From assembly GCF_000418325.1 (NCBI RefSeq), contig NC_021658.1, positions 10,430,001-10,494,000 on the forward strand: a stretch of 64,000 bases of DNA, read 5' to 3'. The first letter of the stretch is position 1, and every line of letters starts with the position of its first letter. Position numbers and translations under genes: made by a program. Source of the DNA: Sorangium cellulosum So0157-2. GTDB lineage: Bacteria; Myxococcota_A; Polyangia; Polyangiales; Polyangiaceae. The notes under the pieces were generated by a model. That model was not told the origin of the DNA. It was given only the letters and a program-made list of their open reading frames with translations, and did not search any database. Shown one piece after another: positions 1-64,000 of this stretch.

Positions 1-242
1 CGCTCTACACCCAGCTCCTCGCCGAGGAGCGCCTCCCCGTGTGGAAGCACTATGCCTACCTCGGGCTCTACAACGTGGCCTACATGGCGGACGACATGGT
101 CATGGTCGGCGTCGCGGTGGCGACGTTGAGCCGCCGCAAGCTGCAGGAGAGGGAGGGACGGTGGCTCAAGCTGCTGAGCGGAGCGATCATGGTGCTGCTG
201 GGTCTGCTCCTGCTGCTCAAGCCCGACTGGCTGGCCACATGA
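1..242 (+). CDS. Membrane protein, C-terminal fragment (5' end outside window)
   Basis: The frame is open from the first bases of the window and ends at a TGA at 240-242, so only about 79 C-terminal residues are present. They hold two hydrophobic segments: one around the NVAYMADDMVMVGVAVATL stretch and a leucine-rich one just before the end, separated by a basic/acidic loop. The pattern recalls the last two helices of CcdA/LysE-like or redoxin-linked integral membrane proteins of myxobacteria. That family assignment is a guess from layout only. The first ATG visible inside the window (39) is internal to the longer frame. Confidence 0.55.
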   Translation, partial: LYTQLLAEERLPVWKHYAYLGLYNVAYMADDMVMVGVAVATLSRRKLQEREGRWLKLLSGAIMVLLGLLLLLKPDWLAT

Positions 243-250
243 TCGGCGCG

Positions 251-460
251 TCATGTACGGCAGCGCGAGACCGCGACGTGGATCTGGGCCGCGTGGTGCG
301 TGCTCCCGGTGTGCAGCGCGGATCCGTGCCGCTCGGCTTGCTCCGCGGTCTGCTTGGGATCCAGAGGGAAGCTCTCGCGGTCCTTGTCGCCGACGAGGAC
401 GCGGACGTAGAGCCGACCAGCGTCGTTGCGGAAGCGCGATCCCGTGGGCCTGCGGGGCAT
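251..460 (-). pseudogene. Tyrosine integrase N-terminal fragment
   Basis: The first 45 or so residues, starting MPRRPTGSRFRNDAGRLYVR and continuing through a VGDKDRESFPLDP-like segment, look like the start of the arm-binding domain of the integrases common in Sorangium-type genomes. After about residue 50 the frame becomes low-complexity histidine- and threonine-rich residues unlike any integrase and stops at 251. No core-binding or catalytic domain follows. I call it a truncated relic. Its opposite number is the C-terminal integrase relic at 29566-30229, also on the minus strand. The two need not come from one gene. Confidence 0.5.
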
Positions 461-741
461 GGCGACGCTCTTCTAGCGCGATTCGCGGTCGCGCTCACGC
501 ACGGGCGGCCTGCCAGCGTAGGGGCCCGGCACGAGGCCGGCCTCACGGAGCACCGCCGCTGCGCCGCCCCCTGCGGAAGACCCGCCGTCCCATCGACGAT
601 TCCGCTGTTGCACTCCAAAGACGGGCAGCCGAGGACGTTTCTCGTGCACGGCAGCCGGATATTGACGAGCTGCACCTTGGTATACTTCTCGTTTACGACG
701 TCAGCCGGCAACGCTGGGATGCTCGTAATCTGCCCTCCTGA
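461..741. other. No gene recognised
   Basis: Short overlapping open frames exist on both strands, but none shows a plausible start with a ribosome site, a recognisable motif or convincing codon bias. The stretch lies between an integrase relic and other broken genes and is best read as decayed mobile-element DNA. Confidence 0.4.
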
Positions 742-927
742 CGCCGCGCCCGCTCCGCCGCCGAGATCCTCCGCTCCGTCCCGCCGCGCGACCGCGCCGT
801 GATGCTCCGGTATGGCCTCGACCTCGACGACCCCGCGCACGCGGCGCTCTTCGTCTCGGGTGTCCGCGCCGCGGACGACGTGATTGCGGCGCAGGAGCGC
901 TGGGAGAGGGAGAACGCGCTACGTTGA
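742..927 (+). pseudogene. Short coding-like remnant
   Basis: Between an in-frame TGA at 739-741 and a TGA at 925-927 there is a 61-codon stretch with normal high-GC codon use. It reads AEILRSVPPRDRAVMLRYG and ends AAQERWERENALR. It has no good start codon with a ribosome site, so it is probably the tail of a lost gene. I do not recognise the family. The helical, charged C-terminus would suit a small phage-type or accessory protein. Confidence 0.25.
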
Positions 928-1054
928 GGTGGAATCCCGCACGATGAGATCATCGCCAAGGTAAGAGCGCGCCGGCCTCGATGACCTGACCTTCCGCTGC
1001 TTGCTCTCAAGGCTCGGCATCGAGCCCTGCTACGATGCCGGCGTGCGCAGATGC

Positions 1055-1683
1055 AGGACCGCTGAGATCGCCTCTATCAACATCGCTGCGCTTGCCACTG
1101 CCGCCCGACGCGGCGAGGTCGACACCGATGTCGAGCTCGCCATCGCCGGCACGTGCCTCGTGCTGGCCGGGACGATCACCGTGCAGCTCGAGACGACCCG
1201 CGTGGCCTCCGGCGGCCTCCGGCTCTGGGCGCGTTGTCCCGGCTGCTCCGCGCGGGCGGCCGTGCTGTACCTCGCTGCGCCGCGGGCCTGCGCTGCCGCC
1301 GCTGCGCCGGGCTCGTCTATCCTGCGACACGGCAGCGTCCCGAGGAGCGTGTCCTCGAGCAGGCGCTCGCACGGCGGACGAAGGCGCGGGCCGCGCTCGG
1401 CGCTGGGCCGGACCCGCGGGAGCCGATCCCGCGACGATCGCAGGGCGTGCGCTTCTCGAGCTGGGTGCGTCGCCTCGACGAGCTCCACGAAGCCCAGGCC
1501 GCGGTGCAAGCCGCGCTCGCCGCGCTCGTCGGCCGGCTCGGAGCCCGCTCCGGAGCGCTCGCTCAGGAGGCCGGCTCCCCTTCCCCGGCGCCGCCGGCGG
1601 CGCCCACGCCTGAGACGCCACGCGCGAGAGCCACCGATGCCATGCCGTACCTCCATCCGTGTAGGGTTCGTGAGCAACCGTGA
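1055..1683 (+). pseudogene. Frameshifted zinc-ribbon protein (phage/mobile type)
   Basis: Two plus-strand frames join into one sensible protein. The first frame carries an N-terminal part ending LRLWARCPGCSARAAVLYLA. The second continues GLRCRRCAGLVYPATRQRPE followed by a helical tail. Together they give CPGC...CRRC, a four-cysteine zinc ribbon of the sort found in small proteins of phages and integrative elements. The frame change falls near 1275-1300, in the GC repeats around the second cysteine pair. It is therefore a frameshift pseudogene, or less likely a sequencing error. The true start is not identifiable. Confidence 0.4.
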
Positions 1684-2164
1684 CCGAGGTCGCCCGAGAG
1701 CGCCCGAAAAGGCATCTCGGAGACAAAGGTATCTCTGCACGAGATACGTTTGGACGCGCGTGGGTCAAACCGCTGTCATGTCGCGGGGTTAGGTGTTCTG
1801 GAAGGCGCTGCAGAACGGTCAAAAATGGGGGAAGCAAAGGGGGCGATTTGGTATCTCGACGAGGGACCGATTGGGAGGATATCGAGCGCTCTGCGTTAGT
1901 CACGACGCTGCCAGGCGTAGGAAGCCATGAACGTGCATAGCGTGAGGCTCGCTCGGGGCACCTGAACTCGGCGCCGCTGTCAAGCGGCCCCGGGTGGAGC
2001 GCCTCGCGATCAGGGGCCAGCGGCGCGCCCCGGAGGCGACGGTCCGAATCCAGATTGAACCCACACCGAACGGCCGCACGCCGGCCTCCGGCGCGCCCGC
2101 AGAAGACACGGAGCGACGGTAGCCCATCTGCTCACGCGACCCAAGGATCAGAAAGAGCGATGTC
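1684..2164. other. No gene recognised
   Basis: About 480 bases between relics. Open frames of up to 86 codons exist but have no recognisable domains. I see no tRNA, long repeat or clear promoter here. Confidence 0.35.
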
Positions 2165-2520
2165 ATGATCGCCGGATACGGCTCGGCAACACTGTTGCTC
2201 GCGTTCACAACGGCGATTCTGGCGATTGCCCGCATGTCCACGTCCGGCGATCCCGTTATGCTTGCCGCCCAGCTCGACACGCTCCGGAGCAAGGCGGGCG
2301 AGCGGGGCCTAGCCGTCGTGGCGGCGTGGATCGCAGGCATGGGCGTGCCACGGAACGACCAAGCCGACGTTATGCAGCGCGCGCTGAAGACGGCGACCGC
2401 TGCCTGGCCCCGATTCGATCTGGCGGAGATCCGGGCAGAGTTCGCAGAGATCGGATACGCATTAAGTGAGCTCGACGAGTTCCTTCGTGCGCTCGACGCG
2501 CCCCCTCGAGCCGCCAACGT
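2165..2520 (+). pseudogene. Possible sigma-factor-like remnant
   Basis: An ATG-started frame encodes a hydrophobic start followed by a helical region. The segment GVPRNDQADVMQRAL...WPRFD resembles the region-2 neighbourhood of ECF sigma factors common in Sorangium. Beyond about 2520 the frame runs into nonsense, antiparallel to nothing and overlapping a real hydrolase tail in another frame, so any gene here is truncated. The resemblance is weak and based on a short motif only. It may instead be a chance or unknown open frame. Confidence 0.2.
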
Positions 2521-2829
2521 CTTCTATCCCAGGCAGGTGAACTGCGGCACCTGCTCGCCCTCTGCGAGATCGAGCTCGGCGATCTGCACGACGAGGCGCA
2601 CTGCCAGTTCTCGAGCCAGGAGCTACTTAAGGAGGTCGAGATCCCCATCCTCGTCCTCCGCGGCGCGAAGGACCTCGTGCTCCCGCCGGATCACGCCCGC
2701 CGACATCACGCGGCCGTTCCGCACGACGACAAGGCGCTCCGCATCATCGACGGCGCCGGACACAACGACAACCTCCTCTTTGCACCGGCCTACTTCAGCG
2801 CCATCCGCGACTTCCTGTCCAAGCGCTGA
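2521..2829 (+). pseudogene. Alpha/beta-hydrolase C-terminal remnant
   Basis: A frame with no start codon, opening after a TGA near 2467, ends at a TGA at 2827-2829. Its last 70 residues are a textbook alpha/beta-hydrolase C-terminus. A beta strand IPILVLRGAKD leads into the acidic residue of the triad (KDLVLPP). About 35 residues later comes the catalytic histidine in DGAGHND, followed by a terminal helix ending IRDFLSKR. The nucleophile half is missing. I read it as a 5'-deleted pseudogene left when the flanking island was rearranged. The family call is firm, the substrate unknown. Confidence 0.6.
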
Positions 2830-2931
2830 CCGGCGCGCAGGTGCACCATCCGACGAAGCGCGGACGGGGAGACGCTACCCGCGCGCGCTGGCGGTCGGCG
2901 CGGGATCTGCGGTAAGCTCCTCGCGACCACG

Positions 2932-3768
2932 ATGCCGCTGACCCGTCTCGAGCTACGCGCACGCATCACACGGCTTCTTCGGAGCGACGCCGATCTCGAC
3001 AGCTTCGCCGGCGACTTTTTCCCCGAGGCGAGCGGCCGCTTCACGGACGGGATGGACCGGGTACGCAAGACGAACATCCTCCTCGATTACGCGGACCCGG
3101 AGGTGCTCGCCAAGCAGTTGCGTCTCCTCGAACGGTCGCCGAAGGCGGCGGCGAAGCCCGCCGAGGACGGCCCCATCAAGCTGCTCTATCTCGCCTCCAA
3201 CCCGACATCGATGGACCAGCTCGACCTTACCCGCGAGGCGCGGCGGATCGCAGACCGGCTCCGCGGGGGCAAGCCTCGGCGCGTCAACGAGATCGAGATC
3301 GTGCCACGCTGGGCGGTCCGGCGCAGCGAGCTTCAGCGGCTGCTCCTCGAGGAAGACCCGCATGTGCTGCACTTCTCCGGCCACGGCTCCGGCCGAGCGC
3401 GGCTCCTCTTCGAGGACGACGGCGGAAACATCGCGCCTCTGGAAGCTAAGTCGTTCGTGAGCCTGATCGGCATCCTCAAGCACCGCTTGCAGCTAGTCGT
3501 GCTCAACGCGTGCGACACCGAGCCGCTCGCAGGGGCGCTGGTCAGGCATGTCGCCTGCGCAGTCGGCATGCGCCGGGCCATCGGCGACGAGGCGGCGGCG
3601 ACGTTCGCCGAGACGTTCTACGAAGCGCTCTCGTTCGGAGAGCCGATCGGGGCGGCGTTCCGGCTCGCTCTGATCGCGCTCGAGATTTCGCCCATTCGTG
3701 AAGAACAAACGCCCGTACTGCGGTTCAAGCGCGGCGTCGATGCCGACAAGCGAAAGCTCAAGAGATAG
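2932..3768 (+). CDS. CHAT (caspase-clan) protease with N-terminal effector-associated domain
   Basis: A 278-residue protein. Residues 1-65 form a helical domain (ELRARI...LRSDADLDSF...FTDGMDRV) about half identical to the C-terminus of the STAND protein at 3890-7762. Residues 80-270 are a CHAT domain: strand IKLLYLASNP, catalytic His in HFSGHGSG (about residue 145), catalytic Cys in VVLNACDTEP (about 191), and the usual VGMRRAIGD and AFRLAL segments. CHAT proteases are caspase relatives and known effectors in bacterial conflict systems (for example the Craspase partner TPR-CHAT). Shared adaptor domains imply recruitment by the STAND sensor. The gene converges on the STAND gene with 121 bp between stops. 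The ATG lacks a strong ribosome site, so the start is moderately certain. Confidence 0.85.
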   Translation: MPLTRLELRARITRLLRSDADLDSFAGDFFPEASGRFTDGMDRVRKTNILLDYADPEVLAKQLRLLERSPKAAAKPAEDGPIKLLYLASNPTSMDQLDLTREARRIADRLRGGKPRRVNEIEIVPRWAVRRSELQRLLLEEDPHVLHFSGHGSGRARLLFEDDGGNIAPLEAKSFVSLIGILKHRLQLVVLNACDTEPLAGALVRHVACAVGMRRAIGDEAAATFAETFYEALSFGEPIGAAFRLALIALEISPIREEQTPVLRFKRGVDADKRKLKR

Positions 3769-3889
3769 TGTCCGTTGAGGCGACAGGCGATGAGCCGCCC
3801 CTCGATCGTCGCGTGGTCACCGAGAGCGCCTCTCGAGACCTGCCGTCGGCGGGCGGCCGTTCTCGGGCGCATCGCGCCGTCGCCCTCGT
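3769..3889. other. Convergent intergenic region between CHAT and STAND genes
   Basis: 121 bases between two stop codons on opposite strands. I see no clear terminator hairpin with a T run. Confidence 0.4.
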
Positions 3890-6800
3890 TCACTTCTTCG
3901 GGCGGCGCCTCCGCAAGGCCTCGATGATGAGCCGTTGCTCCGCGCGATTGAGCAGGCACGTGACCTTCGCGACGCGATCCATCCCGTTCGTGAACCGTTC
4001 ATAGACCTCGGGGAAGTGGTCGGAACAAAAGGCATCGAGATCGCTGTCGCTGCGCAGCGCTTCCATGATTCGGGCTCGCAGCTCGTCGGCCGGGAGCTCG
4101 CGCCCCGGCGGGGCAGCTCGCTTCCCGCTCTTGGACAGCTTGTCACCGGCGCCGCCCTTGAGCGACGCATCTCGCAGGGGAGCTGGCCTGGGGGGTCGCC
4201 GCGGCGGCGTCGCCGGAGCGGCGGCGGGACGCGGCCGGTGCTCATCGTCCCGAAAGTCGGGCTGCACGTCGCCGCCGTCGAGCGGCTCCACCGCAGGATC
4301 GATCCAGTCGAGGATGTGCAACCCGCCCGCGCCGTCGCCGGCGAGGAACGTGCGGCCATCCGGGGTGACCGCGCAGCCGAGGAGGGGCGTGTGCGCTTCG
4401 ACCAGGGCGATGCAGCGCTCTTCGCAGAGATCCCAGACGCGGAGGGTGGTGTCCTCCGACGTCGAGATGGCCAACCGGCCATCGAGGGTCACGGCCACGC
4501 CGGTCACGATCGCCGTGTGACCCGTGAGGGTGCACACCTCCTGCCGCGTCCCGAGGTTCCACACCTTGAGCGTCATGTCCTCCGACGCCGAGAGGACGAA
4601 GCGACCGTCCGGCGTCACCGCCGCCGCGGTCACGCTCGCCGTGTGCCCGAGGAGCTCGAACAGCGCATCTCCGCTCGACAGGCTCCACACGATGAGCGAC
4701 TTGTCCTCCGACGCGGAGATGACCAGGCGCCCGTCGGGCGTCGCCGCCGCTGCGTTCACGCCGGCGGTGTGGCCCGTGAGCGTCTTCAGCTCACGGCCGC
4801 TCGAGAGCTCCCAGATCTTGAGCGACCCATCGCGCGACGCCGAGATCGCGAAGCGCCCGTCCAGCGTGACCGTCGCCCCGGTCACGCCCCAGGTGTGGCC
4901 GGCGAGCGCGCCATGCTGGCCGGTGGAGAGCTCCCAGACGCCGAGCGACTTGTCCTCCGACGCCGAGATCGCAAAGCGCCTATCGGGCGTCACGGCGACC
5001 CGCATCACGGGCGCAGCGTGGCCCTCCATGGTGCGCACGTGGCTGCGGGTCGATAGCTCCCAGAGCTTCAGCGTGCGGTCCCACGACGCGGTGACCGCCC
5101 AACGTCCGTCGGACGTCACGGCGATCCCGGACACTTCGGCCGCGTGCCCGTCGTGAGCACGGACCTCGCGGCCTCGCGACAGCTCCCACACCTTCAGGGT
5201 GTTGTCATGGGACGCGGACAGCGCAAGACGACCGTCCGGCGTCACCACCACCGCTGTCACGGGCTCGGCGTGCCCCTCGAGCGTGTGGACCGCTCTGCCG
5301 CTCGACAGCTCCCAGAGCTTCAGCGTGTTGTCCGACGACGTGGAGACGGCATAGCGACCGTCCGGCGTCACCGCCACGCCGTTGACCCAGCTCCTGTGCC
5401 CCTCGAGAGAGCGAATTTCTCGGCCGAGCCGTAGATCCCACACCTTGAGCGTGCCGTCCACCGACGCAGAGACCGCGAGACGACCGTCCGGCGTCACCGC
5501 CACATCCATGACGCCGTCGACATGACCGGAGAGCGTGTGGAGGAGGCGGCCGGTCACGAGATTCCACACCTTGAGCGTGCAGTCCTCGGACGCGGACACG
5601 GCGAGCCGTCCGTCGCGCGTCACCGCCACGCCGTTGACGATCTGGGCATGACCGGAGAGCGTGTGAACGAGGCGGCCGGTCGCGAGCTCCCAGACCTTGA
5701 GCGTGGCGTCCTCCGACGACGAGACGGCAAGGCGCCCGTCCGGCGTTACCGCCACGTCCTTCACCGGCCCCGTGTGGCCGGGCAAGGTGCGGAGCTCATG
5801 CCCGGTGGCGAGGCTCCACACCTTGAGCGTGGCGTCCTCCGACGCCGAGACGGCAAGGCGCCCGTCAGGCGTCACGGCCACGCCGTTCACGTGCGCGGGG
5901 TGGCCAGCCAGCGTGCGGAGCTCGCACCCGCTCGAAATGTCCCACTGCTTGAGCGTCCCATCGTGCGACGCAGAAATGGCCGATAGACCGTCGGGCAGCA
6001 GGGCGACCGCCCACACGGACCTGGTGTGGCCGGCCAGCGTTCGCACCAGCGCGTCGGACTCGCGGCTGGTGCGGAGCCGCTCGCGCAGCCACATCGCTCC
6101 GCGCTCTTGCAGGGCGGCCTCGGCCTGCGCCTGCACCTCTCCGATGCCCAGCTCGAAGCTGACGTTGCGGACCTGCTGAAGGAAAAACCCAGCCCCGTGC
6201 TCGGGCGTCCACCGGCGCAAACAGTGCGCCACCCGATCCAGCGGGCGCAGCAGCCGCCGGAAACGCTCCCGCTCGTCGGGGGCGGCGAGGGCCTCGCCCA
6301 GGCGCAGATCGGCGAGGACGGCGTCGAGCCCCCGCTCTCGGACCTCCGCCTCGATCCGGCCGATATCCCCGAGCGCCTTGCCGAGCCGTCGCGCGCAGCT
6401 CGCGGCGAACCTCTCCAGGTCGTCGATCTGCCTCAAGGCGAAGTCCCGCACGAGCGGGTGCAACCGAATCGCCCTGTCGCTCGGTGCCCCCCCGTGGGTC
6501 GCCTCTTCGGCGAGGGACCACGCGAAGAGCTCGTTCAGGGCCTCTTCGAGCGCGGCGATGTGACCGATCTTCGCCTTGTTCGACAGCCCCGTGAGGTGCG
6601 CGAGCGTCGCCCACGAGACGTGCGCCGCGCGCTGGATCAGCGCCGCTGCCTTGAGCACCTCGTGGGCCTCGGCGCGCCCGATCGCATTCCACTGGGCGCG
6701 CAGCGTGACCGTCACCATCGCCTCGCGCTGGAGGGTGGTGCGGAACGCGGCTGTCCTGGAGGCGTCCGCCGTGACGAGCGCTCCCTCGCTGGACAAGCGC

Positions 6801-7762
6801 GTGAGGTAGTCGGAGAGCGGTAGACCGGGCGACCTGCCGAGGTACGCTGCCGCCAGCGCGATCGCCAGCGGCAGGTGGCCCAGCGCGCGGCAGATCGCCC
6901 GCGCCACGCCGCGCTCCTCCGCGCGCTCGCCCTCGAGAAGGCTCCGCCGCGCATGGCTGGAGAGGAGCAGACGAACGGCGTCGTCCTCGCGAAGCTCCCT
7001 CAGGGCCACGGTCTCGAAGCCCGCGTCGGGGTCTTGCCGCTGCGTCGTAACGAGCAGCCGGCACGGCAGCTCCCAGGGGACGATGCCGGCCGCGGCCTTG
7101 CGGAGCGCCAGCGGATCCACGATGTTGTCGAAGATCACCAGCGCGCCGGGGTTGTCGGAGAGGTGTTGCTCGAAGGCGCGCACCCGGCGTCCGGGCCGCT
7201 CCGCCTCGGACGCGGCATCCTCGCTGAGATCGAGCCTCTCCGCGAGGTTCGCGAACTCGGCGACAAGGGGCGCTGCCGCGTTCACCCAGTAGACGCCTCC
7301 CGGATAAGCGCTCCGGTAACGGTGGGCGTATTCGAGGGCGAGCTGCGTCTTGCCGACGCCGCCCATTCCGACGAGCGCCGCGCGCTGGGTGCCAGCGGTC
7401 CCGCTCGTCAGGACGAGGTGAAGCCGCTCGAGATCGTCGTCGCGGCCGAGGAGCGGTCCCTCCTGACGGGAGGGTACCAAGAAGGGGACCTTCTCCTCGA
7501 CGAAGGCGCGGAGCTCCGGGTTATCGGGGTTCTTTCGGCGGGCCTGTTCGAGCAGCGCGTCGAGCCTCCCTTGCGCCCTCGCCCACTTGAGGAGCTCGAA
7601 GACGGCGGTCTGCAGGCTCCTCTCGGACGTGAGCGTATCGAGCTGCTCGCCGAGACCGTACCACACCAGCTCTTCGAGCGCGGGACGGCTCGGAAACGCG
7701 TCGAGGAGCGCCTTCTGAAAATTCTCGATCCGCGCGTGGTCCCACTTCCGCTTCGTGCCCAT
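3890..7762 (-). CDS. STAND NTPase sensor: EAD1-like + NB-ARC + 14 WD40 repeats + C-terminal EAD
   Basis: A 1290-residue multidomain protein. Residues 8-90 resemble effector-associated domain 1 (FQKALLDAFPSRPALEELV...). Residues 100-400 are an NB-ARC/AP-ATPase module with Walker A GMGGVGKTQ (about 131-139), Walker B LVIFDNI and a GHLPLAIALAAAYLG motif. A helical arm follows. From about 572 to 1160 come 14 WD40 repeats of roughly 42 residues (GH...VAVTPDGR...SAS.D.TLKVW), enough for two seven-bladed propellers. After a basic Pro/Ala linker, residues 1224-1285 hold a second EAD matching the N-terminus of the CHAT protease. Known STAND proteins bind a trigger through the repeats, oligomerise and recruit effectors by adaptor domains, and that role is inferred here. 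It lies 82 bp downstream of the HerA-type gene, probably in one operon. Confidence 0.88.
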   Translation of the reverse strand: MGTKRKWDHARIENFQKALLDAFPSRPALEELVWYGLGEQLDTLTSERSLQTAVFELLKWARAQGRLDALLEQARRKNPDNPELRAFVEEKVPFLVPSRQEGPLLGRDDDLERLHLVLTSGTAGTQRAALVGMGGVGKTQLALEYAHRYRSAYPGGVYWVNAAAPLVAEFANLAERLDLSEDAASEAERPGRRVRAFEQHLSDNPGALVIFDNIVDPLALRKAAAGIVPWELPCRLLVTTQRQDPDAGFETVALRELREDDAVRLLLSSHARRSLLEGERAEERGVARAICRALGHLPLAIALAAAYLGRSPGLPLSDYLTRLSSEGALVTADASRTAAFRTTLQREAMVTVTLRAQWNAIGRAEAHEVLKAAALIQRAAHVSWATLAHLTGLSNKAKIGHIAALEEALNELFAWSLAEEATHGGAPSDRAIRLHPLVRDFALRQIDDLERFAASCARRLGKALGDIGRIEAEVRERGLDAVLADLRLGEALAAPDERERFRRLLRPLDRVAHCLRRWTPEHGAGFFLQQVRNVSFELGIGEVQAQAEAALQERGAMWLRERLRTSRESDALVRTLAGHTRSVWAVALLPDGLSAISASHDGTLKQWDISSGCELRTLAGHPAHVNGVAVTPDGRLAVSASEDATLKVWSLATGHELRTLPGHTGPVKDVAVTPDGRLAVSSSEDATLKVWELATGRLVHTLSGHAQIVNGVAVTRDGRLAVSASEDCTLKVWNLVTGRLLHTLSGHVDGVMDVAVTPDGRLAVSASVDGTLKVWDLRLGREIRSLEGHRSWVNGVAVTPDGRYAVSTSSDNTLKLWELSSGRAVHTLEGHAEPVTAVVVTPDGRLALSASHDNTLKVWELSRGREVRAHDGHAAEVSGIAVTSDGRWAVTASWDRTLKLWELSTRSHVRTMEGHAAPVMRVAVTPDRRFAISASEDKSLGVWELSTGQHGALAGHTWGVTGATVTLDGRFAISASRDGSLKIWELSSGRELKTLTGHTAGVNAAAATPDGRLVISASEDKSLIVWSLSSGDALFELLGHTASVTAAAVTPDGRFVLSASEDMTLKVWNLGTRQEVCTLTGHTAIVTGVAVTLDGRLAISTSEDTTLRVWDLCEERCIALVEAHTPLLGCAVTPDGRTFLAGDGAGGLHILDWIDPAVEPLDGGDVQPDFRDDEHRPRPAAAPATPPRRPPRPAPLRDASLKGGAGDKLSKSGKRAAPPGRELPADELRARIMEALRSDSDLDAFCSDHFPEVYERFTNGMDRVAKVTCLLNRAEQRLIIEALRRRRPKK

Positions 7763-7844
7763 GCCAGTACCTTCGCTCGATCGTTTCGTCGCGACTCGCC
7801 ACGTCCGCGAGGGCGTTGGCCGCCGCCCCTGACCGCGCCCTCGC

Positions 7845-10800
7845 CTACTTCAAGCGCGCTCGCGACGCCTGTGCGCGCCGGAGGACGCCATCCTCGTCGG
7901 GAGGAGAGGCGGGGTGGTGCGAGAGGCACATCGGCACCGCGACCTTGACTGGCGCCGCCATGCCGTTGCCAGCCAGGTAAAAGCGGCCCTTGGGCAAGGT
8001 CGCCACGTCGAACTTCGTGCCACCGCGGACGCGGAGCTGCTCCTCCACGGTGGCAATCGCGGCCGAGGAGCTCACCTTTCCATAGAACTGGGTGCTCGCG
8101 TTGGCGATCACGTTGTGATCGATGCTCTTCGGCGCCTGCGTGGCGAACACCACACCGAGCCCGTACTTGCGCCCCTGCGCCACCAGCCGGATCAGGCTCT
8201 CCTTGCACGGCGTCGAGCCCTGCGACGGCACGAAGTCCTTCGCCTCGTCGATCACGAGGAGCCCGCGCAGCGGCCGATCGGGCGGACAAGGATTCTTCTT
8301 CACCCACGTGAACAGCGTCATGGCGAGCTGGTTGACGAACTGGAGCGGCGCATCGAGCCCCGGCAGGCCGACGAGGCTGAGCACGGAGACGCGAGGGCGC
8401 TCGGAGCCGACGCCGAAGAGGACGCCGGGATCGAGCGGCTCGCCCTCCTCGTGGAGGAGCGGGTTCGTCTGCACGGCGGCGCGAAGCGAGTCCGTAAGGG
8501 CGGTCGCGACCTTGCGGGCGGTCGAGATCTTGAGGCTCGCTGCATCGGGCAAGTCGCCCAGCACCTCGAGAAAGGCGAAGAGATCGCCGCCGCCCTCCTG
8601 TACGAAGAAGCGGAGCGCGGCGTGGAGGATCGCGCGAGCCTTCTCATCGGCCTTCTTTCCCGCCATCGCGGCCAGGGTGGAGGCGGTCATCGCGATCGCC
8701 TGGGTGAGGTCGTCGGGGTCTTGCGCGACGGCGGCGAAATCGGGGATCAGGCCGAGGTGCAGCGGATTACCGCTCGATCGCCCGGGCGTCCACACGATCA
8801 CGTCCGTCTGCGCGTGGTAGCGGGCCGCCTTCTCCGCGTCCTCGGCGGTGAACGCATCGGGGCGCTCGGGCCACGGCTCGCCGAGCCGGGTCAGGTCGTT
8901 GGCGCCGTCGACGACGATCGACGGTATCCCCAGCAGCGCTGTTTCCTCGATCAGGCGCCGGAGCAGCACCGTCTTGCCAGATCCAGCGCCGGCGAGCACG
9001 ACCACGTGCTGTTTGAGGTCCTCGGCCGGGATCACCTGCAGCGCGCCCAGCCGCTCGCCGATGACGTGGTGGCCGACAGCGACGACCGGCCGCGCCGCCG
9101 GCGCCGCGGGAGCCACGTGAGCCGCCGGTGAGGACACGGACAAGGTCACCGCAGCTGTCGCGACGACCGTCGTCGTGGCGGTCGTGGGCGACGCGGCGCG
9201 CGGCGGGGACCCGGGCGCGGCGGCCGCCGCGGTGGGCGCCGCGCTCGCAGGCGCGGCGGCGTGCGGAGAGCGCGCGAGCCAGTCGACCACCGGCTTCATG
9301 AGCGCGAGCTGAGAGGCGGGGCGGCGCTCGCGCAGCCACGGCTCGAACGTGTCGCGCTTCACGCGCTTGTCCCCGCGCAACGCGACCAGCGCGGCCAGCA
9401 CGCGCAGATCGCTCTCGTTGGCAGCGGTCAACTCGGCTCCTGCGGCGCGAGCCTTCGCCATCAGCGCGGTCGTCTTCGCGCCGCTCGGCACAGGGGCGTT
9501 GCGCACCAAGACGAGCTTGCGAAACTCGATCTGCCGGTCGATGCCGGACGCCGTCACGGCCGCCGTGAGCCGGGCCTGGAAGGCGATCGCGTTGTCCCGC
9601 GTGAGCGCGCGCAGGCAAAGGTGTCGCTCGCGATCGTGGTGGGCCGTGAAGATCTGGCGCACGCGCGCGTGGAGCGCCGGATAGTTGCGCTGCTCGCCGC
9701 TCTGGGCGTCGATCACGATCTCCACGTCAGGGTCGGGCGTCTGCTCGGCGACCGCGAGCTCGCACCCAGCTCGCAGCAGGTCTCCCAGCTCGTCTTCACC
9801 GTCCGGCTCGATGACCCCCTTCAGGCTCTTGACGGACGTGCGGAGGCGCTCGAGCTCCGCGTCGAGCCAAGCGTGCTCGCGCAAGGTGGCTTCGCTGGGC
9901 GCGGGCGCGATCTTCGTGCTCCGCGGCGGCGCCTCCTCGGCCACAAACGACGTGAGCTCGCTGACTCGCTCGTCATCGAGGCACTTGCGGCGGTGCTGCT
10001 CGCAGCGGCGGAGCAGGTCGCGCGGCGACTTCCCCCCGTCGGAGATGGAGGCGAACGCAGAAGGCGCAAAAGGCCATCGACGATAGGGAGGCGTGAACCC
10101 GACCCGCTTGTAGCCGTCGTCCAGGCGCGCGCTCACGAGATCCTCAGCCATCGCCACGTCGGACAGGTTCACGAGGATTCGCGGGTCCTCATAACGATGC
10201 GTGGTCGACTTCAGCGCTGTGGCCTTCATCTTGTCCCATGTTTCGTAGAGGCACGCCACGACCGTCAGCGTCCGGCGGGTCACGTCTCGGAGCTCCATCA
10301 ACCCGCGCCCTACGCTCTCGATGATGTTGCGCGAGATGATCTGCCGGGCCGTGTGCTCGTCCGGAACGCTGCTCGCATCGGCCAGCAGGTGGTGCTCGGT
10401 GACGATGGCGTCCAGGTGATCGATGGCGATGACCGTCGGGCATCGCAAGCTGGTGAGCCAGGAGAGGCCCTCGACCACCGCGCTCGGCCTCTTCTCGCGG
10501 ATGTTGAAGTCGAACTTCTTCATGTCGCTCTCGTCGACGCCGTGGCCTTGCAGCCAGGCGTATCCGAGGTTCGACAGCTCCATGTCGTCCGAGTTGAGGA
10601 GCACGAGGGCGCGGAGCGTGTCGGCGTGCTTGAGCGTCTGCGCCCGGTGCGCGCGCCCGAGCCCTTGCACCAGCGCGTCCATTTCATTCACGAGCTTCGG
10701 CGGGCGAAGCGTGGCCAGCTCTCGCGTCATGGCCGAACCGTCGCCGCCGCGCACCTGCGCGGCGATGTGCTGGACGATGAGCTGACCTTGCGTCCGGTCC

Positions 10801-11150
10801 GTCGCGCCCGCAGGTCTCTGGAGCGAATCGATGAATCCTAGGAGGACCGTCTCCCAGAAATCGTGGACGTCCGTCATGTGGACCAGGACGAAGCTCGCCG
10901 GCACCTTGAAGATCTCCCGCCGGATCGCGGAGAGCATGTGCGTCTTGCCGATGCCCGCGGGACCGACGAAGACCCAGCCCAACGGCGAGCCCGTCTCCTG
11001 GCTCTCGGCCATCGAACGGACCTTGGCGAGCACCTCGCGCCGCCCCCTCTGGTGCAGCGAAGGGACGTCGTACCGCGGATCCTGCCAGACGCTGTCGAGG
11101 TTCTGCGTGGACTGGAAATCGATCGCTTCGAACGCTTTCAACGCATCCAT
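7845..11150 (-). CDS. Fused AAA ATPase + HerA/FtsK-type DNA translocase
   Basis: A 1101-residue protein with two P-loop modules. The first has Walker A VGPAGIGKTH (about 58-67) and Walker B VIAIDHLDAI (about 238-247), followed by helical regions. An Ala/Pro/Thr-rich linker (about 627-675) precedes a HerA-like module: Walker A AGAGSGKTVLL (about 717-727), Walker B LLVIDEAKDF (about 963-972), the VAQGRKYGLGVVFATQAP segment and a C-terminal LPKGRFYLAG strand. HerA ATPases pump DNA for end resection with Mre11/Rad50 or NurA. The ATG at 11150 is chosen because a GAGGTGA site overlaps the upstream stop (11155), five bases away. The longer frame reaching 11180 would overlap that gene without a ribosome site. 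The fusion of the two ATPases is unusual. Confidence 0.8.
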   Translation of the reverse strand: MDALKAFEAIDFQSTQNLDSVWQDPRYDVPSLHQRGRREVLAKVRSMAESQETGSPLGWVFVGPAGIGKTHMLSAIRREIFKVPASFVLVHMTDVHDFWETVLLGFIDSLQRPAGATDRTQGQLIVQHIAAQVRGGDGSAMTRELATLRPPKLVNEMDALVQGLGRAHRAQTLKHADTLRALVLLNSDDMELSNLGYAWLQGHGVDESDMKKFDFNIREKRPSAVVEGLSWLTSLRCPTVIAIDHLDAIVTEHHLLADASSVPDEHTARQIISRNIIESVGRGLMELRDVTRRTLTVVACLYETWDKMKATALKSTTHRYEDPRILVNLSDVAMAEDLVSARLDDGYKRVGFTPPYRRWPFAPSAFASISDGGKSPRDLLRRCEQHRRKCLDDERVSELTSFVAEEAPPRSTKIAPAPSEATLREHAWLDAELERLRTSVKSLKGVIEPDGEDELGDLLRAGCELAVAEQTPDPDVEIVIDAQSGEQRNYPALHARVRQIFTAHHDRERHLCLRALTRDNAIAFQARLTAAVTASGIDRQIEFRKLVLVRNAPVPSGAKTTALMAKARAAGAELTAANESDLRVLAALVALRGDKRVKRDTFEPWLRERRPASQLALMKPVVDWLARSPHAAAPASAAPTAAAAAPGSPPRAASPTTATTTVVATAAVTLSVSSPAAHVAPAAPAARPVVAVGHHVIGERLGALQVIPAEDLKQHVVVLAGAGSGKTVLLRRLIEETALLGIPSIVVDGANDLTRLGEPWPERPDAFTAEDAEKAARYHAQTDVIVWTPGRSSGNPLHLGLIPDFAAVAQDPDDLTQAIAMTASTLAAMAGKKADEKARAILHAALRFFVQEGGGDLFAFLEVLGDLPDAASLKISTARKVATALTDSLRAAVQTNPLLHEEGEPLDPGVLFGVGSERPRVSVLSLVGLPGLDAPLQFVNQLAMTLFTWVKKNPCPPDRPLRGLLVIDEAKDFVPSQGSTPCKESLIRLVAQGRKYGLGVVFATQAPKSIDHNVIANASTQFYGKVSSSAAIATVEEQLRVRGGTKFDVATLPKGRFYLAGNGMAAPVKVAVPMCLSHHPASPPDEDGVLRRAQASRARLK

Positions 11151-11154
11151 CGGA

Positions 11155-11943
11155 TCACCTCGTGATGCAGAACAGATCACGCCGCTCGCCGGAGACCTGG
11201 AGCGCCGCCGCGTCGTCTTCGGGGCGAATCCGCTGCGGGTCGTCGATGGGATAGAGGACCGCGCCGCCCTGCCGCTGCATCTGGCGAAGCGCCGCGTCGA
11301 CGGCGTCTGCAGGCGCGTCGCCGAGCTGCGCGCGGAGCTGCGCGAGCCGGACGAACTCGTTCAAGACCCCGCCCGTCACCCGCAGGTACGCCGCGCGGAT
11401 CGGCGCCTCGAGGGCCGCGGGCTCGACGGCGCGCAACGCCGGCGCACCGAGCGGCTCGTGCGGTGTCGAGGCGCTCGCCGTCGCCTCCGGCGCGGCGGGC
11501 CGCGGCCGCAGCAGATGATCGAGCGCGAGGCCATGGACCTCCATGTACCTGGCGAGCCTGGCGAGGAGCGCCTCCAGCACTGTCGCCGCGGACGGGGTCC
11601 GCGAGAGCACCGCCGCGAGCCCCTGGCCGTTCGCCCACGCCCAGCCCTCGTCCGTCACGTGGAATTTCGCACCGTACGCTGGGTCGTTCTTCCTGGTGCC
11701 GGGCTCGATCGTGATCAACCGCGCGCCCTCGAGCGCCTTCAACGTGGCCCTGTCGAGCTTCACCTTCTGTTGCGACAGGGGCTTCCCGTCGCCGGTGAGC
11801 AGCAGCGCCCAGAGAGCAAACGCCTGCTTCCCCGTCAGGCCGCCGTTCGCTCGCTCAACGTCGCCTGCCGTCCGCTTCTGCCGCGCGGGTCGCGTTCGTT
11901 TCCTGGTCGCGCGTCTCTTGTGCGCGTTTGCTGTCGTCGTCAT
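11155..11943 (-). CDS. Winged-helix-like protein of unknown function in the SbcCD/HerA operon
   Basis: About 262 residues. It starts MTTTANAHKRRATRKRTR, a basic tail that could bind nucleic acid. It then has a segment with winged-helix character (LTGKQAFALWALLL...LDRATLKALEGARLITIEPG...FHVTDEGWAWAN), a variable middle rich in Ala/Pro, and a C-terminal helical-plus-wing segment ending LFCITR. A farther upstream GTG/ATG would lengthen the protein by 17 residues. The ATG at 11943 gives the basic start and is preferred. It sits directly before the HerA-type gene with its stop 5 bp from the next ATG, so the two are translationally coupled. I do not recognise a named family. A DNA-recognition or adaptor role is inferred from the fold and neighbours. 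Confidence 0.65.
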   Translation of the reverse strand: MTTTANAHKRRATRKRTRPARQKRTAGDVERANGGLTGKQAFALWALLLTGDGKPLSQQKVKLDRATLKALEGARLITIEPGTRKNDPAYGAKFHVTDEGWAWANGQGLAAVLSRTPSAATVLEALLARLARYMEVHGLALDHLLRPRPAAPEATASASTPHEPLGAPALRAVEPAALEAPIRAAYLRVTGGVLNEFVRLAQLRAQLGDAPADAVDAALRQMQRQGGAVLYPIDDPQRIRPEDDAAALQVSGERRDLFCITR

Positions 11944-12182
11944 GGCCCCTCGGAGTTCACGGTCTGCTGCGCCGCGAGCGCTCCTACGGCTCACGGCCGG
12001 GAATTGCCATCGCCCAGCTAGCCGAAAAGCTCAACACCCATCACGATGCCTCGCGGCCAAAGCGCAACGAGCCTGGGCGATGCAAGTCCGCATCGTCTCC
12101 GTCCATACGGTAACGCGACCTGGGTCTCGCCGCCGAAGCACGCTCGTCCATCGACGCGGAGCCCCGTGCGCGCTCGGCAGCC

Positions 12183-15100
12183 TCAAGGAGCACGGCGGGC
12201 CGCCGGCGCCTCGGCCGACGTCTGGCGCGCCTCGCGCAGCTGGTCGAGATCGACGGCATACGACGCCTGAAATCGATCGAAGCGCGGTCCATGGCAGGTG
12301 AGCAGGATGATCTGCAGCTCGCTCGCGGCGTCCCGGAGGATCTGCACCATCGACAGGAAGCGCGCGTCGTCGGTCCACCCCATGGTGTCGTCCAGGATCA
12401 GCGGGAGCGATCGCCCGTCCCTGGCCAGCACGCGGGCGAGGCTCAACCGCACGATCACCGATAGCTGCTCTCGCGTGCCGCCGGAGAGCTCGTCGAACTC
12501 CTCCGCTTCGCCGCGGCGCTTGACCTTGCCGAGCTTGAGCTCCCCTGTCATCTCGATCTCGGTCCCGGGCCTCAGCCGAGCGAGGTACGGCTTCGCCTCC
12601 TCCACGACGGGCGCGAGGAACAGGCATTGCGACTCTTTGTAGGCGTCCTCCACAACCGTGCGAAGAAGGCGGGCGGCGTTCGCCTCCCGCGTCATCCGCG
12701 CGAGCTCCTGCGCGGCGTCCCGTTGCTCGGCCTCTGCATCGCGGAGCGCCTCGAACCGCCCGTCCCCGGACGCCTTCTCGAGCAGCGTCCGGAGCCGCAG
12801 CTCCTCATCGTGCAGGCCGGCGATGCGCCGCTTGTGCGCATCGATGACGCCCCTCGCGCGGGGCACCTCGTCCCGCACGAGCAGCGGGATCGCATCCGCG
12901 AGCTCGGCCGCGGCGCGCTCCGCGCTCGCCCGCGCCTGGGCGTGCTCCCAGCGCGCGATCTCCGCTCGTTGGTAGAGGGCCGCATCGGCCGCGGCCCCCC
13001 GCAGGCCGGCGAGCCTCTCGGCCACGACGCGGCGCCGCGCGGCTCTCTCGTTCCGGACCGCCACCACCTCTCGGAGACGTTGCTCTCGCGCGCGAACCGC
13101 GCTTTCCGCGCGTTCCAGCGCCTCCGCGGCGCGCTCTGCGCGCGCCTGTAGCGGGGGCAGCGCCTCGCGGGCCTCGTCCACGTCCTGCTCGAGCGCGCCG
13201 CGCTCTTTCGCCGCATCGCCTCCGGCGCACGCCGTCGGAGCAGCATCCACCCCTCCGAGCGCTGCGGCGCGCGCTCGCAGCACGTCCAGCCCGTCGGGCG
13301 CTACGCTCGCGAGCCGCTCGCGCAGCTCGGCGATCCGCGCGCTCGTGATGATCCGCGCCTGCAAGCGCGCGCGCGCGGCCCCGACGTCGGTCACCGCCGC
13401 CCGCTCTAGCGCCTCGCGAAGCCGCCGCTCGACCCCGTCGACGTCGAGCTCTCGACCGACCTCGCCGGGGATGATCTCCCACACGATCCCACCCACCGCC
13501 TCGGGGCGCATCGCGCGCTGTACGGCCCATGCGCGCTGGGGGCCCGAGGCGACCGGACCGGCTACCGCGCGTACGCGCGCCTGGCGCCGCGCGACGGCGG
13601 CGTCCGCCGCAGCGAGCGCGCGCTCGAGGGTCACGAGCCGCGCGAGCGCCTCGCCGGTGACCGGGTTCTGCGCCAGCGCGACCTCGATCCGCGCGTGACT
13701 CGCGAAGGCCTCTCTCGCCTCGATGAACGCCTTCTCCGACGAGACGCTTCGCTTGCGTGCCTTCTCGACCTCCGCGCGGAGCGCCTCGATGCCGTCCGGC
13801 GCCGCCTTGGCGAGGCGCTCTTCGGCCTGCTCGCGGACAGCGTCGAGCTGCGTCCAGGCCCGGGCTGCCTGCGCCGCGCCCTCGAGGTCGGCGACCCCGA
13901 GCGCTTCCAGCATCGCGGAGAGATCGCTCTCGCTCCGCTCGAGGGCGGCCCGGGATTTCGCGAGATCCTTGCCGCGCGGCTCGAGCGTAATCTCGGCAAT
14001 GCCGTCGAGGACCACGGTCGTGCGGACGGCCGACGTGAACGTCTCGCACGAGCCGGCCTTCACGCGCCTGGCTTCCTGCGCGCCCGCGAGCCGGACCCGC
14101 AGATCGGCGAGAGCGCGCACTTCCACGCGCGTCGCGATCGCATCGCACGACGCGCGCTGGACTGCGACGCCCCGCTCCCGCGCCCGCAGCGCATCCATCG
14201 CCGCCTCGTCGACGCGGTGCGCGGCGAGGGCGCGCACGCTTTCCTCGCGATCGCGGTCCGCTCGCATCGCCTCGTCGAGCGCGGACTCGATCCGCGCGCG
14301 CTGCGCGCGATCCGCGTTCACCCGGAGCTCGAGCGCGTCGAGCCCCTTCGGCGCGAGCTTCTTCTTCAGCACGCCGAGCGCCTCGTACTCCCGCGCGGCC
14401 TCGGCCCGCGCCGCGCTGCTTGCCCTCGCCGCCGCCACGTCCGCGACGCCGAGCGCACGGAGCGCCTCCTCGAGCGCCGCCCGCTGTTTCTCGGTCTCCG
14501 CGAGCGCCTGTGCGAGCCCGGGGCGGGCCGGCTCTATCTCCAACCGCCCGAGCTCAGGCACGTCGATCGTCGACGCCGCGCCGACCGCGTGAACGCTCTG
14601 ACGCCCGTCCGCGGTCAACGCGACGATGCGCGTCCCCTCGGCATCGAGCCGGGCGCGGACGGCCTTCGCCCTCTCCGTCAGGACCTCGACCTCCTCGAGC
14701 AACCGCTCGTCGAGCGTCTCCGTCTCCAGGCGGCGAGACGCTTCTGCCAGCTCGGCGGCCACCTCCTCGGCCGCGCGCAGGTCGTTGGCGGCGCGGGCCG
14801 CCTCGTCGCGCCGGCGCGACCGGTCGAGGTTCGCCACGGCGGCATCCAGCGCCGCCCGTGCCTGGAGGGCCGCCCCTCTCGCGCTGCTGGCGTCCTCGCG
14901 CGCGCTGGCCGCCTCGCGCTCCGCGCTCTGAATCGTCCGCACGAGCTCGGCCGCGTCCTCGTCGTAGGCGGCGATCGCCGCGTCCAGCTCCGCCGCTTCG
15001 CCCGCCAGCGCAGCGCGGGCCTCCACCTCCCGCTGAGCCGCCTGGCACCTCGCCTCCGTCGTCGCGACGAGCGCGGCAGCGTCGCGCGCGCTCTCCTCGA

Positions 15101-15926
15101 GCGCGCGCACGCGGCGCTCCGCCGCGACGGCGGCCTCGAGCTCTCGCTCGAGCTCCGGGAGCTTCCGCTCGGCGTCGCGCAGCTGCTCGCTGAGCTCCGC
15201 GTGCGTCCGCGCGAGCTCCTCGACCGCGGCCTTCGCCGCCGCGATCGCCTTCACGCGCTCGTCGGCCGCCCTGAGCCTGTCCTGCGCCGCGCGGTACTCG
15301 CCCGTCGGGCCCCTCGCGTTGCTGAACAGCGCGGCGTGCTCGATCACGCGGGTACGCAGCCGCTCGCCGTGCTTGCCGCCTAGCACCTGGCCGACCTGCC
15401 TACCGATGACGTCCGAGAGCGCCCCGCGCACGTGCTCATCGAGGGAACCGCCCGGATCGGCCGACGCGCTCTCGTCTTGCGCGACCCACAAGAGCCCCCA
15501 GAGCCCCATGTGGTTCCGCGAGCGGTCGCGCTTGCCCGGGCGCCGTCCTTCTAGCTGCGAGAGCAGCAGCTCCTCCGCGCTCGCGCCGTGAACCTCCGTG
15601 TTGTCGCGATGGAGGCGCACGTCGACGACCGGCCTCTCGAGGAATCGCTTGTGCACGCTGACGCGCTCGCCGCCGAGCTCCAGCTCGACCCAGATCTCCG
15701 GCGCGTTCCGCGTCCCGCGCGTCCTGAGCGACTGAACGTGCTGGTTCTCGGAGTCGTGCCGCTCGAAGAGCGCCGCTCGCAGCGCCCTGACGAGCGTGGA
15801 TTTACCCGCCTCGTTCCGGCCGCTAATCACGTTGATCCCAGCGGAGAACGGCCCGAGGTCGAACCGTCCGACCAGGTTGCCGACATCCTGCACGCAGAGG
15901 CGGAGGAGCTTGATCCCCTTGTTCAT
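12183..15926 (-). CDS. SbcC/Rad50/YhaN-like coiled-coil ATPase
   Basis: A 1247-residue SMC-like ATPase. The N-terminal half-ATPase has Walker A SGRNEAGKSTLVRAL (about 32-46). Between about 200 and 1080 lie long Glu/Ala/Arg-rich coiled coils. The C-terminal half has the ABC signature ELSGGTREQLS (about 1144-1154), Walker B LPLILDDTMGW (about 1172-1182) and a final LLTCHGPRF segment. I see no CxxC zinc hook at the coiled-coil apex, which fits YhaN-type rather than classical Rad50 proteins. The ATG at 15926 overlaps the TGA of the nuclease gene (ATGA), the normal sbcD-sbcC arrangement, which fixes the start. The longer upstream frame is rejected. It would partner the nuclease at DNA ends. Confidence 0.87.
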   Translation of the reverse strand: MNKGIKLLRLCVQDVGNLVGRFDLGPFSAGINVISGRNEAGKSTLVRALRAALFERHDSENQHVQSLRTRGTRNAPEIWVELELGGERVSVHKRFLERPVVDVRLHRDNTEVHGASAEELLLSQLEGRRPGKRDRSRNHMGLWGLLWVAQDESASADPGGSLDEHVRGALSDVIGRQVGQVLGGKHGERLRTRVIEHAALFSNARGPTGEYRAAQDRLRAADERVKAIAAAKAAVEELARTHAELSEQLRDAERKLPELERELEAAVAAERRVRALEESARDAAALVATTEARCQAAQREVEARAALAGEAAELDAAIAAYDEDAAELVRTIQSAEREAASAREDASSARGAALQARAALDAAVANLDRSRRRDEAARAANDLRAAEEVAAELAEASRRLETETLDERLLEEVEVLTERAKAVRARLDAEGTRIVALTADGRQSVHAVGAASTIDVPELGRLEIEPARPGLAQALAETEKQRAALEEALRALGVADVAAARASSAARAEAAREYEALGVLKKKLAPKGLDALELRVNADRAQRARIESALDEAMRADRDREESVRALAAHRVDEAAMDALRARERGVAVQRASCDAIATRVEVRALADLRVRLAGAQEARRVKAGSCETFTSAVRTTVVLDGIAEITLEPRGKDLAKSRAALERSESDLSAMLEALGVADLEGAAQAARAWTQLDAVREQAEERLAKAAPDGIEALRAEVEKARKRSVSSEKAFIEAREAFASHARIEVALAQNPVTGEALARLVTLERALAAADAAVARRQARVRAVAGPVASGPQRAWAVQRAMRPEAVGGIVWEIIPGEVGRELDVDGVERRLREALERAAVTDVGAARARLQARIITSARIAELRERLASVAPDGLDVLRARAAALGGVDAAPTACAGGDAAKERGALEQDVDEAREALPPLQARAERAAEALERAESAVRAREQRLREVVAVRNERAARRRVVAERLAGLRGAAADAALYQRAEIARWEHAQARASAERAAAELADAIPLLVRDEVPRARGVIDAHKRRIAGLHDEELRLRTLLEKASGDGRFEALRDAEAEQRDAAQELARMTREANAARLLRTVVEDAYKESQCLFLAPVVEEAKPYLARLRPGTEIEMTGELKLGKVKRRGEAEEFDELSGGTREQLSVIVRLSLARVLARDGRSLPLILDDTMGWTDDARFLSMVQILRDAASELQIILLTCHGPRFDRFQASYAVDLDQLREARQTSAEAPAARRAP

Positions 15927-17053
15927 GACGCGGCCCTGTACAGGCGAAGAAGGAGGCGCAACGCCTCGGCGCGCTCGACCTCTGAGGTTCCATCGATCGG
16001 CCCGCGAAGCCGCGCGACCGCCTGACCGAGCCACCCCTCGGCGGGGAGGTTCGCCGCGTCGGCCTCGTCGGCGACGGTCTTCAGCCGTTCATCGCGCACC
16101 CGCAGAAAGCGGAAGCGGTGGCGCGCGGCCTCCATGAGCTCGTCGAGGCGGGCCCGCGTCGACGCATCGATCGCCCCTGTCAGCGTGAGATCGAGCAGCG
16201 TGATCCCCTTGCGCGCGAACCCGTCGAGGTGGCGCTCGAGGCCGACGAGATCGGCGGCGCCGTCGAGGTGGCGCTCGGCGCTCTCCCAGACGAGCCCCGC
16301 CACGGGGCGCGGCGTCACGCGCGGCGCCGCGCCGGGGGCGTCGATCTCCACCACGAGGACGCTGCCCGGTTCCTTCTCGGTGAAGTGCGTGGCCTCCGGC
16401 GTACCCGAGTACCAGGTGCGCTCGTCGATGCGGAGGCGCCCGTGCCAGTCGCCGAGCGCGAGGTAATCGAGACGCGCGCGGGACGCGCGATCTGCAGGGA
16501 TGGCGTTGTGGACGCGCTCGCCGTCGCGCGCCACCCGCTCGAGGAACTCCTTGATGCCGCCGTGGGCGACGCCGATGCGCACGTGATCGCGCGGGCCAAG
16601 CTCCGGCGTGAGGTGCTCGGTGACGTCGCCGAGGGTGTGCCGTTCGAAGAGCGGACAGCCGAGGAGCGCGACGCCCTCGCGGACAATCACCGGCTCTCGC
16701 GAGCCGAGGAGGTGGACATGGCGCGGACACTCCCGGCGCCACAGCTCGCTGCGGTAGAGGGCGTCCGAGCTGAGCGGGTCGTGGTTGCCTGGTAGGAGGT
16801 AGATCGGCGCCGGGATCTCGGCCATCGCCTCGAAGGCGCCGTGCAGCGTCGCCGGGCGCAGGCCGTGGTCCTCGAAGACGTCGCCGGCGACGACGATGAA
16901 CTCGGCCTTGGTCTCGCGGGCGACGTTGCCGATCTCGCGGAGCGTCTCGAAGCGCTGGTTGCGCACGAGGGCGCCAGCATCGCCGGGGATGAAGTCCGCG
17001 CGAAAGCCGAGCTGCCAGTCAGCGGTGTGGATGAAGCGGGTGGATGGACGCAT
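15923..17053 (-). CDS. SbcD/Mre11-like DNA repair exonuclease
   Basis: A 376-residue calcineurin-type phosphoesterase. Metal-binding motifs appear in order: FIHTADWQLG (first Asp; the usual DxH histidine is Gln, as in YhaO-type relatives), VVAGDVFED, LLPGNHDPLS, GVAHGGI and LALGDWHGR. A C-terminal capping region follows. Mre11-family enzymes are Mn-dependent 3'-5' exonucleases and endonucleases that act with an SbcC/Rad50 ATPase. Its stop overlaps the ATPase start (ATGA). The ATG at 17053 gives MRPSTRFIHTADWQ, placing the first motif at the expected distance, and upstream codons are not conserved-looking. It is the first gene of the block, with 167 bp of non-coding DNA upstream for a promoter. 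Confidence 0.87.
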   Translation of the reverse strand: MRPSTRFIHTADWQLGFRADFIPGDAGALVRNQRFETLREIGNVARETKAEFIVVAGDVFEDHGLRPATLHGAFEAMAEIPAPIYLLPGNHDPLSSDALYRSELWRRECPRHVHLLGSREPVIVREGVALLGCPLFERHTLGDVTEHLTPELGPRDHVRIGVAHGGIKEFLERVARDGERVHNAIPADRASRARLDYLALGDWHGRLRIDERTWYSGTPEATHFTEKEPGSVLVVEIDAPGAAPRVTPRPVAGLVWESAERHLDGAADLVGLERHLDGFARKGITLLDLTLTGAIDASTRARLDELMEAARHRFRFLRVRDERLKTVADEADAANLPAEGWLGQAVARLRGPIDGTSEVERAEALRLLLRLYRAAS

Positions 17054-17220
17054 GGCGCACCGACCAGGTCGAGACGAAGCGCGCCGGCCCTCCGGTGAGC
17101 CGGTGCCCACGCCTCGAACGGACCCCCTGGTTTGACCGCGATCCCGCGGTCAGCGCCATCGGCAGAGTTGCGTACCGGGCCTGTGGCGCGGAGGTGCGGG
17201 CGCGCTCTGCGATGGTCCTG

Positions 17221-18315
17221 TCACGCGTCGAGCCACGCCTCGCGAAGGAGCAGCATGAGCTTCCTGCGGTCCCGAACGCCGAGCTTGTCGTAGATGCTCC
17301 GCAGCTGTTTCTTCACCGTCCCCGGCGCGTTCTTCACAGCCTGGGCGATCGTCTTGTCGTCCCAGCCGCAGCCGGCCCTGGAGGCCACAGCACGCTCGCA
17401 CTCCGTGAGCTTCTCTGCGAGCGCCTTGGGCACGGGTGGGACGTCCGGCACCTCGCGGAGCACCAGCGCCCAAGATGGCTCACCCCTCGGCTCGGATAAG
17501 GCGAGGAACTTCACCCTGAGGCTCACTCCATTTCTTGCCCTCTTCCACGGCCGTGCCCCCTCCGCACCCATCCTCCACGCGGCCTGCGCCTTGGCCAGCC
17601 CCGCGAGCAACGGCCGCGGCAAGCTCCCGGCCACGCGCTCGGCGGGCTCGAACCACCTGTCGAGCAATCCAGCGGCCCCCGCCGTTCGGTCGAGCTCCCA
17701 CCCGGAGGAACGCACGAGGACGATCGCGTGGGTCCCTCCCTCGAGGAGCGCGTCCAGGACCTGGGGCCAGCGCGCAGCCTTGGCGGACAACCAGCAGTTG
17801 CTGACCGCGTGGGAGATCGATTGTGTGAGCTCCTGCAGCACCGCCTGATCGCGCAGGGAGAACGGACGCGGTCGAGCCCGGTAGAGCGAGAGGCCGCTTC
17901 GGAAGCCGGTATCAACGGGCAGCATGACGGCCATCACCTGCTCGATCGGCGCGCCCAGCTCGCGCGACCACTGGTACAGCTCGTTCCGTTGGAGAGCCTT
18001 CCGGTCGATCATCTGGTCGTCGCGCAGGACGACGCCCGGGCTCGACTGCACCGCGGTGAGCACGAAGTCGGAGCTCTCCATCCTCTCATAGGCGCCGAAG
18101 AACGCCTCCGGCAGGCCCTTCTCGACCCAATCGAGCTTGGTCCCGCGCTCCAGCGACGTCGTGGCCAGCGCAGCGCAGTCGGCCCCGACGAGCGGTAAGA
18201 GCAGGGAGAACGCGTCCCCTAGCAAGTCGTTCACATCGCGCGCCGCCACGAGCGCGGTGCTGATCTCCAGCATCTTCTGCAGATCGCGCTTCCCGAGCGA
18301 GCTCCCCTTCGCCAT
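17221..18315 (-). CDS. GAF-like sensor with LuxR-type DNA-binding domain
   Basis: A 364-residue transcription regulator. The N-terminal half (about 10-165) has the layout of a GAF domain (LLPLVGADCAALATTS...LPVDTGFRSGLSLYRARPR PFSLRDQAVLQELTQ...). A variable middle follows, and residues 295-355 form a LuxR/NarL helix-turn-helix (LTECERAVASRAGCGWDDKTIAQAVK, TVKKQLRSIYDKLGV, a recognition-helix pattern). It should bind DNA in response to a ligand or redox signal. It starts 38 bp after the acyltransferase gene and is probably cotranscribed with it. That pairing suggests it may respond to the acyltransferase product, which is inference. Confidence 0.8.
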   Translation of the reverse strand: MAKGSSLGKRDLQKMLEISTALVAARDVNDLLGDAFSLLLPLVGADCAALATTSLERGTKLDWVEKGLPEAFFGAYERMESSDFVLTAVQSSPGVVLRDDQMIDRKALQRNELYQWSRELGAPIEQVMAVMLPVDTGFRSGLSLYRARPRPFSLRDQAVLQELTQSISHAVSNCWLSAKAARWPQVLDALLEGGTHAIVLVRSSGWELDRTAGAAGLLDRWFEPAERVAGSLPRPLLAGLAKAQAAWRMGAEGARPWKRARNGVSLRVKFLALSEPRGEPSWALVLREVPDVPPVPKALAEKLTECERAVASRAGCGWDDKTIAQAVKNAPGTVKKQLRSIYDKLGVRDRRKLMLLLREAWLDA

Positions 18316-18353
18316 GGGCCCAGACTACCACGGGGCCGCCGCGCGGCAGCAGC

Positions 18354-19142
18354 TCAGCGGCGGTCGAGGGCGCGCTGAAACGCCTCGGTGCGCACCGCGT
18401 CGGCGAGGTCCACGACGAGCGGCAGCGAGCACACGGTGTAGCCCCGTTCCCGGATGGGCCGGCCCATGTAGCGCGCCGCGAGACGACCAAACGTGGACAG
18501 CGTACGCGGCAGCCGCAGCCCCCGGAGGTCGCCGGCTCGTGCCCGGGCGCGCTCCGCCGGCGTGTAGAACGGCTGCACCGAAGGCCCAGACGCGCTCGCA
18601 TCCGGCCTCGACACGACGCACCATCGAGGGCTCACGAGGCCGTTGCGCTCCGCGATCCGGTAGGCGATCTCCGCGTCCTCGAGCGCGTCGGTCTCCGCGT
18701 TGCCCGCGCCGACCCAGTGCGTGAGCCCGACGCGCAGGCTCTCGCGCACCATGGCAAGGTAGAGCGCGCACAGCACCGCGGCGCCTCGGTGCTCCGGGAC
18801 GACGCACATCCGCGACACCTCCGCGACCGATACCCCGGCCCCCACGAACGGGCCGAGGTCGTACCGCGCGGCGAGATCGACCCCGAACGGCTGCCCGATC
18901 CTCTGCGCCACGCCCCGGTTCGGGCGGATGAGGCGCGCCGTCGCCGCCGGGGCGCCGTCGACGTAGGCAATGAAGTGGAGCGTCGTCTCGAGATCATCAA
19001 AATCATCCATCTCCCGGTCGAGCGTGGTGGCGTGACGGCTCACGAGGCCTTTCTCCTTCACGAACACACGATATCGGACGCCCTGTGCGTCCGCGATCTT
19101 CTCCTGAGTATCGGCAATACCGACACCAATATGCTTCTTCAT
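18354..19142 (-). CDS. GNAT-fold N-acyltransferase, FeeM/LuxI-superfamily type
   Basis: A 262-residue protein. The start region GVRYRVFVKEKGLV with the following acidic DDFDDLETTLHFIAYVDG resembles N-acyl-amino-acid synthases (FeeM) and the wider LuxI-like group. VSVAEVSRMCVVPEHRG is the acyl-CoA/ACP-binding motif A of the GNAT fold. Products would be N-acylated amino acids or related signals, but the substrate cannot be told from sequence. The ATG at 19142 has a GGAGGAG ribosome site directly upstream. It sits between the haem-oxygenase-like gene (108 bp away, with a strong hairpin between) and the LuxR-type regulator. Confidence 0.7.
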   Translation of the reverse strand: MKKHIGVGIADTQEKIADAQGVRYRVFVKEKGLVSRHATTLDREMDDFDDLETTLHFIAYVDGAPAATARLIRPNRGVAQRIGQPFGVDLAARYDLGPFVGAGVSVAEVSRMCVVPEHRGAAVLCALYLAMVRESLRVGLTHWVGAGNAETDALEDAEIAYRIAERNGLVSPRWCVVSRPDASASGPSVQPFYTPAERARARAGDLRGLRLPRTLSTFGRLAARYMGRPIRERGYTVCSLPLVVDLADAVRTEAFQRALDRR

Positions 19143-19152
19143 AACTCCTCCG

Positions 19153-19166
19153 CAACAGGTCTGTTG
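19153..19166. promoter_or_regulatory. Short palindrome upstream of the acyltransferase gene
   Basis: CAACAGGTCTGTTG is a 6-bp perfect dyad with a 2-bp centre, placed immediately upstream of the GGAGGAG ribosome site. It could be an operator for the neighbouring LuxR-type regulator or an RNA element. It is not a canonical lux box. Confidence 0.3.
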
Positions 19167-19175
19167 GAGCGGGCA

Positions 19176-19215
19176 GGCGGGGGCGCTGACGGCGCGCGCC
19201 GTCAGCGCCCCCGCC
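19176..19215 (-). terminator. Strong GC hairpin (18-bp perfect stem, 4-nt loop)
   Basis: The left arm 19176-19193 and right arm 19198-19215 are exact reverse complements (GGCGGGGGCGCTGACGGC on the left), with loop GCGC. It lies 36 nt after the stop of the haem-oxygenase-like gene. The stem is strong enough to halt or stabilise a transcript, but no T run follows, so it may be an attenuator or mRNA-stability element rather than a full intrinsic terminator. Confidence 0.6.
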
Positions 19216-19250
19216 GCGGCGACCGCTCGTTGTCGTCGAGCGCCGTCGGC

Positions 19251-19901
19251 TCAGCGAGGCGACGAGAAGAATCCGGGGAAGAACTGCCGCGTGCGGCGCG
19301 CCGAGCGCACGATAGCTTCGGTGTCCGACTTCGCGGTGAAGCCGCGCAGGACGCCGGCGAGCCGCTCGATGTGGCCGCCGTCCTCCTCGGCGTGCCCGCG
19401 CAGGAACGTCACGGCCCCCTCGATGCCGCGGATGCGGCTCCTCCGGAGCAGGTTCTGGACGGCGATCGACGCCCGCCGCGCCGACAGCGCCTCGAGCACG
19501 TACGCGGTGCCGAGGAAGGCCGCGCCGCACCCCTCCTGCGCCTCGAACCGGTGCGTGTAGATGTACGCCTGGACGGCGACGTTCGGCCCCGCGTCGTTCG
19601 ACCCGAATCCGAACGCGGCGCGATCGTTCCGCGCCCACGCCTCGTGTCCGGCTTCCTCTTCGGACTTGTCGATCAGCAGTCGCGCGAGCGACGGGTGCTG
19701 GCCCGTAGCCAGCAGGCGCTCGCCCGAGGAGCGGAGCAGCTCGTGCGCCACACCGACGTAGTGCTGCGTTTGCTCGAGGTAAGCCGCATAGCGTCCGGCG
19801 GTGATGGTCCCGGCGAAGAGCGTCCGCGCGACGGGGTGCTCATCGAGGCTCTCGATCAGCTTGTCTGTCTCTCGATCAAGACGGAAAACGAGATCTTTCA
19901 T
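19251..19901 (-). CDS. Haem-oxygenase-like (TenA/PqqC superfamily) iron-redox type protein
   Basis: A 216-residue all-helical protein. Helices with HPVARTLFAG...YAAYLEQTQHYVGVAHELL...LLIDKSEEEAGHEAWARND and a late FLRGHAEEDGGHIERL supply the His/Glu residues typical of the HO-like diiron family (now recognised as oxidases/oxygenases). The ATG at 19901 (MKDLVFRLDRE) is chosen because GGGAGG lies 9 bases upstream. The much longer upstream frame has poor codon use. It precedes the acyltransferase and LuxR genes on the same strand. Such proteins often modify fatty or amino-acid substrates, so it could tailor or supply the acyltransferase product. That is speculation. Confidence 0.75.
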   Translation of the reverse strand: MKDLVFRLDRETDKLIESLDEHPVARTLFAGTITAGRYAAYLEQTQHYVGVAHELLRSSGERLLATGQHPSLARLLIDKSEEEAGHEAWARNDRAAFGFGSNDAGPNVAVQAYIYTHRFEAQEGCGAAFLGTAYVLEALSARRASIAVQNLLRRSRIRGIEGAVTFLRGHAEEDGGHIERLAGVLRGFTAKSDTEAIVRSARRTRQFFPGFFSSPR

Positions 19902-20056
19902 GGCGTGATGCCTCCCGGACGGCGGGGAGGGAGCCCTCCTGTGGGCCCGTCGCGCCCGCCATCGCCAGGGCGCTAGAGCAGCCGGTGAGCCATCTACAAA
20001 ACGCTGTAAAATCGAGCGGTTACATACTCGCGCGGCCGACGCGCAGGGCCCTGTTT

Positions 20057-20071
20057 GCTGCAGATTGCAGC
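20057..20071. promoter_or_regulatory. Operator-like dyad in divergent intergenic region
   Basis: GCTGCAGATTGCAGC is a perfect 6-bp inverted repeat with a 3-bp centre. It sits in the 305-bp gap between the minus-strand haem-oxygenase-like gene and the plus-strand LuxR-HTH gene. The same gap has an unusually AT-rich patch (about 19995-20035) suited to a promoter. No regulator can be assigned. Confidence 0.3.
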
Positions 20072-20206
20072 AGCCCGCGGGGCGCTCGCCGGCCCCCGCT
20101 CCCTTACCCCGAGCGGGGGATGGTAGCCGTCGGCCCGGGGACTCAGGATCGCGCGGAGAGAGCGGCGCCGGCGAAACAAGCGCACGGCGCCCGGGAGCGA
20201 ACAGCC

Positions 20207-20518
20207 ATGCCGTCGATGAGACCGAAACGGACCTTTCCCGCCAGCCCTCGCTGCAACCTCCGAGCGCGCAGCGCCCCGCGGCGCGCGCTAACCGATCCAC
20301 CGGCGAGCCCGGCGCTCACGCCTCGCCAACGCGACGTGGTCGAGCTGCTCGTCGGAACGGGGCTATCGTACAAGCAGATCGCCGCCCAGCTCGCCCGGAG
20401 CGAGGGGACCGTCCGGACGCACACGGAGAGGATCTACCGCGCGTTCGGCGTCCACTCGCGCCTCGAGCTCATCGTCGCCTATCGGTCGCTGCGGGACACG
20501 CGCTCCGGTGCCGCTTGA
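20207..20518 (+). CDS. Small LuxR-type HTH protein
   Basis: About 103 residues. A basic N-terminal tail is followed by a complete LuxR/NarL HTH (LTPRQRDVVELLVGTGLSYK, QIAAQLARSEGTVRTHTERIYRAFGVHSRLELI), with no sensor or receiver domain. Stand-alone HTH proteins of this sort bind DNA constitutively or through partner proteins. The ATG at 20207 is the best-placed start. A longer upstream frame exists but encodes Arg/Pro-rich filler. It is 95 bp upstream of, and may act with, the sigma-54 activator gene. Confidence 0.6.
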   Translation: MPSMRPKRTFPASPRCNLRARSAPRRALTDPPASPALTPRQRDVVELLVGTGLSYKQIAAQLARSEGTVRTHTERIYRAFGVHSRLELIVAYRSLRDTRSGAA

Positions 20519-20612
20519 CTGCTCCCCGACGTCGCCGCGCATCGGATCGCCGGGGCTGTTAAGCTCATCGCCGATACGGGCGGCGTCTCTCTCGATGCCC
20601 AGGAGAACCTTC

Positions 20613-22115
20613 ATGGCGCAAAAGGCCGAGCTCGACCTGGCTCCCGAGCTCACACAGCGGATGCTGAGATTGGCAAGAATGGAGGACGACGTGCTCATCA
20701 CCGGTCCCAGTGGCTCGGGCAAGAGCGCGCTCGCGCAGTGGATTCACGAGCGGAGCACCCGCCGGGGTAAGCGGTTCGTCGTCCAAAACTGCGGCGCGAT
20801 ACCCAAGGGGCTGGAGGAGAGCACTCTCTTCGGCCACGAGCGCGGGGCTTTCACGCACGCACACCAGGCGGCGGACGGTATCGTGAAGGGAGCGGACGGT
20901 GGGACGCTCTTCCTCGACGAGATCGGCGAGCTACCGCTCGCCGTTCAGGTCAAGCTACTCACGCTGCTTCAGGAGCGTACCTATCGCCGGGTGGGCAGCG
21001 TCGAAGATCTCCGCGCGAGCTTCCGGCTCATCGCAGCGACGAACAGGGACTTGCTGGAGCTCTGCAATCAGGGACGTTTCCGCGAAGATCTCTATCATCG
21101 CATCAACGTCCTCCCGATCGCCCTCGGCCCATTGCGCGACGCTCCGGACCGGGCCGCGCGGATCGCCACGGAGATCCTGAAGACCTCGACCATGTCTCCG
21201 GAGCGCGCAGCCGACGTGCTGTCCGCGGTGCGGCGCCTGGCGCGCCACCCGGCGGCGTGGCCTGGCAACATCCGTGAGCTCGGAACGTTCGTGAAGCGCT
21301 GCCAGCTTGACGAGGTCGACGATGTAGAGCGCTGGATCCTCGCCGAGTGGGCGCGCCGGCGGACGTCCGAGAGTGCGGATCGCCTCACCGCGTTCGCGCC
21401 GAGGGTCAGCCCGTCCCTGGACGACCGGAAGCGCTATGCGGGGATGATCCACGATCTCGCGTCGCGCGGGCCCCGTCCCAAGGCCGCGGTGTCTCGGAAA
21501 GGGTCGCAAGATCTCGCATCCCGCCTCCTCGACGTCTTTCCCGAGCCACTCTCTCTCGACGAAGTCCAGGCGGTGCTCGGGGCGCGCGACCGGCGCACGC
21601 TCGACGACAACGTCGACCTCCTGGAGCGACACGGCTTGATCCAGACCGTCGCGCGGGGCATCGTGGCGATATGGCCCCCTGCGACGTCGGCGGTCGTGGG
21701 CCGCCGTCGGGGCACATGGATCCCGGCCGGTTCCGGCGAGATCCTCTCCCTCGCCAGCGGAGATCGGGTCCGGATCGAGCTCACCTCGAGGTGCGCCGGC
21801 ACGCTCGGCGTCGTGCTCGTCACCCATCGGCCAGGAGGCTCGCCGGCGCCGAGCGTCCTCGTCGAGGGCAAGGAGTTGCTCGCGTCGAAGCCTACGGCGC
21901 TGGAGATCGAGCTCGACGGCGCGGGCGGAATCGAGCAGTTCTTGCTGCACTTGGGCCCGCCCGCCCGCCGCGGCGGCCGCCTCGTCGAGCCGATGCTCGA
22001 CGAGGCGATCATGCCCGACTCTGCCGCGCTGGAGCAGGGTCGCCGCATGGTGCTCACTCGGTGGGGACAAGGATGGTTGGCCGAGCACCTCGTGTTCCAC
22101 ATGCAAGGCGAGTGA
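20613..22115 (+). CDS. Atypical sigma-54-type AAA+ activator without Fis domain
   Basis: A 500-residue protein. Residues about 10-240 form the sigma-54 activator AAA+ core: Walker A ITGPSGSGKSALAQW, ESTLFGHERGAFTHA, Walker B GGTLFLDEIGELPL, sensor RLIAATNRD, arginine-finger region FREDLYHRINVLPI and WPGNIREL. The sigma-contacting loop reads GAFTHA instead of GAFTGA. There is no receiver, PAS or FHA domain in front and no Fis-type HTH behind. Instead a winged-helix-like segment (PLSLDEVQAVLG...LLERHGLIQTV, about 305-345) leads to a beta-rich C-terminal domain. The ATG at 20613 has AGGAG seven bases upstream. It may act without touching sigma-54, or use a variant contact. Seen versus inferred: motifs seen, consequence inferred. 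Confidence 0.8.
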   Translation: MAQKAELDLAPELTQRMLRLARMEDDVLITGPSGSGKSALAQWIHERSTRRGKRFVVQNCGAIPKGLEESTLFGHERGAFTHAHQAADGIVKGADGGTLFLDEIGELPLAVQVKLLTLLQERTYRRVGSVEDLRASFRLIAATNRDLLELCNQGRFREDLYHRINVLPIALGPLRDAPDRAARIATEILKTSTMSPERAADVLSAVRRLARHPAAWPGNIRELGTFVKRCQLDEVDDVERWILAEWARRRTSESADRLTAFAPRVSPSLDDRKRYAGMIHDLASRGPRPKAAVSRKGSQDLASRLLDVFPEPLSLDEVQAVLGARDRRTLDDNVDLLERHGLIQTVARGIVAIWPPATSAVVGRRRGTWIPAGSGEILSLASGDRVRIELTSRCAGTLGVVLVTHRPGGSPAPSVLVEGKELLASKPTALEIELDGAGGIEQFLLHLGPPARRGGRLVEPMLDEAIMPDSAALEQGRRMVLTRWGQGWLAEHLVFHMQGE

Positions 22116-22204
22116 GCGGGCCGCGGGGGGCGGCGCGTGGGCACCGCGCGTCCGAAATCCCGCCGGGAGTCCGGCATCCCTGCCCGGACGCCCGGCGGGC
22201 GGAG

Positions 22205-22374
22205 CTAGCCGAGCCTCTCGCACTCCGAACAGTGCTTCTTGCCCCCCTCCCCCGCAACCGGTGCTCGGGCTTGATCGCCTTTCCGAACTTGCAGTCGCTC
22301 TGATCGTGATACACCTCCCGGTGCTCGGGCGGGTACTCGGGAGTACTCGTGTTGAACTCTTCCACCTTGGCCAT
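22205..22374 (-). pseudogene. Frameshifted small CxxC protein
   Basis: The ATG at 22374 opens MAKVEEFNTSTPEYPPEHRE, then DCKFGKAIKPEHRL. Near 22240-22260 the sequence runs through two G tracts (GGGGG, A, GGGGGG), and the sensible continuation, GEGGKKHCSECERLG then stop at 22205, lies in another frame. The combined product would be about 56 residues with a CxxC knuckle and an upstream Cys. Length 170 nt confirms the frame is not whole. It could be a true pseudogene, a sequencing slip in the G tract, or programmed slippage. I do not know the function. Confidence 0.5.
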
Positions 22375-22617
22375 GAAAACCTCCTGAGCGGAGCGCGCGC
22401 AAGCAACGTTGTCGCGCGTGAGGCGGTTCGGCTCCAGGGATCGTAGTCGGGCCATGCGCTCGAAGCCATACGCAGATCTGCGTGTGGGAGCGGCCCGAAC
22501 GGAGGACATACTGTTCAGGGTACGCGGAGCGCGCCGGATCCCGGAACGTGCCGGCGCCGTGCGTCGGCCTGGGTGCGAGCGCTCGGCCCGGCGTGTGCCG
22601 ATGAAGGGAGGCAGACC

Positions 22618-22860
22618 ATGCGGGAATCGAACCACATCAAGTATCGCAACCTTGGAGGGGACTCCGGAGTAGACACGTACAAGATCGAAGAGGAATCGAT
22701 CGAGATCACATTCAAGAGAGGCGGCACCTACCTATATACGCACCAAGCCACAGGCCGACAGAACGTCGAACACATGAAGCTCCTCGCGCGCAGCGGACGA
22801 GGTCTAAATGCCTTCATCAACGCCCACGTGAAGCACAAATATGAAAAGGGGCCACTGTAG
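22618..22860 (+). CDS. KTSC-domain protein
   Basis: An 80-residue protein. The core (SIEITFKRGGTYLYTHQAT, then LLARSGRGLNAFINAHVKHKYEK) matches the KTSC pattern: an aromatic-rich beta meander followed by a helix with small residues and a terminal Y. KTSC domains occur alone in phages and defence-rich accessory DNA and at the end of some lysyl-tRNA synthetases. Their role is unknown. The ATG at 22618 has GGGAGG a few bases upstream. It is 75 bp upstream of the DUF6119 gene on the same strand. Both have visibly lower GC than the surroundings. Confidence 0.7.
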   Translation: MRESNHIKYRNLGGDSGVDTYKIEEESIEITFKRGGTYLYTHQATGRQNVEHMKLLARSGRGLNAFINAHVKHKYEKGPL

Positions 22861-22935
22861 TGCACGTTATCCGACGCCACCAACGCAGCAGACTAAGCAC
22901 GCGACCCCCGACGCCGGACCGCAAGGAGCAGCGCC

Positions 22936-24513
22936 ATGAAAACGAAGGTCCGCCCCTTGAACATCAGACTTCTCAAGTCGAGCCTGACCGCCGCCAAAGA
23001 CGCATTTCGAGCCCCGACGTCGCTGACCAAACACCCCCTCAAGAAGAACATCGGCTTCAAAGGCTCTCTATTCCTCCCCGCCATTGCTTCACACAAGCAG
23101 CCCGCCTGGGTCGACCTGCTCAACGAAGGGGTCGCGTCACCCCTCTCCCTGGTCAACGCATTCTCGTCGGCGGTGCTGATCGTGGAGACGAGCAGCCGGT
23201 TCTTCGCGATCAGCTTCGGATATGGGAGCAACCTGCTGCGCCAGGAGCTCATTGAGCGAGACTTCGGTCTAAAGGTGGCCCTTAACGCAGTCGACCCCGA
23301 CGCGCTTCGCAGCATCGACATGCACACCATGGAAGACCTGACGTTGCACACGAGACGTCAAGCGAGCACGGGCTCCCGTTTGTCGACATTCGGACTGGAC
23401 ATCACCCGGGATCTCATGCGATCCGTCACCGGTCGGCCGAGAGACCCGACCATCGGAAGGCAGGTCACAGGCGGCGACGCCCTCGCTCTCAACGCCGAGA
23501 TCGAGTTCACCGGCCTCGGCGCCAAGTGCGACCGGCTGCTCCATGAGTATGGCAAGAAGGACTACGTTAAAGAGTTCGCATTCGTCGACCACGTTCGAAA
23601 GATTCGCGACTCCAACTTAGGAGGCGAGCTCGACCAGCTACTGATCCAGGATCTACGCGCTGGCACCTCGAAGAGCGCATATCTCGCCACACCGAAGCCC
23701 ATCGAATGGGATCGATTCGCCGCCTTCAATTACTCCACCGAAGGCCACGCGGACGATTACGCTGACTTGGACCTCGCGCACTATCTCAACACGATAGACA
23801 CAGGCACGCTGTCCATCAACAAACTGGTGAAAGATCGCATAGGAACAAAGTACACCGATTCCGATGTCACCAGAGAAAAATGGCCCGTTTACGACTCGCT
23901 GGTGTACGAGACGACACACAAGGGAAATCTTTACGCGCTATCGGCCGGAGAGTGGTACGTCATCGAGCAAATCTACACGCGCCAGATAGAGAGCGACATC
24001 AAGCAAATTCCCGCTTCTGGGCTGAAGCTGCCCGCAGCGAATCCGAACGAGGTGGAGAATGACTACAACAAGCGCGTCTCCGCCACGATGAAGGACATCG
24101 CGCTCCTCGATCGAGGGAACAAGAGAGTGACTGGCGCCAACGCTCCGATTGAATGCTGCGACCTTCTCACGCTCAGTGGACAGCTCGTGCACGTGAAGAG
24201 GAAGACCCGGTCCTCGACGCTCAGCCACCTATTCTCGCAAGGCGTCGCCTCGGCCGAGGCCCTCTTCTGGGACGATAGGTACCGCAAGGAGATCGTCTCG
24301 TTGCTGACAAGCCACCCAGCCCATGCCGCCCTGCTCGCAGCTCCCACGTTCAACGCCGCGTCGTTCGAGGTCGTATACGCCGTCATCACCAAGCGCACGG
24401 CCACCTGGCCCGCATCTCTCCCATTCCTGAGCCAGCTCAACCTCGCAAACGCAGCGAGAATCTTGCGGCGAATGAGCTACAAGGTTTCGTTACTGAGAAT
24501 CGACGTACCGTGA
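22936..24513 (+). CDS. DUF6119 / TIGR04141-type sporadically distributed protein
   Basis: A 525-residue protein with the layout I recognise for the TIGR04141/DUF6119 family: an N-terminal RPLNIRLLK start, a VILVETSSRFFAISFGYG beta segment, a central LRSIDMHTMEDLTLHTRRQA motif, and a late CCDLLTLSGQLVHVKRKTRS motif with SHLFSQG. The family is patchily distributed in mobile and defence-rich DNA and its biochemistry is not settled. The late motif has a charged pattern reminiscent of restriction-like nucleases, which is only suggestive. AAGGAG lies eight bases before the ATG. GC content and codon choice are lower than the genome average, consistent with recent transfer. Confidence 0.75.
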   Translation: MKTKVRPLNIRLLKSSLTAAKDAFRAPTSLTKHPLKKNIGFKGSLFLPAIASHKQPAWVDLLNEGVASPLSLVNAFSSAVLIVETSSRFFAISFGYGSNLLRQELIERDFGLKVALNAVDPDALRSIDMHTMEDLTLHTRRQASTGSRLSTFGLDITRDLMRSVTGRPRDPTIGRQVTGGDALALNAEIEFTGLGAKCDRLLHEYGKKDYVKEFAFVDHVRKIRDSNLGGELDQLLIQDLRAGTSKSAYLATPKPIEWDRFAAFNYSTEGHADDYADLDLAHYLNTIDTGTLSINKLVKDRIGTKYTDSDVTREKWPVYDSLVYETTHKGNLYALSAGEWYVIEQIYTRQIESDIKQIPASGLKLPAANPNEVENDYNKRVSATMKDIALLDRGNKRVTGANAPIECCDLLTLSGQLVHVKRKTRSSTLSHLFSQGVASAEALFWDDRYRKEIVSLLTSHPAHAALLAAPTFNAASFEVVYAVITKRTATWPASLPFLSQLNLANAARILRRMSYKVSLLRIDVP

Positions 24514-24598
24514 ACCTAGAGCATTTTTCAATGGATTCTGCTACAGCCCTGCGAAAGCGACACTGACGGCGGAGCGCGCATCGCGGCCCTGATCGCCG
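24514..24598. other. Convergent intergenic region
   Basis: 85 bases between the DUF6119 and CoiA-like stop codons. It is short, with no clear hairpin. Confidence 0.3.
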
Positions 24599-26515
24599 CT
24601 ATGCCCGTCTCGTCCGAGCTTCCCGCTTGAGCGCTGCTCGACATTTCGCCAGTCCCGCAGCATCGACACAGACGTCCTTCGGGCGCTTGCTGTCGAGTTC
24701 TCGGTTGATCGCGTTCATCCAGTGATCGGCCCAGTGCGGATCTCGGTATATGATCGCTTCGTTGCGCAGCTCATCTTGGAGGGTCTGGGTATCCGCCTGC
24801 CGGCGCGCCACAGCGGACCGGCGCTCCTGCTCGGTCAGAAGCTCGAGGCGGGCAGAGCGGTCCTGCTCCTCACTGAGGCCTCCCAGGGCGCTGATCGCAA
24901 GATTGCCCAGCGAACGCAGTGGTCGCTCCAGCCGAGCTGCACCGTCCGTATCTCCGAGTGCGTCGATCACGTATTTGATGAGCGCGCTCCTCCTCAGCGC
25001 CTCCACCTCACGCCTCTCGTCGGCGTCTTTCCTCGCCCTCTCCTCTGCCGCGAGGCGAGCCGCCATTTGCGCGAGGCGATGCTCTTCGCGGCGCAGTTCC
25101 TGCTGCTCTTCGAGTGGTAGACCCAGGAGGTTCTCCTCTACGGGAGCGCCAGCCTCCTTCATCCGCTTCAGCCGATCGAGGTGCTCGATCAGCGAGTCGT
25201 ATGCCCATCCGCCGGCCACCGCCAGCGAGGCAGGTGATTTTTCGAGGCCGTGATGTGGGGTCTGCATCCACCATCTCACGTCTACCCAGCACTCGCCTGG
25301 AAGCGAGCGCAGCAGTGCGTTCAGCCGCCTTTTGAGCTCGGCCACGCGAAGGAGTCCATCATCGATCTTGCGCAGGCGCTTCAGGGCCTCCTGCGCAGCC
25401 AACGTGTCGCGAGACCACCCGTAACGCTGCTGCCGCAGGATGTGGTGCTCGGCGAGAGAGCCGAGATAGGCTTTAATGACCTCTTCGGGAGACTGAAACC
25501 CGGGTTCCAGAGCGCGGGTAGCCTTGGCCAGCTCATCGCTGATCGACCTGACAAACCGGGGACGCAGGAGGCCGCGGCGTCGCAAGAGGCTCAACGCTTC
25601 CGCGCTGGTGAGGACGGTATTGAACAGGGAGTTATCGCCAAGGATGAACCGGTCCAAGAGGAACGACTGCCACGCCTCGCTCACGACGGCGAAGCAAGCG
25701 CCCCCAGCGAGCTCGACTCCGACGATGCCTGCCAGCCCGGCGCTGTGGACGCGGTCGATGTGCTTCTGTTCAGCCGGTGCCCTCCGTCGTGGCAGCGCAG
25801 CCACGTTCTCGCGGAAGCACGCAGCGAGCTCCCTCGCCTGCGCATCGATGAGGGCCCGCACTCTCCGACGAATCTTCTGCTCGCGTTCGCGCTTCTCCGC
25901 GAGCCTGCGTTCGAACTCGGCGCGCAGCTGCTCTTCCTCCTGCTCCTGGACGCTGTTGAACAACCACCTGCGAGGAGCGGAGGAGATGATGGCATCCTCC
26001 ATCTCCTCGCGAGAGACGTTCCGGGGCACTCTGGAGAGGTTGATCTCGATGCCCGCCATCCGGCGCGCACGGATTAAGCCGGTCTTCTCGGACTCGCAAA
26101 AGTGCGTGACTGCAATCTCGATGAGGAGCTCCTTGAGGTGCCCTTTTCGGGTGATCCGGGCGACCACGTCAGGGCGCATGCCCTCCAGCCACACCTCGAG
26201 GGCGACTTCGTCGGGCCTGAACTCCTTCACGGGGTGCACAGCCGCGCGGAGGCCGTTGTACTCGGCCTGGACCGCGGGCAGCATCACCAGCTTTCGCTCT
26301 GCGATCACTTGCTTCGCGAGCAGGTGCAGCATCGTCTCGTAGGCTTCAACGCAGTCACGGATCGAATGATGAGCGAAGTGATGCGCCTTCTTCGTACCTT
26401 TATTGGCGACCAGCGGGCCCCTGCAAGCTGGGCACACGCAGCCGCAGCCGAGCCCTGAGCTCACCTCCGAGATGTGCAAGAGTCGGCCATCTGGCGCCAC
26501 CCCATAGGGCAGCAT
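24599..26515 (-). CDS. CoiA-like protein with zinc finger and nuclease-like domain
   Basis: About 638 residues. The start (YGVAPDGRLLHISEVSSG) leads to a CoiA-type zinc finger CVCPACRGPLVANKG with KKAHHFAHH, then a PD-(D/E)xK-like core with RPDVVARI and LLIEIAVTHFC. The remainder is long Arg/Glu-rich helix, probably coiled coil, ending in a small domain (about 600-638). CoiA proteins act on DNA in natural competence, and relatives appear in defence neighbourhoods. The ATG at 26515 is preferred since it begins right before the conserved region. A GTG at 26578 would add 21 unlikely residues. It converges on the DUF6119 gene. Confidence 0.65.
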   Translation of the reverse strand: MLPYGVAPDGRLLHISEVSSGLGCGCVCPACRGPLVANKGTKKAHHFAHHSIRDCVEAYETMLHLLAKQVIAERKLVMLPAVQAEYNGLRAAVHPVKEFRPDEVALEVWLEGMRPDVVARITRKGHLKELLIEIAVTHFCESEKTGLIRARRMAGIEINLSRVPRNVSREEMEDAIISSAPRRWLFNSVQEQEEEQLRAEFERRLAEKREREQKIRRRVRALIDAQARELAACFRENVAALPRRRAPAEQKHIDRVHSAGLAGIVGVELAGGACFAVVSEAWQSFLLDRFILGDNSLFNTVLTSAEALSLLRRRGLLRPRFVRSISDELAKATRALEPGFQSPEEVIKAYLGSLAEHHILRQQRYGWSRDTLAAQEALKRLRKIDDGLLRVAELKRRLNALLRSLPGECWVDVRWWMQTPHHGLEKSPASLAVAGGWAYDSLIEHLDRLKRMKEAGAPVEENLLGLPLEEQQELRREEHRLAQMAARLAAEERARKDADERREVEALRRSALIKYVIDALGDTDGAARLERPLRSLGNLAISALGGLSEEQDRSARLELLTEQERRSAVARRQADTQTLQDELRNEAIIYRDPHWADHWMNAINRELDSKRPKDVCVDAAGLAKCRAALKREARTRRA

Positions 26516-27276
26516 CACGTCGCCGACTTCGTCGCCGCCCCGCGCACCTCCAGAACAGGAAAGAACTCCACGCGGCACCTGGCCCTGGCCTCCTCGTATC
26601 CCGTGAGTAGACGAATTATACCGCGCTCAGGACGGTTTGTAACCCACGTTCAGAGCTTCACGAGGTCATAGAACCAACCCGTGGATGACCGCCGGGCAGG
26701 AGCGCGCGGGCGGAGAGTTCGTTGCCGCTCAGTCCGCGAAGGGAATAAGACGAACGGGGAGCACCGACGCCCTCGCCATCGACATCACCGCGGCCCGCCA
26801 CATGGGCGTCATCTCGCCGACCCACTTTCCGATCCCCTCCGCCGCGTGTGCCTGGTTCGGCGACCCTGCCCGGCGGTCGAGGTCGCAGGCTAGGCTCCTC
26901 GGCGCGGAGGCGCCCCTGAGTTCGCCTGGGTGGACGCCAGCGGGGCCGACCCCGCCCGCCGCCCACCGCCGCTAACGTTCCAAGCTCGGCCACGCGCGCC
27001 TCGCTCCGGCAGCCGCGCCGCCGGCAGGCGATAAACTGCCACCATCGCGCACCAGCTGCCCCGAGCGCCCCATTCGCCGTGGTAGGCTCCTCCCTGCACT
27101 GGTCGACCTGTACCCACCCTGTTCGACTCCGTTTCGACGGCCTCTCCGCCGCTCGCCTCCCTGGCGAGAGCATCCCCATCCCCTCGGTCCGCGATGCACT
27201 CGGTCTCCTATACGACAAGGTCCGCGTCCTGGACGCCTGGAAGCCGCCGCGCTCGTCCGAGTTCCTCGTGGTCCCT
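26516..27276. other. No gene recognised
   Basis: About 760 bases with several short overlapping frames on both strands, none with a convincing start, domain or codon signature. Local GC near 26590-26660 falls and could hold the promoter of the CoiA-like gene. Confidence 0.35.
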
Positions 27277-27862
27277 GGCGATGAGGACGCTGAGGGCTGT
27301 ACACGCCTGCTCGGCGTCTCAAGCGGCTGCCCGTGGCAGCGCGACGTATGTTGAGTCCGATGTTCGAGCGCTCACATGCGAACAACGACACCAATCATGA
27401 TGTCGTGGCGCTTCATCCGGAACTCCTCCTCGTAACCGCTTGGCGGCACGGCATCTGGTCGCGCGCCCCGCATTCAAGGCCGCACCGGCTCTCATCGTCC
27501 CCTCCGCTCGCGCTCGCGGGCGAGGACGTCGGCCGCGGCCTCGTCCTGCGGTGGCGTCGGCCCTCCCAGTAGCCGCCCGATCGCCTCGTGTGCTACGCGC
27601 GGTCTCGACATCGGCGGCCACAATAGCGGCCCGCAGCCCCTCCGCGAGCTGCACAAGCAGCATCGCCCTCACCGACGCCGCCCTCGTCCCCCCCTCCCCG
27701 GAGCGCTCTCCCCCCGCCCCACTCCCCCCGATCGAATCGCCATGCGCCCCCTCCGAGTCGTCACACCCCCGGTCCAACCGCGTCGATCCGTCGCCACCCC
27801 CTCCGATTTCCCAACAGTTTTGCCTCTTCGCCCCCGTTCCCCCGCCCCAGACCGCCTTTTCA
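27277..27862. repeat. Diverged repeat unit, copy 1 (broken small ORF)
   Basis: This segment matches 29146-29600 in the same orientation. The similarity starts at GATGAGGACGCTGAG-type sequence, is interrupted by about 140 extra bases (roughly 27330-27480), and resumes to the ACCGCCTTTT box at 27851-27860. On the minus strand it encodes the same small protein as copy 2 (GDSIGGSGAGGER...ASVRA.LLVQL.EGLRAAIVA.DVETAR), but a two-base length difference after DVETAR shifts the frame. Copy 1 is therefore a pseudogene. Upstream of the T4 box the two copies share no further homology. Confidence 0.6.
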
Positions 27863-27940
27863 ATACACTTTCAGTCCAGCTCCCAGTACCGGCGGCGCCT
27901 CCCATGGCGCGCACTCTTGGCCGATCCGCTGCCGGAGGAC

Positions 27941-27991
27941 CATACGCAACAATGCGTAGGGGCGGGAGGATCCTACGCATTGTTGCGTATG
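27941..27991. repeat. Perfect 20-bp inverted repeat with nested dyads
   Basis: The left arm 27941-27960 (CATACGCAACAATGCGTAGG) and right arm 27972-27991 are exact reverse complements, separated by 11 bases. Each arm itself contains a shorter palindrome (TACGCA-ACAA-TGCGTA), giving four head-to-head TACGCA half-sites. It lies 167 bp upstream of the EcsC-family gene and just outside repeat copy 1. It could be a cruciform or hairpin, an operator for a dimer-of-dimers, or an element end. Confidence 0.7.
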
Positions 27992-28157
27992 TTGCGCACG
28001 CGCGCCGCGTGGTAAGCGACACGCCACCGACTCGACCCATTTACTCTCGACGCGCGTCACTGTATCCTGATGGCTCTTGACTTCGGCAGCGGCCGACCGG
28101 CGGCGCTTCGCGCTGCAGCTGAAGCTTCAGCCGCTCGGCGAACGGAGAGAGGATCTC

Positions 28158-28844
28158 ATGACAGCAGAGAATGACGAAACCGGAGGCCGCCTCCTGAAGG
28201 CGGTCGAGGCCATCGCAATCAATCCCATCGAGTCCCGCTCGATGGTGGACAAGTACCTCGAGCAGAGTCGGAGCGACAACCCGAACGCGTCGCGGCAGGC
28301 CCACCAAGAGGCCGTCGCGAAGATGGTCGTCAAACGTTATTGTCGACTTGCAGCGACGAGCGGAGGAGCCACCGCGCTCGCTGGCGTAATCCCCGGGCTG
28401 GGCACGGCCGTGACAATGCTCGGCGGAGGTCTCGCCGACGCGGCTTTCTGCATGAAGCTGCAGGTCGACATGTGCATGTGCCTGGCGGCTGCGTTCGGCT
28501 GGGATCTCGAAAACGAGGACGCTCGCCACCTTTGTTTCTTGATCGCTGCAGGAGGCGCTCTCGAGAAGGCTGGCGTCGAAGCCACAACGCGCATCGCCTC
28601 GAAGGCCGGTGTGAACATGCTGCGCCAGTACTTGAAGGGCGCCACGCTGCAGGCTATGAAGGAGCTGTTCAAGAAGCTCGGCATCGTCTTCACCCGTAAG
28701 GCGCTCGAGAAGGCGCTCCCGTTCGGCATCGGAGTTGTCATCGGCTCCGGCGCGAACTACGCGCTGACGAAGTACGTCGGGGCCGAGGCGATTGCATGGT
28801 TCGTGCTGGATCGCGACTCGCGGGAGGGGTCCGCATCGATCTAA
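28158..28844 (+). CDS. EcsC-family protein
   Basis: 228 residues. The central ATALAGVIPGLGTAVTMLGG stretch, then DAAFCMKLQVDMCMCLA and FLIAAGGALEKAG, match the EcsC family layout. It has amphipathic and membrane-seeking helices with glycine-rich hydrophobic turns. EcsC proteins sit near ABC transporters in Firmicutes, but in proteobacteria and myxobacteria their role is unknown. The ATG at 28158 follows a GGAGAGAGGA ribosome site. It stands alone between two copies of a repeat unit, so it may be cargo of the element that carried them. Confidence 0.65.
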   Translation: MTAENDETGGRLLKAVEAIAINPIESRSMVDKYLEQSRSDNPNASRQAHQEAVAKMVVKRYCRLAATSGGATALAGVIPGLGTAVTMLGGGLADAAFCMKLQVDMCMCLAAAFGWDLENEDARHLCFLIAAGGALEKAGVEATTRIASKAGVNMLRQYLKGATLQAMKELFKKLGIVFTRKALEKALPFGIGVVIGSGANYALTKYVGAEAIAWFVLDRDSREGSASI

Positions 28845-29145
28845 TCGCCCCGTGCTCTCGTTGTATCACCAAACACGTTGGAGAGAAACCGGCAGCATCT
28901 GGAGAACCCATCGATACGCATCAGAGAGTGCCGCTGCACCCCGCAGGTGGCCGGCCGATATGATGAAGGGACTGGCTGGTCCTCCGCCGCGCTAGGAGAC
29001 CTACCGCTCGCGCCCGTACAGAGATCACGTGGCTATGAGTAGATTCCGGTCATCCTCGTACATCGGGAGATAGGGCATGCGCGCCTTGGTCGCCAGCCCA
29101 GTAGGTCCGGCAGGTGTCCACACCCCCGCAAGCCGCGGCGCCGTC
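28845..29145. other. No gene recognised
   Basis: 300 bases of lower-GC DNA after the EcsC gene. A minus-strand frame continues past the copy-2 small gene's stop (DAEQAHAALSVLIA...) to about 29035 and has coding-like bias. It has no start and is shared in part with copy 1. Confidence 0.35.
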
Positions 29146-29600
29146 GCGATGAGGACGCTGAGCGCTGCATGCGCCTGCTCGGCGTCTCGAATGGCCACGC
29201 GTAGCGGCGCCAGATCTCACCGTCCCCTCCGCTCACGCTCGCTGGCGAGGTCGAGCACTTCGGCCGCAACCTCGCCCTGCGGTGGCATCGGCCCTCCGAG
29301 CAGCCGCCCGATCGCCTCGTGCGCGACGCGCGCCGTCTCGACATCGCCGGCCACAATAGCCGCCCGCAACCCCTCCCCGAGCTGCACAAGCAGCGTCGCC
29401 CTCACCGACGCCGCCGTAGCCCCCTCCCCCTCTCCGCCCCGCTCTCCCCCCGCGCCACTCCCCCCGATCGAATCGCCACGCGCCCCCTCTGAATCGTCAC
29501 ACCCCCGCTCCACCCGCGTCGATGCGTCGTCACCCCCCTCCGATTTCCCCGGCAATTTCCCCGCTTCACCCCCGTTCCCCCGCCTCAGACCGCCTTTTAA
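29146..29600. repeat. Diverged repeat unit, copy 2
   Basis: Direct repeat of 27277-27862. Identity is high across the small-ORF region and stops at ACCGCCTTTT (29589-29598). To the right of that box copy 2 joins the 5' half of a tRNA-Leu-like sequence read on the minus strand, whereas copy 1 joins a different sequence. The sharp shared edge at the T4/A4 box suggests a recombination junction rather than ordinary duplication. Confidence 0.6.
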
Positions 29601-29618
29601 ATCCACCGCGTCTGCCAT
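29217..29618 (-). CDS. Integrase-associated small protein (unknown function)
   Basis: 133 residues if started at ATG 29618, a codon that lies inside the D-arm of the tRNA-Leu-like half gene. The N-terminal 60 residues are Gly/Ser/Asp-rich and probably disordered. The C-terminal part (SVRATLLVQLGEGLRAAIVA, DVETARVAHEAIGRLLGG, EVLDLASERERRGR) forms two or three helices and is preserved in copy 1. Its 5' end overlaps the last codons of the integrase relic. I believe I have seen similar short proteins next to integrases in Sorangium-type genomes, but I cannot verify that here. Function unknown. Confidence 0.5.
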   Translation of the reverse strand: MADAVDLKGGLRRGNGGEAGKLPGKSEGGDDASTRVERGCDDSEGARGDSIGGSGAGGERGGEGEGATAASVRATLLVQLGEGLRAAIVAGDVETARVAHEAIGRLLGGPMPPQGEVAAEVLDLASERERRGR

Positions 29619-30229
29619 TTCGCCACGAGGCCAAGTTGTTAATTTCATTGGATATTATCGCTTCGACCTGCTCCGCACCACCCCCTCCGCTGGCTTTTCC
29701 CCCGAGCTCGGGGATCGCCTCGGCGAGGGAAGCCAGCTCGCCAAGGCCTAGCTCTGCAAACGGCCTGGCCGCCTGGCGATACCTATGGATCACGATCGGG
29801 CTCCGGTGCCCGGTCCGGTCGGCGCTGGAGGTGAGCGCGGAACCGCTCGGCCGCGTGCTCGAGGCTGAAGCGATCGCCGTCCTCGTTCACGAACAGCGGC
29901 GCAGAGGGAACCGGGTTCCCGCGGAGCGCGAGCCAGGCGCGCAGCGCTGGAGCGACGCCGGGCGAGAGCGCCCACGCGCGGGGGTCGTTCCTCTTGTTCT
30001 TCTCGAGGCGCAGCGCGCCGCGATCCACGTCGACGTCCTGCACCTGCAGGCGCGCCGCCTCTCTGATGCGGGGACCCTCGCGGTTCAGCAAGCCCCACAG
30101 GACGCGCCAGCACAGCGGGATCCCGGTGCTGGCCAGCAGCCGCGCGTCCTCGTCGCGGCCGAGCCGCACGATGGCCCTGCCGACGAGTACGGCGCCTGCG
30201 GGGTCAGGATCGAGCCAGAACGCTGAACG
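29566..30229 (-). pseudogene. Decayed tyrosine integrase (catalytic domain)
   Basis: On the minus strand, about 30229-29790 encodes ASTGIPLCWRVLWGLLNREG followed by RIREAARLQVQDVDVDRGAL and RNDPRAWALSPGVAPALRAW, the first catalytic Arg region of integrases common in Sorangium. The frame then ends prematurely. In another frame the sequence resumes DRTGHRSPIVIHRYRQAAR, containing the late catalytic His and Tyr box, and runs to a stop at 29566. The stretch that should carry the H-x-x-R box (about 35-40 codons) is deleted, and the join is frameshifted. It is dead as an enzyme. Its last codons overlap the tRNA-Leu half gene. Confidence 0.7.
29595..29632 (-). other. 5' half of tRNA-Leu(UAA), probable attachment-site remnant
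   Basis: Read on the minus strand, 38 bases match the acceptor strand, D arm and anticodon loop of a class II tRNA-Leu: TGGCGAAATGGCAGACGCG for the D region, then GGATTTAAAA, where TAA is the anticodon. The expected 3' half is absent: after AAAA comes GGCGGTCTG, which cannot pair with the 5' anticodon stem. It lies in the last codons of the integrase relic, as expected for an att site in an anticodon loop. Confidence 0.55.
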
Positions 30230-30304
30230 CATGTACAGCCGCCGCTCCTCGCCAACGCCACGACCGACGCTGCGGAACAGATCAGCGACACAACGCCGTG
30301 TACG

Positions 30305-31321
30305 ATGCGGGAGCTTTCCGCGGACATCTCCATGAGCGTCGCGAACGAGTCCCCCTTCGCAGTCCAGCCCGTACCCCTGATCGATCGGGATGGGAACGAC
30401 GTCCTCGTCGCCATCATCAAGGGCACCTTCATCGTCGACCGGAGCGGCCGACCGACGCTCGCCGACGATCCGGCCCCGGTCCGCATCGCCGACGAGCCCT
30501 GGGATCCCGCGAGCCCCCGGAGCAGCCTCCGCTTCCCGTCCGACCTCGGCGTCGCCAAGCTCGGCACGGACGTGGTGGTGACCGGCGACGCGATAGCCCC
30601 GGCGAAGGTGCCCGTGCTCGACGTCGTCGTGAAGGTCAGGCGGCGTTTGACGCCGCTGCGCGTCCACGGCCCGCGTGTCTTCTCCCGGGGCGTCTTCGGC
30701 GTCAGGATCGGGCCCGCCCAGCCCTTCCTCCGGACGCCGATCGTCTATGAGCGGGCCTACGGCGGCATGTCCGAGGACCTCTCGGTGATCGAGCTACGCA
30801 ACCCTGCGGGCGTCGGCGCAGCCAAGAGCGCCGCGGAGCTCGTCGACCAGCCGGCCCCGCAGATCGAGCACCCGGACCGGCCCCACGGCTCACCTTCGGA
30901 TCGCCATCCCCCGATGGGCTTCGGCGCGATCATGACGCACTGGTCCCCGCGCCTCGAGTACGCCGGCACCTTCGACGCGCGGTGGAAGGCGACCCGGATG
31001 CCGCTCCCGCCCGACGATCTCGACGTCCGCTTCGGCAACGTCGCCCACCCCTCGCTGCAGTTCGAGGAGCACCTCGCGCCCGGCGATCCGGTGGGCGTAC
31101 ACGGCATGTCGCTCGATCCGCTCGTGTTCGCGCTCCCGGCGCTCCCGCTGGCAGCGAGCGCGCGCTACGACACCGGCGAGCGCGTGGTCGCACGGCCGCC
31201 CATCGATACCGTGCTGCTCCAGCCGGAGGCACGGCGGGTGGAGCTCGTGGCGCGCGCGGTCTTCCCCATCGGCCGGGGCCGGCGGGTGCTGCGCGAGGTG
31301 GTGGTGCGCGGCGATGGCTGA
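30305..31321 (+). CDS. DUF2169 protein (T6SS accessory)
   Basis: A 338-residue protein of the DUF2169 family found with VgrG and RHS effectors in T6SS loci. Typical features are the FAVQPVPLIDRDGNDVLVAI start, AIIKGTFIVD, a KVRRRLTPLRVHGPRVF segment, a PIVYERAYGG motif and a C-terminal beta-rich part with PIDTVLLQPEARRVELVARA. It probably helps load or fold a T6SS effector in the cytoplasm. The ATG at 30305 is used; ATG 30332 (MSVANESPF) is an equally plausible start. Its stop overlaps the next gene's ATG. Confidence 0.78.
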   Translation: MRELSADISMSVANESPFAVQPVPLIDRDGNDVLVAIIKGTFIVDRSGRPTLADDPAPVRIADEPWDPASPRSSLRFPSDLGVAKLGTDVVVTGDAIAPAKVPVLDVVVKVRRRLTPLRVHGPRVFSRGVFGVRIGPAQPFLRTPIVYERAYGGMSEDLSVIELRNPAGVGAAKSAAELVDQPAPQIEHPDRPHGSPSDRHPPMGFGAIMTHWSPRLEYAGTFDARWKATRMPLPPDDLDVRFGNVAHPSLQFEEHLAPGDPVGVHGMSLDPLVFALPALPLAASARYDTGERVVARPPIDTVLLQPEARRVELVARAVFPIGRGRRVLREVVVRGDG

Positions 31322-32564
31322 GAGGACGGCCGACCCGACCCCCGCAGATCCCGAGATCGCGGGCGTGGCGCTCTCGGCGTACGCGGCGGTCCTTGCGTAC
31401 GTCGCCGAGGGCGTTCCGCTGGAACAGAGCCTGGATCACGCCGCGATCCCGGTCGCAGCGTGGCCGCAGGCGGAGGCGACGTGGTCCGCGCGGCTCGCTG
31501 AGAGCGCGATGGAGGACGGGGCGCTGGTCGAGGCGTGCGACCAGCATCGCCTGGCCGCTCAGGCGCACGTCGACCGCAAGGTGCCGCCGCTCGACGCAGA
31601 GCTCCGCGCCTGGCTCGATTTCTTCCGCGCCTTCACGGCCGCGGAGGACCCGCTCGGCTTCCTCGAGGCACGCGGCCTCGGCGAGGGCGACGTCTTCCGC
31701 CTGCTCGGCTTCTGGCACGAGCGCATCGCGGCCGACGAGGAGGTGCGCAACGAGGCGACCGCGCTCCTCGCCGCTGCGCCCGGTCCGGCGCCCGAGGTCC
31801 GGCCGGAGCCGCCGACGCTGAAGGCGCCGACGCGGAGGCCGCGCCGCGCCGCCAAGGGGCAAGCAAAGCAGAGAACGGCGAGCGTCGCGCTGAGCGAGAC
31901 GACGCAACCGCTGTCCAACATCTCAGAGCCCATCCTGCCCTTCCTGCAGCCGGTGAGCGCGCCGGCGGTGTCGCCACCACCTCCGCCGCGTGCGCCGGTG
32001 GTCCGGAAGGGGCTCGACGAGCAGACGGCGCTGGCGTTCCCGGGCCCGATCGCGCCGGCGCTCCCCTTCGCTGGCAGAGCGCCGCGCGAGAGCGAGCGCG
32101 GCGCTCCGCCGTCCCAGGATCCGGCCTTACCGCCGGCCGCGGGCGCCGCGCCGGGCCTCGTCGAGCAGGCCACGAGCGAGGTCTTCGCGATCGCGAAGCA
32201 GACGCTTCCATTCGCCAAGTCCGCGCCCTCGCCGGCCGCGGGCGCCGCGCCGGGCTCGGTCGAGCAGGCCACGAGCGAGGTCTTCGCGATCGCGAAGCAG
32301 ACGCTTCCATTCGCTGAGTCCGCGCCCTCGCCGGCCGCTCCCGGGCCCCGGCTCTCGCTCGAGGACTACGTCACCATGCTCGCGGAGATCGCGGCGAGCC
32401 CGGCGGCCGAGCGGGCGACGATCGTGCGGTACGGGCTCACCCCCGAAGGGAAGCGCGACGAGGACTCGGCGTGGATGGCGAGGTTCGCGGCGGACCCGCG
32501 GTTGCGGGTGAAGTGGCTGGATGAGCTGCGCGCCGCAGGCGAGCGCATCCGAAGCAAGCAGTGA
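31314..32564 (+). CDS. T6SS-associated protein with internal repeats
   Basis: 416 residues. The N-terminal 150 are helical with SAYAAVLAYVAEGVPLEQSL and LGFWHERIAADEEVR. A long Pro/Ala-rich linker follows, then two 33-residue repeats (VEQATSEVFAIAKQTLPFA). A small C-terminal domain begins LSLEDYVTMLAEIAASP and ends WLDELRAAGERIRS. I recognise it as the type of protein that follows DUF2169 genes in myxobacterial T6SS cargo clusters, but not a named family. The ATG overlaps the DUF2169 stop by 8 bases, so the two are translationally coupled. Confidence 0.65.
   Translation: MAERTADPTPADPEIAGVALSAYAAVLAYVAEGVPLEQSLDHAAIPVAAWPQAEATWSARLAESAMEDGALVEACDQHRLAAQAHVDRKVPPLDAELRAWLDFFRAFTAAEDPLGFLEARGLGEGDVFRLLGFWHERIAADEEVRNEATALLAAAPGPAPEVRPEPPTLKAPTRRPRRAAKGQAKQRTASVALSETTQPLSNISEPILPFLQPVSAPAVSPPPPPRAPVVRKGLDEQTALAFPGPIAPALPFAGRAPRESERGAPPSQDPALPPAAGAAPGLVEQATSEVFAIAKQTLPFAKSAPSPAAGAAPGSVEQATSEVFAIAKQTLPFAESAPSPAAPGPRLSLEDYVTMLAEIAASPAAERATIVRYGLTPEGKRDEDSAWMARFAADPRLRVKWLDELRAAGERIRSKQ
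32132..32329 (+). repeat. Two tandem 99-bp repeats inside a coding gene
   Basis: The 33-codon unit beginning GCCGGCCGCGGGCGCCGCGC is present twice, with a partial third start after 32329. Copies differ at few bases, which implies recent duplication. Frame is kept, so it only lengthens the linker. Confidence 0.75.
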
Positions 32565-32585
32565 CGAGGAGGGGTCGATCTCGGC

Positions 32586-33620
32586 ATGTTCACGGCAATC
32601 GCATCATCACAGCAGCCCATCGAGCTTCGCCGCCTTGAAGGAGCGATCTTCGCGGTCACCGGGCCTCACGTGGCGCGGGCCCACGGCGGGCGGCTCCACG
32701 ATCCGCGGAGGACCGAGGTCGTGGTGGCGCCGAGCGCCGATGGGGTGTCTCCGCCGCCCGTCGTTCCGCAAGAGATCAAGGACATGGCCGGCCGATGGCC
32801 GGATCGCGTCTGGGCCCTCGCCACGAACGTGGGATGGCAGGCGCACGCTGCCGCCGGCCCGTCTCCGGCGATGCCGGGCATCATCACGGCGGCATCTCCG
32901 CGAAACGCGGTGGTCCGCTGGGACGAGGAGCGCGGGCGATGGGTGGAGCAGCCGGATCTCGCGTGGATCCGCAGGTGGGCAGATGGGGTGCTCGCCATGG
33001 GCGTCGACGGCGCCCTCCGGTGGCTCGACGGCTCGGACAGGCCCATCCCTCCCGTCCTCGCCGAGAAGCTCTTGTGGGACGGCTGGAACCCGCCCTTCGG
33101 GCTCGGCACGACGAAATCCGGCGACGTGATTGTTTTCGTGACACAGTCCACGCGCCTCGAACCTGGGTGGTGGGTGTTCCCGCGAGGTGAGCTCACGCCG
33201 GAGAGGCTCGTGCTGCCACCCGGCGTGGATGAGAAGAGCGTCGCAGTGCATACCGGAGGTGGAGGCGACGAGCTCCTCGCGCGGGGCTCGCTGCGATCCG
33301 GGGAGCGCTTCATCGCACGTCGCGCCCAGGGCACATGGCAGATGCTGCCGCCCTTCCGGGGGGACTACGGCGTGCCGTACCTCCTGGCCACGCCGTCGGG
33401 AGGGCTCTTCGTGTGCTCTAGCGACCACACGTCGCCGCTCTGCATCTACCGTCTGGGTCGAGGAGGGAGCTGGGAGCCTATTCCCATCCCGTTCCACACG
33501 GATCCGAGCAAGTTCTCCTCATCTTGTCTGGTGGCCGGCGAGGAAGGCGACCTGTGGCTCACCGTGGATTTCGGCGATCGCTACCGGCATCAGGTCGTCC
33601 TTTACCACGCGCGAGGCTAG
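32586..33620 (+). CDS. Uncharacterised beta-propeller-like protein next to T6SS cargo
   Basis: 344 residues, with many short beta strands and tryptophans (RWPDRVWALATNVGWQ, ADGVLAMGVDGALRWLDG, GLFVCSSDHTSPLCIYRLG, GEEGDLWLTVDFGDRYRH) in a repeating pattern that would suit a beta-propeller. It has no signal peptide. It follows the previous gene by 21 bp and converges on the RHS toxin gene. A stand-alone gene of this kind beside an RHS toxin could be an immunity protein, but nothing in the sequence proves that and the opposite strand makes it less likely. Confidence 0.6.
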   Translation: MFTAIASSQQPIELRRLEGAIFAVTGPHVARAHGGRLHDPRRTEVVVAPSADGVSPPPVVPQEIKDMAGRWPDRVWALATNVGWQAHAAAGPSPAMPGIITAASPRNAVVRWDEERGRWVEQPDLAWIRRWADGVLAMGVDGALRWLDGSDRPIPPVLAEKLLWDGWNPPFGLGTTKSGDVIVFVTQSTRLEPGWWVFPRGELTPERLVLPPGVDEKSVAVHTGGGGDELLARGSLRSGERFIARRAQGTWQMLPPFRGDYGVPYLLATPSGGLFVCSSDHTSPLCIYRLGRGGSWEPIPIPFHTDPSKFSSSCLVAGEEGDLWLTVDFGDRYRHQVVLYHARG

Positions 33621-33745
33621 CACCCCGCCCAGGTTCGTCCCTGGTTCCGCGCGGGAGAGGCCGCGCGACGCGGACCGCCTCGCCGCGAGCCGCCCAGCTG
33701 GGCGAGACCTCTCACGCAGTCAGGAGCGGTCGGTGCGCCGCGGAG
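33621..33745. other. Convergent intergenic region
   Basis: 125 bases between the propeller-like gene and the end of the RHS gene. No gene, and no clear hairpin. Confidence 0.3.
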
Positions 33746-36700
33746 CTAGCTGCCCGGCGGAGGCGCAGGCGGCGCGGGCAGCGTCGTGTACTGGTCGTGC
33801 CGGTTATTGACATGGGGCATGCCGTTATAAAATGAGTTCCACTGTCCGGGGCGCGCCGGGTCGGGGACGGGGTCAGGCTCGCCGGGCCGCGGCACATAGT
33901 TCGAGCTGTTGGCCACCCCTTGCTGAGGCGCGATCCGCTCGCCGAGACCCCAGACGATGTCGCTCGGGGCGAGGACCTGACGGTTGGGGTAAGCGGCAGA
34001 GACCTGCGCGCCCACGCCGTTCGGCATGCGGCCCGTGTTGCACGAGTTGAGCGTGATCAGCGCCGCGCCGTTGTAATTTCCGGCCGCGTTGACGATGGCC
34101 AGGAGCTGGCCCGGCGTATGGAAGGAGTGGACCCCGTTCGCGTCCGGCACCGCCACGTGATGGGCTGTCCCGTGCACCACGATCGCATAGTTGTTCGGGT
34201 TCGGATTGATGCGGGAAATGCAGTAGGCGACGAACCGGTCTCTCGCCGGGTTGCCGACGATGACGCAGGCGAGGCCCAGCGGGTCGGCGTGCGTGGTCGG
34301 GCTGCCATCGAAGGCGAAGAGGTTGCGGCCGCCGAGCAGCTCGAGCGGATCCGGGCTCAGGAAGCGCGCCACCTTGGGATCGAAGTAGCGATAGCGGACG
34401 TAGCAGAGGTCCGTCTCCTCGTCGTGGTACTGGCCGAGCAGCCGGAAGGGGGACGCGACGGGCGCGCCGCCCTCGGGGCGCGCTGCCTGGACGACCCTGC
34501 CGAACGCCGCGTGGCACGCGGACCACGCGACCTCCCCCTCGGGGCCGATGAGCTCTGTCGGAGTGCCGAGATGATCGGTGATCACCGCGTACACCACGCC
34601 GCTCTCCTGCTGGAGGAGCGGGCGCATCGTCCCCGGCTCGTGCACGAAGACGCGCACGCCGCGCTCGGAGTCGAGCTCGGCGGCAAGGCAGATGCCGTCC
34701 CACAGGTACTCGACGACGCGGGGCCTCGGCGCCTCCGACGCGGGAGCGGTCGGCGAGACCGGCGGGACGACCTCCTTCCTGACGCGGCGGCCGAACGGGT
34801 CGTAGGCGAACAGCACGCGCGAGCCGCCAGGGCGCCGGACCTCGCGGAGCTGGCCGCGGCAGTCCCAGAGGTACTCGGTCTCGCCGTCGGAGCGCGTCTC
34901 GCGGGTGCGCCGGTTTGCGTCGTCGTAGGCATACGCGGCCTCCTCGGTGCGGAGCAGGAGCCCGCCAGGCCCCGTCTCCCAGGCCGCGCCCGCCGGCTTC
35001 AGCGCGCCCCCGGCGTCGTACTCGAACGACTCGCGCCCCTTCGCCGAGCTCGCGTCGAGCAGCATTCCGTGCGGATCGTAGCGGTAACGCGTGACGCCCC
35101 AGCGCATGTCGTTGCGCTCGACGAGCGCGCCTCGCGCGTCGTACAGGTAAAGGCGATCGACGAGCGTGCGCCCGGGGGCGCCGACCCAGTCGCGGGTCGG
35201 GCGCGCCATCGGATCGATCTCGCGCCGCGCGTCCACGCCCGCGCCCACGAAGACCTTCCGCAGCAGCGTTCCGGCGAGATCGCGCTGGAGATCCACACGG
35301 TAGCCGTCGTGATCGATCGACGCGACGTTGCCCTCCTCGTCGTAGGCATAGCGGGTCACGTGCCCCGTCGGCAGGTGGCGCGCCGTGCAGCGGTTCTGGG
35401 CGTCGTACTCGTAGCGGATCGTCCGGCCGTTCTGCGTCTCGGCGGCCACGCGGCCGAGCGCGTCGTGCTCGATGCGCACGCGGACCACGCCCGCCGGATC
35501 GTCGAAGACATACTCGACGGTGCGGTCGTCGGGCGCCTCGACCTTGATCGCGCCGTGCGGCGTCTCCTCGGCCAGGATCCTGCCCATGCCGTCGTAGCGG
35601 AGCGCGCGGAAGGTGCCGTCGGGGTTCTCCACGCGCGCGAGGCGGCCGTTCTTGCCGTGCCAGGCCCGCGCGACACGGCCGTCGAAGGCGCGGTATTCGC
35701 GGAGCCTGCCGGAGCGGTCATAGCGTAGATCGAAGGTCTCGCCCTTCGGGTTCTTCACCTGCTGGAGCCGCTCGTTCAGATCGTAGGAGAGCGACCAGAT
35801 CGAGCCGTCGGGCGAGACCACCTCGACAGGAGAGTTCAGGCCGGCATAACGGAACGTCTCGGTGCGCCCGAGCGCGTCGGTGCGACGCGTGAGGCGGCCG
35901 AGCGCGTCGTACTCGAAGTGGAGCGTGGTCCTGTCGGGCAGGTGGAGCGCGAGCGTCCGGCCGAGGGCGTCGAGCTCGCGGCGCGTCACCCGGCCGACGG
36001 GATCGATGTAAACCACCGGCCGCCCGAGCGCGTCGTGGCGGAAGCGGCGCACCCCGCCGCGGGGCGTGCGCTCCTCCACGACATTGTGGTGCTCGTCGTA
36101 GACGAACCCGCCGCGGAGCCCGTCGGGCCCGTAGACCGCGGCGAGGCGGCCCTGCTCGTCGTACTGCATGGTCAGGAACGCGCCGGACGCGTACTTCACC
36201 GAGGCGAGCCGGCCCCGGTGATCGTAGGCGTGCTCGGTCGTCACGCCGCCGATGCGGCGCCGCACCAGGAGGTCTTCCGCGTACTCGAGCTCGACGACCG
36301 GGCCGAGCGGATCGGTGAAGCGCGTGACGTTGCCTCGCGCGTCGCGCGTGAAGGTCAGCGTGTTGCCTGCCGCGTCCCTTGCCTGGAGGAGCAGGCCGTC
36401 ATCGTCGAACTCGAGATCCTGCGCGCGTAGGCCGTCGGACGAGGCCTCGCGCACCACCGAGCCGTCCGCGAGCCGCCAGGTGAAGACGCGGGGCTCGAGG
36501 TTGCCGGTGAGGCGGGTGATCCCCTGCTCGAGATCGTAGGTGAGGTCGCCGGCGTGGAGATCGCCGTCGCCCCAGGACCGAACGCAGCGGCCCGTGTCGG
36601 GGTCGTAGCGGTAGTGGAACGAGAGGCCGTTCGCCAGCGTCTTCAGGGTGAGGCGGCGCTGCTCGTCGTAGCCGTACGACTCGCCGTGGCCGAGCGGATC

Positions 36701-37771
36701 GGTCGCCCGCACGAGCTCGCCGCCGTCGCCGTACGCGAAGGAGACGGCGTAGACCGGGGCGCCCCCCTCGCCGCCCGGAGGGAAGACCTCGAGGCGCACG
36801 ATGCGGCCGTCGCCGTCGTGGGTGAGGGCGATCGTGCGGCGCGCGGTGTCGATGATCCGCACGAGCCGCTCCGCCTCGTACTCCAGGACGACCCTGTGCC
36901 CGGACTCATCGGAGATCTCGCGGAGATAGGCGCGTCCTCCGCCGGCGGGCGAGAACGTCCGCGTGAGGCGCGTGTCGAGGGAGAAGACCGTGGCGCCGCC
37001 GCGGACGTCGCGGGTGACCACGAGGCGCTTGCCCCGGTGAAAGGCCGGCTCGCGCGGCTTCGCGTCACGCACGGTGATCGTCGCGCCGTCCGCGTCGCGG
37101 AGGCGCAGCACGTCGCCCTCGACGTCGATCCATTGGTGGTACGCGTGCGTCCAGCCGCCGCGCCCGAGCGGCGTGTGCTCGCGGTTGCGCGCGGAGCTGT
37201 AGAGGCGCTTCCAGTCGATCGGGATGAGGCCCGGGATCGAGAGGTCCAGGTTCTCGTCGACCACGGCGCCGGACGCGACCGAGATCGGATCGAGCGTCAC
37301 CATCACGTTCACGGCGCTGCCATCGTACGCGGCGGCCCGGACCATGGCGGCCATCAGGAGCACCCCGCTGACCTGGGCGATTTCGGCCTCGGCCGTGATG
37401 ACGTTGAGACGCACCTGGTCGCCGGTGCACGCGACGCCGCGGCCGCCGGCCATCACCTTGGTCGACGCGGTGTAGACGTTGCACACGTCGTTCACGGCGC
37501 GCGTCACGGCATCGCCGCCGGTCGGCTCGGAAGGGGCGTTGCCCAGCGGCACGACCGTCATCCAGCTGCCCTTCACGAGCACCGGCGCGCCCGCGACCTG
37601 AAGGCGGTCGGCGGTGCCCGTCGCGCTCCGCGAGTATGCCGCGTACAGGTACGGGGCCGGCACCGGACCGGCCGGAGGCGTCGGCGGCGACGTGCTGATG
37701 GCCGGCACGGGGCCGGGGCAGAAGTGGTTGCTCTGCGTCGTCGCGATGGCCTTGAGGTTGATCGTCGCCAC
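33746..37771 (-). CDS. RHS-repeat effector with caspase-like C-terminal toxin
   Basis: 1341 residues. The N-terminus (about 1-170) looks like a PAAR-like DUF4150 domain (HFCPGPVPAIS, DVCNVYTASTKVMAGGRGVAC). Then come many RHS/YD repeats (YDALGRLTRRTDALGRTETF and similar). The cage-closing core RYRYFDPKVARFLSPDPLEL ends with THADPLGLA near 1165, and a variable tip follows. The tip (about 1168-1341) has a strand YAIVVHGTAHHV (His about 1199) and ALITLNSCNTGRMPNG (Cys about 1243), the His/Cys layout of caspase/CHAT-clan peptidases. The GTG at 37771 is chosen: it lies 34 bp after the previous gene's stop and is preceded by a GA-rich ribosome site. It is the last gene of the VgrG operon. Confidence 0.82.
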   Translation of the reverse strand: MATINLKAIATTQSNHFCPGPVPAISTSPPTPPAGPVPAPYLYAAYSRSATGTADRLQVAGAPVLVKGSWMTVVPLGNAPSEPTGGDAVTRAVNDVCNVYTASTKVMAGGRGVACTGDQVRLNVITAEAEIAQVSGVLLMAAMVRAAAYDGSAVNVMVTLDPISVASGAVVDENLDLSIPGLIPIDWKRLYSSARNREHTPLGRGGWTHAYHQWIDVEGDVLRLRDADGATITVRDAKPREPAFHRGKRLVVTRDVRGGATVFSLDTRLTRTFSPAGGGRAYLREISDESGHRVVLEYEAERLVRIIDTARRTIALTHDGDGRIVRLEVFPPGGEGGAPVYAVSFAYGDGGELVRATDPLGHGESYGYDEQRRLTLKTLANGLSFHYRYDPDTGRCVRSWGDGDLHAGDLTYDLEQGITRLTGNLEPRVFTWRLADGSVVREASSDGLRAQDLEFDDDGLLLQARDAAGNTLTFTRDARGNVTRFTDPLGPVVELEYAEDLLVRRRIGGVTTEHAYDHRGRLASVKYASGAFLTMQYDEQGRLAAVYGPDGLRGGFVYDEHHNVVEERTPRGGVRRFRHDALGRPVVYIDPVGRVTRRELDALGRTLALHLPDRTTLHFEYDALGRLTRRTDALGRTETFRYAGLNSPVEVVSPDGSIWSLSYDLNERLQQVKNPKGETFDLRYDRSGRLREYRAFDGRVARAWHGKNGRLARVENPDGTFRALRYDGMGRILAEETPHGAIKVEAPDDRTVEYVFDDPAGVVRVRIEHDALGRVAAETQNGRTIRYEYDAQNRCTARHLPTGHVTRYAYDEEGNVASIDHDGYRVDLQRDLAGTLLRKVFVGAGVDARREIDPMARPTRDWVGAPGRTLVDRLYLYDARGALVERNDMRWGVTRYRYDPHGMLLDASSAKGRESFEYDAGGALKPAGAAWETGPGGLLLRTEEAAYAYDDANRRTRETRSDGETEYLWDCRGQLREVRRPGGSRVLFAYDPFGRRVRKEVVPPVSPTAPASEAPRPRVVEYLWDGICLAAELDSERGVRVFVHEPGTMRPLLQQESGVVYAVITDHLGTPTELIGPEGEVAWSACHAAFGRVVQAARPEGGAPVASPFRLLGQYHDEETDLCYVRYRYFDPKVARFLSPDPLELLGGRNLFAFDGSPTTHADPLGLACVIVGNPARDRFVAYCISRINPNPNNYAIVVHGTAHHVAVPDANGVHSFHTPGQLLAIVNAAGNYNGAALITLNSCNTGRMPNGVGAQVSAAYPNRQVLAPSDIVWGLGERIAPQQGVANSSNYVPRPGEPDPVPDPARPGQWNSFYNGMPHVNNRHDQYTTLPAPPAPPPGS

Positions 37772-37805
37772 GGTGTCTCTCTCGTCTCTGGGGTGCGCGC
37801 GGCGG

Positions 37806-40247
37806 TCAGCCCCGGCTCCGCGCGAGGGCAAGGAAGGTCGTGAGGTTCGCCTCCGCCCGCGCATGGGGGCCGCTCACGTCGACGAGCTCGGGCAGGTGGA
37901 GGCGGGCGCGCAGCTCGTCGAGGCGCTGCTCCAGGGCGAGGCGCGAGAGCTCGCCCGAGGCGCACTCGTCCGCCACCACCGCGGGCGAGAAGAGGCGGCC
38001 CCGCCGGTAGCGCGCCCTCGGGTCGAGGGGCTGCGCCGCGAGCGCCTCCCGCCAGGCGCCCGCTTCCGACGCCCGCGCAGCCGGGACGAGCGGGCCGAGG
38101 AACGTGCGCAGCGCCTCCGCGGCGTCGTCGGCGAGCTCCCCGTCGAGGTGCCGGATCAGCCAGTCGGAAGACGCGGGGCAGCCGAACCGCCCCACGGCGG
38201 AGAGGGACGCGCGTGTGGGCCGGTGGCGGCCTAGCAGGGCCTCGAGGCGCGGCCAGTCGGCGGGGCCGCCGGCGAGCACGAACAGCTCCGCAGCGCGCGG
38301 GCCGAGGCGCGCGCAGAGGGCGTCGTCGCGGTGGAGATCGGGCTCGCCCCCGATCGCGAGCACGCGCGCAGCCGACCAGGCCACCGCCGGGGCGGCTGCG
38401 CGGCAGCGATCCCAGAGCTGCTCCGTGAAGCGGGCGCGCTGCGCGACGGGCAGGCGCTCGCAGGCCCAGATCGCGGCGCGCACCACCGCGTCGTGGTCGT
38501 CGTCGAGCGCGACGCCGAGCGCGGCGAGCGGGATCTCGCCGCGGGAGGAGAGCAGCGTCACGCCGATGGCCCGGGCGATCGGGTGCGCCGACGCGCAGAG
38601 CGCGCGCGTGAGGTCCTCGAGGCCGGGGTGATCCGCGTGCGCGAGGGCCTCGGCGACAGCGATCGCGTGGTCCTCGGCGTCATGCGGCAGGAGGTGGATG
38701 GCGCGGTGGATCGCGGCGAGCGCGTCGTCGCCCGCGAACGCGGCGAGCGCGAGCGCGGCCGCGGACGACCTCCAGGGGTCGTCGATCGAGCGCTCCCAGA
38801 AGGCGGCGAGCTCGATGACCGCGCGCGGGCCCGCGGCGACGATCGCGTCGATCTGGCGGAGCAGCCGCGCTTCGGTCGACGGGAGCCACGCGCGCGGGGC
38901 CTCGAGGCGATCGCGGGCGAGCGCGGCGGCGAGCTCCCCGCAGTGGGCCACGACGGAGGCGTAGAAGCTGGGCAGCGCGAGCTCGATCACGCGCTCGGGG
39001 TCGAGCCGCACCGGCGCCGCGGGGGCGATCTCGCGTGGCAGCGCCGGGAGCAGCGGATCCACGTCGTTCGCCGCCGCCGCGGGCGCCCCTGCCTCCGTCC
39101 CGGCGACGTCCTCGTCGCGCCGCGCTTCGTCGTCCGTCTCCTCCTCGGGCGGCTCCGGCGGCGGGACGAAGGGGTCGCGCTCCACGGACCGCGCGGTCAC
39201 CTCGACGGCGAGCGGCAGCAGCACCCGAGCTCCGTCCGCGGTCGTGTCTGCTGGCGGAGGAGGCGCGCAGCCGAGCGCGATGCCGCGGGTGCCGTCACGG
39301 GAGATGGCCCAGGCCACGAAGCTCGAGGCGGCGTCGGGGGGCGCGGCGCCGTGGCGGAAGGACGCGAAGGCATAGGCGACGTTCATCGCGCCCGCCGCCG
39401 CGCCGAGCGCGCCGACCTCCGCCTCGAGGCACGGGCCGAAGTAGCTCGAGGCGAGGCGATCCGCCGAGCGCGCCGCGGTCCATTCCCACTCGCGGCAGCG
39501 GAGCGCGTCGACGCGGCCCTGCCCGAAGACGGCCTGGATCGGCCTCGATGCGGGCAGGCCCTGGAAGAGCGCGGTCATCGACGCGGCGTCGACGGGCTCG
39601 TCGTCGTCGTCGGTCGCGCGCCCGGGCGCGCACCGACTCGAGACGATCTCGCCGAGAGCCGCGAGGCCGAAGCGCGAGGCTTGCTCCGGGGAGGCGAGCA
39701 GGACCGCGCCCGCGCCCTCGGAGGGCGGCGGCGGCGCGAGCAGCCAGGGGCTCGGGGGTCGCCCCTGCCGGTCGGCGAGCGCGTCGAGGCCGGCGAGGGA
39801 GTCGACACCGACGAGGAGCGCGGCCCCGATCGCGCGGCTTTCGATGAGCTCTGCAATCCGAGCGAGCGCGGCGAAGGCGCCGGCCGCCCCCGTGAAGCGC
39901 TGCGCCGAGGGAGCGAGGCCTCGGGCGAGCCCGGCGAGCGCCTCCTCGCGCAGGCCCGGGCGGGGCGCGGGGGTCACGAGGAAGTGAGGGACCGCCGCGG
40001 CGGCACCTCTGGGCAGCGCGGCGAGGGCCTCGGCGGCGGCGCTCCGGGCGAGGGCGAGGAGACGGTCCGCGTCGGCGTTCCGGGGCTTCATCCACGGGCA
40101 GTAGCGGGCGTCGACCCGGCGGCCGTCGGGGCCGAGGAACGGCGAGGGCGGGGGCGGCGGTGCCCCGGCGCGCAGAAAGAAGACGTGATCGCGGGCCGAG
40201 GCGCCAGCCGGCGAGATCAGGCCAAGGCCGAGGACCGAGAGCGTCAT
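37806..40247 (-). CDS. KS-fold (thiolase-like) protein fused to HEAT repeats, T6SS adaptor type
   Basis: 813 residues. The N-terminal half (about 1-330) has a ketosynthase-like fold (LSVLGLGLISPAGA, ALLVGVDSLAGLDAL, PPSEGAGAVLLA), but the region that should carry the catalytic Cys reads TGAAGAFAALARI without one. The C-terminal half is HEAT-like (repeated 30-residue helix pairs with AL.DDDHDAVVRAAIWACERL) as in the TIGR02270 T6SS family. These proteins are common next to VgrG genes. I infer a catalytically inert adaptor for effector loading. The ATG at 40247 overlaps the previous stop (ATGA), which fixes it. Confidence 0.75.
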   Translation of the reverse strand: MTLSVLGLGLISPAGASARDHVFFLRAGAPPPPPSPFLGPDGRRVDARYCPWMKPRNADADRLLALARSAAAEALAALPRGAAAAVPHFLVTPAPRPGLREEALAGLARGLAPSAQRFTGAAGAFAALARIAELIESRAIGAALLVGVDSLAGLDALADRQGRPPSPWLLAPPPPSEGAGAVLLASPEQASRFGLAALGEIVSSRCAPGRATDDDDEPVDAASMTALFQGLPASRPIQAVFGQGRVDALRCREWEWTAARSADRLASSYFGPCLEAEVGALGAAAGAMNVAYAFASFRHGAAPPDAASSFVAWAISRDGTRGIALGCAPPPPADTTADGARVLLPLAVEVTARSVERDPFVPPPEPPEEETDDEARRDEDVAGTEAGAPAAAANDVDPLLPALPREIAPAAPVRLDPERVIELALPSFYASVVAHCGELAAALARDRLEAPRAWLPSTEARLLRQIDAIVAAGPRAVIELAAFWERSIDDPWRSSAAALALAAFAGDDALAAIHRAIHLLPHDAEDHAIAVAEALAHADHPGLEDLTRALCASAHPIARAIGVTLLSSRGEIPLAALGVALDDDHDAVVRAAIWACERLPVAQRARFTEQLWDRCRAAAPAVAWSAARVLAIGGEPDLHRDDALCARLGPRAAELFVLAGGPADWPRLEALLGRHRPTRASLSAVGRFGCPASSDWLIRHLDGELADDAAEALRTFLGPLVPAARASEAGAWREALAAQPLDPRARYRRGRLFSPAVVADECASGELSRLALEQRLDELRARLHLPELVDVSGPHARAEANLTTFLALARSRG

Positions 40248-42790
40248 CGGTGCGTGAGCGAGCCCGACTGTTTCGAGCTTCCGGTGATCGTGATGGAGGG
40301 GGATTTGATCTTCACGCCGCCCGGTGTGGCCGTGAGCTCGGAGGCGCCGCACCTGAAGGTGATCGGGCTGCCCCCGATCTGGAGGTTGCCCTGCACCTTG
40401 AGGGTGAGCGCGCTCTTCGCGGTGAGCGTATACGTGCCCCCCGCGTCGACGCGAAGCGCGCCCTTCACGTCCGAGCTCATGCTCCCGGTGACGTTCCGGC
40501 CGATGACGCCCGTGCTGTTGATGTTCAACGAACCGAGCCACTCGCCGAGGCCGCCGCCGACCCGCAGTCCCGCCTTCGCGGCCTTGCTCGTGTGGCTCCC
40601 GTTGATGAGGGTCGTCGCCGGGCCGACGGTGACCCACGAGACAGGGCCTGGGGTCATCACCGCGTAGAGCGCGCCGACCGCCTCGGTGTACGAGGAGCTC
40701 GCGGCGATGCTGCGGTGGCCGGGGCCGGGGCCTGCGGGGCCGCCCTCGGCGCCGCCAGCGCCCGCGCCGCCCCCGCCGGGCGCCGCCGTGCCCTGGTCGG
40801 GGCGGCCGTGATCCCAGGGCATCGGCCTCGACGAGCCCTTCACCGCCGCCATGATCGCATCGCCCCCGGGCAGGAGCGCCATGGCGCTCCCCATCGCGCT
40901 GTCCCTGGCCGCGGCGAGCGCGCCGTCCGCGCCCCTGGCCTGATATCCCTCGTAGGCGGCGCGGGCGGCGCCGAGCGTGGCCGCCGCGATCTGCCCTGCG
41001 ACGCCCTTCGTGCCGATCTTCGAGAGCGCGGCGGAAACGGCGAGGTTGGCGGCGCCTCTCACGGGATTGCCGACCTGCTCCGCCAGCATCCCGAGCACCA
41101 CGTCCGTCTCGCTGCCGACCTGGCTCACGAAATTGCCGCCCGCGCTCTGGTACTGCGCCGCGCCCACCTTGACGCTGCGGGAGCCATAGCCGCCCAGGAA
41201 GCCGAGGTGCACCGAGAGCGACTCGTTGCCGCCGACGTCGGCCTTCAGCGTCGCGCCGATCTGGAGGTTCTCGTTCTTGAGCGTCTGCACCGCGCGCTTG
41301 CCCGTGACCGACGTGTCCTTGGCGAACGGCGCGTGCAGGAGGAGGTGCTCGCGGCCCGCGGCGTCGTCCATCTGGAGGACCGTCCGCGCGCCCGCGCCCG
41401 GCGAGCTGTCGGTCGCGATCGAGGTCACCGTCTTGTTCGCGGGCAGGGCGAGCGGCGGCGGCTGCATCTGGTTGTACGAGCGGCCGAGCACGACGGGTCG
41501 ATCGGGGTTGCCGTCCTCGAACATCACGAAGACCTCCCAGCCCACGCGCGGCACCACCATCCCTCCTGGGGCCTGCGGCTGAATCACCCGCACCGGGAGG
41601 CTGCTCCGATGGTCGGTCTCGCCGTGCAGATCCCAGTGGAAGCGGAGGTGGATGCGACCGAGCGCGTCGGGGTGAATCTCCTGCCCGCGCTCGCCGGTGA
41701 CCCAGGCCGACTGCACCCCGGGGATACGCGGTCTCGGCGTGATCTTCGGGAGACGGAACGGCACGCGCCGCGGGATCGCGTCCACGCTGGCCCGGAAGAC
41801 GCCCTCAGCGGCGTCCCAGCGGAGCTGGACCGCCGTCACGACGTGCTCACCCGCGATCCGGACGACGCCGTGGCCATCCGGTGGCTCGATGAGGCGGCAG
41901 CCGGCGCCGGGCGAGAGGGCGAGCGCGTTCGTGTCGAACGAGACGCGCGCGGCGTCGGCGCGCAGCGACTCGAGCCGTATCCGCGCCCGCGCCTCGCCCT
42001 CCGCCGGGGAGGTGAAGCCGCCGGGCGCCTCGTACACCTCGACCTCCTGCTCGGCCCCGATCCCGCCCGAGGCGCTGGCCTCGAGCGATAGCTGCGGCCG
42101 GTCGGGGTTGTAGTCGCGGAGGGTGACCTTGCCGACCGCGCGCCGGAGACGCCGCGACGCGTCCACCGCGACCGGCCGCGGATCGTCCAGGGCGCTACGG
42201 GGGACGAGCGGGATGCCGTCCGGGGTTGCGTCCTCGGCCGCGGTGGAGTCGTCCTCGAGGACGAAGATCTCGTCGTTGCCGTCGCCGTTCGGCTCGAAGC
42301 GGAAGTAGAAGCCGTGCTCTTCGCAAACGCGCCGGATGAAGGCGGCGTCGCTCTCCTGATACTGCACCACGAAGCGAAGCTTGGGGTACGAGGCGTGGAG
42401 GTCCTTGCGCACGGTCGTGTAGCCGCCCCCGCGCGCGACCTGCTCGACGATCTCCGGCGCCGTGAGCTCTTGGAAGCTGCGCGCCCTCCGGGTGAGCGCG
42501 AGCAGGGCGAAGCGTGACGCGAGCGTCATGCGGTAGGCGCGGCGGTGCTCGTGATCGCTCGCGATCACGACGAAGCGGGTGACGACGCCGACGATCACCC
42601 GCGTCCCGGCGGGGGCGTCGAGGACGACCCGGCCCGCCTTGCGGAGCACGGCGCTGGTGGCGACAGGCGCGTCCTTCGGGCCGTGGAGATCGAGCTCCAG
42701 GACCGAGGCCTCGCCGAGCCGCTCCACGCCGCCGAGGCGCGCTGGCACGAGGTCGAGAGCGCCCTCGATCGTCAACGCGACGCCGCTCAC
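40244..42790 (-). CDS. vgrG: VgrG spike protein (third copy)
   Basis: 848 residues. Typical T6SS spike architecture: N-terminal gp27-like part (SFQELTAPEIVEQVARG, YQESDAAFIRRVCEEHGFYF), OB/gp5-like part (GEEIHPDALGRI-type segment, here GQEIHPDALGRIHLRFHWD, and PRVGWEVFVMFEDGNPDRPVVLGRSYN). A beta-helix stem follows, and then an extended tail (about 640-848) with a Gly/Ala-rich linker and a second beta repeat region. It is longer than the roughly 650-730 residues usual for the family, so the tail may carry or dock cargo. The start overlaps the DUF6484 stop (ATGA). Confidence 0.9.
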   Translation of the reverse strand: MSGVALTIEGALDLVPARLGGVERLGEASVLELDLHGPKDAPVATSAVLRKAGRVVLDAPAGTRVIVGVVTRFVVIASDHEHRRAYRMTLASRFALLALTRRARSFQELTAPEIVEQVARGGGYTTVRKDLHASYPKLRFVVQYQESDAAFIRRVCEEHGFYFRFEPNGDGNDEIFVLEDDSTAAEDATPDGIPLVPRSALDDPRPVAVDASRRLRRAVGKVTLRDYNPDRPQLSLEASASGGIGAEQEVEVYEAPGGFTSPAEGEARARIRLESLRADAARVSFDTNALALSPGAGCRLIEPPDGHGVVRIAGEHVVTAVQLRWDAAEGVFRASVDAIPRRVPFRLPKITPRPRIPGVQSAWVTGERGQEIHPDALGRIHLRFHWDLHGETDHRSSLPVRVIQPQAPGGMVVPRVGWEVFVMFEDGNPDRPVVLGRSYNQMQPPPLALPANKTVTSIATDSSPGAGARTVLQMDDAAGREHLLLHAPFAKDTSVTGKRAVQTLKNENLQIGATLKADVGGNESLSVHLGFLGGYGSRSVKVGAAQYQSAGGNFVSQVGSETDVVLGMLAEQVGNPVRGAANLAVSAALSKIGTKGVAGQIAAATLGAARAAYEGYQARGADGALAAARDSAMGSAMALLPGGDAIMAAVKGSSRPMPWDHGRPDQGTAAPGGGGAGAGGAEGGPAGPGPGHRSIAASSSYTEAVGALYAVMTPGPVSWVTVGPATTLINGSHTSKAAKAGLRVGGGLGEWLGSLNINSTGVIGRNVTGSMSSDVKGALRVDAGGTYTLTAKSALTLKVQGNLQIGGSPITFRCGASELTATPGGVKIKSPSITITGSSKQSGSLTHR

Positions 42791-43299
42791 GGCAGCTCCA
42801 CCCGCGCCGAGAAGATCCGCACGAGCGCCGCCATGTCGATCACCAGCCGGTCGCCCTCGAGCCGCACCGCACCGCCGGGCTCGATCCGGAAGCTCGACCC
42901 GGGCACCTCGAGCTCCAGCGTCTCACGGGCGCGCACCCGGACGTGACGCCCCTCGAGCGCGAGCGTGCCGTGCGCGTCCGGCGCCGGAGCCGAGGCGGTC
43001 TGCAGCGCGCCCAGGATGGCGACGCTGGCGCCGCCGACACCGGCGGGCGCGTCCGCGAGCACCACGGTGCGGCCCTCGCGCATGCACTCGTCCATGAACG
43101 CGGGCGAGACGCCGGGGTCGAGCGCCGCGAGGAGCCGACGGCCGCCGCTCGTGCGCACCTGGTACGTCGGGCGCGGCTCGCCGTCGCCGCGCGCCACGGC
43201 CATCTCCACGACGCCAGGGTGGAGCCCCGGGCCGAGGGGCGCTGCCCTGCCCCGGACGGGGCGGGCGGCCGATTGCTGGACCGTGCGCGATCTAGCCAT
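42787..43299 (-). CDS. DUF6484-type T6SS accessory protein
   Basis: 170 residues. Arg-rich start MARSRTVQQSAARPVRGRAA, then a beta-rich core (YQVRTSGGRRLLAALDPGVS, GRTVVLADAP, VAILGALQTA) and a C-terminal part with ALEGRHVRVRARETLELE and MAALVRIFSARVEL. This matches the DUF6484 proteins found between VgrG genes in proteobacterial T6SS cargo operons. Function unknown, probably in spike or effector assembly. The ATG at 43299 overlaps the end of the upstream VgrG gene by 8 bases. A start 14 codons farther upstream is not supported. Confidence 0.7.
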   Translation of the reverse strand: MARSRTVQQSAARPVRGRAAPLGPGLHPGVVEMAVARGDGEPRPTYQVRTSGGRRLLAALDPGVSPAFMDECMREGRTVVLADAPAGVGGASVAILGALQTASAPAPDAHGTLALEGRHVRVRARETLELEVPGSSFRIEPGGAVRLEGDRLVIDMAALVRIFSARVELP

Positions 43300-45448
43300 A
43301 GTAGTGAATCCCTTCCTCCACGCTCGGCGTGCAGCTCTCATAGTCGCCGGAGACGGTGATCGATGCGGGCGTCATGGTGACCGTCACGCCCTGCGCCTTG
43401 ATCGTGAGCTTCGCGATCGCCTGGATCGCGACCTCGGAGCCGGTGATGCTGGCCGCGCCCTTCGACGCGTAGGTGGCCTTGCCGAAGCTCTCCGCGATGT
43501 TGCCCGCCGCCGTGGCGCTGCGCGAGGCGTAGCTCTCGGCGTAGAGCCCTCGCACGGTGAGGCCATAGGAGCCCGTGGCGATGGTCTGCGCGCCCGAGAC
43601 CTTGATCACGGCCGCGCCGGCGACGCCCACCGACTCCGACAGACCGCCGGTGGTGTTCACCGAGCCGCCGACGAGCAGTGTCGACACGCCGTTGGTGAAG
43701 ACGCTCTGGTGCTCGATGCCGATCTCCTGCTTCGCTCCGCCCACCACCCGGACGAACGTCGGCGTCTTCGTGATGTAGTCGCCGCCCGCGCGGATGACCC
43801 GGGCGGCGCCGACGGCGACCGTCTCGGAGGCCGCGTGGAGCCCGTAGTTCGAATCGACGGTCACCTTGCGGAGCCCGCCGACCTGGATCGACTGCTCGCC
43901 GGCGACCTTCTCGACGACCCGCTCCTGGACGACGACCTTCCGCTCGCCGGCGATGGTGCGCGTGTGGTTCACGGCGATCTCGACGACCTTGTCCTTCTCG
44001 ATCTGCTCCTTGTAGTCGCCCGAGGCCCGAATCGCGAAGCCCTCCTGCCCGGCGGCGTCGCTGATCCGGAGGCCATTGCCGCTCGATCCGCCCGGCGTGG
44101 TCGCTGTTCCGAAGTGGGTCTCGACCTGCTTCGCGGGCAACGAGGCGGGCGGCGCCTGGACGGCGTTGTACACCCGGCCGAGGATCACCGGGATCTCTCC
44201 GCCCTGATCGCCGACCCCGACGAGCTGCTCCCAGCCGACGCGGGGGTTGAAGATCGCCCCCGAGAGCTGGGGCTGAGCGACGCGGGCGAACCCGGAGCTC
44301 CGGGCGTCGGGGCTGCCGTGGCGGTCCCAGCGGAGCAGGAGCCGGGTGCGGCCGTGCTCGTCGAGGGCGATCTCCTCGCCCGGCGAGCCGGTGACCACCG
44401 CTGTGCCGGCGCCGCCGCGGGGGGCGGGCGAGGGGCGCGCCGGCCGGAAGCCGCTGCGCGCGGGGACCGCCCGGAAGCGCGCGCCGTAGAGGAGCTCCGC
44501 CGGACCGCCCTGCGCCTTCGCCTCGTGCACGACCGCGAGCAGGAGCCAGCGCGCCTCCCCGAGCTCCTCGGGCGCGCCCGTCACCTCGAAGATGCCGCCG
44601 GCGCGGAGCTCCGGCTCGGTGGCTTCGCCCTCGAGGACGGTCGCCTCGGCGTTCCGCTCGGCGAGGCGGATCGCCGCGAGCTCGCTACCCGCGTCCGGAT
44701 CGCGGAAGCCGCCTGGGTACTCGTACCACTCGAGCGCGCCGTCTCCGGAGGCGCCGCTCAGCTCGAGCATCGGCCGCGTGAAATCGTAGTCCTTGAGCGC
44801 GGCCTTCTCGACCGTCACCCGCCTCCGGATCCGCGCGGCATGCAGGGCCCGCCCGAGCTCGAAGCCTGCCTCGGCGCGCCACGGGGTCACGACGCCCGTC
44901 TCGAGGAAGGTCACGGGCGCGTCGGCGACGTGGAGGAGCGCGGGATCCTCCGCGTCGGGGAACCAGCTCATCCCTTCCTCGGCGAGGAGGCGGGCGCAGA
45001 AGGCGAGATCGCTCTCGAACACCTGGGCGCAGTGGGGTCGCTTCGCCGCCGCGCGGCGGGCGCGGAGATCGAGGCGGACGCCATGCTCGCCGAGGACGCG
45101 CGCCACGATCTCGGTGGCGCTCTCGTCCACGAAGACCCGGTAATCGCGTGTGTCGTCGAGCCGTGCCACGGGCGAGGCGAGGGCCACGCGCGCGTGGCCG
45201 CCGCGCTCCTCGACGGCCTCGACGGAGAGCTCGAAGCGCCGCACGACGCCGTGGAAGTGCAACGAGAGGGTCGCGGCGCGGCCGATCGGATCGAGCGACG
45301 TGAGCTCGGCGGGCGCGCCGCCGACGAAGGCCGTGCAGCGCGCATGGGCTAGCGTCGGGGCGCCCACGCGCTCCTCGATCTCGCACGAATGAACGCGCAC
45401 CTCGACGCTGACGTCGGGGATTTCCAGGACAATGTTCCGGTCGCTCAA
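43292..45448 (-). CDS. vgrG: VgrG spike protein (second copy, TTG start)
   Basis: 718 residues. gp27-like region (DYRVFVDESATEIVARVLGE, FESDLAFCARLLAEEGMSWF), spike base (GEEIALDEHGRTRLLLRWD, PRVGWEQLVGVGDQGGEIPV, ILGRVYNAVQ) and a long beta-helix stem of short Gly/Val repeats. The best start is a TTG at 45448: it overlaps the TGA of the upstream VgrG gene (TTGA), mimicking the ATGA junctions of the other genes in this operon, and gives LSDRNIVLEIPDVSVEVRVH. A GTG a few codons on is an alternative. Confidence 0.85.
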   Translation of the reverse strand: MSDRNIVLEIPDVSVEVRVHSCEIEERVGAPTLAHARCTAFVGGAPAELTSLDPIGRAATLSLHFHGVVRRFELSVEAVEERGGHARVALASPVARLDDTRDYRVFVDESATEIVARVLGEHGVRLDLRARRAAAKRPHCAQVFESDLAFCARLLAEEGMSWFPDAEDPALLHVADAPVTFLETGVVTPWRAEAGFELGRALHAARIRRRVTVEKAALKDYDFTRPMLELSGASGDGALEWYEYPGGFRDPDAGSELAAIRLAERNAEATVLEGEATEPELRAGGIFEVTGAPEELGEARWLLLAVVHEAKAQGGPAELLYGARFRAVPARSGFRPARPSPAPRGGAGTAVVTGSPGEEIALDEHGRTRLLLRWDRHGSPDARSSGFARVAQPQLSGAIFNPRVGWEQLVGVGDQGGEIPVILGRVYNAVQAPPASLPAKQVETHFGTATTPGGSSGNGLRISDAAGQEGFAIRASGDYKEQIEKDKVVEIAVNHTRTIAGERKVVVQERVVEKVAGEQSIQVGGLRKVTVDSNYGLHAASETVAVGAARVIRAGGDYITKTPTFVRVVGGAKQEIGIEHQSVFTNGVSTLLVGGSVNTTGGLSESVGVAGAAVIKVSGAQTIATGSYGLTVRGLYAESYASRSATAAGNIAESFGKATYASKGAASITGSEVAIQAIAKLTIKAQGVTVTMTPASITVSGDYESCTPSVEEGIHYYG

Positions 45449-47646
45449 CCGCCCACCTTCCCTCCGCCGGATCTCGTGGTCGTGCCGCCGCTCACCTCGG
45501 TCATGCTCCCGCTCGTCGTGAGCTTGCCGCCGCCCAGCTTCAGCGTGCCTGCCTCGATGCTCCCGGTGACGTCGATTGTCACCATGGGCGCGCTGATCGA
45601 GACCTTGCCGCCGGCGTGGATCTCCACGGTTCCGGCCGTGATCGAGCCGCTCGACGCCTCGACGCCGACGTTGCCCGCGGCCCGCTCGTTGACCGCGCCC
45701 ACCTTGCTCCGCTTGCCGCCGAGCACCGACTCGGCATACCCGCTGCAGGTGATCGTCCGCGAGCCGCGGCAAACGTACGTGCGCGCCGCCGCCACCGACT
45801 CGGTGACGCCGAGGCCGCCCGTGAGCGACGTGGTCCCGAGCACCACGCGGGTGCAGGCGCCGGCCGTGTGGACGTTCGACTGGTTGCAGAGCAGCGTATA
45901 GCCGGCGCCGATCACCTCGACGCACGCGCTGTCGGCCAGCACGGCGCGGTTGCCGGTGACGTTGACCAGCTCCGCCCCGCCGATGAGCTCCTGGTTCGAC
46001 CCCTCGACGGAGAGGAGCATCTCCTGCCCCACGTCGACCGTCTGCATCGCCGCGATCCCGGCGAAGTGGCTGCCGAGCACCTCGCTCGTGAGCGACAGGC
46101 CGACGAAGTGCTCCTCGTCGCCGTCGACCCGGATCGTCTCCGAGCCGCCGACCTTGACCGAGAAGTCCCTCGAGGCGTGGACGAAGAACTCCTGTCGTCC
46201 TGCGTCGTCGACCATCTTGATCTCCTGGGTCATCCCGCTCTTCGGCGTGGTCCAGGACTGGAACGAGGTCGTCGCCGACGCCGCGGGGAGCGGGTACGGC
46301 GCGACGGCGGTCGCGTTGTAGACGCGGCCGAGGACGAACGGCCGATCGGGCGAGCCGTCGAGGTATCCGACCGTGACCTCCCAGCCGACGCGGGGAAGGA
46401 ACATCGAAGCGCCGACCGGAAGCTGGAGGCAGCGAGTCCAGTGCGAGGAGCGATCGTCCTGGATGCCGGCGCGATCCCAGAGAAAGCGCAGCTTGACCCG
46501 GCCGAGATCATCGACATGGATCTCCTCGCCGGGGGGGCCGGTGATCACCGCGCTGTCGAGGTGCTCCACCGCGGGCGCGGGGCGGAGCGCGGGCCGATAG
46601 GGCGGGAGATCGCCGCTGTCCGACGACCTCGTGGGCCTGAGCGTGATACGGTTTCCGTAAGGCACTGCCCGGCCGCCGTCCGGGAGCGGACGGGCGAAGC
46701 GATGCGAAACCTCGGTGATGAGCATCCGCTGCTCGAAGAGCTCCGCGCCCGCGATCTCGACGATGCGCCCCGGCTTGAGGCGCGAGCAGTCGCTCTCCCC
46801 GGTCACGGTAACCCTGTCCCGCTGGAGCTGCTCGAGGCGCCGCTCGGCCCGCGCCGTCGCGGCCTCGAGCGTGGTGACGCCGGCCGGGTACTCGAGCCAG
46901 CCGAGCTCCCCCTCGCCGGCATGGCCGTCGACGTACACGCCTGGGTGCCGCACATCGAAGTCCCGCACGGTGACCCGATCGGTCACGACCCGCTCCTCCC
47001 ACTCGAGCGAGAAGAGCGCGCGCGAGCTGAGCTCTGTCCCGGTGGGCCCGGCGTAGGGGAGGGTCACGCCGCCCTCGATCCCGTCGTGTGATTCCGTGCC
47101 ATCGCCGAAGACGATGAGGTGCTCGCCCTCGGGCGTGGTCTCGAACCAGTACGAGATCCCCTCGTCGGCGAGGAGGCGCTCGACGAACGCCCACTCCGCC
47201 TCGGCGTACTGGACGCACTGGGCCCGCAGCGGGTAGGCGCTCGCGAGCCGGGGCTCGATGGCTGTCGCGGGGATGCCAGCGCCCGTCAGCACCTCGGTGA
47301 CGATCTGCTCGGTGGTCTTCTCGACGAAGACGCGGTAGCCGCCGCGCTGGGTGAGCAGCCACGGAGGATCCGAGAGGCGGAGCGCGCAGACGCGGTCCCG
47401 GCCGTGGCGAAGATCGAAGCTCGCCTCGATGATGAGCAAGCGGACGAGCCGCGCCGACCCCTCGGCCGGATCGATGATCGCGAGCGTGGCCGGGGCGCGG
47501 AGCAACGCGGCGAGATCCACCTCTCCGGGGATGGTAACGACCACTTCCCAGGATGAGAGCGCATCCATCGCCTCCCGCCCGAGGAGCTCCAGTACGACGC
47601 AGCCCTCGAGCGGCTCGCAGGCGAGCCGGACGTCGATGTGGTTCAT
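45445..47646 (-). CDS. vgrG: VgrG spike protein (first copy)
   Basis: 733 residues. gp27-like region (GYRVFVEKTTEQIVTEVLTG, QYAEAEWAFVERLLADEGIS), spike base (GEEIHVDDLGRVKLRFLWD, PRVGWEVTVGYLDGSPDRPF, VLGRVYN) and a repetitive beta-helix stem ending in a Gly/Thr/Ser-rich tip. It has no recognised C-terminal effector domain. The start at 47646 overlaps the stop of a 27-codon leader ORF (ATGA). The three VgrGs differ in stem and tip, so the system could load three spikes or mixed trimers. Confidence 0.9.
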   Translation of the reverse strand: MNHIDVRLACEPLEGCVVLELLGREAMDALSSWEVVVTIPGEVDLAALLRAPATLAIIDPAEGSARLVRLLIIEASFDLRHGRDRVCALRLSDPPWLLTQRGGYRVFVEKTTEQIVTEVLTGAGIPATAIEPRLASAYPLRAQCVQYAEAEWAFVERLLADEGISYWFETTPEGEHLIVFGDGTESHDGIEGGVTLPYAGPTGTELSSRALFSLEWEERVVTDRVTVRDFDVRHPGVYVDGHAGEGELGWLEYPAGVTTLEAATARAERRLEQLQRDRVTVTGESDCSRLKPGRIVEIAGAELFEQRMLITEVSHRFARPLPDGGRAVPYGNRITLRPTRSSDSGDLPPYRPALRPAPAVEHLDSAVITGPPGEEIHVDDLGRVKLRFLWDRAGIQDDRSSHWTRCLQLPVGASMFLPRVGWEVTVGYLDGSPDRPFVLGRVYNATAVAPYPLPAASATTSFQSWTTPKSGMTQEIKMVDDAGRQEFFVHASRDFSVKVGGSETIRVDGDEEHFVGLSLTSEVLGSHFAGIAAMQTVDVGQEMLLSVEGSNQELIGGAELVNVTGNRAVLADSACVEVIGAGYTLLCNQSNVHTAGACTRVVLGTTSLTGGLGVTESVAAARTYVCRGSRTITCSGYAESVLGGKRSKVGAVNERAAGNVGVEASSGSITAGTVEIHAGGKVSISAPMVTIDVTGSIEAGTLKLGGGKLTTSGSMTEVSGGTTTRSGGGKVGG

Positions 47647-47726
47647 GATGCGAGGCTCCAGCGCGCGCGGGCCGTGTGACGGGTGCGACCGTCGTTTTCC
47701 TGGGACTGGCGCGTGTACGCGGGCAT
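47643..47726 (-). CDS. 27-residue leader ORF before VgrG operon
   Basis: The ATG at 47726 (MPAYTRQSQENDGRTRHTAR...) has a clear TAAGGA ribosome site about 8 bases upstream, and its TGA overlaps the VgrG ATG (ATGA). The VgrG gene itself lacks an independent ribosome site at the right distance, so ribosomes probably reach it by coupling. The peptide is basic and polar and unlike known proteins. A role as a translation-coupling or attenuating leader is inferred. Confidence 0.55.
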   Translation of the reverse strand: MPAYTRQSQENDGRTRHTARARWSLAS

Positions 47727-48116
47727 CGTGAAATCCTTACCGGCCTGCCTGGCCCGGGCGGCCAGCATACGCGGTAACGCAAACCTGCGCAGCATCTGGA
47801 GCTGGGCCCCTCCCCCGCCGCCCGCCAGCCTGCAGGCCGCTGCCGCGCGCCGGCATCCTCCGGCGCGCGGCAGCCACGCGGGCGCTCGCGGTCGGGGGCG
47901 GCGCGACTGCGACGACCCGGAGACCGCTCCCTGAGGACGGGCGTCGAGTATCTCGATGCACAAGGCCTGCGCTGCCGCCGCTGTGCTCTGCACGGCGGGC
48001 GAGAAATCGTCCGCAGAGCTTAAAGGAACACGGGGCGGCGCGGAATAGGGCCATTGACGAGCCAGCGCATGGCGCGCCGGCCCGACGGCAGCCCCCCTCT
48101 TCCCTGGAGACCCAAC
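47727..48116. other. Divergent intergenic region with a hairpin
   Basis: 390 bases between the minus-strand VgrG operon and the plus-strand lipoprotein gene. No gene. Promoters for both directions are expected here, though I cannot point to a reliable -35/-10 pair. Confidence 0.45.
47839..47874. repeat. 15-bp perfect inverted repeat
   Basis: Arms 47839-47853 (GCTGCCGCGCGCCGG) and 47860-47874 are exact reverse complements with a 6-base loop CATCCT. Without a T run it is more likely a structured leader or regulator site than a simple terminator. Confidence 0.5.
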
Positions 48117-49628
48117 ATGAAAAAAGCCATTCTCATTGCCTTTGCCCCGCTGCTCGCGGCGTGTGGCGTGGAATCGACGACGAGCGCTGGGCTCGATCCC
48201 CGAGATCGCGAGGAGGCAACGCCGCAGTCGGCGGCCCTCGTCGATCCGATCGTCGCCCGCGGAGCGTTCGCCACGGAGGCCGATCGCGAGCGCTTCGAGG
48301 CCGACGTGCTGCCCTCGGCGCGAGCGTTCCTCGCGTACTGGGCGGAGGCAGGGCTGAGCGTACCGCACGCGCCGGCGCGGCTCTTCATCTCTCCGCCGCG
48401 CGGGACGAGCGCGACGGAGGCCCTGCCGCAGCTCTACGGCGAGCGCATCTTCGACGATCTGCGCGCGCTCGAGGCGGAGGTCGCGAGCGCGCCCTCGAAC
48501 CGGGCAGCGATCGAGCGGATCGACGCGTTCACGTGCGAGCGGCCACCCTTGCATCGCGGCTTCCTCGAAGACGTGGAGGAGCACGCGGACAACCCCGACG
48601 TCGGCCCGGCGGACATCGCGCAGGCGCTGCGCCGGAAGCACGAGGAGCTCCTGGGACCCGATGGAACCTTCTCGTTTGGCACCGACAACGGCGAGTTCGA
48701 GCTGCCGCTGCGCAGGAACTGCTCCTACACCCTGCTCGGGCACGCCACGCAGCCCACGCGCGCACACCCTTACCTGGAGAAGGACGTCGTGAATCACGAG
48801 CTGGGCCATGCGCTGCACTACGGCCTCTGGCTCGCCTCCGGTCCGCTCGGCGAGCGCCTCAGCACCACCGCGAATGAGGCCATCGCCGACATTCTCGCCC
48901 ACGTGTTCGACGGTGATCCCTGCCATGGCAAGGTGCTGGACGAAGGGGGCACGCCCGTCGACTGCCGCCGGAGGATGGACGTCTACGAGCAGTCCGTCTC
49001 CGACGCGTTCTGGGGCTTCGGTCGCGCCGATCACGAGACAGGCCAGTCGCTCCGGCAGCTGATCTGGACCCTGCGGGAAGAGGCGCCGGCGGACGCGCTC
49101 CGAGTTGCCGTCGTCGATGGGATCGCCGCGGTGCAGGTCGCGCTGAATCAGATCGATGCGGAGCCGCTCGCCAACGTTCCAATCTTCGACGACGAGATCC
49201 TGGCCACGCGCTACCGCTTCGTGCGCGAGTACGAGGCGGCGAGCGCGTTCTTCCATGCGGTGTGCGCGCGCCTCGGGGATGCGCCGCCGGCCTGCGGCGA
49301 GCACGCCCAGCGCATCGGCGATCCGCGCGTCGCGATGCGCGAAGCGTGGCTGGCGAACGCGCCGACATCGATCGGCCGTAGCGGCGTCACCCTGGCGGAT
49401 GGCCGCCGCGTGGCGTTCGAGCTGGAGGGCGCGCTCATCCGGCAGATGACGGTCACGCTGGCGGACGGCGAGCAGCGGAGCTACCCGGGCGATCCCGATC
49501 TCGGGTTCCCCGAAGCGGAGCGCGAGCCCACGAGCGGTCGCATCACGCTGTGGTTCCCGGAGCCGGGCTCCACGGCGCCCGACGCGAAGGTGGGGTGGAC
49601 CTCCGACGGGGAGCTGATCGCGCGCTGA
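48117..49628 (+). CDS. Secreted lipoprotein with HExxH metalloprotease motif
   Basis: 503 residues. Signal peptide MKKAILIAFAPLLAACG has a lipobox LAAC, so it is lipid-anchored. The zinc motif HELGH occurs in DVVNHELGHALHYG (about residue 226), with a downstream TTANEAIADILAHVFD containing the third-ligand Glu about 25 residues on. This is gluzincin-type spacing, as in thermolysin/fungalysin relatives. The rest is predicted beta/helix with no clear named domain. The ATG at 48117 is preferred because the lipobox is then at the right distance. A protease role outside the inner membrane is likely. Confidence 0.7.
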   Translation: MKKAILIAFAPLLAACGVESTTSAGLDPRDREEATPQSAALVDPIVARGAFATEADRERFEADVLPSARAFLAYWAEAGLSVPHAPARLFISPPRGTSATEALPQLYGERIFDDLRALEAEVASAPSNRAAIERIDAFTCERPPLHRGFLEDVEEHADNPDVGPADIAQALRRKHEELLGPDGTFSFGTDNGEFELPLRRNCSYTLLGHATQPTRAHPYLEKDVVNHELGHALHYGLWLASGPLGERLSTTANEAIADILAHVFDGDPCHGKVLDEGGTPVDCRRRMDVYEQSVSDAFWGFGRADHETGQSLRQLIWTLREEAPADALRVAVVDGIAAVQVALNQIDAEPLANVPIFDDEILATRYRFVREYEAASAFFHAVCARLGDAPPACGEHAQRIGDPRVAMREAWLANAPTSIGRSGVTLADGRRVAFELEGALIRQMTVTLADGEQRSYPGDPDLGFPEAEREPTSGRITLWFPEPGSTAPDAKVGWTSDGELIAR

Positions 49629-49950
49629 AGCACGACGAGGCCGCGCGTGGACGCGTCACGGATCGCTCGCGCAGCGGAAGCGGCGATGGACGAGCAAGCA
49701 GTAGAACGCGTCCAAAGGCTTTAATGCGATAGCAAATATCGCGTTTCGCTGGATCGAAACCTCCGCGACGACACCCCTCCAGGTGTCAAGGCGAGCGAGC
49801 CGAGGACGCCACGGCAAATCGTCTGAAGGCTCGCGCCCCCTGGCGGCATCAACGATGTAGTTGCACATGAGAAAAGCATTGCCGTTTACCATGGTTTGAA
49901 TATTCCATCCGCGGCGCCAATGCTTCCTCTCGCGGCACCAACCATTCGCA
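49629..49950. other. Intergenic region, no gene
   Basis: 322 bases between two plus-strand lipoprotein genes. The AT-richer part (about 49850-49920) is a probable promoter for the next gene. I see nothing else. Confidence 0.4.
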
Positions 49951-49965
49951 ATGGATGAATGTCTT

Positions 49966-51864
49966 ATGAACCAAGCGCGCTTGATCACCCTTGCGGCCCT
50001 GCTCTTGCCTGGACTCGCGTTGAGCGGGGCATGCTCCAGTGAGCCGCCCAACAATCCGCAGGAATCCAACTTGGATCCCGATGGCGATGAGGCGCCCGCC
50101 GACCCTGGCGATGAGACGCCCACCGACCCTGGCGATGAGACGCCCGCCGATCCTGGCGATGAGGCGCCTCCCGACACGCCGCCGGGCTCGCAGATGTTCA
50201 CCTGCGACGCTTCGAAATCGCCCATGTTCAAGAGCCGCGACGTGTTGAACATGCGGATCTCTGCCGATTTCACGAAGCTGAACAGCGCGCCCACAAAAGA
50301 GGAATCGGGCTCACAGGCCGTGATCGAGCTGAGCGACCAGAGCGGCGCGGCGCCGATCACCGCGAACATCATCGCCCGGGGAGTTTCGCGCTTCCATTGC
50401 GGCTTTCGCCCGTTCTCGCTCAAGTTCGAGGAGAAGCAGAAAGACAACATCTTCGCGCACCTCGGCAAGTCGGTGAAATTCGTCACGCATTGCGGAGACA
50501 GGGAAGGCTTGTCACCCACGCTCAAGGCGGACTCTCTCGAGACCTACGAACAGCGCCTGCTGATGGAGGACACTGTTTACCAAGTGCTCGATCAGCTGCA
50601 GGTGCCCTCGCTCAAGACGCGGCTCGTACGGCTCACCTACCACGACGCGCCGACCGGCAAGGAGGAGACGCACCTCGCGTTCGTGCGCGAGCCCGAGGAC
50701 GAGATGGCCGAGCGCTGCGGCATGGAGGAGTTGGAAGACCTGTCCGGGGTCGACACCTCGCAGTTCAAGGTGGACCAGCATGGTCTAGTGCTGCTGAACC
50801 TGCTGAACGATTTCGTGATTCAGTACGACGGGATCGATGGGAAGAACCTGGTCGCCATGGCCGACGTCGATCGCAAGGCGATCGTTCATGCTCCCTACGA
50901 CTTCGACCTGGTCGGCGTGTCCCGGCCAGATTACGTGGCCAACGAGGGGCGCACGCTCGAACAGAACCGAGACGCGTTCGCGGACTGGCTGCGGCGCAAC
51001 CAGAGCCCCACGCTGTTCGAACAGATCGACAGGATGCTGGCTCGAGCCGACCAGATGCAAGGCGCCGTCGATCAGTCGACCATGAACGAGGAGAACCATG
51101 AGGTCTTCTCCCGCTGGCTCTCGCTTTACTTGGGTCTCCTCCGGGATTTCCGCGCGTGCGAGGGGCACACGGACGACCCGTCGCGGCCCCTGTGCCACGT
51201 GGAAGACGACCACGGCGATGGCCCCGATTCGGCCAGCGCGGTCGATCCCGGCGAATGGAGCGCGCGCATCGAGCCGCCCGGCGACGCGGACATGTTCGCC
51301 GTCGATCTGCAGGCGAACACGCTTTACTCCCTCGGTGGCCGCTTGCCCCTCGAGCTCTTCGATGCCCAGCAGGACCTCGTGGCATCGGCCTCGGAACGGG
51401 CCGTCTCGTTCAAGCCGAGCCAGACGGGCACATACTACCTCCGAGCGTCGCTGGGCGAACAGCTGGTCACGTCGCCGCTGCTCCCGAGACCCGACGAGCT
51501 CGATCGTTACATCTCCCTCTACGCGGACGATCACGGGGCGTCCCTGGAGACGGCGACCACGCTGGAGGCCGGCGAGGCCGGCGAGGGCACGTGGGAGCTG
51601 GCCAAGGGAGAAGACGAGGATTGGTTCCTGGTGAGCGCGGGCGCATCGGCCAACGTCCACATCGTGCTGCGGGATACGGACACTGGCCGCGTCGAGGTGA
51701 TCCGGCGCGATGCGCCGGCCGACGAGCTCCCCCTCGAGGAGTATCTTCTGGAAGGTGACAACGACGTGTCGCGGCTCTTCGAGCAACCTGGCGAGTACGT
51801 CGTCCGGGTCATCCAGATGATCGGCCTCCGCGCCAATGGTTCCTACACCATGACGCTGCAATAG
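49966..51864 (+). CDS. Lipoprotein with CotH-like and PPC-like domains
   Basis: 632 residues. The N-terminus MNQARLITLAALLLPGLALS ends in lipobox SGAC. An acidic spacer of three to four 8-residue repeats (DPGDETPT/A) follows. The middle region (about 80-400) has the order of a CotH-like kinase: RGVSRFHCGFRPFSLKFEE, LMEDTVYQVLDQLQVPSLKTR, and YDGIDGKNLVAMADVDRK for the presumed catalytic segment. The C-terminal 220 residues are two beta-domains (DADMFAVDLQANTLYSLGG, EDWFLVSAGASANVHIV) of the pre-peptidase C-terminal (PPC) type. Role unknown, likely envelope or extracellular. Starts at 49951 and 49966 are both possible; I chose 49966 as it gives a conventional signal peptide. Confidence 0.6.
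   Translation: MNQARLITLAALLLPGLALSGACSSEPPNNPQESNLDPDGDEAPADPGDETPTDPGDETPADPGDEAPPDTPPGSQMFTCDASKSPMFKSRDVLNMRISADFTKLNSAPTKEESGSQAVIELSDQSGAAPITANIIARGVSRFHCGFRPFSLKFEEKQKDNIFAHLGKSVKFVTHCGDREGLSPTLKADSLETYEQRLLMEDTVYQVLDQLQVPSLKTRLVRLTYHDAPTGKEETHLAFVREPEDEMAERCGMEELEDLSGVDTSQFKVDQHGLVLLNLLNDFVIQYDGIDGKNLVAMADVDRKAIVHAPYDFDLVGVSRPDYVANEGRTLEQNRDAFADWLRRNQSPTLFEQIDRMLARADQMQGAVDQSTMNEENHEVFSRWLSLYLGLLRDFRACEGHTDDPSRPLCHVEDDHGDGPDSASAVDPGEWSARIEPPGDADMFAVDLQANTLYSLGGRLPLELFDAQQDLVASASERAVSFKPSQTGTYYLRASLGEQLVTSPLLPRPDELDRYISLYADDHGASLETATTLEAGEAGEGTWELAKGEDEDWFLVSAGASANVHIVLRDTDTGRVEVIRRDAPADELPLEEYLLEGDNDVSRLFEQPGEYVVRVIQMIGLRANGSYTMTLQ
50080..50172 (+). repeat. 24-bp tandem repeats in lipoprotein linker
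   Basis: About four units of GACCCTGGCGATGAGACGCC plus four variable bases, encoding an acidic DPGDE(T/A)P spacer. In-frame length variation here would only change the linker. Confidence 0.75.
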
Positions 51865-51923
51865 CCGCGCCGCCCCGCGGCACGCGTCCGGTGCCCCACA
51901 TGCTGTCCTGGGGCTCCTCCCCG

Positions 51924-54386
51924 CTATGCAGGCCAGGTGAACCGGAACGTGGCGCCCTGGCCGGGCGTGGACTCGACCCACACCCGGCCGCCCCGCGTCT
52001 CGATGATCTTCTTGACCACCGAGAGGCCGATGCCGGCCCCCTCGACCTTGTCGCGGGCCTCCAGCGTCTGAAAGATGCCCCAGATGCGCTCGTGGTACTC
52101 GGGCGCGATGCCAGGGCCGTTGTCGGTGACGAAGAACTCGAACGCGTCGCCCGCCGGCCGAAAGCCGAGCCGGACGAGCGGATCGGGGCGCGCCAGCGCC
52201 GAGAACTTGATGGCGTTGCCGAGCAGGTTCATGAACACCTGCTGGAGCGGCACCCGCTCGGCCATCAGCGTGGGCAGCCCCGGCTGCACCGCGATCTGGA
52301 CGTGCTCCGGCGGCGCGAGGAGATCCAGCACTTCCCTGACCATCGTCGCCGTGTCCACCGGCGCGGCCGCGTCGCGCACCCGCCCCGCGCGGGAGTAGGC
52401 CAGGATCCCGTCAATCAGCGCCTCCATGCGGTGGACGCGCCCGAGCAGCAGCTTGATGTGCTCCTGCGAGCCAGGCGAGAGGAGCTCGCCCACGTCCTCC
52501 TGGAGCCACTGCGCCAGGCTCGCGATGCCGCGGAGCGGCGCCTTCAGGTCGTGCGACGTGACGTACGCGAAGCGGTCGAGCTCGCGGTTCGACTGCTCCA
52601 GCGCCTGCGTGAGGCGCGTGAGCTCCACGGCCCGCTGCTCCGCCTGCTGACGCGCGCGCACCACGTCCGTGACCTCGATCGCGTGGGTCATCACGCCGAA
52701 GGCGCTGCCGTCCTCCCCGATCAGCGGCTGATAGACGAAGTTGAAGTACGCCTCCTCCGTGCGCCCGAAGCGCTCGACCCGCACGAGCGCCTCGTTGCCG
52801 ACGTACGGCTCGCGCGTGGCGAGCACCTGGTCGTACAGCGCGGGGAAGCCCTGGTCGACGAGATCCGGGAAGGCCTCCCGCACCGTCCTGCCGAGCAGCG
52901 GGCGCTCCCCGGTCACGTGCGCGTAGAGGGGGTTTGCGGCCTCGATGACGTGCGTCGGCCCGCGCGTCACCATGATCGCCGCCGGCGCCTGCTGGAACAC
53001 GTCGTTCAGCCGGTTGCGCTCGTGCTCGAGCTGCTGCTGCAGCCGGTGCTGCTCGGTGATGTCGCGCGCGGTGAGCACCACGCCGATGTGCCGCCCCTGC
53101 TCGCCATAGACCGGCACCGCGCTGCCCTGCATGCGGCGCGGCGCCGCGCCGGGGCTGCGCACGAGCCACGTCTCGTCGATCACCCGCTCGCCCCGCCGCG
53201 CCCGCGCCGAGGGGAGCTGGTCGGCCGGGTACGGCGCGCCGTCCAGCCGCTCCAGCGGGAGCCGCTCCTGCTGCTCGGCGAACGTCGCCCCGGCGCGGAG
53301 CTCGGGATAGAGGGCGCGCGCCATGTCGTTGAGGAAGTTGACCCGACCCTCGCTGTCGAAGGTCACCACCGCGTCTGCGATCTGCCCGAGCATGGCCGCC
53401 CGCTCCGCCGCGAGCTCCTCGACGCGCTTGCGGGCGAGCACCTGCTCCGTGGTCTCCACCGCGTGGGCCATGATGCCGAAGACGCTCCCGCCCGCGTCCT
53501 TCAGCGGCTGGTACACGAAGTCGAGATAGACCTCGTCCAGCACGCCGTCGCCGCGGCGATCGAGCTTCACGAGCGCTTCGTGGGCCACGAACGGCTTGCC
53601 GCTGCGCCGCACCGAGTCGACGAGCTCCGGGAACCCTTGGCCGACGACCTCGGGCAGCGCCTCCCGCAGCGGCTTGCCGACCAGGTCGCGCCGGCCCACG
53701 AGCTCGAGGTAGCGCGGGTTGGCCACGGTGAACGTGTGCTCCGGCCCCTCGAGCACGGCGATGATCGCCGGGACCTGCATGAACACCTCATAGAGGCGCT
53801 CCCGCTCCGCCTTGGCCTCCGCCAGCGCGCGATCGCGCTCGATCCGCGTCCGCACCTCCTGGGTGACGTCGAAGACCGTCACGAAGACGCCGCCCACCGC
53901 GCCCGACTCGTCGCGGACGGGGTTGTAGCAGAGCGTGAGGTAATGCTCCTCGACTCGGCCATGCGGGGCGAGCGGGTACATCGTCTCCTTGAAGGAGATC
54001 GTCTCGCCCTGGAAGACGCGCGGGTAGATGCCCTCGTTGATGTGCCAGACCTCGGGCCAGCACTCTCGGTTCGCCTGTCCGAGCCCCGCCGGGTGCTTGG
54101 CGCCCATGAGCAGCCGGTACGCGTCGTTATAGATTTGCACGAGCTCCGGCCCCCAGAGCACGATCATCGGGAAGCTCGAGCTGAGGACGATGCTCACCGC
54201 GGTCTTCAGGCTCTGCGGCCAGCGCTCGACAGGGCCGAGCGGCGTCGCTCCCCAGTCCTTCTCCCGGCAAAGCGCGCCCAGCTCGCTCGCTCCGGGGAAG
54301 ACAGCGTCGATGACGGGGCGGCGGCCTCCGCCGGCGGCCACGGTGCTCTCGACGGGAGCGAAATGCGTGCAAGAGCTTGGCTTCAT
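51924..54386 (-). CDS. Four-PAS hybrid-type sensor histidine kinase (orphan)
   Basis: 820 residues without a transmembrane segment or receiver domain. The N-terminal part (about 40-160) and three more PAS folds can be told from ANPRYLELVGRRDLVGKPLR, DSEGRVNFLNDMARALYP and ANPLYAHVTGERPLLGRTVR. Then come DHp FAYVTSHDLKAPLRG with phospho-His, N-box MNLLGNAIKFS, G1 DNGPGIAPE, F-box IWGIFQTL and G2 GAGIGLSVVKKI. It is a soluble, PAS-based kinase. No response regulator is adjacent, so its partner is elsewhere. The ATG at 54386 agrees with the first PAS spacing. Confidence 0.85.
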   Translation of the reverse strand: MKPSSCTHFAPVESTVAAGGGRRPVIDAVFPGASELGALCREKDWGATPLGPVERWPQSLKTAVSIVLSSSFPMIVLWGPELVQIYNDAYRLLMGAKHPAGLGQANRECWPEVWHINEGIYPRVFQGETISFKETMYPLAPHGRVEEHYLTLCYNPVRDESGAVGGVFVTVFDVTQEVRTRIERDRALAEAKAERERLYEVFMQVPAIIAVLEGPEHTFTVANPRYLELVGRRDLVGKPLREALPEVVGQGFPELVDSVRRSGKPFVAHEALVKLDRRGDGVLDEVYLDFVYQPLKDAGGSVFGIMAHAVETTEQVLARKRVEELAAERAAMLGQIADAVVTFDSEGRVNFLNDMARALYPELRAGATFAEQQERLPLERLDGAPYPADQLPSARARRGERVIDETWLVRSPGAAPRRMQGSAVPVYGEQGRHIGVVLTARDITEQHRLQQQLEHERNRLNDVFQQAPAAIMVTRGPTHVIEAANPLYAHVTGERPLLGRTVREAFPDLVDQGFPALYDQVLATREPYVGNEALVRVERFGRTEEAYFNFVYQPLIGEDGSAFGVMTHAIEVTDVVRARQQAEQRAVELTRLTQALEQSNRELDRFAYVTSHDLKAPLRGIASLAQWLQEDVGELLSPGSQEHIKLLLGRVHRMEALIDGILAYSRAGRVRDAAAPVDTATMVREVLDLLAPPEHVQIAVQPGLPTLMAERVPLQQVFMNLLGNAIKFSALARPDPLVRLGFRPAGDAFEFFVTDNGPGIAPEYHERIWGIFQTLEARDKVEGAGIGLSVVKKIIETRGGRVWVESTPGQGATFRFTWPA

Positions 54387-54729
54387 TCCTGGACGTCCGT
54401 CCGGTCAGACGAGCAAACGCCTCCGACGCCGTCAAGTCCATCGGACCGCGGGATCTCCGCGCGCAGCGAGCTCATCAGACGTAGCGCTCGTCCGCGTCGA
54501 GCAGCGCGTCGAGCAGCGCGTCGAGCAGCGCGCCGAGGTCGATGGGCGTCTTCTGCCTCGCAGCTTTACCGGATGCTCGCGCGATGCTTCGGAATGAGCA
54601 ACCACGATCGCCAGAACCGCGTGCGCGAACAACGCTCCTCGCCGTCCATTCAGCGCGTCGCGGAGGGGAGAGCGCGCCGGCCTCGAGGCCTCCCGCCCTC
54701 CCGCTGCGCCATCGACAGCGACGCCCGGA
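54387..54729. other. Intergenic region with short tandem repeat
   Basis: 343 bases. From 54494 to 54529 there are three exact copies of the 12-mer GCGTCGAGCAGC, with a fourth partial unit. No credible gene is present. The kinase and DUF899 genes flank it on the same strand. Confidence 0.5.
54494..54529 (+). repeat. 12-bp microsatellite-like tandem repeat (3 units)
   Basis: Three identical copies of GCGTCGAGCAGC in non-coding DNA. Copy number could vary between strains. Confidence 0.8.
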
Positions 54730-55536
54730 TCACCCGCAGCACGGCGCGCCGACGCTCTTCGCCGGCGCATCGTACTCGTCATGACGACGCCACCAGACGC
54801 CCGTCTCGTTGCGCCCCTTGGGGGCGCGGTCGAGCCACTGGTACGCGCCCCACAGCCCGTCCAGGCCGCGCGCATACGCGGAATAGGTGTGGTAAATGGC
54901 GCCGTCCTCCAGCACGAACGCGCTCATGCCCGGCCTGTCGCGGTGGAACGTGGCCGTGTCGGTCCCGCACATGGCCGCGATCTTGGACTCCGCCCCCTCG
55001 CCTCCGCCCTCCTGGCCGGGGCGCCACACGAACGCGGTCTCGCGCCGGTAGTTGTAGTCGACGCCCCCTTGGCGCTGTTGCTCCTCGGTGAACCAGACAT
55101 TGAAGTCGGCGTTGAAGTCGCTCGCAAACGACGACGCCCAGGGGAAGGTCCAGCCCATTCGCCGTTTGTACGCCTGCAGCTTCGGGAGCGGCGCCCGCGA
55201 GACCGCCCAGAGCATCACGTCGTGGTTGGCCAGGTGAACCGAGAACCCGTTGAACCCGTCCGCGATCATCGAGCAGGAGGGGCAGCCTGCCGCGTAATCG
55301 GGTCCAAACATGAAGTGGTAGACGAGGAGCTGCGAGCGCCCCCGGAAGAGGTCCGCCAGCGAGGCCGCCCCCTCGTCCGTCTCGAAGCGGTAGTTCTTGT
55401 CGACTCGGACCCATGGCATCGCCTGGCGTCGCCGCGCCAGCTCATCGCTGCGCCGCGTCAGCTCCTTCTCCGCCTCCAGCAGCTCGCGCCGCGCCGCCAG
55501 CCAGTCTTCGCGTGTCCCGATCATGTGTGCCGTCAT
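54730..55536 (-). CDS. DUF899 thioredoxin-like protein
   Basis: 268 residues matching DUF899: the start region REDWLAARRELLEAEKELTR, MPWVRVDKNYRFET, LLVYHFMFGPDYAAGCPSCS, the WTFPWASSFASDFNADF motif, and late RPGMSAFVLEDGAIYHTYSA. The family has a thioredoxin-like fold with CPSC-type site here (GCPSCSM) and unknown biochemistry. ATG 55536 is chosen because AAGGAG lies 8 bases upstream, although GTG 55545 is in frame too. It is divergent from the regulator at 55620, with 83 bp between the two starts. Confidence 0.85.
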   Translation of the reverse strand: MTAHMIGTREDWLAARRELLEAEKELTRRSDELARRRQAMPWVRVDKNYRFETDEGAASLADLFRGRSQLLVYHFMFGPDYAAGCPSCSMIADGFNGFSVHLANHDVMLWAVSRAPLPKLQAYKRRMGWTFPWASSFASDFNADFNVWFTEEQQRQGGVDYNYRRETAFVWRPGQEGGGEGAESKIAAMCGTDTATFHRDRPGMSAFVLEDGAIYHTYSAYARGLDGLWGAYQWLDRAPKGRNETGVWWRRHDEYDAPAKSVGAPCCG

Positions 55537-55619
55537 CGTCTTCACTCCTTGAATCGGTCGTGAGGTAGTTTAGGATCGGGCGCCGAACGGGCGGGAGTTA
55601 CAAGTGTGGCGGGATTCGG

Positions 55620-56840
55620 ATGGACTCACTGATCACGGCCGCAGCGCGCGCGCTCGCGGCGGGTGACCCGCTCGGCGCGCTGAACCGGGTCGCCTTGCGC
55701 GACGACGCGCCTGCGCTCGCGCTGCGCGGCATCGCGATGGCGCAGCTCGGCGATTTCGCGCGCGCGAAGTCTCTCCTGCGAAGGGCGGCGCGCGCCTTCG
55801 GCGCGAAGGAGGCCGTGCCCCGCGCGCGATGCGCGGTCGCCGAGGCCGAGATCGCGCTCGCGTCGCGCGACCTGGACTGGCCCGCGAAGCTGCTCGACGC
55901 GGCGCGGATGACGCTCGAAGCGCACGGCGACCGGGTGAACGCCGCGCATGCGCGGGTCCTCGAGATCCGGCGCCTGCTGCTGATCGGACGCCTCGACGAG
56001 GCCGAGGACAGGCTCGCCGAGCTCGACCCGGCGCCCCTGCCGCCCGCGCTCAAGGCCGCCCACGAGCTGGTCGTCGCCGGCATCGCGATGCGGCGCCTCC
56101 GGACGAAGCCGGCGCGCGCCGCGCTCGCCCGGGCCGCGCGCGCCGCCCGCCAGGCCGGTGTCCCCGCGTTGACGGCGGAGGTCGAGAGCGCGGCCCTCGC
56201 CCTGACCACGCCGGCAGCACGCCTGATCGCGCGCGGCGAGGTGCGCCCCCTGCTGCTCGACGAGGTGGAGGCATTGCTGGCGTCGGAGGCGCTGGTCGTG
56301 GATGCCTGTCGCCACGTCGTGCGCGACGCGCGCACGACGGTCTCGCTCGCACGACGCCCGGTCCTGTTCGCGCTCGCGCGCGCGCTGGCGGAGGCATGGC
56401 CCGGAGACGTGCCGAGGGACACGCTGGTGGCGACGGCCTTCGCGGCGAAGCGCGCCGACGACTCGCACCGTGCGCGGCTCCGGGTCGAGATCGGGCGGCT
56501 TCGCGCGACGCTGCGGGCTCTGGCCAGCGTGAGCGCGACGCGGCGGGGCTTCGCGCTGGCGCCGCGCCTCGCCCCCGAGGTCGTCGTGCTGGCGCGCCCC
56601 GTCGAGGAGCAGCATGCGGCGGTGCTCGCCTTCCTCGCCGACGGCGAGTCCTGGTCGAGCTCGGCCCTCGCGCTCGCCCTCGGCGCCAGCCAGCGCACGG
56701 TGCAGCGGGCCCTCGACGCCCTCGCGGCGGCGGGCAAGGTACAGTCCTTCGGTCACGGGCGGGCGCGGCGCTGGATGACCCCGCTGGGGCCGGGCTTCAC
56801 GGCGATCTTGTTGCTCCCCGCCCCGCTCCCGAATGACTGA
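55620..56840 (+). CDS. TPR-like + HTH transcription regulator, divergent to DUF899 gene
   Basis: 406 residues. The N-terminal about 200 residues are Ala-rich helical pairs (RALAAGDPLGALNRVALRDD, ALRGIAMAQLGDFARAKSLL) like TPR/SARP-type repeats. After about 290, a helix-turn-helix candidate occurs in ALALALGASQRTVQRALDAL with a following basic segment (GKVQSFGHGRARRWMTP). Such proteins are common next to DUF899 genes in myxobacteria and probably control them. The two starts are divergent (83 bp), so a shared operator is likely. A DNA-binding role is inferred. Exact family not certain. Confidence 0.65.
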   Translation: MDSLITAAARALAAGDPLGALNRVALRDDAPALALRGIAMAQLGDFARAKSLLRRAARAFGAKEAVPRARCAVAEAEIALASRDLDWPAKLLDAARMTLEAHGDRVNAAHARVLEIRRLLLIGRLDEAEDRLAELDPAPLPPALKAAHELVVAGIAMRRLRTKPARAALARAARAARQAGVPALTAEVESAALALTTPAARLIARGEVRPLLLDEVEALLASEALVVDACRHVVRDARTTVSLARRPVLFALARALAEAWPGDVPRDTLVATAFAAKRADDSHRARLRVEIGRLRATLRALASVSATRRGFALAPRLAPEVVVLARPVEEQHAAVLAFLADGESWSSSALALALGASQRTVQRALDALAAAGKVQSFGHGRARRWMTPLGPGFTAILLLPAPLPND

Positions 56841-57024
56841 GCGCGCGCGTCGCCATGTGCGATGAGCCAACGCGCGGCGCGCGCACGCGACCCTTGCGTG
56901 CGCGCGACGTGTGCTGCACGGTCAGCGGCCAGCGGGTCGAGGCTGAGCGGCTCGGTCGCTGGCGCGCACGTTGCGCCTCCGCCGAGGCGCCAGCCCGCAT
57001 CGTTGCTTCGGATCGGAGGTCGAC
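56841..57024. other. Intergenic region
   Basis: 184 bases between the TPR/HTH regulator and the M20-like gene. No gene. The GGAGG at 57015-57019 is the ribosome site of the next gene. Confidence 0.4.
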
Positions 57025-58077
57025 GTGGAGCTCCTCGAGAATTTGCTGTGGCTATGCAAAATCCCCTCGCCGACGGGTGAGGAACGCTTGCTGGCCGACG
57101 AGCTGGGTCAACGTCTCGCATCGCTCTCCTTGGCCTCACCGCTGCGCCGCTACGGGAACTCTTTGGTGGCACCGCTCACGCGCGGGTCGGGAGGCCCCAA
57201 GGTTCTCCTCGTCGGGCAGCTCGACGTGGCGAACGCGGGGAATCGAGGGGAGGCGCGAACGGAGAACGACCGCGTTCTCGGCGCTGGAGCCGCCGAGAAG
57301 GGCGGCCTCTGCCTGATGCTCGATCTGGCCGAGCGCAGGCCGCCGGTGCGCGCCGATATCACCCTCGTTGTTCACGCTGGCGGAGGGCGCGGCTTCGACG
57401 GGAGCGAGCTCAGGCTGGTGATGGCGAAGGACGCCGAGCTCCGGAGCGCCGACTTCGCCCTGGTGCTCAAGCCGACGGACAACAAGCTTCAGCTCGGCGC
57501 GGGAGGCTCCACGCACGCGACGCTGGCGTTCGCGGGCCGCACGGGGCACAGCGGGTTGCCCGGGGCCGGCGTGAACGCGATCCACAAGCTCGCGCGCGTG
57601 CTCTCCCGCCTGGCCGCGTTCGAGCCAGTACCCGACGTCGTCGACGGCCTCACGTGGTACGAAATGATGAGCGCCACCTCGGCGCACGGAGGCCGATCCG
57701 GCAGCGTCGTGCCGGATCAAGTGGAAATGAATGTGCACCACACGTTCGGTCCGAGCACGGACTCCCACGCCTCGCAAGACCGGCTGATCGCGCTCGTGGA
57801 TCGAGTAGGGGCCGTCCGGTTCGAGGAGCTCTCCGAGCCGGCGCCGCCGAACCGGAGCCACGCGCTCATCGCCGCCCTCGAGCAGAGCGGCGTTCAGGGC
57901 GTCGAGGCCCGGCAAACGTGGACCGAGGTGGCGAGCTTCGCGGCGCTCCAGATCCCGGCGGCGAATTTCGGACCGGGCATGGAGCGGACGATGCACGCTC
58001 AAAACGAGGTGACGGAGCTCTCGCAGCTCGGGCGGGCGCAAACCATCCTCGACCGCTGGTTCGCCAACATGCCGTGA
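57025..58077 (+). CDS. M20/DapE-like peptidase homologue with degraded metal site
   Basis: 350 residues with the overall M20 layout (start ENLLWLCKIPSPTGEERLLA, a lid domain with GAGGSTHATLAFAGRTGHSG, then NAIHKLARVLSRL). It aligns best with succinyl-diaminopimelate desuccinylase. The usual metal ligands are altered: the first His is Gln65 (VGQLDVAN), the bridging Asp region reads GAGAAEKGG (Glu91), the EE pair reads HAGGGRG, and the later E of the EPT motif is Lys (LKPTD). Only the last His (MHAQNE) remains. The GTG at 57025, with GGAGG five bases upstream, is used rather than the ATG at 56971. It is probably inactive as a metallopeptidase. Confidence 0.7.
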   Translation: MELLENLLWLCKIPSPTGEERLLADELGQRLASLSLASPLRRYGNSLVAPLTRGSGGPKVLLVGQLDVANAGNRGEARTENDRVLGAGAAEKGGLCLMLDLAERRPPVRADITLVVHAGGGRGFDGSELRLVMAKDAELRSADFALVLKPTDNKLQLGAGGSTHATLAFAGRTGHSGLPGAGVNAIHKLARVLSRLAAFEPVPDVVDGLTWYEMMSATSAHGGRSGSVVPDQVEMNVHHTFGPSTDSHASQDRLIALVDRVGAVRFEELSEPAPPNRSHALIAALEQSGVQGVEARQTWTEVASFAALQIPAANFGPGMERTMHAQNEVTELSQLGRAQTILDRWFANMP

Positions 58078-58195
58078 CGCGACGTTCGTGCGAAGTGGAA
58101 GAATCGAATGAGCATCGATCTGAAGGGGCCCGCCCCTCAACCCTTCATCGATGCATTGCCCGCTGGATCGCGCCGCGCCCAGCCGGCGCGGGGCG

Positions 58196-58723
58196 CTACT
58201 TCACGTTCAGCGTGGCGCTCGACGAGCGACAGACGGGCTCGCAGCCAGGGCCGTTGGGGCGCGACTCGACGTACGATGGGGAGAAGTCTGCCTCGGCCAC
58301 GGACGTGCCGTCGCGCGAGATCTCGACGGTGACCTTCCCGGGCGCGGAGCTCATCTGGATCTCGGAGAAGCCGTGCGCGCTCGGCGGCAACGCGCAGCCG
58401 GACTCGCCGATGAGCAGGCTCGGGCCGCTGCACGTGAGCGCCCGGCCCGCCGCGCAGTCCGGCAGCGGCAGCTTCCCTTCGCAGGTGGTGGTCTCGCCGT
58501 CGGCGGTGATCACGAAGCGATACGCACCGGCAGGCCAGGGCGCTTCGGACGCGAGCCGGAGGGTAAAGCCGTTGACGCACCCGATCTGGGTGCAGGCGCC
58601 GGCCGGGGGCGGCTCGCCGGCGGCGGTGGGAGAGTCGGGAGACGGGGTCTCCGCTGCACACGCAGCGACGATCCCGAGAACGACCAAGACCAAGGGCGAT
58701 GCGCCGGCGCTCCTCATCCTCAT
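58196..58723 (-). CDS. Small lipoprotein
   Basis: 175 residues. Signal MRMRSAGASPLVLVVLGIVA ends in lipobox VAAC. A Cys-rich beta domain follows, with pairs of Cys (GACTQIGCVNG, DCAAGRALTC, ESGC, GCEPVCRSS) that probably form disulfides. Extracytoplasmic, function unknown. It is the first of two minus-strand lipoproteins. Confidence 0.65.
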   Translation of the reverse strand: MRMRSAGASPLVLVVLGIVAACAAETPSPDSPTAAGEPPPAGACTQIGCVNGFTLRLASEAPWPAGAYRFVITADGETTTCEGKLPLPDCAAGRALTCSGPSLLIGESGCALPPSAHGFSEIQMSSAPGKVTVEISRDGTSVAEADFSPSYVESRPNGPGCEPVCRSSSATLNVK

Positions 58724-58831
58724 GTTCCGAGCAACGCGCTCGTCGCCCAGCAGCTTACACCTGGGAGGCGATCGCCAGGAGCCCTGCGCGCGCGCAGCGG
58801 TCGCGCGCGAGCGCTCCGACGGGCGGACGGG

Positions 58832-59815
58832 CTAATGGGGCACCTCGGTCGGCGCGCACGTCGAGACGCCCGCGCCGATGACCGCGGTGAGGAGCACGGG
58901 CATCACGAGCTCCGGCGGGGCCTGGGAGTCAGGGTCCAGGCGATAGACCCTGGACGAGAGCGCGTCCTCGTCGTTGGTCACGAAGAACCAGAAGGCGCCC
59001 CCCCACGTCGCGAACGCCCAGCTGGAGCCGATGGTCACGCCGGGCAGCGCTCTCTCCGAGAGCGTGGCGCCGGTGAGCTTGTCGAACTCGCTGACGAACG
59101 ACGCCCCCGACTGCTTGACGAACCCGAAGAGGCGGCCGTCGCCCGTGCCCGTCAGGTCCGCGTTGGCACCCGCGCCCTGGCCGAGCGGGCGGACCGCGTA
59201 CGACCGCCTGTCGAAGACGCCGAGCGTCCGGGCGGGGTTCGCCCCGTCCGTGTCATTGAAGAAGACCGCGTCTCGCACATAAAGGGTCTCCTGGTCGGGG
59301 CCGTCGTCGGCGGCGAACGCCATGCCGAAATTGCGGAACGGTGCCCCGTCTTCCACCTTGTAGGGCGTGGTTTCGCAGCGACCCGTGGCGATGTCGACCC
59401 GGCTGACCGGCCCGTTCCAGTCGACGATCCAGGCGACGCCGTTCCGGTCGACGGCCATCGAGAACGGGCCGCCATCGCCGCACCGCAGCCTGCCGATGCG
59501 ATGGAGCTCCAGGCCGGCGGGATGGAACGAGAAGAGCTCTTGGGAGGGCGAGACCAGGTAGATGTGGTGCGTCACATCCGAGCACGGGCCGGCAGAGCTC
59601 CCCGGCGGCGGATCCCAGCCGCTCCCGTCGCGAGCGCTCCCCCCGTCGCCGACGTGCCCGATGGCGCCGAACGGGCCAGCTCCCCCCGCGTCCACGCTCC
59701 CATCCTCGCCGTGGCTCCCATCGGCGGGGCGGTCCAAGGTGGTGCCTTGCGCACACGCGGCGAGCGAGACGACGACGGTGCCTACGGAAATCAGAGGCCG
59801 GACGATACGCAGCAT
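58832..59815 (-). CDS. Lipoprotein with beta-propeller-like repeats
   Basis: 327 residues. ATG 59815 (MLRIVRPLISVGTVVVSLAA) ends in lipobox LAAC. A Gly/Asp-rich linker (about 25-60) is followed by beta-propeller-like repeats (GPFSMAVDRNGVAWIVDWNG, PFRNFGMAFAADDG, DGRLFGFVKQSG, SSWAFATWGGAFWFFVTNDE). It is extracytoplasmic. I recognise this as a common myxobacterial putative lipoprotein, function unknown. Confidence 0.65.
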   Translation of the reverse strand: MLRIVRPLISVGTVVVSLAACAQGTTLDRPADGSHGEDGSVDAGGAGPFGAIGHVGDGGSARDGSGWDPPPGSSAGPCSDVTHHIYLVSPSQELFSFHPAGLELHRIGRLRCGDGGPFSMAVDRNGVAWIVDWNGPVSRVDIATGRCETTPYKVEDGAPFRNFGMAFAADDGPDQETLYVRDAVFFNDTDGANPARTLGVFDRRSYAVRPLGQGAGANADLTGTGDGRLFGFVKQSGASFVSEFDKLTGATLSERALPGVTIGSSWAFATWGGAFWFFVTNDEDALSSRVYRLDPDSQAPPELVMPVLLTAVIGAGVSTCAPTEVPH

Positions 59816-59960
59816 GGTCGCCCCCTGGGACAAGGTTCGCGGCTGCGAATGGGTGGCGACGCGCGCGGGGCGCCATTTGGAAAAGTGAACCTTCCAGACG
59901 ATCCGCTACGGCTGCAAGGGCGGAGCCCCGCGGAGGAGCGCCCCGGACACGTCGCCCGCG

Positions 59961-60659
59961 TCAGTCCCCCCCGACGCCCACGTCGCGCCAGCGGATCTCC
60001 ACCCGCTTCGCGCCGAGCTGGGTCGCGAGCGCCGTGATCTGCCGCTCGGCCTGCGCCTTCGCGCGCGCCATCACGTTCCCCTCGAGCGCGGCCTTCTCGA
60101 TCGCCTCGGTCGCCTCCTTGCGCGCCCGCGACTCGAGCTGCTCGTTGCGCCGCGCGAGCAGGCTCGTCTTGCGCGTGTAGACGTACGTCGCATCCTCGTC
60201 GAGCCGGGTCGAGAAGACCTCGGGCGCCGGCAGCGTGAGCCGCGCGACCCCGGTCTCCGGATCCATGGCGATGTCGCCCTCGCCGATCCGCGCGAGATCG
60301 ACGCCGATGGTGACGTGCCCGACCGCGACGAGCAGCAGGGCGTCGGTGGCCTGCACCAGGCCGAACAGGCGGCTCTGCCGGTCGGCCAGATCCACGACCT
60401 TCTCGACGTGGACCTCGGTGGTCTCGAGCCGCGAGAGGTCGCGGATCGCGACGACGAGCGCGGGGGTCGGCCGCGCGACGAGGGTGCTCGCAGGCGCGGG
60501 CGCGCGGAGGCGCGGCGCCACGACGAGCGCGCCGAACCCGACCGACGCGAGCAGCGCGACCGCGAGCAGCGCGATCCGCGCGGCGCGGCCGGCCTGCGCG
60601 CCGGGGCGCGGCGCGTGCGCTGCGACCGAAGCGTAGGGGTCCTGGAGCGGGCCTTCCAT
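59961..60659 (-). CDS. DUF4230 membrane protein
   Basis: 232 residues. Start MEGPLQDPYASVAAHAPRPG (ATG 60659, with a GAGG site 7 bases upstream), a transmembrane helix (AARIALLAVALLASVGFGAL), then a DUF4230 domain (LVVAIRDLSRLETTEVHVEK, HVTIGVDLARI, EVFSTRLDEDATYVYTRKTS) and a C-terminal helix. DUF4230 proteins are membrane-anchored with unknown function. It lies upstream, on the same strand, of no obvious partner. The next gene on this strand is the PH-like protein. Confidence 0.7.
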   Translation of the reverse strand: MEGPLQDPYASVAAHAPRPGAQAGRAARIALLAVALLASVGFGALVVAPRLRAPAPASTLVARPTPALVVAIRDLSRLETTEVHVEKVVDLADRQSRLFGLVQATDALLLVAVGHVTIGVDLARIGEGDIAMDPETGVARLTLPAPEVFSTRLDEDATYVYTRKTSLLARRNEQLESRARKEATEAIEKAALEGNVMARAKAQAERQITALATQLGAKRVEIRWRDVGVGGD

Positions 60660-60835
60660 CGGGGTACCTCGGAGGACCGCAGGCGCGCAGGCGCCCGCGG
60701 CAGCTCGGCTGAGCACAGCCTAGAAGAGCCGCGCGTCCTTCGGGAGAGAGTTCTGAGAACAGGAAGGCCGGAAGGCGAGAAGAATCGACCCGGCCCGCTG
60801 GCCCGGCGAGCGGCGCGCCCCTCCGGGCAGCCTCG

Positions 60836-60892
60836 CGCGGCCGGCGCCACGTCACGCGGCCGGCGTCACGTCACGCGGCCGGCGTCGCGCAC
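60836..60892 (+). repeat. 19-bp tandem repeat (about 3 units)
   Basis: CGCGGCCGGCGTCACGTCA occurs twice with one mismatch and a third diverged unit. It spans the 3' end of the next gene (stop 60873-60871), so expansion could alter its last codons. Confidence 0.6.
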
Positions 60893-62262
60893 CGCGGCGC
60901 GTCCAGCCGCGGCCGCGCCGCCGAGGACGACAGCGCCTGCTCGAGCATCCCGTCATCCTCGTCGCCCTCGGCCGCCTGCTCGATGGCGAGCTGCACGTCG
61001 CGGTTCGCGCAGCCCTCGGCCGCGATCCGCAGCCGCTCCACCGTCTGGTCGTCGCGCGACGACGACAGCGCGAGCGCGGCGCCGATGCGGAGCTCGGCCG
61101 GCGCGTCGCCGTCCTCGAGCACCGCGAACGCCTGCTCCCGCGTGAGCTTCGCCGTGCGGTAATCGGCGCCGGCCTCGCTCACGAGGCGGCGCAGCGCCGC
61201 CCGCCAGGCCGGCGCAGTCAGGCCGCGGCGCTCGAGGAGCGCGCCCGCCCGCCCCACCTCGCGCGCGCCGCGCCCGCTCCGCTCGCGCACGAGCGCGAGC
61301 AGGTGCTCGCGGCGCCGCTCGGCGAGCACCATGCTGAGCCCCGTCTCGCTTGGATCGCGCAGCAGCTGCGGCGGCACGAGGGTCAGCGGGAGCTCCTCGC
61401 CCCCCGTGAGCACGAGCTCGACCCCGAGCGCGGTCTCGTCGACCCGCTCGATCGAGCCGAACGAGACGAAGCGCTCGCCGGCCTCGTCCCGGAGCGAGAG
61501 CCCGTCGGTGCCCGCCACGAGCACGCGGTGCGCCGAGCCCTCCCGGAGCAGCGCCGCGAGCACCCACGCCGCGGCGCCCGTGATGACGCCCAGCGAGAGC
61601 GCCAGGTCGAAGTCGAGCACCGACCAGCAGATCAGCGACACGAGCGTCGCCACGCCGACGAACAGCCGGCGCCGGAGCGGCCGCTGTGCGTCGTCGTAGA
61701 GCCGGGCGCTCCACGTGCCCCGCGCCCGCCCGGCGGCGATCGCGCCGAGCAGCCGCTCCGCGTCGACCGGGTCGTCGACGCGCACGCGGATGACGTCGCC
61801 GTCGTCGGTCCTCAGGGCGACCTCGCCGCCGGAGCTCGAGAGCCGCGCGCGCGTGAGCGAGAGCAGCGAGAACGACCGGCGCTCGCCGGAGCGCTCGATC
61901 CAGAGCGCGTTGCTCACCCGGACGACCGCCGCGCCGGACGAGCCCACCGCCGCGCAGAGCCACGCGATCGGCGTGTACAGCAGGCACGCGAGGCAGAGCA
62001 GCGCGAGCAGCGACCCGAGCAGCACGAACGGCATCAGGAGCACCATCGCGAGCCGGCCGGCGATCGGCTCGACGAGCGAGGCCACCGAGAAGAGGACAAG
62101 CAGCCACGCGAGCGCCGAGGTGAGCAGCCGGCCGACGAAGCGCGCGTCCGCGTAGGGCTGGATGAGCACCCCGCAGCGCTTGAACACGCCGTCGCTGCCA
62201 GCGGTTCCTGCCACCCCATCACGGTGAGCGCACCCGGCCTCGAGTTCAAGCGCACAACGCAA
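60871..62262 (-). CDS. Membrane protein with PH-like domains
   Basis: 463 residues. Two N-terminal transmembrane helices (LLTSALAWLLVLFSVASLVE and VLLMPFVLLGSLLALLCLAC), a beta-rich segment (RRSFSLLSLTRARLSSSGGE, VALRTDDGDVIRVRVDD), another helical pair and a second similar beta segment (LSLRDEAGERFVSFGSIERV), then a HEAT-like helical tail. The beta segments resemble bacterial PH (bPH) folds. It is anchored in the membrane; function unknown. The start is uncertain: GTG 62187 or the outer ATG are both possible. Confidence 0.6.
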   Translation of the reverse strand: MRCALELEAGCAHRDGVAGTAGSDGVFKRCGVLIQPYADARFVGRLLTSALAWLLVLFSVASLVEPIAGRLAMVLLMPFVLLGSLLALLCLACLLYTPIAWLCAAVGSSGAAVVRVSNALWIERSGERRSFSLLSLTRARLSSSGGEVALRTDDGDVIRVRVDDPVDAERLLGAIAAGRARGTWSARLYDDAQRPLRRRLFVGVATLVSLICWSVLDFDLALSLGVITGAAAWVLAALLREGSAHRVLVAGTDGLSLRDEAGERFVSFGSIERVDETALGVELVLTGGEELPLTLVPPQLLRDPSETGLSMVLAERRREHLLALVRERSGRGAREVGRAGALLERRGLTAPAWRAALRRLVSEAGADYRTAKLTREQAFAVLEDGDAPAELRIGAALALSSSRDDQTVERLRIAAEGCANRDVQLAIEQAAEGDEDDGMLEQALSSSAARPRLDAPRCATPAA

Positions 62263-62320
62263 TTTCAGCGCAGGAAGAACGCCTGCGCCGCCGCGGGCGC
62301 GGCCGCCCTCACGCCCTCAC

Positions 62321-64000
62321 TCAGTACGCGTCGGCCGGGGCGCGCGCGTCCGCGGGGAGCGTCAGCGGGAGCATCTCCACGGCCGCGTCCCCGCCGTCCA
62401 GCCACTGATACCGCGCCAGGTTCGCGAGGACGCGCCCCACATAGGTGCGCGTCTCGCCATAGGGGATCCGCGCCACCCACACGTCGGTGTCCCGGTCGAT
62501 CTTCCCCTCGAGCCAGTGCGACACGGCCTTGGGGCCGGCGTTGTACGCCGCGGTCGCGAGCGGCAGGCTCGCGTCGAACGTCCGCAGCAGCTTGCCGATG
62601 TAGAAGCCGCCGAGGCGCAGGTTGAGCGGCGCGCTCTTGAGCTGCCCGAGCTCGAAGCCGAGCGAGAGCTCGCTCGCCGCCTTCCGCGCGGTCGCCGGCA
62701 TGAGCTGCATCAGCCCGACCGCGCTCGCGGGGCTCACCACGACGGGATCGAACGCGCTCTCCTGCCGCTTGAGCGCGTGGACAAGGCCCTTCGGCAGCCC
62801 GTGCTGCGCCTCGAGCGCGCGCACCTCGCCGACGTACGGCTGCGGATAGACGCACTCCCACGTCCAGCGATCGGCCTCGGACGGCGCGCGCTGGAGCGCC
62901 GCGGCGGAGACCGCCTGCGTGCCCACCCGGTAACGGCGCTTCGCGGGCGAGAGCATGCCGTACATCCTGCAGAGCGCCTCGCTCTCCTGCCCCTCGTAGG
63001 CCGCCGTCACCTCGCGCTCGTTCTCGGCGAGGTAGCTCTCCGCGTCGCCGTCGAGCCCCATCGACGCGAGCAGCGCCGCGGCCGGCGGCAGCTTCACCTC
63101 CACCGGCCGCGCGTCCCGGAGCGACGCCGGGACGAGCAGCGGCGGCATGGGCGCGCCCACCGCCGCGAGGCGCGAGCGCGCGAGCAGCGCGCCCCACGAG
63201 AGCGGCTGCTCCTTCATCACCTCCGTCCAGAGCCGCACCGCGCCGTCGCGATCGCCGCCGCGCAGCGCCGCGAGCCCCGCGAGCTCGCGCAGCCGCGCCG
63301 CGTCGGCCGGGCGCGCGCCGCGCGCGAGCTGCTCGAGCGGCTTCCGCGCTTTGGCCGCGCCGCTCGTCGAGAGCATCGCGAGCGCCCGCTCGTAGAGCGC
63401 GTCGTCGCGCCGCTCGCTCCGCGGGTAGGCGTCGATGAACCGGCCGTACTGCGCGACCGCCTCCGCGTAGCGGCCGACCTGCATGAGGAGCCGCGCCGCG
63501 AGCAGGCTCGAGAGCTCGCCCCAGCGGGTCCTCCGGAACTTGCGCGCCACCGCGAGGTGCCGCTCGATCGCCTCGGCCTCGCGGTGGAGCCGGGAGAGCG
63601 AGCGCGCGGCGAGGTGCAGCTGCTCCGCCTGGCGCGCCGACGGCGAGGCCGCGACCTTGAGGAACGCCTCGGCCGCGCCCGCGTAGTCGCGCGCCTGGTA
63701 CAGCGCCGTGGCCCTGCGGTGGTGGAGCTCCGACGCCGGCACGCCCGAGAGCTTGTCGAGCTCGGCGATCGCCTCGGCCGCGCTGCCCCCGGCGACCATG
63801 GCGTCGACCTTCTGGAGCCGGTCGTCCGGCGAGAGCGGCCCCGGCATCTCGGCGAGGAGCGCCGCGGCCTCGCGCCCGTCGGGCGACGACGGCGCGCTCT
63901 TCACGATCCACCGGAGGTCGGCGAGCGCGAGCGCCGCCGCCGCGGCCTTCGCGCCGCCCTTGTCCCCCGATCGCTCGGCGGCGTCGCGCACGCCGAGCTG
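62321..64000 (-). CDS. Soluble lytic transglycosylase (C-terminal part, 5' end outside window)
   Basis: At least 557 residues remain, and the frame is open to the window edge. The first 300 are TPR-like helix pairs (LLMQVGRYAEAVAQYGRFID and similar). The C-terminal catalytic SLT domain shows the catalytic Glu in HALKRQESAFDPVVVSPAS, then AVGLMQLMPATARKAA, and AAYNAGPKAVSHWLEG, NLARYQWLDGG. Such Slt70-type enzymes cleave peptidoglycan glycan strands to 1,6-anhydromuropeptides in the periplasm. The signal peptide must lie beyond the window. Confidence 0.85.
   Translation of the reverse strand, partial: QLGVRDAAERSGDKGGAKAAAAALALADLRWIVKSAPSSPDGREAAALLAEMPGPLSPDDRLQKVDAMVAGGSAAEAIAELDKLSGVPASELHHRRATALYQARDYAGAAEAFLKVAASPSARQAEQLHLAARSLSRLHREAEAIERHLAVARKFRRTRWGELSSLLAARLLMQVGRYAEAVAQYGRFIDAYPRSERRDDALYERALAMLSTSGAAKARKPLEQLARGARPADAARLRELAGLAALRGGDRDGAVRLWTEVMKEQPLSWGALLARSRLAAVGAPMPPLLVPASLRDARPVEVKLPPAAALLASMGLDGDAESYLAENEREVTAAYEGQESEALCRMYGMLSPAKRRYRVGTQAVSAAALQRAPSEADRWTWECVYPQPYVGEVRALEAQHGLPKGLVHALKRQESAFDPVVVSPASAVGLMQLMPATARKAASELSLGFELGQLKSAPLNLRLGGFYIGKLLRTFDASLPLATAAYNAGPKAVSHWLEGKIDRDTDVWVARIPYGETRTYVGRVLANLARYQWLDGGDAAVEMLPLTLPADARAPADAY

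Follow-up and report, generated by a model that had tools for sequence, protein, structure and literature searches.

A winged-helix and AAA+-HerA gene pair beside SbcD-SbcC and STAND-CHAT genes in Sorangium cellulosum: a candidate DNA-capture locus

Related systems and the layout of the locus

The described systems closest to our locus are the 'HerA/FtsK capture' systems with an Orc/CDC6 AAA+ protein, which are so far predicted only (PMC10853773). In the part of that paper dealing with them, they consist of single or multiple polypeptides with a separate nuclease; as effectors it lists REases and a 3'-5' exonuclease, while TIR and NACHT are mentioned for those Orc/CDC6 genes that are not associated with HerA. 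The main text of PMC10853773 mentions neither Mre11 nor Rad50. A single BRC (BREX-Related Capture) locus, in the part of its description that lists components, combines HerA/FtsK with an ORC/Cdc6 AAA+ protein, a wHTH-type DUF4007 protein and a STAND NTPase (PMC12839542), so the HerA-STAND combination is already in print. PglZ is a further component of BRC, GNAT/TGT one of a subset; the STAND protein of BRC is a BrxB homolog, and neither SbcDC nor CHAT appears in that component list (PMC12839542). EAD-coupled STAND/caspase modules, as outlined in the relevant parts of PMC7159879 and PMC8195603, carry the adaptor twice, once in an NTPase protein and once in a nearby caspase-like effector, as here; homotypic bridging and its equivalence to direct fusion have been predicted for them. 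The SIR2-HerA, DUF4297-HerA and HerA-NurA complexes, in the available part of their descriptions, resemble our locus in joining a HerA-type motor to a partner enzyme. Neither an AAA+/REase-like fusion nor a constant wHTH partner is known to us in these three. In archaea HerA resects DNA ends together with Mre11/Rad50, and STAND NTPases detect invaders.

The locus lies in a stretch of 64,000 nt of Sorangium cellulosum So0157-2 (GCF_000418325.1, NC_021658.1, 10,430,001-10,494,000, forward strand), which we call the window, and covers window positions 3890-17053 (Table 1). The five minus-strand genes of the initial annotation, SbcD, SbcC, wHTH, AAA-HerA and STAND, were all found, with an ATGA overlap between SbcD and SbcC, a 239-bp gap after SbcC and 82 bp between AAA-HerA and STAND. 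The junction between wHTH and AAA-HerA is tight as described, its length being 4 bp rather than 5 bp, and the CHAT gene does converge on the set. New relative to the initial annotation are the three-part build of the 1101-aa protein, the domain common to the STAND C-terminus and the CHAT N-terminus, and the missing CxxC hook of SbcC.

Table 1. Positions of the genes, domains and other features in the window
Feature	Position	Strand	Remarks
SbcD/Mre11-like metallophosphoesterase, 376 aa	15923..17053	-	Metallophos (Pfam)
SbcC/Rad50-like ABC ATPase, 1247 aa	12183..15926	-	AAA_23; Walker A, signature, Walker B
SbcC-wHTH gap	11944..12182	.	239 bp; 234 bp in G003; 126/240 aligned columns identical
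wHTH protein, two winged-helix-like parts, 262 aa	11155..11943	-	AF2 model; constant AAA-HerA partner
AAA+ / REase-like / HerA fusion, 1101 aa, three parts	7845..11150	-	
N-terminal AAA+ domain, residues about 31-400	9951..11060	-	AAA_22; Walker A GPAGIGKT
Middle domain, residues about 420-626	9273..9893	-	Helix/strand order as in restriction-endonuclease fold
C-terminal HerA DNA-translocase domain	7881..9083	-	Weak DUF87/HerA_C; Foldseek
STAND-type protein, EAD1 - NTPase - WD40 repeats - EAD7-like C-terminus, 1290 aa	3890..7762	-	
EAD1 at STAND N-terminus	7493..7747	-	Pfam PF19955, 2.1e-21
EAD7-like domain at STAND C-terminus	3896..4084	-	PF19960, E 8.4e-6, 25.9 bits vs cut-off 32
CHAT caspase-like protein	2932..3768	+	CHAT domain; SGHG and NACD stretches
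CHAT N-terminal stretch	2950..3144	+	54% identity over 65 aa to STAND C-terminus

The set is best read as an anti-invader machine whose nearest likeness is the predicted HerA/FtsK capture systems; an Mre11/Rad50-type nuclease would take the place of the effector, with STAND-CHAT downstream. Going by the part of PMC10853773 that describes them, the shared components are the AAA+ ATPase, HerA/FtsK, a separate nuclease and the wHTH protein, which we found as modelled winged-helix parts and in 13/13 loci; the putative REase-like part that follows the AAA+ core may be another. The difference lies in the partner, which is SbcDC here and TIR, AIPR or CBS/HEPN-like in the kin; an active REase partner is absent from the window, and SbcDC stands in that position. 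We do not claim membership, because the REase partner is absent and the Orc/CDC6 clade and the inactive REase are only candidate features. Lamassu and MADS were rejected as identities, with a single strong component each. In a scan of ten proteins SbcC matches the LmuB profile (1.5e-18) with no LmuA match, and AAA-HerA matches the PADLOC mad8 profile (5.2e-26), besides which there are only weak P-loop matches to MADS (mad3-SbcC 6.9e-5; mad8 also to SbcC and a sigma-54 activator).

The constant pair and its changing neighbours

Compared across loci, the conserved core is smaller than five genes and consists of the wHTH and AAA-HerA pair. The wHTH gene is directly followed by AAA-HerA in all 13 loci examined, with an overlap or at most 4 bp at the junction; at least eight loci came from the scan of genome contigs. 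The neighbours of this pair are DUF559 genes, marked by a VE(I/L/V)D motif, in 7 loci, TIR plus KGGVGR-ATPase in 2, AIPR/AbiU in 1, CBS/HEPN-like in 1 and SbcD-SbcC in 2, the last in two genomes of one genus only. Elsewhere the effectors lie upstream of wHTH, 9/10 of them overlapping it or at most 42 bp away and one, at L008, 346 bp away. Such neighbours (TIR, AIPR/AbiU, nucleases) are of defence type and support the link to defence proposed in the initial annotation. That annotation had also considered the case of only the SbcCD pair being conserved; what stays constant is instead wHTH plus AAA-HerA, and what varies is SbcDC.

The five-gene order, which had been proposed as a composite immune system to be searched for in other genomes, recurs in one other species of the genus and finds no support as a unit beyond the genus. 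In that species, G003, the order is retained, the first four genes being 62-76% identical, and CHAT is fused to STAND. None of the 11 AAA-HerA loci outside the genus, three of them on contigs of only 13-16 kb, has SbcD or SbcC by BLASTP (E<=1e-3, best two matches per gene), on which we rejected the five-gene set as a general system. The same search detected no STAND protein in these 11 loci, except that one L004 gene gave a WD-repeat-like match over 330 aa (1e-7). The synteny between the window and G003 extends past the set (about 750-22125), hence the order in G003 is no independent proof of a five-gene unit, and the linkage in the genus may be an inherited neighbourhood.

In the HerA tree, which is rooted by midpoint only, the window and G003 join the DUF559 form of L008 (93/93), and next come two Methylobacterium DUF559 forms (100/100); DUF559 forms stand on both sides of the tree. 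Since the SbcDC form is grouped with DUF559 forms in this tree, SbcDC probably took the place of an earlier DUF559 nuclease. A viral origin of the set was rejected, as AAA-HerA has no match among phage records and no relatives in two scans of viral contigs. The So0157-2 genome itself also holds a split relative with the order wHTH - AAA - PDDEXK_1 - HerA.

We consider it fairly probable that the locus encodes an anti-invader machine made of a two-gene DNA-capture core, an SbcDC nuclease partner and a downstream STAND-CHAT alarm. A plasmid relative of SbcDC that sits inside a restriction-type operon speaks for this reading.

The fusion protein, the winged-helix protein and SbcD-SbcC

The middle domain of the fusion is a candidate inactive REase. 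Its fold rests on a moderate model of the fusion (pLDDT 72.5, pTM 0.42), and Pfam gives it no REase match; an 8-row alignment has no invariant D/E/K, but in a 4-row alignment D450, E469, E508 and D581 are invariant, which speaks against an inactive REase. The AAA+ domain, a candidate member of the Orc/CDC6 clade, has an AAA_22 match. The DUF87/HerA_C matches of the C-terminal part are weak, under the Pfam cut-offs, and this part, which we take as a HerA/FtsK ATPase, has both Walker A and Walker B; in the Foldseek search HerA-NurA, HerA and SIR2-HerA rank first and DUF4297-HerA lower.

The winged-helix protein of the window has no Pfam match, and its AF2 model (pLDDT 76.9, pTM 0.45) shows two winged-helix-like parts. 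An alternative hypothesis, which we regard as improbable, is that this protein controls the transcription of the set and does not belong to a DNA-capture complex. The fold search indeed gave a resemblance to MarR/PadR-type regulators, with no match at E<=0.001, and profile searches hit winged-helix regulators of solved structure weakly (best 0.0033). However, wHTH and AAA-HerA are never more than 4 bp apart in the 13/13 loci, and the split relative of the own genome also has a wHTH-AAA order, both of which argue against this hypothesis. In a 77-genome sample of the phylum, which left out G003, the wHTH profile found a full-length match only in the genome of the window; weak matches in G077 and G047 look ArsR-like with no HerA adjoining and were dropped.

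The locus holds the pair of a metallophosphoesterase and an ABC ATPase gene that marks SbcCD/Mre11-Rad50. SbcD matches the sbcd model TIGR00619 at E 7.8e-9 and SbcC the Rad50 models at 9.2e-13, both under the cut-offs, and the SbcD ortholog in G003 is 76-77% identical. The usual SbcD motif I is DxH; here it reads DWQ, as in four other SbcD proteins compared. The coiled coil of SbcC-like proteins had a zinc hook of the CxxC type in 0/5 cases compared, that of the window included. An SbcD match was obtained in 4/13 genomes, the own included, and 9/12 relatives gave none; among the genomes G002 is 89% complete in 890 contigs, and the match in G009 is weak. SbcD has no match in 4/5 other genomes of the genus and thus looks accessory, and a housekeeping SbcCD is unlikely given the 4/13 genomes.

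These matches, together with HerA-NurA among the structural matches of HerA, could also fit a dedicated DNA-repair operon, in which HerA and the Mre11/Rad50-type nuclease would resect breaks in the archaeal manner, with no part for STAND/CHAT. We find this highly improbable, as SbcD has no match in 9/12 relatives, the wHTH/AAA-HerA pair elsewhere adjoins TIR, AIPR or DUF559 genes, and HerA forms one protein with AAA+ and REase-like domains. The archaeal model invoked in the initial annotation is an analogy, HerA here being part of a fusion whose middle domain is a candidate inactive REase.

Two or three independent modules kept together by inherited synteny, i.e. an accessory SbcDC, a wHTH/AAA-HerA capture system whose own nuclease has been lost and STAND/CHAT, would be another explanation, though in our view a rather unlikely one. 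It agrees with the 239-bp gap between SbcC and wHTH, which possibly holds an internal promoter, with the synteny running past the set, and with a STAND neighbour of the window kind in 0/11 other AAA-HerA loci. SbcDC pairs also occur apart from the core: in G011 the pair adjoins metabolic and ribosomal genes, and pairs are also found on plasmids (109 records, 65 from Rhizobium, none covering 80% of SbcC), where one lies near replication genes. Against it, SbcDC lies on the same strand and in the position that the effector takes elsewhere, gene calling gave no further nuclease gene from STAND to SbcD, and G003 retains the order at the identities given above.

STAND-CHAT and a possible mode of action

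The STAND protein belongs with CHAT, judging from a shared 65-residue stretch and the fusion in G003, which supports the inclusion of CHAT in the initial annotation. The C-terminus of STAND and the N-terminus of CHAT are identical at 35/65 residues (E 3e-20), the CHAT stretch having no Pfam match of its own, so the same EAD on an NTPase protein and on an effector, the mark of an EAD-coupled module, is seen here. The name STAND rests on Walker A and a reading of the sequence, with no NTPase domain among the 25 Pfam matches listed; the protein has 13 WD40 stretches. The SGHG and NACD stretches of CHAT are presumably catalytic. In G003 the two proteins form a single ORF with no adaptor detectable. 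Compared with the published EAD modules, our case differs in that an adaptor-bearing split pair and an adaptor-less fused form share one syntenic locus in two species. These sibling loci could serve as a natural experiment for the proposed rule that a bacterial EAD replaces covalent fusion.

In the anti-invader machine that we favour, the AAA+ and winged-helix parts would place the complex on invading DNA, and the HerA ring would pump this DNA and so feed or trigger the partner encoded alongside. The partner would be a DUF559 nuclease in most relatives found and SbcD-SbcC in the genus, the latter cutting or resecting the presented DNA. The WD40-STAND protein may act as a second-line alarm that activates the CHAT protease and leads to abortive infection, in cis where the two are fused (G003) and in trans through the shared EAD7-like domain in the window. 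We speculate further, and only tentatively, that the core is a plug-and-play pump, which passes the DNA it has captured, or a signal for activation, on to any effector docked alongside, with an Mre11/Rad50-type immune nuclease in the genus and a fused or adaptor-linked STAND-caspase fail-safe. If this is true, a HerA pump would have recruited an Mre11/Rad50-family complex as one of its interchangeable effectors, linking a repair enzyme to defence. The series of DUF559, TIR, AIPR, CBS/HEPN-like and SbcDC partners on one core would allow a test of whether sensing resides in the core, with execution alone left to the partner.

Judged from dN/dS against G003, which is 0.26-0.46 for all five genes, the set is under maintenance, as are most of the flanking genes. 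Three of the four syntenic flanking genes have similar values (0.26-0.34), and the upkeep is therefore not specific to the set; the fourth, GAF-LuxR, has 0.71.

Gene set and its conservation among relatives

The window, bases 10,430,001-10,494,000 of a 14.78-Mb single-contig genome, has a GC content of about 70%. The initial annotation had described five minus-strand genes with their junctions, and our recheck found these junctions essentially correct.

The gene set studied, with gene models from a codon-usage gene caller and an ORF list
Gene	Position	Strand	Source
SbcD	15923-17053	minus	gene caller and ORF list
SbcC	12183-15926	minus	gene caller and ORF list
wHTH	11155-11943	minus	gene caller and ORF list
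AAA-HerA	7845-11150	minus	gene caller and ORF list
STAND	3890-7762	minus	gene caller and ORF list
CHAT	2932-3768	plus	gene caller and ORF list

SbcC retains Walker A, signature and Walker B motifs, and CxxC is found in none of the five SbcC-like proteins compared. SbcD retains AGD, GNHD and GDWH and carries DWQ where DxH is the usual form, as do all four other SbcD proteins compared.

We searched for SbcD in the organism's own genome and 12 relatives. Matches were found in the own genome, in another species of the genus (G003, 77%), in G011 (37%) and in G009 (E 7.3e-7); the same search gave none in four genomes of the same genus (G001, G002, G004 and G005). G003 keeps the order and strand of all five genes; SbcD, SbcC, wHTH and AAA-HerA are 62-76% identical and STAND 65%, and dN/dS values are 0.26-0.46. 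The flanking genes are also syntenic, three of four with similar dN/dS, and therefore the likeness appears to be that of one inherited neighbourhood rather than independent co-occurrence. The five-gene order that the initial annotation proposed to seek in other genomes recurs in G003, but not independently. G011 has the SbcD-SbcC pair (SbcDC) without wHTH or HerA. To the alternative that the genes are unlinked neighbours we give about a quarter of the probability, and a linked set is preferred below.

Directly upstream on the same strand, in an order kept in G003, lie two genes, one for a regulator of GAF-LuxR type and one for a FeeM-like acetyltransferase (17221-19142); signal-dependent control of the set is possible.

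Constant core and changing partner

Three plasmid records matched the AAA-HerA fusion with 87-91% query coverage each (tblastn), and a genome scan with alignment added at least eight further loci. These 11 outside loci come from Alphaproteobacteria, Actinomycetota and Hydrogenedentota. Among the matches listed, the gene directly upstream of AAA-HerA is a wHTH homolog in 11 of 11, assigned from the best two matches per gene, namely the window's own wHTH for three loci (L004, L008, L012) and, for the rest, that of L005 or L006; the wHTH alignment took in nine of 12 proteins. With the window and G003, the adjacency holds in 13 of 13 loci, with an overlap or a gap of at most 4 bp. HerA is split over two frames in L013.

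The partner of this core varies. A DUF559-type gene lies upstream of wHTH in L004, L005, L006, L008, L010, L012 and L014, called by Pfam scan for L006 and L008 and by BLASTP and motif for the other five; the L008 ORF has a TTG start and stops 346 bp short of wHTH. Both L007 and L009 carry genes for a TIR protein and a KGGVGR-type ATPase (domain scan for L007 only). The partner in L011 is a CBS protein whose RNELAH stretch may resemble a HEPN motif (PADLOC 0.019); a Csm6-like CARF-HEPN gene lies on the opposite strand, and these two genes (L011 5651-8220) are beside the core pair. L013 has no upstream effector and an AIPR/AbiU gene directly downstream, and SbcD-SbcC is the partner in the window and G003.

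In a tree of 13 AAA-HerA proteins, the window and G003 join L008 at a node (93/93) that falls short of the support which the tool stars. This trio joins the two Methylobacterium DUF559 forms with support 100/100. Because DUF559 forms occur in both halves of this tree, rooted at its midpoint only, the simplest reading is that SbcDC would have replaced another partner, unless the root falls on the SbcDC branch.

In L006 (Tsukamurella, 8769-18832), the DUF559-wHTH-AAA-HerA set, a VapB/PIN pair and a DEAD helicase lie inside a ribosomal-protein gene cluster. A Sphingobium plasmid typed as conjugative (L015, 629-16610) has a related SbcD-SbcC pair among a RecB-like nuclease, a methyltransferase, a restriction endonuclease and a DUF3320 gene.

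Likeness to known HerA systems

The AlphaFold2 model of AAA-HerA (eight sequences; mean pLDDT 72.5, pTM 0.42) has three parts, AAA+, a middle part and HerA. The modelled order of the middle part (helix, three strands, helix, strand, helix, strand) fits a restriction-endonuclease fold; it has no Pfam REase match. No D, E or K is invariant in its eight-row alignment, and its four-row alignment has four invariant acidic residues and no invariant lysine. Foldseek ranks HerA-NurA, HerA and SIR2-HerA first for HerA, with DUF4297-HerA lower.

This architecture resembles the capture systems predicted as 'Orc/CDC6 + iREase + REase + HerA + wHTH' in PMC10853773, whose main text has no Mre11, Rad50 or DUF559. 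The window's locus lacks their REase partner, and its Orc/CDC6 clade and iREase are candidates only; we therefore say that it works like these systems, rather than claiming membership.

In titles and abstract openings from an open-licence PMC full-text search, we found no description of an AAA-HerA fusion accompanied by SbcDC or by a STAND-CHAT gene. HerA with a STAND NTPase is already in print for BRC systems (PMC12839542).

A second locus in the same genome (G000:C1 ~186,500-192,600; L035 6514-12590) encodes an AAA protein and a separate HerA together with a wHTH protein (C-terminal winged-helix profile, 1.1e-9) and a PDDEXK_1 nuclease (8.3e-15), whose reading frame the gene caller had overlooked; the order is wHTH, AAA, nuclease, HerA. 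It appears to hold the same functions on separate proteins, the nuclease being a plain one.

STAND, CHAT and a proposed mechanism

The STAND C-terminus and the CHAT N-terminus share a stretch with 35 of 65 residues identical (E 3e-20). The STAND copy matches Pfam EAD7 below cut-off (8.4e-6), and the CHAT copy has no match in Pfam. In G003, STAND and CHAT form a single ORF, 1433 aa long when counted from its probable start; the stretch is not detectable between them, and the CHAT segment is opposite in orientation to the window's. PMC7159879 predicts that homotypic EAD contacts bridge proteins, with direct fusion of these effectors as another possibility; split and fused states both occur at this one locus. 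Left of CHAT, about 2.7 kb (242-2932) has no confident gene call, and two short pieces match G003 (blastn).

The sequences establish only three things: the gene content, the pattern of neighbours and the stretch common to STAND and CHAT. The scheme proposed here goes beyond them. The winged-helix and AAA+ parts would locate foreign DNA and HerA would pump it. SbcDC would be coupled to this pump and, in the nuclease's place, would degrade or resect the DNA. STAND would sense persistent infection via its WD40 repeats and release CHAT proteolysis, presumably in the same response as the pump.

Elsewhere in the window (22936-26332), a DUF6119 protein and one whose C-terminus is of the Xre/MbcA/ParS toxin-binding type are possibly another conflict module.
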